IMG/VR virus record: IMGVR_UViG_3300042945_000451
Coordinates: 1-29,147 of that record
Direction: 5' to 3' (one strand)
DNA length: 29,147 nucleotides
Source: a virus
Below the pieces are notes generated by a model that worked only from the letters and a program-made list of their open reading frames with translations, was not told the origin of the DNA and did no database searches. Positions 1 to 29,147 of the stretch are shown in pieces. Position 1 is the first letter of the stretch, and each line of letters opens with the position of its first letter. A program made the position numbers and the translations under genes.

Positions 1-984
1 AAGTTCTTTGATGATGTATTCTTTCCTTACTGCGACAAGCACGGCATAGACACCGTGTTACATCTAGGTGATCTACTGGATCGTCGCAAGTTTGTTAACT
101 TTCAAACGCTAAATCAAGTGCGAACCCGATTCATGGAACCGCTTTTGCAGCGCGGTATGACCGTGCATTGCATTCTTGGCAATCACGATGTGTATTACAA
201 AAACACCAACCTAGTGAACTCTCCAAAGGAATTGTTTGGAGAACGCTATACCAACTTCATTATTTACGAAGAACCAGTTGAGTTGCAGTTTGGCTCTCTG
301 CGTGTGGCGATGGTTCCGTGGATCAATAAGAATAACCACGAAGACTTCCTGCGCTTCATCAAGAAGAGCAAGTGTCCTGTGATCTGTGGACATTTTGAAC
401 TGGAAGGCTATCAGGTGATGCGTGGCGTAAAGCACGATAGTGGTATGCCTGCCAATCTGCTTGCGCGTTACGAGATGGTTCTGTCGGGACACTTTCACCA
501 CAAGCACGGTGGTGGGAATGTGCAGTATTTGGGTACACAGTATCAGATCACCTTCAGCGACTTGGAAGACCGTAAGGGATTCCATGTACTTGATACAGAA
601 ACCAGGCAACTGGAGTTCATCGAAAATCCCAACAGAATGTTTCATGCTATTCGCTACGATGATTCTCGGCATGACTACAGTAAAGTTCTAGAGAACGCAG
701 ACTTCTCGCGGTACGCAAACACCTTTGTCAAGGTCTTTGTGGACTCGAAGACCAAGCCGTATATGTTTGACAAGTTCTTGGATGGAATCTATACCGCTCC
801 TGCCATGGGCGTCACCGTTGTAGAACAGAATCCTGATACCAGTACAGGTGAACCCGCAGCAGATATGGCACTAGACACGCTTGGTCTAATCAACAAAGAG
901 ATTGATGGTATGGAAGAAGTACACGACAAGCCTATGCTGAAGCGCATTGTGCGCGATTTGTACATGGAGAGTCTGTCTCTATGA
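1..984 (+). CDS. 47: Recombination endonuclease subunit gp47 (SbcD/Mre11-like), 5' truncated
   Basis: Nuclease subunit of the gp46-gp47 complex, which resects double-strand ends for recombination-dependent replication. The reading frame is open from base 1 and the first metallophosphatase motif (D-x-H) is missing, so the gene begins upstream of the window; the GTG at 55 is internal. Counting from the first codon, GDLLDRR lies at about 23-29, GNHD at about 60-63, CGHFE further on and the metal-binding GHFHHK at about 161-166. These are the calcineurin-like phosphoesterase motifs in the normal order. The visible 327 codons plus a short missing N-terminus fit the T4 protein of about 339 residues. 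The last four bases (ATGA, 981-984) overlap the gp46 start, so translation is probably coupled. Confidence 0.95.
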   Translation, partial: KFFDDVFFPYCDKHGIDTVLHLGDLLDRRKFVNFQTLNQVRTRFMEPLLQRGMTVHCILGNHDVYYKNTNLVNSPKELFGERYTNFIIYEEPVELQFGSLRVAMVPWINKNNHEDFLRFIKKSKCPVICGHFELEGYQVMRGVKHDSGMPANLLARYEMVLSGHFHHKHGGGNVQYLGTQYQITFSDLEDRKGFHVLDTETRQLEFIENPNRMFHAIRYDDSRHDYSKVLENADFSRYANTFVKVFVDSKTKPYMFDKFLDGIYTAPAMGVTVVEQNPDTSTGEPAADMALDTLGLINKEIDGMEEVHDKPMLKRIVRDLYMESLSL

Positions 985-2705
985 TTAACTTCACAAGGGT
1001 TCGGTTCAAAAACTTTGGATCGTTTGGGAACAACTTCACCGAAATTCAACTGAACAAGGCCAAGATGGTTCTTGTGTCGGGTAGTAATGGGCACGGTAAG
1101 TCATTTGCTTTGCTTGATTCTATCACCTTTGGGTTGTTCGGGAAGCCATTCAGAAAGATCAATCTTCCTCAGTTGGTGAATAGTGTAAACGAAAAGGATT
1201 GCTTGGTAGAGGTGGAGTTCGGTATTGCTACCGATTCCTACAAGGTAGTTCGAGGCATCAAACCTAATCGCTTTGAAGTGTGGAAGAATGGCAATCTGTT
1301 GGATCAGCACGCCACCACAAAGGACTATCAGAAAATGCTTGAAGAGCAGATTCTGAAGATGAACTACAAGTCATTTACACAGGTGGTTATACTTGGTAGT
1401 TCTTCGTTTGTTCCGTTTATGCAGTTGCCTGCTGCAGATCGCCGGGCGGTGATTGAAGATATTCTTGATATCAATGTGTTCTCAACCATGAACACAATCC
1501 TCAAGGCAAAGATGTCTACCCTCAAGGAAGAGATTGCAGATAATGAACGCAAGATTGAAATTCTGCGCGAGTCTATCCGCGCTCAGAAAGACCTAATCGC
1601 AGGACTGAAAAGCAAGACCGATGAGCAGGTGCAGGGAAATCTGAAAGAGATCGCTCGCTCTGAATCCTTGATTGAAGAAAAGCAAGCAGAACTTTCTGCT
1701 CTAACCGAGCAGATTCAACAGGTGAAAGTCAAACTGCAAGGCAAGGTTACCTTGTTGAAGCAGATCAGCAAGATGGAAATCTTGCAGAAGCAACTGGAAT
1801 CCAATCGTAAAAAGGTTGGAGAAGAGTTGTCATTCTTTGACAACAACGAAGTGTGCCCAACTTGTCAGCAGTCTATCGATAAGGCAAGTCAACCCATTCA
1901 CGGGTTGCTATGTAAGAAGAAGAGCAAGCAAGGTGAATTGAACGAAGCAGTTGATGCCATTGTCACCGAGATTGAAACCAAGCGAAATCAAATCGAAGAG
2001 TATGAAGAGGTGTCCAATGAACTGGAATCTCTGAACACGCAGACGATGGAGGCTAATAGCACCATCACGGCGTGCAACTCTTATATCGGCAAACTCAGTA
2101 AAGAGAACAAGGCGATTCAAAGCAAAGAAACAGAAGACACCGATCATCAGAAACGATTGATTGATTTTCAGGGAGACTTGAACAAGAACGAGGCCTCCAA
2201 GCACAGCCTAGTTGAAGAGATGCACTACTACAGCGTAGCGGCAACTCTTCTGAAAGATAGTGGTATCAAGGCAAAGATCATTCGCTACTATCTGCCAATC
2301 ATCAACAAAACCATCAACAAGTATTTGAATACGATGGATTTCTTTGCAAACTTCACACTTGACGAAGAGTTCAACGAAACTATCAAGAGTCGGCACCGCG
2401 ACGCCTTCTCTTACATGAGTTTCAGCGAGGGAGAAAAGATGCGTATCGATTTGGCCTTGCTACTGGCGTGGCGAGAGATTGCACGAATCAAGAACAGCGC
2501 AAACACCAATCTGCTCATCTTGGATGAGGTATTTGATTCGTCGCTTGACACCGCAGGAACTGAAGAGTTTATGAAGATTCTGCATTCCTTTGGTAACACA
2601 TCAAATGTGTTTGTGATTTCTCACAAAGCAGATCAGTTGGTAGACAAATTTGAACACACCATGTCGTTTGAGAAGAAGAACAATTTCAGCAGGATTACAC
2701 CATGA
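981..2705 (+). CDS. 46: Recombination endonuclease subunit gp46 (SbcC/Rad50-like ATPase)
   Basis: ATPase and DNA-tethering subunit partnering gp47. The 574 residues carry a Walker A GSNGHGKS (34-41), two long coiled-coil arms (about 175-290 and 315-390) separated by a zinc hook CPTC (292-295), the ABC signature SFSEGEK (480-486), Walker B LLILDE (511-516) and the switch histidine in VISHK (H548). All elements of a Rad50/SbcC protein are present, and the length is close to T4 gp46 (about 560). The start overlaps the gp47 stop in ATGA and the end overlaps the next start by four bases. The placement directly after gp47 is the canonical T4 order. Confidence 0.96.
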   Translation: MINFTRVRFKNFGSFGNNFTEIQLNKAKMVLVSGSNGHGKSFALLDSITFGLFGKPFRKINLPQLVNSVNEKDCLVEVEFGIATDSYKVVRGIKPNRFEVWKNGNLLDQHATTKDYQKMLEEQILKMNYKSFTQVVILGSSSFVPFMQLPAADRRAVIEDILDINVFSTMNTILKAKMSTLKEEIADNERKIEILRESIRAQKDLIAGLKSKTDEQVQGNLKEIARSESLIEEKQAELSALTEQIQQVKVKLQGKVTLLKQISKMEILQKQLESNRKKVGEELSFFDNNEVCPTCQQSIDKASQPIHGLLCKKKSKQGELNEAVDAIVTEIETKRNQIEEYEEVSNELESLNTQTMEANSTITACNSYIGKLSKENKAIQSKETEDTDHQKRLIDFQGDLNKNEASKHSLVEEMHYYSVAATLLKDSGIKAKIIRYYLPIINKTINKYLNTMDFFANFTLDEEFNETIKSRHRDAFSYMSFSEGEKMRIDLALLLAWREIARIKNSANTNLLILDEVFDSSLDTAGTEEFMKILHSFGNTSNVFVISHKADQLVDKFEHTMSFEKKNNFSRITP

Positions 2706-3367
2706 CAAACTTTCAAGAGAACTCGTATGTGTTGGGAGATGCCTTTGATTATCTACCTAACATTGCCTCTGAATCGGTAGACCTAGTATTCACTTCCTGC
2801 CCAGACCTATCTCAGACTCCATTTGGAAAAGATGAGACTGACTCATATCGCCAGTTTCAACAGAAGGCAATGCGAGAGTTTGCTCGTATTGTGAAACCAA
2901 CGGGGTTTGTTGTGGTGTGTCAAACTGACCGCAGAGTAAATGGATTCATTCTGTCGAATCATATGTGGTATGCACAATGTCTAGAGAACGAAGGCCTAAG
3001 TCTCAAGGATTACAAGGTTGTCGTTCGGAATGAAGTAGGTAAGCGTGACATGTACTACTTCACTTTTCAACACATGCTTGTGTATACAAGCCACGGAGTG
3101 ATTCATCGCAAGGGAGACTGGTTGCGCGACATCTATGTGGATCAGCAAGAGAAGGTGCTGAATCAATCGGTGTGGTCACAAGACTTCTGTAAGTATGTGA
3201 TTGAGAACCTTACCAAGCCAGGAGATTTGGTTGTTGATCCATTCGCAGGAGTTGCCCCTGTTTTGCTTGCTGCCAGTACTACTGGACGCAGATGGTGGGG
3301 ATGCGAACTGGAAGAGAAGTTCTACGATCCAAAATTCAATCATTCCAAGGCTACTCTTCCGCTATGA
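2702..3367 (+). CDS. Compact beta-order DNA methyltransferase-like protein with altered motif IV
   Basis: A 221-residue class I SAM methyltransferase relative of the amino-DNA methyltransferase type. Motif IV comes first (DLVF then TSCPD at 31-35), followed by the SAM-binding motif I DPFAGVAP (179-186) and a WWGCELEE tail, which is the beta-class order. Active N6-adenine or N4-cytosine enzymes carry (D/N/S)PP(Y/F/W) at motif IV; here the first proline is cysteine and the aromatic residue is aspartate. The protein may therefore be inactive, use another target, or do different chemistry. There is little room for a target recognition domain. It overlaps gp46 by four bases (2702-2705) and the PLP enzyme by ATGA (3364-3367), so the three are co-translated. 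The fold is fairly sure, the substrate unknown. Confidence 0.75.
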   Translation: MTNFQENSYVLGDAFDYLPNIASESVDLVFTSCPDLSQTPFGKDETDSYRQFQQKAMREFARIVKPTGFVVVCQTDRRVNGFILSNHMWYAQCLENEGLSLKDYKVVVRNEVGKRDMYYFTFQHMLVYTSHGVIHRKGDWLRDIYVDQQEKVLNQSVWSQDFCKYVIENLTKPGDLVVDPFAGVAPVLLAASTTGRRWWGCELEEKFYDPKFNHSKATLPL

Positions 3368-4248
3368 AAGAATTTCCTAGCCATGTTCTGACTAGAACCC
3401 CGGTGCAGTTTATTGAAGGCGTGTGGTATAAGCGGGATGATATGTACACCCCCTATGGGGTTGGAGATGTGAGTGGAGGGAAGGTAAGACAAGCCATTCG
3501 TTTGCTGTATCCTTTGCGGGATATTTTGAAGGAACGCACAAGCGGAGTAGTGACTCATACACAGGTGCATTCCACTACAGGAGCCATTGTTGCTAGAGTA
3601 TGCAAGGATCTAGAGATTCCTTGTGTCATTTGTATCGGTGGTAGTTCGCCAGAAACCATTGACAATCATCACATGATGCGATACGCAAAGTGGCTGGGTG
3701 CAGATGTTCGCAATGTTTGCGGAACAGGAATGCACGGTCCTGTACTTGCTAGAATGCGTGAGATTGCCAAAGCAGAAAACCTATACGATGGAGTCTTTAC
3801 TCACAATATAGAAAATAGAGAAGATGCAATCATCGATAGCATTGAGCATCAGGTGGCTAATCTACCGAATCAGTTGGATCAGTTGGTGGTGCCCGTGGGA
3901 AGTGGAGTACACTTTGCTGCCATCCTCAGAGGCATTCACCGGTACAGTCTAAGTGTGGGTAAGGTAATTGGATTGTGTGTTGGTCCAAAGCGAACAGAAA
4001 ACATCAACAAATGGGTGAATCCCATGGCAGGATATCCTCTGCCAGACTACGAGTTACATTGCCTAAATACTGTATACGGAAAACCTCTTGTGGAAAAGAT
4101 TGCAGATGGTACAATCCTTGACGATCTGTACGAAGCAAAGGCACACAAGTGGATGCGAGAAAATCTCGACACAAACAAGAGTACTTGCTTTTGGGTGGTT
4201 GGGCGTAGACTAAGCGAAACTGAAGTACAGAAAAGAATGGAATCATAA
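3364..4248 (+). CDS. PLP-dependent enzyme, fold type II (ACC deaminase / tryptophan synthase beta-like)
   Basis: A 294-residue protein of the tryptophan-synthase-beta superfamily. Near the N-terminus WYKRDD is followed by GDVSGGKVRQA, where K40 fits the Schiff-base lysine of ACC deaminase and D-cysteine desulfhydrase relatives (canonical GGNK-R). The loop HTQVHSTTGA follows the lysine, and VPVGSGVHFAAILRG matches the glycine-rich phosphate-binding loop. The start at 3364 is chosen over an in-frame ATG at 3292 because it overlaps the preceding stop in ATGA. The end shares one base with the next start (TAATG). The substrate cannot be read from the sequence. The position between two methyltransferase relatives suggests work on an amino-acid-like group, possibly SAM-derived; that is inference. 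Confidence 0.8.
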   Translation: MKEFPSHVLTRTPVQFIEGVWYKRDDMYTPYGVGDVSGGKVRQAIRLLYPLRDILKERTSGVVTHTQVHSTTGAIVARVCKDLEIPCVICIGGSSPETIDNHHMMRYAKWLGADVRNVCGTGMHGPVLARMREIAKAENLYDGVFTHNIENREDAIIDSIEHQVANLPNQLDQLVVPVGSGVHFAAILRGIHRYSLSVGKVIGLCVGPKRTENINKWVNPMAGYPLPDYELHCLNTVYGKPLVEKIADGTILDDLYEAKAHKWMRENLDTNKSTCFWVVGRRLSETEVQKRMES

Positions 4249-5879
4249 TGGAAACTCTACAAGCACATAAAACCTTCTTTGAGAAGAACACTCACCTTCT
4301 GAACCATCCAGTAAATGTTACCTTCGATGAACTACTGGAGATGGATGCAGATGACTTCCGCAAATGGGTCATCGACATGCGTAAGGCTGTTGTTGATATT
4401 TGGGACAACATGGGATGCCCTCCTCGCATTGGAAAGGTCGAAGAGGATATCATTGAAGAGTGGAACAAGATGGCTGAGTATCCTGTGAAGTCTTTTGAAT
4501 TTGACGATGAACTGGAAAACATTGGCAAAGATGTAATCTTAAACAAGGCTAGACTTGGTTCCGAAGTAGATCAATGGTTTCCCACCATGATGAAGACTCG
4601 TATCAACTACAGCGAGAAAGACGATGGGTACTCCATTTATGAACTGTTTGCTGAAGATCGATTTCTTGATCGCATGGTGAAGGGATCAATGCGTCACTTC
4701 CGTAGAGACTCGCTGTATATGCATGCCTTGTCTTGCTTGCGTAATAATGCTAAGCCTGCTCTTGTGTCTGTACCTGATGCTTTGTCGTGGATCAAAGCAT
4801 TTCAAACCAACAAGGAAATCTTCAAGGGATACGACTTCATGCTTGAACAGGTGAAGGTTCGTGAAGGCAACAACACGGGATATTTCCAACTTAATCAGTC
4901 AGACATTCTGAATCTAACACGAGAACAAGTGCAACAACTCAAAGATGAAGGAGTGCTGCAATACAGGCACTTCTCTACCTTTGATGTGAACTCTATGCCG
5001 GATGATCGGGTGTATACCATCCGTATTTACAAGAAGGGTGAGAGGGTATTCCCAAAGGGATTCGCCGCTTTCCGTATTGGATACATTCAGGTTGCCCACA
5101 ACTTTCCTCCAATGACTGCCAAGTATTTGTACGAGCGATTTACCGAACATGTCAAGGGGCAGAAAGATCCTATTGTGATCTACGATCCATCATCAGGATG
5201 GGGTGGTCGCATTCTAGGCGCCATGAGTGTGCGCGATGATCGTAAAATCCATTACATTGGAACTGATCCAAACCCTGAACTTTATTACATTGACACCGAT
5301 ACAGGGGAAGAGCGGCCTCGCTATGCTGATGTTGCAGATTTCTATAACACCAAGACATATAGAGGCAATCCTTTCTTCAGCGAAACCAACACATATGAAA
5401 TCTACAGACTAGGTTCCGAAGAGATTGGCAACAATCCTCGATTTAAGAAGTACCGGGGAAAGATTGATATGATCTTTACTAGTCCTCCGTATTTTAACCG
5501 AGAAGCCTACTCAAAGGACGAGAATCAATCGTACAAGAAGTATGGTTCATCTTACGAAAGTTGGAGAGATGGCTTCTTGCGTCCCACGCTAAAGACCTGT
5601 GCAGAGTTCTTAAAGCCTGATCGATACTTGCTATGGAACATTGCAGACATTCAGGTTGGTGGAGATTATCTGCCTCTTGAAGAAGATTCAAAAAGATTCC
5701 TTGAGGAGTTTGGATTAGTGTATAAATACAAAGTGAAAATGGCGATGGAATCTATGCCTGGGCAGAATCGTCTTGACGAAGAGACAGGATTGCCCAAGTG
5801 TAAGAACTATTGTAAGGTCGGTGGAGACTACATGAAGTATGAACCTGTTTATGTTTTTTATAAGCCAAAAGGAGAATGA
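4248..5879 (+). CDS. DNA methyltransferase-like protein with SPPY motif and large N-terminal region
   Basis: A 543-residue protein. The C-terminal half is a SAM-dependent amino-methyltransferase: a motif-X-like segment FPPMTAKYLYERF (about 286-298), motif I YDPSSGWGGR (312-321), an acidic residue in IGTDPNP, and catalytic motif IV IFTSPPYF (409-416). Motif I before IV is the alpha/gamma order, opposite to the gene at 2702. SPPY suggests N4-cytosine or N6-adenine methylation, but the family with SSGWGGR has no specificity I can name. The N-terminal 280 residues are mostly helical and acidic and match nothing I recognise. They could be a target-recognition or partner-binding part. The start overlaps the PLP enzyme stop by one base; the stop overlaps an ATG at 5876 that I do not prefer as the next start. 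Confidence 0.82.
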   Translation: METLQAHKTFFEKNTHLLNHPVNVTFDELLEMDADDFRKWVIDMRKAVVDIWDNMGCPPRIGKVEEDIIEEWNKMAEYPVKSFEFDDELENIGKDVILNKARLGSEVDQWFPTMMKTRINYSEKDDGYSIYELFAEDRFLDRMVKGSMRHFRRDSLYMHALSCLRNNAKPALVSVPDALSWIKAFQTNKEIFKGYDFMLEQVKVREGNNTGYFQLNQSDILNLTREQVQQLKDEGVLQYRHFSTFDVNSMPDDRVYTIRIYKKGERVFPKGFAAFRIGYIQVAHNFPPMTAKYLYERFTEHVKGQKDPIVIYDPSSGWGGRILGAMSVRDDRKIHYIGTDPNPELYYIDTDTGEERPRYADVADFYNTKTYRGNPFFSETNTYEIYRLGSEEIGNNPRFKKYRGKIDMIFTSPPYFNREAYSKDENQSYKKYGSSYESWRDGFLRPTLKTCAEFLKPDRYLLWNIADIQVGGDYLPLEEDSKRFLEEFGLVYKYKVKMAMESMPGQNRLDEETGLPKCKNYCKVGGDYMKYEPVYVFYKPKGE

Positions 5880-5881
5880 TA

Positions 5882-7099
5882 ATGGCAAAGAATGAATCAA
5901 AGTCTGTAAATAGTGCGCTATCTGATGTTACTTCTGTGAAATCAAAAAAGTCTAGTGAAGTTTCTGATTCCCGAACAGTCGAGTGGACATATATTTGGCT
6001 GAGTGGTGACGGGAGCATTCGTAGTGCCGTATTTAATTCTGTAGGCAAGACACCAAAGGTACAGCGGTTTGATGGATCTGCTTGCAAGCAAGCGTCCACG
6101 GATAATTCAGATCTGTTTCTAGTTCCTGTCAGAGTTGTATCAGATGTGTTGTTTGGAAACGACAGCATATCTCCTACTAGTTCTATTGTACTCTGTGAAG
6201 TACAAACTGCAGATGGAACTCCCCACGCTTCTAACAGCAGAGCAGATCTGAAAAAGTTCTTACTCAAGAACTCTAAACTCTCTACTGTAAAGATTGGAAT
6301 GGATCAGGACATTCTTTTTATAGACCCGGATACTAGACAGCCATATTCTTGGCCACTAGGAAAGAATGAAAAGGGAGAAGAGCAAGTTGTTTTCCCTGGT
6401 CCTCAAGGACGATACTACGGAGGTACTGGTGACTTTGTTCGTGGTAGAAGAATTATGAGTTCGATTGTAGATCGAATGAACTACAGAGGAATCAATATCA
6501 GATCTTACAATCCTGCAATTTGTCTATCACAATGGACTTATAGTGTTCAAGAAAACGATATTATGACTGCGTGTGATGATCTTATCATTTCTCGATACCT
6601 CTGCGAGTCTGTTGCTGAAGAAGAGACATCTCCGAGGTGTGTTGTGAGTTACACTCCAAAAAGTTTTCCGGGAACTGAATGGAACGGTAGTGGTTGTATT
6701 TTCCGGTTGTACTTGGAAAATTACACAAGCAGCGGTGGAAATGCTAGTCTTGCCAAATCTATTTGTGAAACCTTAGGGCAAGATCACCGTGAGCATATTG
6801 CAGCATATGGATCCGGCAACGAAGCACGCCTAGTGGGGAAGACAGGGGGTATTAGTGACTACAACAAATTCAGTTGGGGATTTGGAGACAAAACTGCTTC
6901 CATCTGCGTACCAACAATACCTCTGATGGGCGACTCCACCGATCATGTTTATTTTGAAGATCGTAGACCAAGTGCCGGAGTCGATCCGTATGTTGGAGTT
7001 CTTGCACTATGCCGTAGTCTTGTGGGCGTTCTAGACCTGCAAGTGCCTACAAAGGCAGAAGTATCTGCTAAAGAGTTTGAACCAAAACTTGTAAGTTGA
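5882..7099 (+). CDS. Glutamine synthetase type II-like protein with degenerate active site
   Basis: A 405-residue homologue of eukaryotic-type glutamine synthetase (GlnII). The beta-grasp domain is at about 35-125 (YIWLSGDGSIRS, RFDGSACKQASTDNSD, LCEV). The catalytic domain carries GMDQD (139-143), FPGPQGRYYGG (171-181), WNGSGC (267-272), EHIAAYGSGNEARL (304-317) and YFEDRRPSAGVDPY (357-370). The scaffold is clear, but against human GLUL (recalled from memory) metal and catalytic residues differ: E134/E136 become D141/D143, E196 becomes A212, E203 becomes T219, H253 becomes I273, and the E305 and R319 equivalents also appear lost. Normal ATP- and metal-dependent amide formation is therefore doubtful. 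ATG 5882 is chosen over 5876 because AAGGAG ends seven bases upstream. A serine/lysine-rich 30-residue N-terminal tail is extra. It follows the methyltransferase by 2 bases. Confidence 0.88.
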   Translation: MAKNESKSVNSALSDVTSVKSKKSSEVSDSRTVEWTYIWLSGDGSIRSAVFNSVGKTPKVQRFDGSACKQASTDNSDLFLVPVRVVSDVLFGNDSISPTSSIVLCEVQTADGTPHASNSRADLKKFLLKNSKLSTVKIGMDQDILFIDPDTRQPYSWPLGKNEKGEEQVVFPGPQGRYYGGTGDFVRGRRIMSSIVDRMNYRGINIRSYNPAICLSQWTYSVQENDIMTACDDLIISRYLCESVAEEETSPRCVVSYTPKSFPGTEWNGSGCIFRLYLENYTSSGGNASLAKSICETLGQDHREHIAAYGSGNEARLVGKTGGISDYNKFSWGFGDKTASICVPTIPLMGDSTDHVYFEDRRPSAGVDPYVGVLALCRSLVGVLDLQVPTKAEVSAKEFEPKLVS

Positions 7100-7100
7100 G

Positions 7101-7128
7101 TTGACTTGTATCGGGTTCGTCTTATACT
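7101..7128 (+). promoter_or_regulatory. Sigma70-like promoter TTGACT-N16-TATACT
   Basis: The -35 box TTGACT (7101-7106) and -10 box TATACT (7123-7128) are separated by 16 bases, in the only gap after the accessory block. Transcription would begin around 7134-7136, at or just before the ATG at 7137. The message would be nearly leaderless, although AAGG at 7129-7132 could serve read-through transcripts from upstream. Exactly the same two hexamers and spacing recur at 21800-21827, which raises confidence that this is a real phage or host-sigma promoter. Confidence 0.7.
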
Positions 7129-7136
7129 AAGGTGTA

Positions 7137-8243
7137 ATGAAGAACTACAACAAAACTCTAGAACGCGCGTATGGCACAGAGCCATCTTGGAGCGCAGAGT
7201 CCTTTGCATCTGAAGAAGAGCGAGACTCTGCGCTCCAACGCGCTTTAAATTGGTATTGGGGCAAAGGCACAAAGCGAGAAAAGAAGCGGTGGGTTTTAGA
7301 ATACTGTAAGCATGTCAAGATGAATGCCGAACACATTAAGTGTGTTGCCCAAAATTGCATCAAGAGTTATTCTGGCATAGCACATCTTTGCCGGATGCTC
7401 ACTCGTGGGGCCCCGCTTTCAGATGAAACCAAAGAGAAAATCACAAGTGACATAGATGCACTCCGGTGTAGTGGTGCTGCTGTTCTTGCCAAGCGTCACG
7501 CCTGTGCTGGTCCTTCTATCCAAGAGAGGATAGAGCAGAAATGTCGGGAATACTTGGGAGACATTGATATGCTTGTGGACGCGGCTGTAACCGCGTGTGC
7601 AAGCAAGGGCGAGATAAAGTTTGACCCTGTTGGATGGGCAACAACTAGGGGTGTTAAGCCTATGCATTGTGGTAAAATTGCCACTTACATTGAGACAACT
7701 TATCTACAAGAGATGGCACTTGCATATGCTGGCAAAGACGAGCAACTGGTAGAAGGATACTCGTTCCTGACTAGACCGCGTTTCAAGAAACTCATACAGG
7801 TTCTATCTGAAACCGCCAACGCTTTCCGTACATTTGCAGACGAGAAGAGATCCGAACGCAAGCCTCGTAAGAAGAAAGAGAAGAGTCCTAGCCAGATCAC
7901 CAAGAAACTGAAGTACTTGTCCGAGTCGAAAGATTACGGCATCAAGAGTATTTCTCCTGAAAAGATTGTTGGCAGCGAAATGGTGGTTGTGTTTAACGAG
8001 AAGTACCGTACACTAACTGTACTCTTTGCTAAAGATCCGCGTGGACTCAGCGTAAAGGGAACCACCGTTATCAACTACGATGAGGATAAGTCTGTTACTA
8101 AGAAACTCCGCAAACCAAAGGATGTGCTGAGTAAACTTACTGGTGTTCGCTCTGTGCAAACCGCTTTGAACTCTATTAAGACTAAACCCACAAAGATGAG
8201 CGGAAGAATCAACGAGAACTGTGTTCTCGTTGGAGCCTACTAA
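7137..8243 (+). CDS. Conserved hypothetical protein of T4-like marine phages
   Basis: A 368-residue protein without an assigned function. The N-terminal half (about 1-215) is helical with scattered cysteines. A very basic linker (about 233-250, rich in K and R, including RKPRKKKEK) leads to a C-terminal region of about 115 residues with ITKKLKYL, SPEKIVGSEMVVVFNEKYRTL, GLSVKGTTVINYDEDKSV, KKLRKPKD and GRINENCVL. That C-terminal pattern I recall from uncharacterised proteins encoded near the replication genes of T4-like cyanophages. The basic linker would suit nucleic-acid binding, which is inference. It has its own promoter just upstream and shares TAATG with RNase H at its end, so it heads the rnh-45 transcription unit. 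Confidence 0.8.
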   Translation: MKNYNKTLERAYGTEPSWSAESFASEEERDSALQRALNWYWGKGTKREKKRWVLEYCKHVKMNAEHIKCVAQNCIKSYSGIAHLCRMLTRGAPLSDETKEKITSDIDALRCSGAAVLAKRHACAGPSIQERIEQKCREYLGDIDMLVDAAVTACASKGEIKFDPVGWATTRGVKPMHCGKIATYIETTYLQEMALAYAGKDEQLVEGYSFLTRPRFKKLIQVLSETANAFRTFADEKRSERKPRKKKEKSPSQITKKLKYLSESKDYGIKSISPEKIVGSEMVVVFNEKYRTLTVLFAKDPRGLSVKGTTVINYDEDKSVTKKLRKPKDVLSKLTGVRSVQTALNSIKTKPTKMSGRINENCVLVGAY

Positions 8244-9112
8244 TGATTCTGATTGACAACAACCAAGTACTGTTGGGAAGCCTGTTCGCCCTTACTAAGG
8301 GCGATGCTTCTCAGTTTTCAGAAGACCTTCTACGACATACGGTGTTGAACATCTATCGTACATATCGACAGAAGTTCCGCGATGCCGGTGAGATTGTCCT
8401 GTGCCATGAGGGTGGTAAGTGCTGGCGTAACTCTGTATTCCCTCAGTATAAGCAGAACAGAAACAAAGCAAAGGCTGCCTCTGATGTGGATTGGAAGGCG
8501 ATTTACGGAATGATTGACGGTATCCGCGAAGAGATTCGTGATGTGTTTCCGTATCGTCACATGCGGGTTACTGGAGCAGAAGCAGACGATGTGATTGCAA
8601 CTTTGACCAAACACTTTTCTGCAAAAGAACAGATCGTGATTGTCTCTAGCGATAAAGACTTTAAGCAGTTGCAGATTTATCCAAATGTTCGGCAATGGAG
8701 TCCCATGACCAAGGGATTTGTGCCGTGCAAGGAACCTACCGAGTTCTTGATTGAGCATATCTTGGGTGGAGACTCAAGCGATGGTGTGCCTAATGTTCTA
8801 TCTGATGACGATTGCTTCGTCACAGACGGAAAGCGTCAGACTCCTCTCACGTCAAAGAAGGCGGAAGCGATCCACGAAAATCTTGTGGTACTGGGTAATA
8901 CCTTTGATGTTGGTGCAAACATGCCAGATAAAGTGAAAAGAAATTGGGATCGTAACCGATGTATGGTTGACTTCAGATACATACCTGTGGAGTTGGAGAA
9001 ATCCATTCTGCAAAAGTACGCAGACTCCACTCCTACGCGCAGGGGAAATATCCTCTCGTATTTGATGGAGCATAAGATGAAGAATCTAGTTGAAGTTGTA
9101 TCGGAGTTTTGA
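8243..9112 (+). CDS. rnh: RNase H / 5'-3' flap exonuclease (T4 Rnh family)
   Basis: Removes RNA primers from lagging-strand fragments and acts on flaps. The 289 residues fit T4 RNase H (305). FEN-family metal-binding positions are visible: D5 in ILIDNN, the basic cluster FPQYKQNRNK (about 68-77), the acidic patch GAEADDVIATL (about 111-121), VSSDKDFKQL (about 134-143) and the helix-hairpin-like GGDSSDGVPN (about 174-183). The start overlaps the stop of the preceding gene in TAATG, with GGAG at 8230-8233. The stop is immediately followed by the next ATG. In T4 rnh lies elsewhere in the genome; here it sits directly ahead of the clamp genes, where its product works. Confidence 0.92.
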   Translation: MILIDNNQVLLGSLFALTKGDASQFSEDLLRHTVLNIYRTYRQKFRDAGEIVLCHEGGKCWRNSVFPQYKQNRNKAKAASDVDWKAIYGMIDGIREEIRDVFPYRHMRVTGAEADDVIATLTKHFSAKEQIVIVSSDKDFKQLQIYPNVRQWSPMTKGFVPCKEPTEFLIEHILGGDSSDGVPNVLSDDDCFVTDGKRQTPLTSKKAEAIHENLVVLGNTFDVGANMPDKVKRNWDRNRCMVDFRYIPVELEKSILQKYADSTPTRRGNILSYLMEHKMKNLVEVVSEF

Positions 9113-9310
9113 ATGAGCAGAGAATGGAACAATTGGGATGAAACTGGTTCGTTTGAACGCTTTCATAAGGATCGCGGCATAAAGAAAAAGCAAAAGCGCG
9201 GCGACCGACATTCGCAGAAGCAAAAAATGCGAGAAGCATCTTCTGACATTGAGAGATACGAAGACGATTCATTTGAGGAGTACCGAGATGAGCGCACCAA
9301 ACAACGGTAA
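9113..9310 (+). CDS. Small highly charged hypothetical protein
   Basis: A 65-residue protein with WNNWDE near the start, a lysine/arginine-rich centre (GIKKKQKRGDRHSQKQK) and an acidic, tyrosine-containing C-terminal third (IERYEDDSFEEYRDE). It begins directly after the RNase H stop with GGAG at 9103-9106, six bases from the ATG, which is good support for translation. Its last 23 bases overlap the next gene. No cysteine, signal or membrane segment is seen. The function is not recognised; being wedged between RNase H and the clamp suggests a replication-associated accessory factor, but only by position. Confidence 0.72.
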   Translation: MSREWNNWDETGSFERFHKDRGIKKKQKRGDRHSQKQKMREASSDIERYEDDSFEEYRDERTKQR

Positions 9311-9839
9311 GAAAATTATTGCTACTGGTGGGTGGTCTAAATCACCAAATGCTAGAACACCTGCTGCATTACCAGTACCAACTCCAGTATCAACTCCAGG
9401 ACCACAGCATCCACCGTCTTTACTGAACAAAGTAAAGAGTGCTGTTGAAGCATACGCTTCTCGCGGAATTACGCAAGATAAACGATGCACCGAAGATATC
9501 AAGAAAACTAGATTGGTTTCTTGTCATGGCGATCCCGAACGCGGAATTGCCCCCTGTCCATTTAGACGCGACAGTAGCGCAGAAGAAGGTAGATACTACT
9601 GCGGTGAGTGTGGGTGCGGAGATAGAAAAGCAACATGGCTAAATGCAAAGCAGCCAGATGACTACACCAAACTAGACTTTCCTAAAGTGGTGTGTCCTCT
9701 TAATATGCCTGGATTTAGCAACTACACTCCTAGTGCAGATGAAAGCGTAGAAAGAAGAATGCGATACGACTTTAGCCGAAAGGAGCAGATCGAAAGGCAA
9801 GTTGACCTAACGATCAAGCAAACAGATGAGAAGAGTTAA
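9288..9839 (+). CDS. Cysteine-rich hypothetical protein, putative zinc ribbon
   Basis: A 183-residue protein. The start at 9288 (MSAPNN) is preferred over an in-frame ATG at 9249 because GAGGAG (9275-9280) lies seven bases before it. The N-terminal part is low-complexity and proline/threonine-rich (about 22-45). The middle has a cysteine cluster: C in SCHGD, C in APCPF, then YYCGECGCGD (about 119-128), which could bind zinc. After it comes the tryptophan-containing segment TWLNAKQPDDY, a further cysteine (VVCPL) and a charged C-terminal helix. I recognise no family beyond a possible zinc ribbon. It overlaps both the 65-residue ORF before it and a small ORF after it. Confidence 0.75.
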   Translation: MSAPNNGKKIIATGGWSKSPNARTPAALPVPTPVSTPGPQHPPSLLNKVKSAVEAYASRGITQDKRCTEDIKKTRLVSCHGDPERGIAPCPFRRDSSAEEGRYYCGECGCGDRKATWLNAKQPDDYTKLDFPKVVCPLNMPGFSNYTPSADESVERRMRYDFSRKEQIERQVDLTIKQTDEKS

Positions 9840-9972
9840 TAGACCAACCCGGACCGGGGGAGCAGCACGGCAGACGCCTCGGCAACCAATCGATCCTAAG
9901 GCCAGGCAGATAAACTCTGCACCACCAAATCCCCCAAAACCCAAAGGTTGTGGTTGCAAGAAATCAAAGTGA
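9826..9972 (+). CDS. Possible 48-residue basic, proline-rich peptide with CGC tail
   Basis: An open frame from ATG 9826 to TGA 9972 fills the space before the clamp promoter. It starts inside the end of the previous gene (14-base overlap). The predicted peptide is rich in arginine, proline and glutamine and ends in PKGCGCKKSK. The upstream Shine-Dalgarno is poor. Support is limited to the unbroken frame, the coupling-type overlap and the non-random composition. Its stop lies just ahead of the -10 box for gene 45. Confidence 0.4.
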   Translation: MRRVNRPTRTGGAARQTPRQPIDPKARQINSAPPNPPKPKGCGCKKSK

Positions 9973-9981
9973 AAGTATACT
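9954..9981 (+). promoter_or_regulatory. Promoter for the clamp operon, TTGCAA-N16-TATACT
   Basis: The -35 box TTGCAA (9954-9959) and -10 box TATACT (9976-9981) are spaced by 16 bases, the same geometry as at 7101 and 21800. The predicted start near 9988 leaves a leader of about 22 bases that contains the GGAG (10001-10004) used by gene 45. This would let the clamp, clamp loader, GroES-like and RegA genes be expressed as their own unit. Confidence 0.6.
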
Positions 9982-10009
9982 ATACGAACCCCTACAGAAT
10001 GGAGACATA

Positions 10010-10729
10010 ATGACTGCTACTGCTACTGAAAATGAAACTGGTATGAAACTATCTCAAGAAACTCTTGCTGTTCTCAAGAACTTCGCTTCTCTGAACTCTA
10101 ACATTCTCATCCGTCCTGGCAACACTATTGCTACGGTGACTCCCGTGAAGAATGTTATGGCGGAGGCAACAGTTGACGAAACCTTTGATGTTGAGTTTGG
10201 TATTTGGGACTTGAACAAGTTCCTTGGTGTGATCTCGTTGTTCAAGGAACCAATGCTGACTTTCGGAGAGAAGTCCGTTGTTGTCTCTGATGCTACTCGC
10301 AAGAACGCTCCGAGCGTGAACTATTACTACTGCGAACCAAGCCTGTTGACTTCGCCCAAGAAGAGCATCACCATGCCCGATATTCTTGTGTCGTTCAAGT
10401 TGACGGCAGACAATGTTGCCGAGATTATGCGTGCCAGTTCGGTGTTACAGGTTGGTGATATCTCCGTGCGCGGAACAAAGGACAAGATCGAAGTTGTTGT
10501 TCTTGATAAGGCAGACAAGGGTTCCAATACCTACTCTATTGTTGTTGGTGAGAACAAGGCAAAGACCAAGTTTGATATCCACATGAAGGTAGACAATCTG
10601 AAACTCATGGCGGGCGACTACGATGTTCATATTAGCAAGAGCATTGTAGCCAAGTTCTCGCATTGCAGTAAGGATCTAACTTACTTCGTTGCGCTTGAGG
10701 CGACTTCTAGTACTGCCTCTAAGGAGTAA
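10010..10729 (+). CDS. 45: DNA polymerase sliding clamp gp45
   Basis: Trimeric processivity clamp for the gp43 polymerase, loaded by gp44/gp62, and in T4 also a partner of late transcription. The frame extends back to 9950, but the ATG at 10010 is chosen because GGAG (10001-10004) is five bases upstream and the promoter lies in between; this gives 239 residues against 228 in T4. The N-terminus is MTATATENETG, then MKLSQETLAVLKNFASLNSNILIRPGN, typical of T4-type clamps, and ...EFGIWDLNKFLGVISLF. The identification rests on this plus position directly before gp44. The first seven residues are identical to those of gp44, a possible sign of shared translational control. Confidence 0.93.
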   Translation: MTATATENETGMKLSQETLAVLKNFASLNSNILIRPGNTIATVTPVKNVMAEATVDETFDVEFGIWDLNKFLGVISLFKEPMLTFGEKSVVVSDATRKNAPSVNYYYCEPSLLTSPKKSITMPDILVSFKLTADNVAEIMRASSVLQVGDISVRGTKDKIEVVVLDKADKGSNTYSIVVGENKAKTKFDIHMKVDNLKLMAGDYDVHISKSIVAKFSHCSKDLTYFVALEATSSTASKE

Positions 10730-10731
10730 AT

Positions 10732-11679
10732 ATGACTGCTACGGCAACCGAATACCTTTGGGTGGAGAAGTACCGCCCAAAGGTGATCGCGGATTGTATT
10801 CTTCCGTCCGCAATGAAGAAGACCTTCACCGATATGGTGGAATCAGGGGAGGTGCAGAATCTCCTGCTATCAGGTGGTGCAGGATGCGGAAAGACTACAG
10901 TTGCCCGCGCTCTGTGTAGTGAACTAGACGCAGACTACATCATTGTTAACTGCTCAGAAGACGGTAACATTGATACGCTGCGTACTCGCATTCGTAACTT
11001 TGCGAGTACAGTTTCCATGTCAGGAAACAAGAAGGTTGTGATCCTAGACGAGTTTGACTACTCCAACGCTCAAAGCACACAGCCTGCTTTGCGTGGATTC
11101 ATGGAAGAGTTCAGCGCAAACTGCAGGTTTGTTCTGACTTGTAACTTTAAGAACAGGATCATTGAACCGCTACACTCGCGGTGTACTTGCATTAACTTTC
11201 AGATCCCAACCAAAGAACGCCCCGGCCTCGCAAAGCAAATGCTTCAGCGTGTCAAGGGTATCTTGGATGCCGAAGGGGTTGCTTACGATGACAAGGTGCT
11301 TGTAGAACTCATTATGAAGCACTTTCCCGACTTCCGCCGCATCTTGAATGAGTTGCAGCGGTACTCGGTGTCTGGCAAAATTGATGTCGGTATCTTGACC
11401 CAACTTGGTGAAATCAAGATCAAGGAACTCATTTCTGCCTTGAAGCAAAAGGATTTTACATCGGTTCGTAAGTGGGTGGTGGAGAACTCTGATGCAGATT
11501 CAGCATCTCTGTTCCGCAAGATTTACGAGTCTATGTACGAGTGCTTTGCTCCGTCTAGCATTCCGAAACTGGTGTTGATTCTTGCTGAATACCAATACAA
11601 GGCAGCATTTGTTGCCGATGCAGAGATCAATATGACTGCTTGCTTGACTGAGATTATGATGGAGTGCGAGTTCAAATGA
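10732..11679 (+). CDS. 44: Clamp loader large subunit gp44 (AAA+ ATPase)
   Basis: ATPase subunit that with gp62 opens the gp45 ring and places it on primer-template DNA. The 315 residues (T4: 319) include WVEKYRPK near the N-terminus, Walker A GGAGCGKT (48-55), Walker B VVILDEFD (102-109), the arginine-finger motif HSRC (148-151) and an RFC-like C-terminal helical collar. AAGGAG (10721-10726) lies five bases before the ATG and only two bases separate it from gene 45. The stop overlaps the GroES-like start in ATGA (11676-11679). Confidence 0.97.
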   Translation: MTATATEYLWVEKYRPKVIADCILPSAMKKTFTDMVESGEVQNLLLSGGAGCGKTTVARALCSELDADYIIVNCSEDGNIDTLRTRIRNFASTVSMSGNKKVVILDEFDYSNAQSTQPALRGFMEEFSANCRFVLTCNFKNRIIEPLHSRCTCINFQIPTKERPGLAKQMLQRVKGILDAEGVAYDDKVLVELIMKHFPDFRRILNELQRYSVSGKIDVGILTQLGEIKIKELISALKQKDFTSVRKWVVENSDADSASLFRKIYESMYECFAPSSIPKLVLILAEYQYKAAFVADAEINMTACLTEIMMECEFK

Positions 11680-11951
11680 TGCCGTTTAGACCAATTGGCA
11701 AATGGATTGCGGTACGAACTGATCTTGGAAAAGAAAAGAAGACCGAGAGTGGTATCATCTTTAAGGACGATAAGACTAAAGGACACTATGTCATTGCCGA
11801 AGTTGTTGCAGTTGGCAATGATCTAACTGAGGATGTTCGCGTTGGTGATACGGTATATTGGGAACTGGCAACCAATCGTGGAAATCATTACGGCGATCTA
11901 GACTTGGTGCATCAGGATCATATTGCATTGGTGGTGAGAGATGACGCTTAA
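11676..11951 (+). CDS. GroES-like co-chaperonin (Cpn10)
   Basis: A 91-residue Cpn10 homologue. It begins with PFRPIGKWIAVRTD, then a mobile-loop region with SGIIFKDD matching the canonical GGIVL contact for GroEL, followed by GEV-like AEVVAVGND, VRVGDTVYWE and the C-terminal DHIALVV strand. T4 uses the unrelated-looking but structurally similar gp31 to fold its capsid protein with host GroEL; this protein is a recognisable GroES instead. The start at 11676 overlaps the gp44 stop by ATGA; a second ATG at 11679 is also possible. It overlaps gp62 by 11 bases. Placement inside the clamp-loader pair is unusual and suggests it could be co-expressed for folding replication proteins. Confidence 0.85.
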   Translation: MMPFRPIGKWIAVRTDLGKEKKTESGIIFKDDKTKGHYVIAEVVAVGNDLTEDVRVGDTVYWELATNRGNHYGDLDLVHQDHIALVVRDDA

Positions 11952-12321
11952 ACTAACCGACTACTTGAACGCCATCAATGTAAACAAGAATCCGCTGTGC
12001 GACGAGGAGCATGACGAGAAGGGGTACATTCCATTCTTGGTGAACAGAGGACTGTCTTACTTTCCCGATACCATTCTGCAAGCAAACGAAATGAATCGGT
12101 ACGGTGCCTTGCGTAAGCGGATGCAGTTTGATTTCTTGCGCCATAGTGTTCGTGCCAGAAAGCGTTTCAGCAAGTGGTTCAAGGCAGAGGAAGCGCAGAA
12201 TCTGGCATCTATCAAAGAGCGTTACGGTTGCTCTGATGCTAAGGCTAAAGATATCATGCGAGTCCTGACCCCTGAGCAAATCGCAGACATTGTGCGCTCA
12301 ACCTATAGAGGTGGCGCCTAA
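11941..12321 (+). CDS. 62: Clamp loader small subunit gp62
   Basis: Non-ATPase partner of gp44. The 126 residues are shorter than T4 gp62 (187) but retain its pattern: FLVNRGLSYFPDTILQANEMN (compare T4 FMVENALSQFPE...AMNL), a central FLRHSVRARKRFSKWFK segment like T4 RGKRYGKWAK, and the helical KERYGCSDAKAKDIMRVL. T4-like marine phages commonly have the short form. The gene starts within the GroES-like gene and lies directly ahead of regA, the expected order. Confidence 0.85.
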   Translation: MTLKLTDYLNAINVNKNPLCDEEHDEKGYIPFLVNRGLSYFPDTILQANEMNRYGALRKRMQFDFLRHSVRARKRFSKWFKAEEAQNLASIKERYGCSDAKAKDIMRVLTPEQIADIVRSTYRGGA

Positions 12322-12355
12322 GTTATCGTGTTCCTACATATTTGTAAAGATGAGG

Positions 12356-12361
12356 CATACT
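12356..12361 (+). promoter_or_regulatory. regA: Possible -10 element before regA
   Basis: In the 62-base gap after gene 62, CATACT (12356-12361) resembles the TATACT boxes elsewhere in the window. No good -35 sits 16-17 bases upstream; TTCCTA (12331-12336) is 19 bases away. If used, transcription would start near 12368, ahead of GGAG and the ATG at 12384. Confidence 0.25.
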
Positions 12362-12383
12362 CATTGGCATGGAGTGCATATGT

Positions 12384-12794
12384 ATGGAATACCAACCGAA
12401 AATCACCGTTGAAGAACTAGTAGAGATCACGCTGGCAAAGCCAGACGATTTCCTAAAGGTAAAAGAAACCTTAACCCGTATTGGGATTTCCTCCAAGACT
12501 GAGAAGAAACTGTATCAGTCTTGCCATATTCTACACAAGCGGGGCAAATACTACATCGTACACTTTAAGGAACTGTTTGCGCTCGACGGCCTGCCGTCCA
12601 CTCTGACCGAGGCCGATATCGCCAGGCGCAATACCATTGTGACATTGCTAGACGAGTGGGGACTTGTAAAAAATGTTGACCCCGCGAAGACTGCAAATGT
12701 TGCCGCAGGTCTTGGGCAAATCAAGATTATTCCGCATAAAGAAAAGGGAGATTGGGAACTGGTTCCCAAGTATCATATCGGTAAAAAGTTCTAA
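12384..12794 (+). CDS. regA: Translational repressor RegA
   Basis: Sequence-specific mRNA-binding repressor of early messages; in T4 it targets the start regions of genes 44, 45, rIIB and others and its own message. The match to T4 RegA is strong: EITLAKPDDFLKVKETLTRIGI, LYQSCHILHKRGKYYIVHFKE, DEWGL and the C-terminal WELVPKYHIG. ATG 12384 is favoured because GGAG (12371-12374) is nine bases upstream, giving 136 residues; an upstream in-frame ATG at 12369 would give 141. Either way about 15-20 residues precede the position where T4 RegA starts. In T4 the polymerase gene follows directly; here about 9.4 kb of cargo comes between. Confidence 0.93.
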   Translation: MEYQPKITVEELVEITLAKPDDFLKVKETLTRIGISSKTEKKLYQSCHILHKRGKYYIVHFKELFALDGLPSTLTEADIARRNTIVTLLDEWGLVKNVDPAKTANVAAGLGQIKIIPHKEKGDWELVPKYHIGKKF

Positions 12795-12805
12795 GTGAGA
12801 GTGAC

Positions 12806-13480
12806 ATGAAAATCGACCTTCGTAATGTACAAACTAGATGGATTAATCTAGACCGAGCGACCCTTAACGCCAAGCAGATGACCGATCAATTTGATCGCTT
12901 GGGATTCACATCTCATATGCGAATCCCTGGCAGGATCATTCCTCCTCCCAAGTCTATGTCTCCCGCAAAACTCAAGGCATTCGGTACACATTTCATGGGA
13001 TGCGGACAAGCGCACATTGACGCCTTGTTATCAATCAACAAGGCGCCTGTTCTTGTGTTAGAAGATGATGCGCTTGCAACTGAAGCATTTGTTCCGAGCA
13101 TAGAAGTGCCAGACGATACTGATGCCGTGTATCTTGGGATTTCTCATGGAAATCAAAAGCAAGCAATCGTTGACTTGAACAATGGATGGTATAGAATCTT
13201 TGGTATGCTTGCAGCACACGCAGTACTCTATGTGTCCGATAGATACAAGAATTACGCAGCAGATATAGCGCACATGTGTCTATATTCTAAGCAGATTCCT
13301 ATGGACAATGGCTTTGCAGCAGCACAGTCTAAGTTCAAAGTAATTGCTGCTCCAGTTCCAATGTTCATCCAGTCCGCTCTGAGACAAAGCGAAAACAAGT
13401 GGCAAACTCTTACTGATCGTCCACTTGTTCCGACTCATGTACAAGCATTGAATGAGTTGATTCCTATTCCCTCTAAGTAA
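12806..13480 (+). CDS. Glycosyltransferase, family 25-like
   Basis: A 224-residue protein with the features of GT25 (LPS-type glycosyltransferase): an N-terminal RWINLDRATLNA strand and helix, GCGQAHIDALLSI (family pattern G-C-x-x-S-H), the acidic VLVLEDDAL (about 82-90) that would hold metal and nucleotide sugar, and a middle domain with GMLAAHAVLYVSD. Donor and acceptor are unknown. The Shine-Dalgarno is weak. It is the first gene of the cargo island, 11 bases after regA. Confidence 0.65.
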   Translation: MKIDLRNVQTRWINLDRATLNAKQMTDQFDRLGFTSHMRIPGRIIPPPKSMSPAKLKAFGTHFMGCGQAHIDALLSINKAPVLVLEDDALATEAFVPSIEVPDDTDAVYLGISHGNQKQAIVDLNNGWYRIFGMLAAHAVLYVSDRYKNYAADIAHMCLYSKQIPMDNGFAAAQSKFKVIAAPVPMFIQSALRQSENKWQTLTDRPLVPTHVQALNELIPIPSK

Positions 13481-13490
13481 TGGAGACATG

Positions 13491-14003
13491 ATGCAGTTTG
13501 GCTTTTATCAATTATACGCGAATGCCCCGCTTCCCACTTATGCAACCGAGCATTCTGCTTGCTTTGATTTGACGGCACATCTTGTAGATGATACTGGGCA
13601 TCTCAGAACGATTAAATCTGTCGATCCGCAGAACACTATGAGCGATATGCTCAGAGTCAGTTCTGATCTGACCATTCCCCCGCAAACTACTGTACTGATT
13701 CCAACTGGACTAATTGCGAAAATCCCTGTTGGATATTCTGTTCGTGTGCATATGCGATCCGGTGTTGCGTTAAAGCGCGGACTGATCTTACCGAATGGAG
13801 AAGGAATAATTGATGCAGACTACTTTGATGAGTTGTTCCTGATGGTCAGGAACGCATCAAGCGCCTTTGTTACAGTTAAACATGGCGAAAGAATTTGTCA
13901 GGGTGATCTAGTAAACACGATTCGATTACCTATTGAACAGATACATACTAGACCCAACCAAACCACAGATCGTTCAGGTGGGTTTGGATCAACAGGAGTG
14001 TAA
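13491..14003 (+). CDS. dut: dUTPase (trimeric family)
   Basis: Hydrolyses dUTP to dUMP, keeping uracil out of DNA and feeding dTMP synthesis. The five motifs appear in order in 170 residues: SACFDLTA (1), MRSGVALKRG (2), NGEGIIDADYFDELFLMVRN (3, with catalytic Asp), HGERICQGDLV (4) and the flexible glycine-rich DRSGGFGSTG (5). The start at 13491 is preferred over the adjacent ATG at 13488 because TGGAG (13481-13485) then has a five-base spacing. An extra stretch of about 25 residues lies between motifs 1 and 2, longer than in the bacterial enzyme. Confidence 0.92.
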   Translation: MQFGFYQLYANAPLPTYATEHSACFDLTAHLVDDTGHLRTIKSVDPQNTMSDMLRVSSDLTIPPQTTVLIPTGLIAKIPVGYSVRVHMRSGVALKRGLILPNGEGIIDADYFDELFLMVRNASSAFVTVKHGERICQGDLVNTIRLPIEQIHTRPNQTTDRSGGFGSTGV

Positions 14004-14009
14004 TACATT

Positions 14010-14336
14010 ATGACCCGTGATGAACTTTTGGCATGGCACAAATCAATCTGCGACTCTGGCCGCACACTTATGGATGCGAAGAACAGAGACTACGCAGGCA
14101 ATGACGGACTAGAACCGTTCGCAAATTTCACAAGAGTAGAATCAATGGGCATCTGCTCCACCGAGCAGGGGTTCTTGGTTCGTCTTACCGATAAGATGAG
14201 TAGACTTAGTTCGTTTGTAGAGTCTGGCAAACTTCATGTTTCCGATGAGAGTTTTATGGATACTTGTGTTGATGTAATCAACTACATGGTACTGTTGAGT
14301 GCTTACTTGAAAGAGAAAGAGAGATCAAAACAATGA
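14010..14336 (+). CDS. DUF1599 / MazG-like all-alpha NTP pyrophosphatase-type protein
   Basis: A 108-residue all-helical protein. KNRDYAGNDGLEPFANFTRVE, FLVRLTDKMSRLSSFVESGK and ESFMDTCVDVINYMVLLSAYL match the pattern I know from DUF1599 (nucleotide-modification-associated domain 1), related to MazG and phosphoribosyl-ATP pyrophosphohydrolases. The acidic residues in D-x-x-x-D-x-x-N-Y are typical of the metal site in that fold. Between the dUTPase and a glycosyltransferase it could hydrolyse an unwanted or modified dNTP. The stop overlaps the next start in ATGA. Confidence 0.65.
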   Translation: MTRDELLAWHKSICDSGRTLMDAKNRDYAGNDGLEPFANFTRVESMGICSTEQGFLVRLTDKMSRLSSFVESGKLHVSDESFMDTCVDVINYMVLLSAYLKEKERSKQ

Positions 14337-15673
14337 CAAAGAAAATGGAAAACGATAACCGTATTTTTATTCAGATTGCAGCGTATCGGGATCCTGAACT
14401 GGTTCCAACCATCAAGGATTGCTTAGACAAGGCCAAGCATCCTGAACGCCTGCGGTTTGGAATTTGTTGGCAACATGAACCAACGGATCCTTGGGACGCA
14501 GAACTAGCAGAGTTCAAAAACGATCCCCGGTTTAAGATCATTGATGTGCCATGGAATCAAAGTAAGGGAGCATGTTGGGCCCGTAATTCTATTCAAGAAC
14601 AACTGTATGATGGCGAAGAATACACTCTTCAACTGGATTCTCATCACCGATTTGCACAAGATTGGGACGAGACTCTGATTGGGTGGATTAAAGAGTTACA
14701 AGCAAAGGGTCATCGCAAACCTTTGCTAACTTCATATGTTACTCCGTTTAACCCGGAGCAACACAGAGGAAGACAACACGATGATATGTTGGAGAAGAAT
14801 CATGCCCTGTACTTGGAATTTGATAGATTTACTCCAGAGGGGTGCGTGTTCTTTAAACCACATTACATTGATGGTACAACCTTTTGGGCGGGTAATGGTA
14901 AAAAGTTTGCTGAATTAACCTCTCCCATTCCGTGTAGATTCTTTTCTGCACATTTTGCTTTTACCCTTGGTGATATGGTGAGAGAAGTTCCACATGATCC
15001 AAATTACTACTTTCACGGTGAAGAAATTTCGCTGGCGATGAGATGCTATACACACGGATATGATCTGTTTACGCCACATCGTAATGTGATATGGCACGAA
15101 TACACCCGAGAGTACAGAACCCACAAGCATTGGGTAGATCATGTAGACGAAAACAAAGAAAAACTTGTTGATGGTCTAAACTGGGTAGACAGAAACAACA
15201 TCTGTCACCACAGAAATCGTGTACTGTTTGAAATGGATTACGATCCAAATATCGTATTTGGCAAATATGGTAAGGGTAAAGAAAGAACTCTTCAGCAATA
15301 CGAAGAGTACGCACAACTCGACTTTAAGAAAAGATGCGAGATTTTGCCTGACAACAAGGTTCGTCATGCATCTCTACTGCGGTGGGATGAGAAACAATTT
15401 CATCAAGCAACTGATTTAGATTTTGTAGTGTGTGCTGTTCACAACGAACAGAATGATACTCTGTGGAGAGAAGACTTCAATCCTACTACTAAACCTTTTA
15501 TGTGGGATAGAAGTATAACCCCAACGGATTCTCTCCGAGAAGGGTACACTAAATTTGCCATATCATTTACATGCGATAAAGAAGCATCTCCATCTAAATT
15601 CATACTATGGCCTTATAGTAAGTCTAAGGGGTGGTTAAACAAAGTAGAGATTCCACTTTCATTTGGTTACTAA
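14333..15673 (+). CDS. GlcNAc-transferase-type glycosyltransferase with C-terminal extension
   Basis: A 446-residue protein. Residues about 10-290 match the GNT1/Skp1-type GlcNAc transferase family: IFIQIAAYRDPELVPTIKDCL, LRFGICWQHEP, ARNSIQEQLYDGEEYTLQLDSHHRF (DSHHRF as the metal/donor site in place of DxD), the FFSAHFAF acceptor region and YYFHGEEISLAMRCYTHGYD followed by HEYTRE. About 110 C-terminal residues after 330 (LDFVVCAVHNEQND, WPYSKSKGWLNKVEI) look beta-rich and are not part of that family, possibly a carbohydrate- or protein-binding module. Start overlaps the DUF1599 stop by ATGA. Target unknown. Confidence 0.75.
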   Translation: MTKKMENDNRIFIQIAAYRDPELVPTIKDCLDKAKHPERLRFGICWQHEPTDPWDAELAEFKNDPRFKIIDVPWNQSKGACWARNSIQEQLYDGEEYTLQLDSHHRFAQDWDETLIGWIKELQAKGHRKPLLTSYVTPFNPEQHRGRQHDDMLEKNHALYLEFDRFTPEGCVFFKPHYIDGTTFWAGNGKKFAELTSPIPCRFFSAHFAFTLGDMVREVPHDPNYYFHGEEISLAMRCYTHGYDLFTPHRNVIWHEYTREYRTHKHWVDHVDENKEKLVDGLNWVDRNNICHHRNRVLFEMDYDPNIVFGKYGKGKERTLQQYEEYAQLDFKKRCEILPDNKVRHASLLRWDEKQFHQATDLDFVVCAVHNEQNDTLWREDFNPTTKPFMWDRSITPTDSLREGYTKFAISFTCDKEASPSKFILWPYSKSKGWLNKVEIPLSFGY

Positions 15674-15683
15674 GTAATCTCAC

Positions 15684-17318
15684 ATGAGTACACTTACTAT
15701 AGTAAGCGGATTGATTAATATTGGGCGTGGAGAGATGGGAACATCTTTCTCCCGCTCATTTGATCACTACAAAGAAACATTCGGGAAGTTACTGAAATCG
15801 GTTACTTGCCCGATGTTTCTTTACATTAGTCCTGATCTAGAAGAGTTTGTGTGGCAGCATAGAGACAGAAGCAACACTACTCTGAAGTTTGTTACTGCAG
15901 ATGATCTACGAACGAAGATGCCGTTCTACAAACAGATTCAGGATATCCGTACCAATCCTGCCTGGTATAACCAAAAGGGATGGTTGTCGGAAAGTACTCA
16001 AGCAAGATTGGATCTGTACAATCCATTGGTGATGTCCAAGATGTTTTGGTTGAATGACGCAACGCTTTTCAACCCATACAACACCAAGTATTTTCTGTGG
16101 ATTGATGGAGGTATAGTCAACACAGTACATGACAGTCTACTTGGTGCTAAGTTTGAAAGTGAAGTAGTAAAGTACATGGACGGTGCTGCTTTGTTTCTGT
16201 GTTTCCCGTACAAAGCGGACGGGGAAATACATGGGTTTGATGCACTTGCCATGAATGATTTCGCCAGAGGAACAGTTGTTAGTAGGGTTGCTAGGGGTGG
16301 GTTGTTTGGAGGCACCAAAGATAGTATCAACAAGTTGAATGGCCTGTACTATTCTTACTTGACTGATAGTCTTGGTAGAGGACTGATGGGTACAGAGGAA
16401 AGCATTTTTACTCTGCTAACATACAATCACCCAGATCTGTGCAGATATGAGATGATTGAAGAGAATGGACTCATAGCGCCTTGGATCGATAGTATTCTCA
16501 AGAAACCAAAAGAGAGTAGAACCGACAGTAAACTTGGTATATACTCTGTGTGCTTTAACATTCCTGCACAGTACAGGCTTTGGTTGGATTCCACGCGCAA
16601 CCACGACTCTACTTTCAGACACGCTTCCAAGTATGTAATCAACAATTCTACAGATATGTCAACCGATGACGAGTTCTCTGCACTTTACAAAAAGCATTCG
16701 TTTCGGGAGATAAGAAAGCCAGAGAATCTAGGAATATGTGGTGCTAGACAACTTGCTGCAGAAATGTTTGAAGAATCTGATCATCAGTATATGGTCTTCT
16801 TTGAAGATGATATGATGCTTTGTGGCAAGGAAGAAGAGCCGTGTAGGAACGGAATGATACGATACGATTCTAGATTGTTTCATAAGTGTATGAGCATCAT
16901 GGAAAAGGAATCTCTTGACTATCTGAAATTGTGTTTTACAGAATTCTTTGGAGACAACCATCTTAATTGGTCTTGGCACAATCTTCCATCTGACAAGAAA
17001 GAGCAGTACTTTCCAGGCCCACAGATCGCAGGAGTTTGTAATAAAACCAAGATAACTCATACTGGTTCTGTAGATGGATTGTCGTATGCCGTTGGGGACT
17101 TTCACTATTGTAATTGGCCTGTAATGTTCAACAAAGAAGGCAATCGCAAGGTGTTTCTAGATACCAAATGGGCATACCCATATGAGCAAACATGGATGAG
17201 TCATGTACATCAACTGATATCTGAAGGAAAGATCCGAGCAGGTTGTCTACTAAGCAGTCCTATCAACCATAATAGAGCATTTCACTATGATGGTAAGCAG
17301 AGGAAAGAAAACTTATAA
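15684..17318 (+). CDS. Two-domain glycosyltransferase (HtrL/YibB-like plus GT2-like)
   Basis: A 544-residue protein. The N-terminal half (1 to about 275) resembles the HtrL/YibB-type family: LTIVSGLINIGRGE, YFLWIDGGIV as a D-x-like acidic site, GGLFGGTKDSI and a late GTEESIFTLL. The C-terminal half (about 290-544) begins with SVCFNIPAQYRLWLDS and contains LGICGARQLAAEMFEESDHQYMVFFEDDMM, a GT-A style EDD metal site, then FGDNHLNWSWHN and TWMSHVHQL. Two catalytic-looking domains in one chain suggest sequential sugar additions. The GLFGGT signature is shared with the gene at 20798. The ribosome site is weak. Confidence 0.7.
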   Translation: MSTLTIVSGLINIGRGEMGTSFSRSFDHYKETFGKLLKSVTCPMFLYISPDLEEFVWQHRDRSNTTLKFVTADDLRTKMPFYKQIQDIRTNPAWYNQKGWLSESTQARLDLYNPLVMSKMFWLNDATLFNPYNTKYFLWIDGGIVNTVHDSLLGAKFESEVVKYMDGAALFLCFPYKADGEIHGFDALAMNDFARGTVVSRVARGGLFGGTKDSINKLNGLYYSYLTDSLGRGLMGTEESIFTLLTYNHPDLCRYEMIEENGLIAPWIDSILKKPKESRTDSKLGIYSVCFNIPAQYRLWLDSTRNHDSTFRHASKYVINNSTDMSTDDEFSALYKKHSFREIRKPENLGICGARQLAAEMFEESDHQYMVFFEDDMMLCGKEEEPCRNGMIRYDSRLFHKCMSIMEKESLDYLKLCFTEFFGDNHLNWSWHNLPSDKKEQYFPGPQIAGVCNKTKITHTGSVDGLSYAVGDFHYCNWPVMFNKEGNRKVFLDTKWAYPYEQTWMSHVHQLISEGKIRAGCLLSSPINHNRAFHYDGKQRKENL

Positions 17319-17330
17319 GAAAGGATAGCA

Positions 17331-17975
17331 ATGAACATTGACAAATACACTATTGTAGGACCTAATCTAAACGAAAACCAAGGATTGATGACTATAAACG
17401 GTCTTGCTGCACAGCAAAATCAATATGCTCCCTTGGCATTTGCAAATTTGTTAGAGTCTGTTAGACCAAAGCGAATTCTAGAAATAGGAACCGCTTTGGG
17501 AGGCCTAACAGAATTCTTCAGACAGATATCTCAAGAAATAGACCTTCCTCTTGATATAGTTACATATGACATTACCCGACATTCATGGTTTGATGATTTG
17601 CAGGCTAAAGGAGTTGCAGATTATAGAACCAAGTCTATATGGGAGAATGGTGTATTAGAAAGCGGTATATGCCAAGAGTCTATTGATTTCATCAAGCAAG
17701 AAGGAACGACTGTTGTGTTGTGTGATGGTGGTAGTAAGAAACATGAGTTTAATAGTGCTGCAAAACATTTGAAGCCTGGAGATATCATACTTGCGCATGA
17801 TTATGCTCCCAACATAGATGTGTTTGATACACAGATAAATGGCAAGTTGTGGAACTGGTGTGAGATTACTGATGATGATATTTCCGAAACCTGTATCGCA
17901 CAAAATCTTGTTTCTTTCATGCATGAAGAGTTTTCAAATGCTGTGTGGGTTTGTAAGAGAAAAGGAGGCGGTTGA
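17331..17975 (+). CDS. Class I SAM methyltransferase (CmcI / Methyltransf_24-like)
   Basis: A 214-residue methyltransferase. RILEIGTALGGLTEFF (about 48-63) is motif I; VTYDIT gives the acidic motif II; TTVVLCDGGSKKHEFNSAAKHLKPGDIILAHDY (positions about 125-157) matches cephalosporin-hydroxylase/CmcI-type and sugar O-methyltransferase-like proteins. AAAGGA (17321-17327) is upstream of the ATG at a suitable distance. The final stop shares one base with the next start. In a glycosyltransferase cluster it probably methylates a sugar or a small nucleophile; this is inferred from context. Confidence 0.72.
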   Translation: MNIDKYTIVGPNLNENQGLMTINGLAAQQNQYAPLAFANLLESVRPKRILEIGTALGGLTEFFRQISQEIDLPLDIVTYDITRHSWFDDLQAKGVADYRTKSIWENGVLESGICQESIDFIKQEGTTVVLCDGGSKKHEFNSAAKHLKPGDIILAHDYAPNIDVFDTQINGKLWNWCEITDDDISETCIAQNLVSFMHEEFSNAVWVCKRKGGG

Positions 17976-18256
17976 TGACTGCACTAACATACACATACTG
18001 CACAGTAGCCATAGGTAAAACGTATCTCTCGTCCGCTTTGTTGTTCCATGATAAGGTTTCTAAGTATTCCAATCACAAGTGTTCTGTGATAACTACGGAT
18101 GAATCTTCACTAGAAGGCATAGACTTAGATAAGATCAGTCCGAAGATACATTTTGACATCATTGAGCCGGATTACAGGTTGTTCAATATGCCAGATGGAT
18201 ATTACACAGATCAGTTTAACTACAATGTTAAACATCGACCAATCTTCGTGTATTGA
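17975..18256 (+). CDS. Glycosyltransferase-like fragment, N-terminal part
   Basis: A 93-residue reading frame starting at ATG 17975, with AAAGGAGG (17961-17968) six bases ahead (the TTG at 17972 is not needed). It reads TYCTVAIGKTYLSSALLF, SVITTDESSL and FNYNVKHRPIF, the Rossmann-like N-terminal half of a GT-A-type transferase. It stops just where such proteins continue into their D-x-D segment. The next ORF, in the -1 frame, resumes with what looks like the C-terminal half. The DxD segment is missing from both, so this is most likely a gene broken by deletion and frameshift, though the excellent ribosome site means a peptide is probably made. Confidence 0.6.
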   Translation: MTALTYTYCTVAIGKTYLSSALLFHDKVSKYSNHKCSVITTDESSLEGIDLDKISPKIHFDIIEPDYRLFNMPDGYYTDQFNYNVKHRPIFVY

Positions 18257-18651
18257 ATCTGATGAAGACGGAGAACATAGACTTTCTCTTTGAAAGACCG
18301 CATGGTATTGGTGCGGGAAAACAACCAGAAGCATCGTATTGGTGTTTTTGGAGGCATAAGATACCGGCCTATGGGTTAATGGAAACAGACAGATATGATG
18401 CTGGTGATGTTTGCAATGAACAGTATATGATTTTTGCGAATAACGATAAGTTGTCTGTGTTCTGTGCAAACTGGATGGAACTTTTCAATAAAAGTCAAGC
18501 AGAGAACATATGGGCATTTGCAGAGGGGGTTGAGATAGGAATGTCTACTGTGGTTGCAGGTATGAAAACTTCTCTAATACCCCTCAGAATTATGAACGAC
18601 TATTACAAGTTTACACCCGCGTCACGGCCGGAAGGACTACTGAGGTTTTGA
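18253..18651 (+). CDS. Glycosyltransferase-like fragment, C-terminal part
   Basis: A 132-residue frame opening with TTG at 18253 (overlapping the previous stop) or ATG at 18262; neither has a Shine-Dalgarno. It contains NIDFLFERPHGIGAGKQPEASYW, FWRHKIPAYGLMETDRYDAG, VCNEQYMIFANN and IWAFAEGVEIGMSTVVAGM, a pattern I associate with the second half of phage GT-A-type glycosyltransferases. About 25-35 residues including the donor-binding acidic motif seem to be absent at the junction. It is either the dead 3' half of a pseudogene or a separately translated, coupled subunit. Confidence 0.55.
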   Translation: MNLMKTENIDFLFERPHGIGAGKQPEASYWCFWRHKIPAYGLMETDRYDAGDVCNEQYMIFANNDKLSVFCANWMELFNKSQAENIWAFAEGVEIGMSTVVAGMKTSLIPLRIMNDYYKFTPASRPEGLLRF

Positions 18652-19415
18652 TGAACATGAGTTTACTTATCACTACAGTTTTGTTCGATTATCCATCCAC
18701 CTATGAACCTAGTTTTTGCAAAACTGGTATTGAGAGGGGACTATATCAAACGGATATCCATGTTCAACGCTACAATAGTGATGGGGTTTCTCCACCATGC
18801 TCATGGTCAAATAATGTCTACGAGTCTCTTATGTCTAAACTTCGATGGTATAAGATACACAAGCATCTAGAGTACCTGACTGAAATCCAATCGAAATACG
18901 AGTACACTTTGTTTTTAGATGCAACCGACACTAACTTTACCAAGAATGTAGATGGGATGCTTGATGAGTATTTGAAATACGGACACGACATTGTGATGTG
19001 TGCAGAAAAGGGGTTGTGGCCGCCTACACCATACAATCATCTGTATGAAACTATAGGAGCCTCTACTTCATACAAATACTTGAATTCGGGATGCATGATA
19101 GGAAAAACAACTGCAATCATCTCTGCATTGCAGTATGCGGTTGATTCTGATGATCCTAATGTCTCCTTCGCTGGGGACGATCAGGGTATTTGGGCAACTC
19201 TGTATTTGCTTAAGAAAGCAGACATAGTGCTTGATGAGGATCAGAGACTATTCTTCAGCACCCATCTATCTAAAGACAAGACTGTTTTAGATCACCTTGG
19301 AAATCCAATTGGTATAGATGCCTCCGCGTATGTCATACACGACAATGGTCCATGGGGAGAAGAAACAATCAAACTTACAGAAGCCTGCAACATTAGGCAG
19401 TTGGAGACACGATGA
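18651..19415 (+). CDS. PLOD-type glycosyltransferase
   Basis: A 254-residue protein resembling the glycosyltransferase domain of procollagen-lysine glucosyltransferase-like (PLOD) proteins. YTLFLDATDTNFTKN (about 85-99) holds the D-x-x-D donor/metal motif, DIVMCAEKGLWPP follows, YLNSGCMIGKTTAI is the conserved N-S-G-x-x-x-G, and FAGDDQGIWATLYL carries the DDQ motif. ATG 18651 is chosen over the TTG at 18648 because GAGG (18642-18645) is five bases upstream. The end overlaps a 20-codon ORF by ATGA. Confidence 0.75.
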   Translation: MNMSLLITTVLFDYPSTYEPSFCKTGIERGLYQTDIHVQRYNSDGVSPPCSWSNNVYESLMSKLRWYKIHKHLEYLTEIQSKYEYTLFLDATDTNFTKNVDGMLDEYLKYGHDIVMCAEKGLWPPTPYNHLYETIGASTSYKYLNSGCMIGKTTAIISALQYAVDSDDPNVSFAGDDQGIWATLYLLKKADIVLDEDQRLFFSTHLSKDKTVLDHLGNPIGIDASAYVIHDNGPWGEETIKLTEACNIRQLETR

Positions 19416-19474
19416 GAACTATTAGAATCACTAGGCAGTGGTCTGCGAGACTCGCAAAGGAGAGAAACACATGA
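19412..19474 (+). CDS. 20-codon coupling ORF between glycosyltransferase and methyltransferase
   Basis: ATG 19412 overlaps the preceding stop in ATGA, has GGAG (19403-19406) five bases upstream, and its own TGA (19472-19474) overlaps the next gene's ATG (19471) in a second ATGA. The peptide is basic (starts MRTIRITRQW, ends AKERNT). The arrangement looks like a translational relay across an otherwise 55-base gap. It could be a real micro-protein, a leader, or the remnant of a deleted gene. Confidence 0.4.
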   Translation: MRTIRITRQWSARLAKERNT

Positions 19475-20106
19475 TACACAACTTTAAGTATGGCAATGGA
19501 TATGTAAGCGAGGTCTATGAATATCTTTCACAGTCAAAACACAAAAGAGTCATAGACATTGGTGCATCGGGGTATGGGTGGTCATCTCCCTTCATAACGC
19601 ACTATGCTGATATAAATCAGCATCCGAATAGCAATCTAATTTCATTTTTGGGAAACATTTGTTCCTATGAACTATGGAGCAAGATATTAGATGATGTGGA
19701 TAAAAATGGGAAATATGATTTCGCAATATGTACTCATACATTAGAGGACATTTGTAATCCAGGCTTAGTGTGTGAATTGTTACCCAAGATTGCTAATGGG
19801 GGCTATATTGCGGTTCCATCAAAATTCAAAGAGATGACTAGGCATGAAGGATCGTATTTTGGGTGGATTCACCATCGTTGGATCTTTAACAAAGAGGGAA
19901 ATAGATTCGTTGCATATCCGAAACTTCCTTTTGTAGAATACACAGACATTGCAAGTCGTATTTTTCAGGGACGAGATATTGAACAAACTTCTGATTTGAG
20001 TTTTTTTTGGTCGGATTCGTTTGAAATGGAGATAGCAAACGACGATTACATGGGCCCCGGTACTGCGGCGGTGATGGGCTACTTTAACCGTCTAGTAGAA
20101 GATTGA
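19471..20106 (+). CDS. Class I SAM-dependent methyltransferase
   Basis: A 211-residue protein. The start at 19471 has AAAGGAG (19456-19462) eight bases upstream, better than the in-frame GTG at 19438. RVIDIGASGYGWSSPF (about 26-41) is motif I; YADINQH is the acidic site; YDFAICTHTLEDICNPGLV (about 83-101) matches the D-x-x-x-x-x-H-x-L-E/H motif of Methyltransf_11-type enzymes, with PSKFKE after it. The C-terminal part has WIHHRWIF and is unassigned. Substrate unknown; context suggests a glycan or precursor. Confidence 0.68.
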   Translation: MIHNFKYGNGYVSEVYEYLSQSKHKRVIDIGASGYGWSSPFITHYADINQHPNSNLISFLGNICSYELWSKILDDVDKNGKYDFAICTHTLEDICNPGLVCELLPKIANGGYIAVPSKFKEMTRHEGSYFGWIHHRWIFNKEGNRFVAYPKLPFVEYTDIASRIFQGRDIEQTSDLSFFWSDSFEMEIANDDYMGPGTAAVMGYFNRLVED

Positions 20107-20140
20107 TATCAGCATGACTCGCCTCTTCTGATTTCTGTAG

Positions 20141-20146
20141 TATACT
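20141..20146 (+). promoter_or_regulatory. Possible -10 box TATACT before the FkbM gene
   Basis: The 71-base gap 20107-20177 contains TATACT preceded by TGTAG, close to the other boxes in this window, but the -35 region is poor (ATGACT at 20114-20119 is 21 bases away). A start near 20153 would give a leader of about 25 bases containing two abortive ATG codons at 20165 and 20171 that end at TAA 20174-20176. Confidence 0.35.
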
Positions 20147-20177
20147 TACTGGAGCCGCTAGTAAATGAGAATGTAAA

Positions 20178-20801
20178 ATGAACCACAGTTATATTGATCT
20201 CTACAACATCAAAAGTGTTCTTGACATAGGAGCAAATGTAGGACAGTTTGCCCTCGAAGTTTTAACGCAGCATCCCAACATATACATCCTATGCATAGAA
20301 GCAAATAGAGAATGTGAATTTTCATTGCAGAATGTTGGATTGAATTACATCATTGCTTGTCCATCTGATAAAAAAGATACACGCAAGTTTTACAAAAGGA
20401 CAAATGAACCGAGATGTAGTGGAAACTCGTTGTATCTTGAAAACACTCATTATTTTTCAGAAGATAATGTGACTGTAGAACTGGTTGATACTGATACTAT
20501 GGACGCTATTCTTACAGCACATCGCGCAGATACAGTTGCATTTGATATGATAAAACTCGATACTCAAGGAAGTGAACTAGATATTTTAAAGGGATGTAAT
20601 GCTGTACTGAAAAGCGCAAAACTTGTTCTAGTTGAAACTGATGTCAATCAATACAACATTGGATGTCCTACACAAAAAGATGTTGTTGAGTATTTGAACT
20701 CTGTTGGTTTTGTACAGATTGATGTTGTTGAAAAGCATTACCACGATTGTAAACTATCTCAAGAAGATATCCTATTCGGAAAGAGAGATATACTTATATG
20801 A
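20178..20801 (+). CDS. FkbM family methyltransferase
   Basis: A 207-residue protein with the FkbM layout. SVLDIGANVGQFALEVL (about 13-29) is the SAM-binding motif, YILCIEANRECEFSL the acidic motif II, FDMIKLDTQGSELDILKG (about 132-149) the hallmark I-K-x-D-x-x-G-x-E-x-x-x-L-x-G, and LVLVETDVNQYN follows. FkbM enzymes O-methylate sugars or natural products. It is shorter than many members because it lacks an N-terminal extension. The end overlaps the next start in ATGA (20798-20801). Confidence 0.85.
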   Translation: MNHSYIDLYNIKSVLDIGANVGQFALEVLTQHPNIYILCIEANRECEFSLQNVGLNYIIACPSDKKDTRKFYKRTNEPRCSGNSLYLENTHYFSEDNVTVELVDTDTMDAILTAHRADTVAFDMIKLDTQGSELDILKGCNAVLKSAKLVLVETDVNQYNIGCPTQKDVVEYLNSVGFVQIDVVEKHYHDCKLSQEDILFGKRDILI

Positions 20802-21775
20802 ATATGAACCAAAAACAAGGAACAATTGTTAGTGCTATTTGGTTGTTGCCAACCTATAGAGAATCTGGCATGATAACTATTGGCGACTATAGACTATCTA
20901 CAGCCGGAAAAACAGCGAATCCTATTTACGGACGGGGTTCTATAAATGGTTGGAATTTTGGATTGATGTGTCTCGGCAAGATTGCGAAAGAAGCAAACTG
21001 TGATCTTGTGTTATGGACAGACCCATATACTGAACACATATTGCGAATGGAGGAAAACCAATTCATTTCTGATCCACATAGGGTGTTTCCGACTGTAGAT
21101 TGCAGACTATCTGTTCAAGAGGTATGGAACACCGCTAAAATTAAGTACTATGATTTAGATTCGTCAGCATTGATACCACATGAAAGATTTTTGCAAAAAC
21201 AACACAACACGGGTATATTTAACACAGCGATTTGCGCCCGAGAAGTTCAAACACCATACTACACTATAGTAACCTGTGAAAAACCAAATCTGTTATTAGA
21301 TAGTGCTTTAGAGTGCAACACAGATCAAGTGTATTGGATTGATACTGCTATGTGGACTAGCAATGCAACTTCTGGTGGACTGCAAAGTGGTAAATCTGTA
21401 GATGATATCCTACAAATAGCAAGTGGATCATATTACACCAATATGCACGACACGATGATAAATAGGCCAGGTGAATGCTTGTTTATGTGGTCGGGCGGCC
21501 GCATTGCTGCTGGATTATTTGGTGGAACACGCGAAGGAGTAGTGGCGGCGATGTCTGTCTATAAGGAACACTTTCCAAACTATGTTTCATCTGTTTGTAA
21601 TGATAACCTTCTTTACGATCACCCTAACAGTAATGTAAATGAACAGAAGTTCTTAACGGACCTATATTCAGAGGGTCTGTTGCCAAATAGTTTCATAGCG
21701 GTAGACACAGGCAATTACGATACAGCCAATTGGCCTGCTTTGATGAAAAGAACTCACGAAGACTCAACAAAATAA
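20798..21775 (+). CDS. HtrL/YibB-like glycosyltransferase
   Basis: A 325-residue protein. GTIVSAIWLLPTYRES, CDLVLWTDPYTEHIL, VYWIDTAMW and GRIAAGLFGGTREGVVAAM parallel the N-terminal half of the gene at 15684 (same WID and GLFGGT positions), and a late NEQKFLTDLY matches the E-Q site of HtrL/YibB-type proteins. The acidic WID pair would bind metal and nucleotide sugar. Start 20798 overlaps the FkbM stop; an ATG six bases further in is also possible. It is the last gene of the AT-rich cargo island. Confidence 0.62.
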   Translation: MNMNQKQGTIVSAIWLLPTYRESGMITIGDYRLSTAGKTANPIYGRGSINGWNFGLMCLGKIAKEANCDLVLWTDPYTEHILRMEENQFISDPHRVFPTVDCRLSVQEVWNTAKIKYYDLDSSALIPHERFLQKQHNTGIFNTAICAREVQTPYYTIVTCEKPNLLLDSALECNTDQVYWIDTAMWTSNATSGGLQSGKSVDDILQIASGSYYTNMHDTMINRPGECLFMWSGGRIAAGLFGGTREGVVAAMSVYKEHFPNYVSSVCNDNLLYDHPNSNVNEQKFLTDLYSEGLLPNSFIAVDTGNYDTANWPALMKRTHEDSTK

Positions 21776-21799
21776 ATGAAATGGCATTTAGAATCTGGC

Positions 21800-21827
21800 T
21801 TGACTCTACTGATTCAGGTAGTATACT
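21800..21827 (+). promoter_or_regulatory. Promoter TTGACT-N16-TATACT abutting the lysozyme start
   Basis: TTGACT (21800-21805), 16 bases, TATACT (21822-21827): hexamers and spacing identical to 7101-7128. Only six bases separate the -10 box from the ATG at 21834, so the transcript would begin at or one to two bases from the start codon. No Shine-Dalgarno is seen before this ATG, consistent with leaderless translation. Confidence 0.7.
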
Positions 21828-21833
21828 ACCTAC

Positions 21834-22235
21834 ATGATTCGCTCTCTGCTATTGGTTGCTGCCAGCATCTCCGTCATTGTTTGCTCTGCTAATGCCGCGC
21901 CGCCGTCAGAACGGTTGCTCGACGCCATCGCAACGGTGGAATCAGGTAACAATCCCAATGTAGTCGGCGACGGCGGCAAGGCCATTGGAGTGTTTCAGAT
22001 TTGGCGTGTGTACTGGCAAGATGCAGTACAGCACGATCCGAGCATCGGTGGTTGCTACGAGGACTGCCGTGATCCTGAGTACGCTCGCCGCATCGTGATA
22101 GCGTACATGGATCGGTACGCTCCTGCCAATGCTTCAGATGAAACTCTTGCCCGCATTCACAATGGCGGCCCGCGAGGACACAAGAAAGCAGCGACAACCA
22201 AGTATTGGAACAAGGTGAAGAAAGCGATGAAGTGA
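21834..22235 (+). CDS. Secreted invertebrate-type (destabilase-like) lysozyme
   Basis: A 133-residue protein with a cleavable signal peptide: MIR, a hydrophobic stretch, then a likely cut after ANA at 19-21. The mature part follows the i-type lysozyme pattern: AIATVESGN with catalytic E36, a candidate catalytic D46 before IGVFQI, YW.DAV, a cysteine pair around GGCYEDC, IAYMDRYA, and ARIHNGGP...TKYWNKV. It would cleave peptidoglycan in the periplasm after Sec export. Two of the usual many cysteines remain. The gene is GC-rich compared with the island before it and has its own promoter, so it is probably an independently acquired cassette. Confidence 0.82.
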   Translation: MIRSLLLVAASISVIVCSANAAPPSERLLDAIATVESGNNPNVVGDGGKAIGVFQIWRVYWQDAVQHDPSIGGCYEDCRDPEYARRIVIAYMDRYAPANASDETLARIHNGGPRGHKKAATTKYWNKVKKAMK

Positions 22236-22236
22236 C

Positions 22237-22264
22237 TTGCATAGTACGGTTTATGTGCTATGCT
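22237..22264 (+). promoter_or_regulatory. 43: Promoter TTGCAT-N16-TATGCT before the polymerase
   Basis: TTGCAT (22237-22242) and TATGCT (22259-22264) with a 16-base spacer occupy the 37-base gap between the lysozyme and polymerase genes. Eight bases lie between the -10 box and the ATG at 22273, so the message would have almost no leader. A private promoter makes sense because the cargo island separates gene 43 from the regA operon. Confidence 0.55.
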
Positions 22265-22272
22265 TATGAAGT

Positions 22273-24813
22273 ATGAGCAAGTACTACACCAACATTTCTC
22301 TGCTTGGCAATCGCATCCTGTTGCGCGGTGTAGACTCCGCAACAGGATTGCGCTTTACTGAGACACAAGAATACCAACCAACGCTTTGGGTGCCTAGCAA
22401 TAAACCAGGCGCTCAGTATCGCACCGTGGACGGCAAGCGGGTTGAGCCTGTGCTACCAGGCACCGTGCGTGATTGCAGGGAGTTCTTGGATCAGTACGAG
22501 GGTGTGCAGGGTTTCGAGATTTTCGGAAACACGCAGTACCAGTATCAGTTTGCCTACGACTACACTCGCCAGCATTGGAAAGACGACATTCCGTGGTCGA
22601 TGGATCACATTGATGTTGTTGTAATCGACATCGAAACCACCTGTGAGTCAGGGTTTCCTCTACCTGAAGACCCAAACGAAGAGATTAATGTCATCACCTT
22701 GTGGCGCAAGGATCGCTACCATTGTTGGGCGCTTGGAGATGTGCCTGGTGATTTGGACACAGACGCTCCCGTGGAACTTCATACTTTCACGCGAGAGCAA
22801 GACCTGCTCGAGGCATTCTTGGAGTATTGGGAGCAGAATCCACCCGATGTAATCACGGGATGGAACACACGATTCTTTGATCTGCCGTATCTGCATAATC
22901 GTATTGTTCGTGTCCTCGGCGAGCGCGATGTGCTGCGGTTGTCACCGTGGCGTAAAGTGAAAGAGAAGCGCGTTGTTATCAAGCAGCGCGAGACTATCTG
23001 CTACGAACTGGTGGGCATCTCATCACTTGACTACTTTGAGTTGTACAAGCAGTACACCTTTGTAACCCAAGAGAGTTACAAACTTGATCATATCGCCTTT
23101 GTGGAACTAGGTGAACGCAAATTGTCGTATGAGGAGTTTGGCTCCATGTCAGACTTCTACAAGCAGAACTTTAAGCGATTCGTAGAGTACAACATCAAGG
23201 ATGTTGCGCTTGTACGGCGCCTGGACGACAAACTGAAACTAATCGAACTGCAACTGTCGATTGCGTATCTTGCCAAGTGCAACTACGAAGATGTGTTCTC
23301 TCAGGTGCGTACATGGGACTGCCTTATCCATTCGTACCTGATGGACAACAAGACTGTGATTCCCATGAAGAAGGATTCGCGCAAAGACTTCCAGTACGCT
23401 GGCGCGTATGTGAAGACTCCTCTGCTTGGTAGACACGATTGGGTGGTATCGCTTGACTTGAACTCGCTGTATCCGCACCTTATCATGCAGTACAACATCT
23501 CGCCCGATACCATTGTGAACCACATCGGGATGAGCAAGGCAAGCACGGTAGACGATCTGCTTGTTCGCAAGGTAGACACCTCGCATCTGCCTGGTCTTGG
23601 ATACGCCATGGCGGCAAACGGACAATGCTTCCGCAAGGACAAGCAGGGATTCTTGCCTGCGCTGATGGATCGTATGTACGAGGATCGCAAGGCAGCAAAG
23701 GCGGGTATGATTGCTGCCAAGAAGCACAAGGAAACGCTGACCGATCCTGCCGCAAAACGAGAAGCAGAGAACAAGATTGCGTACTACTCCACCAAGCAAA
23801 TGGCACTCAAGATCGCGCTGAACTCCGCTTACGGCGCACTTGGTAACGAGTACTTCCGCTTCTTTGACATCAGGCAAGCAGAAGCGATTACGCTTTCGGG
23901 GCAACTCAGCATTCGGTGGATTGAGAACGCGCTGAATCAGTACATGAATGACTTGCTGAAAACCACAGGCGTTGACTATGTGGTTGCCTCAGACACAGAC
24001 TCCGTGTATCTGCGTATGGGTGCGCTTGTGAAGCGGGTGTTTCCAAACGGAGCAGACCACACCAAGATTGTGAACTTCCTGCACAAGTGCGTGGAAGACA
24101 AGATTGAACCGTATATTGAGTCTCAGTACGACTCTCTGGCACGGTACATGAATGCCTACTCAAACAAGATGGTGATGAAGCGCGAGGTGATCGCTGACGC
24201 AGGTATTTGGACTGCCAAGAAGCGTTACATTCTGAATGTGCATGACTCTGAGGGTGTGCGTTACGCCAAGCCTGCTCTCAAGATCATGGGTATCGAAACT
24301 ACTCGCTCGTCTACTCCACAGGTTGTGCGCGATGCGCTTACCAAGGCAATCAATTTGATCCTTACAACCGATCAGGAAACCGTGATTCAGCACATCGAAT
24401 CGTTCCGCGCCGAGTTCAATCAGATGCCTCCGCAAGCAATTGCGTTCCCTCGCGGGGTGAAGGGTATGGACAAGTACGCAGACTCAGCCACTCTATACAA
24501 GAAGTCTACACCGCTTCAAGTTCGGGCATCATTGGTGTGGAATCATGCCATCAAGCAACTCAAACTTACACGCAAGTACAAGTCAATCGCCAATTACGAC
24601 AAGATCAAGTATATCCATCTGCGTGTGCCTAATCCCGTTGGGGAGAATGTGATTGCATTCCCCGACTATCTTCCCAAAGAACTTGACCTTGAGCGATTCA
24701 TCGACTATGATACCCAGTTCGATAAGGCGTTCTTGGAACCTCTCAAGACCATCTTAGAAACTGTCGGATGGAGTCACGAACGCAAAGCAACACTAGAGAG
24801 TCTATTCGGATGA
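22273..24813 (+). CDS. 43: Replicative DNA polymerase gp43 (family B)
   Basis: Replicative polymerase with proofreading, 846 residues (T4: 898). Exonuclease motifs: VVIDIET (Exo I, D119/E121), ITGWNTRFFD (Exo II, about 194-203) and YNIKD (Exo III, 306-310). Polymerase motifs: SLDLNSLYP (A, 393-401), K-x3-NSAYG (B, about 513-521) and SDTDS (C, 573-577). A C-terminal thumb with a clamp-binding-like end (TLESLFG) follows. All catalytic aspartates are present. It lies 9.5 kb from regA, its usual T4 neighbour, and its codon use looks more GC-rich than the island genes before it. Confidence 0.98.
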   Translation: MSKYYTNISLLGNRILLRGVDSATGLRFTETQEYQPTLWVPSNKPGAQYRTVDGKRVEPVLPGTVRDCREFLDQYEGVQGFEIFGNTQYQYQFAYDYTRQHWKDDIPWSMDHIDVVVIDIETTCESGFPLPEDPNEEINVITLWRKDRYHCWALGDVPGDLDTDAPVELHTFTREQDLLEAFLEYWEQNPPDVITGWNTRFFDLPYLHNRIVRVLGERDVLRLSPWRKVKEKRVVIKQRETICYELVGISSLDYFELYKQYTFVTQESYKLDHIAFVELGERKLSYEEFGSMSDFYKQNFKRFVEYNIKDVALVRRLDDKLKLIELQLSIAYLAKCNYEDVFSQVRTWDCLIHSYLMDNKTVIPMKKDSRKDFQYAGAYVKTPLLGRHDWVVSLDLNSLYPHLIMQYNISPDTIVNHIGMSKASTVDDLLVRKVDTSHLPGLGYAMAANGQCFRKDKQGFLPALMDRMYEDRKAAKAGMIAAKKHKETLTDPAAKREAENKIAYYSTKQMALKIALNSAYGALGNEYFRFFDIRQAEAITLSGQLSIRWIENALNQYMNDLLKTTGVDYVVASDTDSVYLRMGALVKRVFPNGADHTKIVNFLHKCVEDKIEPYIESQYDSLARYMNAYSNKMVMKREVIADAGIWTAKKRYILNVHDSEGVRYAKPALKIMGIETTRSSTPQVVRDALTKAINLILTTDQETVIQHIESFRAEFNQMPPQAIAFPRGVKGMDKYADSATLYKKSTPLQVRASLVWNHAIKQLKLTRKYKSIANYDKIKYIHLRVPNPVGENVIAFPDYLPKELDLERFIDYDTQFDKAFLEPLKTILETVGWSHERKATLESLFG

Positions 24814-24822
24814 GGAACTAAT

Positions 24823-25080
24823 GTGAAAGACATGGGATCAAATTTTGAATGGGCAAAAGCGTGGCAGGAGTATCCTACACGATGCATTCATTTAACACAG
24901 AACGGATACGAATGTGTTCTACATACTCTAGAGTCTGCACTTGAAACGAACCAAGCACTCATCAAAGAGTTAATGAACTCAAAGACCATGAGTGTAGATC
25001 GTTTCGATCAGGAAATAGAGCGCGGTGTGCGTTTGAAACTTAGCATTCAAGAACTTAAAAGGACAGGAGACACGGTATGA
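24823..25080 (+). CDS. Small helical hypothetical protein before uvsX
   Basis: An 85-residue protein with a GTG start at 24823; GAGG (24812-24815) is seven bases upstream. An overlapping ATG at 24821 leads directly to TGA and is not a usable start. The protein begins [18 protein letters not shown] and continues as amphipathic helices ([38 protein letters not shown]), suggesting a small coiled coil. The stop overlaps the uvsX start in ATGA. I do not recognise it. Confidence 0.7.
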
Positions 25081-26228
25081 GTACTGCAAAGCAAAATGGT
25101 AATGACTTTCTGAGAAACATGGTGAAACTCTCTGGCAATGAACTGGCTGGAGTGATTGACGAAGGCCTCAGCGGAGAGATCAGCGGATTTCTTGATACTG
25201 GTTCGTATGCGTTCAATGCGCTTCTAAGCGGCAGTCTCTACGGAGGTATTGCCGACAACAAGATCATTGCTCTTGCTGGCGAATCTGCTACAGGCAAAAC
25301 CTTCTTTACTCTTGGTATCGTTTCAAAGTTTCTAGCAGACAATCCTGATGGTGTTGTTTTGTACTTTGATTCTGAGCAAGCAGTAACTACGGATATGTTC
25401 ACCAGTAGAGGTGTTGATCCTAAGAGAGTTGCAGTATTTCCTGTTGGAACTGTGGAAGAATTCCGACACCAGGCGATTCAGATTGTAGACAACTATCGTT
25501 CTTTGCCTAAGTCAAATCAGCGTCCCATGATGATGGTGCTAGATTCTCTTGGAATGCTTTCCACCAAGAAAGAGGTAGAAGATACTGCATCGGGTAAGGA
25601 TGTGCGAGACATGACCCGCGCACAGGTTGTTAAGGCAACTTTCAGAACCTTGACGCTCAAGTTAGGCGCCGCAGGTATTCCTCTCATTATGACCAACCAC
25701 ACCTACGATGTGGTTGGGGCGTACATTCCTACAAAGGAAATGGGGGGCGGCAGCGGATTGAAGTACGCGGCATCAACCATTGTCTATCTCAGCAAGAAGA
25801 AGGTAAAGGACGCCGACAATACGGTGACTGGCAATATCATTCATTGCAAACTATACAAGTCCCGCCTAACCAAAGAGAATTCCAAGGTAGATGTGCTTGT
25901 GTCTTACGATAGCGGATTGAATCCGTACTACGGTTTGCTAGACCTGGCGTTAGAGTTTGGTATCTTCAAGAAGGTTTCCACTCGTATTGAGTTGCCTGAT
26001 GGAAGCAAAGCCTTTGAGAAGAACATTAATGAGAATCCTGAGAAGTACTTCACGAAAGAGGTAATGGATGATTTGGAAAAGATGGTGGCGTTACATTTCA
26101 AGTACGGTTCTTCTGTGGAAAGAGACTCTGACGGAGTATCTGACGGAGAGGGATCAACTCCCCGACTACTTCGAGAACAACTGGACGGAGAAGACAAGCA
26201 ACCCGCACCTAAGAGCGAACCAATCTGA
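25077..26228 (+). CDS. uvsX: RecA-like recombinase UvsX
   Basis: Strand-exchange protein driving recombination-dependent replication and repair, 383 residues (T4: 391). Walker A GESATGKT (68-75), LYFDSEQAV (about 95-103) containing the catalytic-type glutamate, Walker B MMMVLDS (151-157), the DNA-binding loop region around TNHTYDVVG and [14 protein letters not shown]. The C-terminal tail from about 350 is acidic and serine-rich, as in RecA-type proteins. It pairs functionally with gp46/47 and gp41. The last 161 bases may overlap the next gene. Confidence 0.96.
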
Positions 26229-26556
26229 AATCATCCGTGAAGTAAATGGAAAGCAGTATGCCATCTTACTGAATAAGATGGCGCCTTTCACTCCCATTCG
26301 TCTTGAAAATGGAGAGTGGTCGGGCGTGGTTTATCACTATGGTCGTACAAGGCTTTTGGAAGAAGATGATTGCGTTCGTCTGAGTTTCGAGTACTATATT
26401 GTTGAAAACCCAGGCGCACTCAAGACCGTTGACGCACAACGATTCTTGCAGTATATCGGTGACATACTTGCAGACATCATGGAATACAACTTGAATCATA
26501 GTGCTGATTCAATTCCAATCCTGTCGCAGAATGAGTTAGGATACCTTGCAAACTGA
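26068..26556 (+). CDS. Hypothetical protein at the T4 gene-40 position, start uncertain
   Basis: The frame is 162 residues from ATG 26068, which has AGAGG (26057-26061) six bases upstream but overlaps uvsX by 161 bases. The overlapped first 53 residues (WKRWWRYIS...) do not look selected. The convincing protein starts around [18 protein letters not shown] and includes [31 protein letters not shown] and [16 protein letters not shown], a small beta-then-helix protein like those I recall between uvsX and gene 41 in marine T4-like phages. After the uvsX stop there is no in-frame ATG, GTG or TTG until ATG 26278, which cuts into the conserved-looking part. The end overlaps gene 41 by 11 bases. Confidence 0.65.
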
Positions 26557-27970
26557 AAAGATCATACTAGGTGCATTGGCAACAAAAGAGGAGTTTGTTC
26601 GTGCTGTGCTTCCTTTCATACGAGAGGAATACTTTAGTACTAAGCCAGAGCAGGTGGTCTATCGGTGTATCAAGAACTTTGTAGACACCTATAATGCCCA
26701 ACCAACCAAAGAAGCGTTGGTTATCTGTTTGGACGATTCTCGTCTGAATGGAGATGAACACAAGCAATGTGTTGCTCTTATCAACGAGGTATTTGGGTTA
26801 GACCAAGACACGGATTTAAAGTGGTTGATTGATACTGCAGAGAAGTTCTGCAAAGACAAGGCGGTTTACAATGCTGTGCTTGCATCAATCCAAATTCTAG
26901 ACGGCAAAGACAAGAACTTCACTAAGAACTCCATCCCACAGTTGCTGTCTGATGCTCTTGCAGTTTCTTTCGATACAGCCGTTGGTCACGACTACATGAC
27001 AGATGCTGATAAACGATATGAGTTTTACCATCGTGTCGAAGAGAAGATGCCGTTTGATTTGGAGTTCTTCAACAAGATCACCAAGGGTGGAGTACCGCGC
27101 AAGACGCTCAACATTGTGATGGCAGGAACAGGTGTTGGTAAGTCCATGTTCATGTGTCATCATGCGGCATCTTGTCTCTCAGCAAACAAGAATGTGCTGT
27201 ATATTACTTGCGAGATGGCAGAAGAGCGTATTGCAGAGCGCATTGACGCAAATCTAATGGATACTCCACTAGATGAATTGAAAGACTTACCTAAAGAAAC
27301 ATACGATAAGCGGCTAGTCAGAGCAGTTGGAGCGGTAAGGGGTAATCTGATTATCAAGGAGTATCCTACTGCCACCGCGACGGTTGCTCACTTTCGTCAT
27401 TTGCTGCACGAACTCAAGATCAAGAAGAAGTTTGTGCCTGATATCATCTTCGTTGACTACTTGAACATCTGCGCCAGTTCTCGCGTCAAGATGAATGCTA
27501 ATGTGAACACCTATGTTTACATCAAGGCGATTGCAGAGGAATTGCGAGGACTAGCAGTTGAATACGATGTTCCCATCTTCTCAGCAACGCAGACCAATCG
27601 CGGTGGGTTCAACAACAGCGATGTTGGACTCGAAAACACCTCAGAATCCTTTGGTTTGCCAGCAACTGCCGATTTTATGTTTGCAGTTATTCGTACTGAG
27701 CAACTAGACTCTCTGAATCAGGTACTAGTCAAGCAACTAAAGAACCGATATGGAGATGAGAACACCAATAAGAAGTTCGTTATGGGTGTAGATCGCGGTA
27801 AGATGAAGTTCTATGATGTTGAACAGTCAGCACAAGGCTCGTTGGTTGATACTGGACAGGTTTCTGACGATGATGACGATGACGAACCTCGCGGATACGG
27901 ATCTGGCTACGATGGCAAGTCATACAGTCGCAAGTTTGAGGGTAAAAAGTTCGAGAAATGGAAGATTTGA
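26546..27970 (+). CDS. 41: Replicative DNA helicase gp41 (DnaB-type), TTG start
   Basis: Hexameric 5'-3' helicase of the primosome, 474 residues (T4: 475). The N-terminus [15 protein letters not shown] aligns with T4 VEIILSHLIFDQAYF, so the TTG at 26546 with AGGA (26538-26541) is the likely start; the same frame is closed by TAG at 26537-26539. Walker A GTGVGKS (194-200), LYITCEMAEERIAERIDAN, PDIIFVDYLNIC as Walker B, SATQTNRGG and SESFGLPATADFMFAVI follow, with NRYGD and the arginine-finger region near GVDRGKMKF. The C-terminal tail has six aspartates in a row followed by a G/Y/S/K-rich end. Confidence 0.95.
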   Translation: MQTEKIILGALATKEEFVRAVLPFIREEYFSTKPEQVVYRCIKNFVDTYNAQPTKEALVICLDDSRLNGDEHKQCVALINEVFGLDQDTDLKWLIDTAEKFCKDKAVYNAVLASIQILDGKDKNFTKNSIPQLLSDALAVSFDTAVGHDYMTDADKRYEFYHRVEEKMPFDLEFFNKITKGGVPRKTLNIVMAGTGVGKSMFMCHHAASCLSANKNVLYITCEMAEERIAERIDANLMDTPLDELKDLPKETYDKRLVRAVGAVRGNLIIKEYPTATATVAHFRHLLHELKIKKKFVPDIIFVDYLNICASSRVKMNANVNTYVYIKAIAEELRGLAVEYDVPIFSATQTNRGGFNNSDVGLENTSESFGLPATADFMFAVIRTEQLDSLNQVLVKQLKNRYGDENTNKKFVMGVDRGKMKFYDVEQSAQGSLVDTGQVSDDDDDDEPRGYGSGYDGKSYSRKFEGKKFEKWKI

Positions 27971-28035
27971 ACCTCGCTCTCGCGTTTCACAGGTCCCCGA
28001 AAACGCTGTCAACATAAGCCTTTTTGAGCATTACC

Positions 28036-29052
28036 ATGAGTTTCGTAGATAAAAAGTACATCGGATACATCTCTAGTTCCCTTGAACGATTTGCATGGAA
28101 GAAAGAAACCCTAGCAAACTGTAGATGTCCATTCTGTGGAGACTCAGACAAGCACAAGTCCAAGGCTCGTGGATACTTCTTTCCTTTCAAAGACAGATGG
28201 GTGTATAAGTGTCACAACTGTGGGGTATCGTGTGGTGTCCATGCTGTACTAAAACAAGTTGCTCCATCTCTTGCCAAGGAGTATGCTTTGGAATGCTTCA
28301 AGGAAAAGAATGGAGTAGTTGAATCATCCGAACCCGTACCACCAAAGACACAAAAGCCTAAAGTCCGAAAGGTAAATCCGCTTGATGGTTTGCCTAGACT
28401 TGTTGAGTTAAGCGAAAATCACGAAGCAGTTAGGTATGTGTTAGGTAGAGGTCTTCCTGAATCGTGTCTTGCCGAACTCATGTACGCACATGACTTTACC
28501 AAGGTGGGAAAGAAGATTGATCCTGAATACTTTCCTAATACACGCAGAGAAGATCCCCGAATTGTCATTCCGTTCTTTGATCGAAGCGGAAACTTCATGG
28601 GAGTACAAGGCCGTACAATGAACTCTAAAGAGTCTTTGAGATATATCACCTTGAAGCCAAAGGGACAAACTAAACTGTGGTACGGGTTGTGGAAGGTTGA
28701 CGCCACGCAAAGAGTCTATGTCGTGGAAGGCCCATTAGATAGCATGATTTTGCCAAACTGTATTGCTATGGTAGGTGCAAATGCTAGTGATGATTTGCCA
28801 GACTTCTTGGCGCATAGCGATTTGGTGTTCGTACTAGACAACGAACCAAGAAACAAACAGATCGTTGAATACAACGAAGAACTAATAGAGATGGGCAAGC
28901 AGGTTTGTATTTGGCCCAATGGTCTTATGGAAAAGGACATCAACGAAATGTTAAGTAGCAGAACATCCGAAAGCATACGGCAGACCATAGACGACCATAC
29001 ATATAGCGGTCTTGCTGCCAGAGTAAACCTTAACAGATGGAGGCGGGTATGA
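28036..29052 (+). CDS. 61: DNA primase gp61
   Basis: Primase partner of gp41, 338 residues (T4: 342). The N-terminal zinc domain has CRCPFCGDSDKHK (cysteines 29, 31, 34) and YKCHNCGVSCG (59, 62, 66). The catalytic core includes RIVIPFFDRSGNFMGVQGRT, LWYGLW, the TOPRIM glutamate in VYVVEGPLDSMIL (E231) and the acidic FVLDNEP (D268). ATG 28036 is used; an upstream in-frame TTG at 28024 is less likely. The 65 bases between gp41 and this start hold no gene and no clear terminator. The end overlaps the next start in ATGA. Confidence 0.93.
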   Translation: MSFVDKKYIGYISSSLERFAWKKETLANCRCPFCGDSDKHKSKARGYFFPFKDRWVYKCHNCGVSCGVHAVLKQVAPSLAKEYALECFKEKNGVVESSEPVPPKTQKPKVRKVNPLDGLPRLVELSENHEAVRYVLGRGLPESCLAELMYAHDFTKVGKKIDPEYFPNTRREDPRIVIPFFDRSGNFMGVQGRTMNSKESLRYITLKPKGQTKLWYGLWKVDATQRVYVVEGPLDSMILPNCIAMVGANASDDLPDFLAHSDLVFVLDNEPRNKQIVEYNEELIEMGKQVCIWPNGLMEKDINEMLSSRTSESIRQTIDDHTYSGLAARVNLNRWRRV

Positions 29053-29147
29053 GCGAAGAAGATGACATTCAAGATTTCGATGATCTAGAAGACGGCGATC
29101 TACCACCCGATACTGCTGAGGCTTTAACCATTGCAATGATGGAATTC
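29049..29147 (+). CDS. Acidic hypothetical protein, 3' truncated by window edge
   Basis: The frame opens at ATG 29049, overlapping the primase stop in ATGA, with GGCGGG as a weak ribosome site, and remains open to the last base. The 33 visible residues are strongly acidic (MSEEDDIQDFDDLEDGDL). It continues the replication operon. No family can be named from this piece. Confidence 0.6.
   Translation, partial: MSEEDDIQDFDDLEDGDLPPDTAEALTIAMMEF

Follow-up and report, generated by a model that had tools for sequence, protein, structure and literature searches.

Lengsin (LGSN), a vertebrate lens protein of the glutamine synthetase (GS) superfamily, has no GS activity and belongs to the class I GS lineage. 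A literature search for inactive GS proteins yielded mainly work on lengsin. In terms of GS as a binding partner, GlnR is reported to bind feedback-inhibited GS (PMC9249791), and heliorhodopsin is reported to bind and regulate GS (PMC9529153). Concerning viruses, a phrase search of the literature gave no description of a phage or viral glutamine synthetase, although other wording may have been used. Canonical class II GS (GSII) genes are nevertheless common in viral contigs, with at least 582 confirmed relatives in IMG/VR, which suggests that phage GSII genes are numerous and have attracted little notice. The loci L028-L107 and L118-L182, which carry such canonical genes, include contigs of several hundred kb.

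Here we analysed a 29,147-nucleotide stretch of viral DNA (IMG/VR record IMGVR_UViG_3300042945_000451, positions 1 to 29,147; hereafter the window). The source is a T4-superfamily phage; its DNA polymerase shares about 50% identity with cyanophage polymerases. The window carries a GSII homolog which we designate pGS (pseudo-glutamine synthetase). Likened by description, pGS resembles lengsin in having a GS fold apparently without GS catalysis, whereas lengsin is an animal protein of class I. The GSIIs of huge phages and other viruses (LR756501, LR756502, LR745206 and hundreds of IMG/VR contigs) are homologous to pGS and likewise phage-borne; in contrast to pGS, their catalytic signature is complete in each non-redundant sequence examined, and in the three cases examined the gene neighbourhoods differ from that of pGS.

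The initial annotation had placed the gene at 5,882-7,099 with 405 residues. The ORF is indeed full-length and intact, but 5,882 is its second ATG and the frame opens at 5,876 (Table 1). The GSII fold signatures recognized in that annotation were borne out by several approaches. A phmmer search matched pGS to the plant GSII 4is4 (E=1.3e-48) and to fifteen other GSIIs, the weakest at E=6.6e-31. The NCBIfam GlnII model matched at E=1.8e-48 with 165 bits, below its equivalog cut-off of 500 bits; two GSs of sister phages, described below, scored 297 and 281 bits and thus also fell under this cut-off. The gamma-glutamylputrescine synthetase model, whose cut-off is 650 bits, scored pGS at 32 bits. 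PHROG 21628 was the sole PHROG family to match, and the match was partial (E=2.8e-11, residues 61-255). Structure prediction, proposed in the initial annotation as a check, gave an AlphaFold2 model from 40 sequences with a pLDDT of 85.6 and a pTM of 0.85. All of the best 50 PDB structure matches listed for this model were GSIIs, with target-normalised TM-scores of up to 0.87, while BFVD held no full-length viral model comparable to pGS. The fold of pGS is thus predicted to be intact.

Table 1. Positions of pGS, its altered and retained residues, and neighbouring genes. Coordinates are those of the window unless a contig is named.
Feature	Coordinates	Strand	Remarks
SbcC/gp46-like gene	981..2705	+	upstream, in the same coupled run
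MTase221, N4/N6-type DNA methyltransferase-like, 221 aa	2702..3367	+	Pfam N6_N4_Mtase 2.8e-16
PALP, fold-type-II PLP enzyme family	3364..4248	+	Pfam PALP 8.7e-12; TIGR01275 2.7e-07
C1, 543 aa	4248..5879	+	N-terminal part plus N4/N6 methyltransferase region with TSPPY
pGS (pseudo-glutamine synthetase, GSII fold)	5876..7099	+	intact ORF, 407 aa; 405 aa from second ATG at 5882
D141 to D143 codons	6302..6310	+	metal ligands E129 and E131 of maize, here both Asp (D141, D143)
A212 codon	6515..6517	+	maize E192, metal ligand
T219 codon	6536..6538	+	maize E199, metal ligand
Codons 273-277	6698..6712	+	I273 (H249, metal ligand), R275 (N251), Y277 (S253); R275 and Y277 clade-invariant
G323 codon	6848..6850	+	maize E297, Glu flap
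Codons 337-342	6890..6907	+	K337 (maize R311), C342 (maize R316, substrate/ATP arginine)
E359-D-R-R codons	6956..6967	+	retained motif (maize E330, R332, R333)
Promoter-like site	7101..7128	+	10/12, consensus match only; within 37-bp gap after pGS
phrog_11903 gene, 368 aa	7137..8243	+	in the pGS lineage; missing here in L143 and L233
Sister GS, L143	L143:5983-7074		363-365 aa (both sister GSs); same operon position as pGS
Sister GS, L233	L233:9628-10725		see preceding row

The active site was then examined, with residues numbered as in maize GS1a through the phmmer alignment and their roles taken from Medicago GSII, in which E129, E131, E192, E199, H249 and E330 are the metal ligands (PMC3975887). 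Five of these six are changed in the window protein (E129D, E131D, E192A, E199T and H249I), and E330 is kept. Further losses are E297G in the Glu flap, N251R and S253Y in the ATP site, and both substrate arginines, R311 being replaced by Lys and R316 by Cys. D56, R291, Y328, R332 and R333 are retained. Compared with the GSII enzymes from maize (GS1a, 2D3A), Medicago (4IS4) and Streptomyces (4BAX), pGS therefore has in common the fold, the GPQGxYY, FDGS and EDRRP motifs and residues R291, E330, R332 and R333, but is without the metal ligands, with E330 excepted, the Glu flap and the ATP-site residues. The maize alignment confirmed the seven replacements already listed in the initial annotation (E129D, E131D, E192A, E199T, H249I, E297G and R311K), and added N251R, S253Y and R316C, all of which proved to be clade-wide losses.

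Homologs of pGS were found at 11 IMG/VR loci with 59-100% identity using the protein as query, and at one more locus (57%) using an alignment as query. After a wide gap, the next viral sequences among the matches listed were canonical GSIIs with approximately 31-37% identity. The pGS clade is monophyletic (support 100/100) and sits on a long stem branch of 1.7-3.6 changes per site. Positions 192, 199, 249, 251, 253, 297 and 316 are altered in all ten distinct clade members, the window included, whereas plant GSII and some 70 viral GSIIs from outside the clade have all seven unchanged. For a comparison independent of the phmmer mapping, we aligned a non-redundant set of 83 sequences, nine of them from the pGS clade, with MAFFT. 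In this set, the signature was complete in all viral GSIIs outside the clade, except for position 125 and a single Y328H. The losses within the clade are graded: E129 is present in eight of the nine clade rows and R311 in seven, so that E129D and R311K are mostly confined to the window copy; E131 remains in two relatives (L010 and L023), and the window has neither E129 nor E131. R316 is absent from every clade row. The replacing residues vary at positions 192 (A/G/S), 249 (I/N/V/C/T) and 297 (G/Q/N), while N251R, S253Y, R316C and E199S/T are fixed in the clade, all within the former ATP/glutamate cleft. R291, N244-G245, R332 and R333 are retained in every row, as is the N-terminal FDGS loop in pGS, although D56 is Asn in one relative. 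The possibility that the metal ligands are merely shifted, which had been raised in the initial annotation, was ruled out, since the residues fell into identical columns when pGS was aligned with the roughly 70 canonical viral GSIIs. A sequencing or assembly artefact was ruled out as well, as the same losses occur in contigs from different samples.

Selection on the gene among related phages, another check proposed in the initial annotation, was estimated by pairwise dN/dS (NG86). The median for pGS was 0.142 in the 23 pairs with dS<2, indicating purifying selection, yet this value was the highest of the ten genes compared, the nine neighbouring genes giving 0.029-0.119. Of the 94 positions conserved at 95% or more in canonical viral GSIIs, pGS keeps 59. 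The retained fraction was 8/20 in cavity-lining segments and 51/74 elsewhere (Fisher p=0.035); the active-site segments are thus less conserved than the remainder of the protein, but only moderately so.

pGS therefore combines clade-wide catalytic loss, beside catalytically complete homologs, with purifying selection, as is characteristic of pseudoenzymes. Its sequence supports the view that pGS is a GSII-derived pseudoenzyme, and the protein very probably does not carry out ATP-dependent glutamine synthesis from glutamate and ammonia. The earlier proposal that selection has preserved the scaffold while catalysis was lost is consistent with the residue losses, the dN/dS and the predicted fold, and loss of catalytic residues from a scaffold under selection suggests a role other than ordinary glutamine synthesis.

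We also examined the gene neighbourhood. All pGS contigs covering the region have the order SbcD(gp47)-SbcC(gp46)-MTase221-PALP-C1-pGS-phrog_11903-RNaseH-...-gp45-gp44-gp62-regA, with one extra ORF in L003. The coupled operon gp47-gp46-MTase221-PALP-C1-GS ends with pGS. In the window, gp46 and MTase221 overlap by 4 bp, PALP and C1 by 1 bp, and C1 and pGS by 4 bp. The ORF of PALP opens mechanically at 3,292; the ATGA-coupled start at 3,364 agrees with the starts in relatives and gives a 4-bp overlap with MTase221. PALP retains the PLP-lysine motif GGKVRQA. Motif IV of MTase221 is TSCPD rather than TSPPY, and is invariant across both phage lineages described here even though the proteins are only 70% identical, which suggests an altered or partner methyltransferase; the L143 counterpart of MTase221 lies at L143:2312-2983. 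Profile searches of the PDB returned only DNA methyltransferases for MTase221 and no matches for PALP and C1, and the predicted structure of C1 (pLDDT 40.7) was too poor to use. PADLOC gave matches to little more than methyltransferase models, and Rfam had no match anywhere in the window. No second, complete GS was present in five pGS-phage contigs of 44-60 kb, which are incomplete genomes.

Several features of these neighbours were noted in passing. Distant homologs of PALP occur in 343 phage records, some of them from Ackermannviridae, and in mycobacteriophage Vincenzo the gene lies beside a ParB-like gene. Homologs of the phrog_11903 protein are encoded by phages that infect Sinorhizobium, Caulobacter, Stenotrophomonas and other hosts. 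Its gene in Synechococcus phage BUCT-ZZ01 is near those for queE, 6-carboxytetrahydropterin synthase and GTP cyclohydrolase. In L004 (6308-7941), C1 is split into two overlapping ORFs, perhaps by an assembly frameshift, and is intact in the close relative L011. Further downstream in the window, positions 12,806-21,775 hold consecutive genes resembling those for glycosyltransferases, HtrL/YibB, FkbM methyltransferases and PLOD, a series that differs among relatives, and 14,010-14,336 gave a weak match to DUF1599 (nucleotide modification).

A second lineage of phages carries the same operon with a complete GS. One contig, L143 (IMGVR_UViG_3300035204_000619), emerged from a wider GS search, and more were found with MTase221 and C1 as protein queries; L143 and L233 (IMGVR_UViG_3300025103_000229) are the two that cover the GS position. 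Their operon proteins are 70% (MTase221), 51-52% (PALP) and 64-66% (C1) identical to those of the window, in the same order. Every canonical catalytic residue is present in both sister GSs, as judged from the alignment for L143 and read from the sequence for L233, and the two enzymes are thus apparently active. They share with pGS an insertion before FPxPQGRYYxGTGxFxRG, but differ from it in their complete catalytic residues and in having no phrog_11903 gene behind the GS gene. In the tree, pGS and the two sister GSs fall on one side of a branch separating them from 31 other GSIIs, including those of plants (support 98/86.8). Taking into account that these nearest relatives are complete and occupy the same operon, a phage GSII has apparently lost catalysis in situ and been kept as a pseudoenzyme. 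The simplest history would be that a complete phage GSII was in the operon first and that catalytic loss came later, along the stem branch of just one of the lineages. Replacement of the gene is possible, but the operon position and the tree favour descent in place. As a separate observation, L143 alone encodes a 145-aa SET-domain protein (3918-4355; Pfam 3.3e-10) between PALP and C1.

Pseudoenzymes are common; it is rare, however, for sister phages to hold a still-complete homolog in the corresponding place of the operon. The pair offers an unusual before-and-after view of an enzyme becoming a non-enzyme, and makes a non-catalytic role of the fold directly testable against one genetic background. 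A further implication is that T4-superfamily phages have an undescribed module of four genes, consisting of MTase221, the PLP enzyme, the C1 methyltransferase and GS.

What could pGS do in such a module? Most likely, though with chances only about even, it is a non-catalytic partner that serves the enzymes of the operon as a scaffold or allosteric unit; MTase221, PALP and C1 are retained in all pGS contigs covering the region. In the ancestor, a catalytically complete phage GSII would have been the last gene of the operon, and may have captured ammonia or supplied glutamine for the same module. As a speculation, a PLP enzyme related to amino-acid deaminases/desulfhydrases (TIGR01275) would fit beside an ammonia-fixing GS. 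On the stem of one lineage, the metal site, Glu flap and ATP-site residues would then have been lost, with the fold, gene order and purifying selection staying in place. The product might be an oligomeric, GSII-shaped scaffold or small-molecule sensor, with R291, N244-G245, R332/R333 and the loop of D56 retained, which would attach to the PLP enzyme and/or the methyltransferase pair and position or tune them. Action through bound partners has precedents among GS proteins in the cases of GlnR and heliorhodopsin. A shared operon position is not proof of a shared pathway, and the fixed R275, Y277 and C342 could equally represent a new active site. More broadly, and only tentatively, GSII may have been rebuilt as a hub or new enzyme which, together with the PLP enzyme and a methyltransferase pair with one TSCPD member, forms an undescribed module for the modification of DNA or nucleotides, which sister phages hold in an active-looking and a pseudo-GS form. 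Thymidine hypermodification is a possible purpose of the module, considering that PLP homologs occur in Ackermannviridae; on the other hand, a search of ten contigs gave no thymidylate-synthase-family gene, ThyX is present, and no decisive modification gene was seen.

That the cleft has been rebuilt for a reaction needing neither two metals nor GS-style ATP, perhaps acting on the product of PALP, is in itself unlikely. The replacements fixed in the cleft (N251R, S253Y, R316C and E199S/T), the retained R291, E330, R332 and R333, and the constant company of a PLP enzyme that is apparently intact and of an unimpaired methyltransferase motif would all suit a new enzyme, but positions 192, 249 and 297 vary within the clade and the dN/dS of pGS, 0.14 against 0.03-0.12, exceeds that of its neighbours. 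To our knowledge, no GS-fold enzyme works without the metal site. The initial annotation had also considered a repurposed carboxylate-amine ligase; this seems unlikely, because the known GS-fold ligases depend on the metal and ATP sites that are gone in pGS. A regulator or a ligand-binding protein, also named there, may apply.

We regard as improbable a sensor role in which pGS would bind, but not turn over, glutamate, glutamine or a nucleotide and would pass a signal to proteins of the host or phage that lie outside the operon. R291 and N244-G245 are contacts for the amino-acid substrate in GSII, and their conservation in every row along with R332/R333 is what such a sensor would need; further substrate contacts (E131, E192, H249, E297 and R316) have been lost, however, and no receptor or effector is known. 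The decoy suggested in the initial annotation, a subunit that enters the GSII decamers of the host and reduces or alters their glutamine synthetase activity, fares worse and is very improbable. The N-terminal FDGS loop of GSII completes the active site of the neighbouring subunit, and pGS keeps both this loop and the fold. Against this, the GSIIs closest to it are those that phages hold in the same place of the operon, its identity to other viral GSIIs is only about 33-37%, and it lies in a DNA-metabolism operon coupled to methyltransferase and PLP-enzyme genes; a decoy would moreover presuppose a GSII in the host. Lastly, that pGS is a decaying, functionless relic is scarcely credible in spite of its long stem branch and its faster evolution than its neighbours, as the ORF is open in every contig covering it despite protein differences of up to 43%, dN/dS is far below 1, the tight gene coupling is preserved, and simple neutral decay does not account for five residues at metal position 249 next to ATP-site positions 251 and 253 fixed to Arg and Tyr.

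Among bacterial genomes there was a single match, from Marinibactrum halimedae (L026:7974-9140), which is not close to pGS. This 388-aa GSII-like protein carries replacements at many of the catalytic residues, and apparently represents an independently degenerate GSII.
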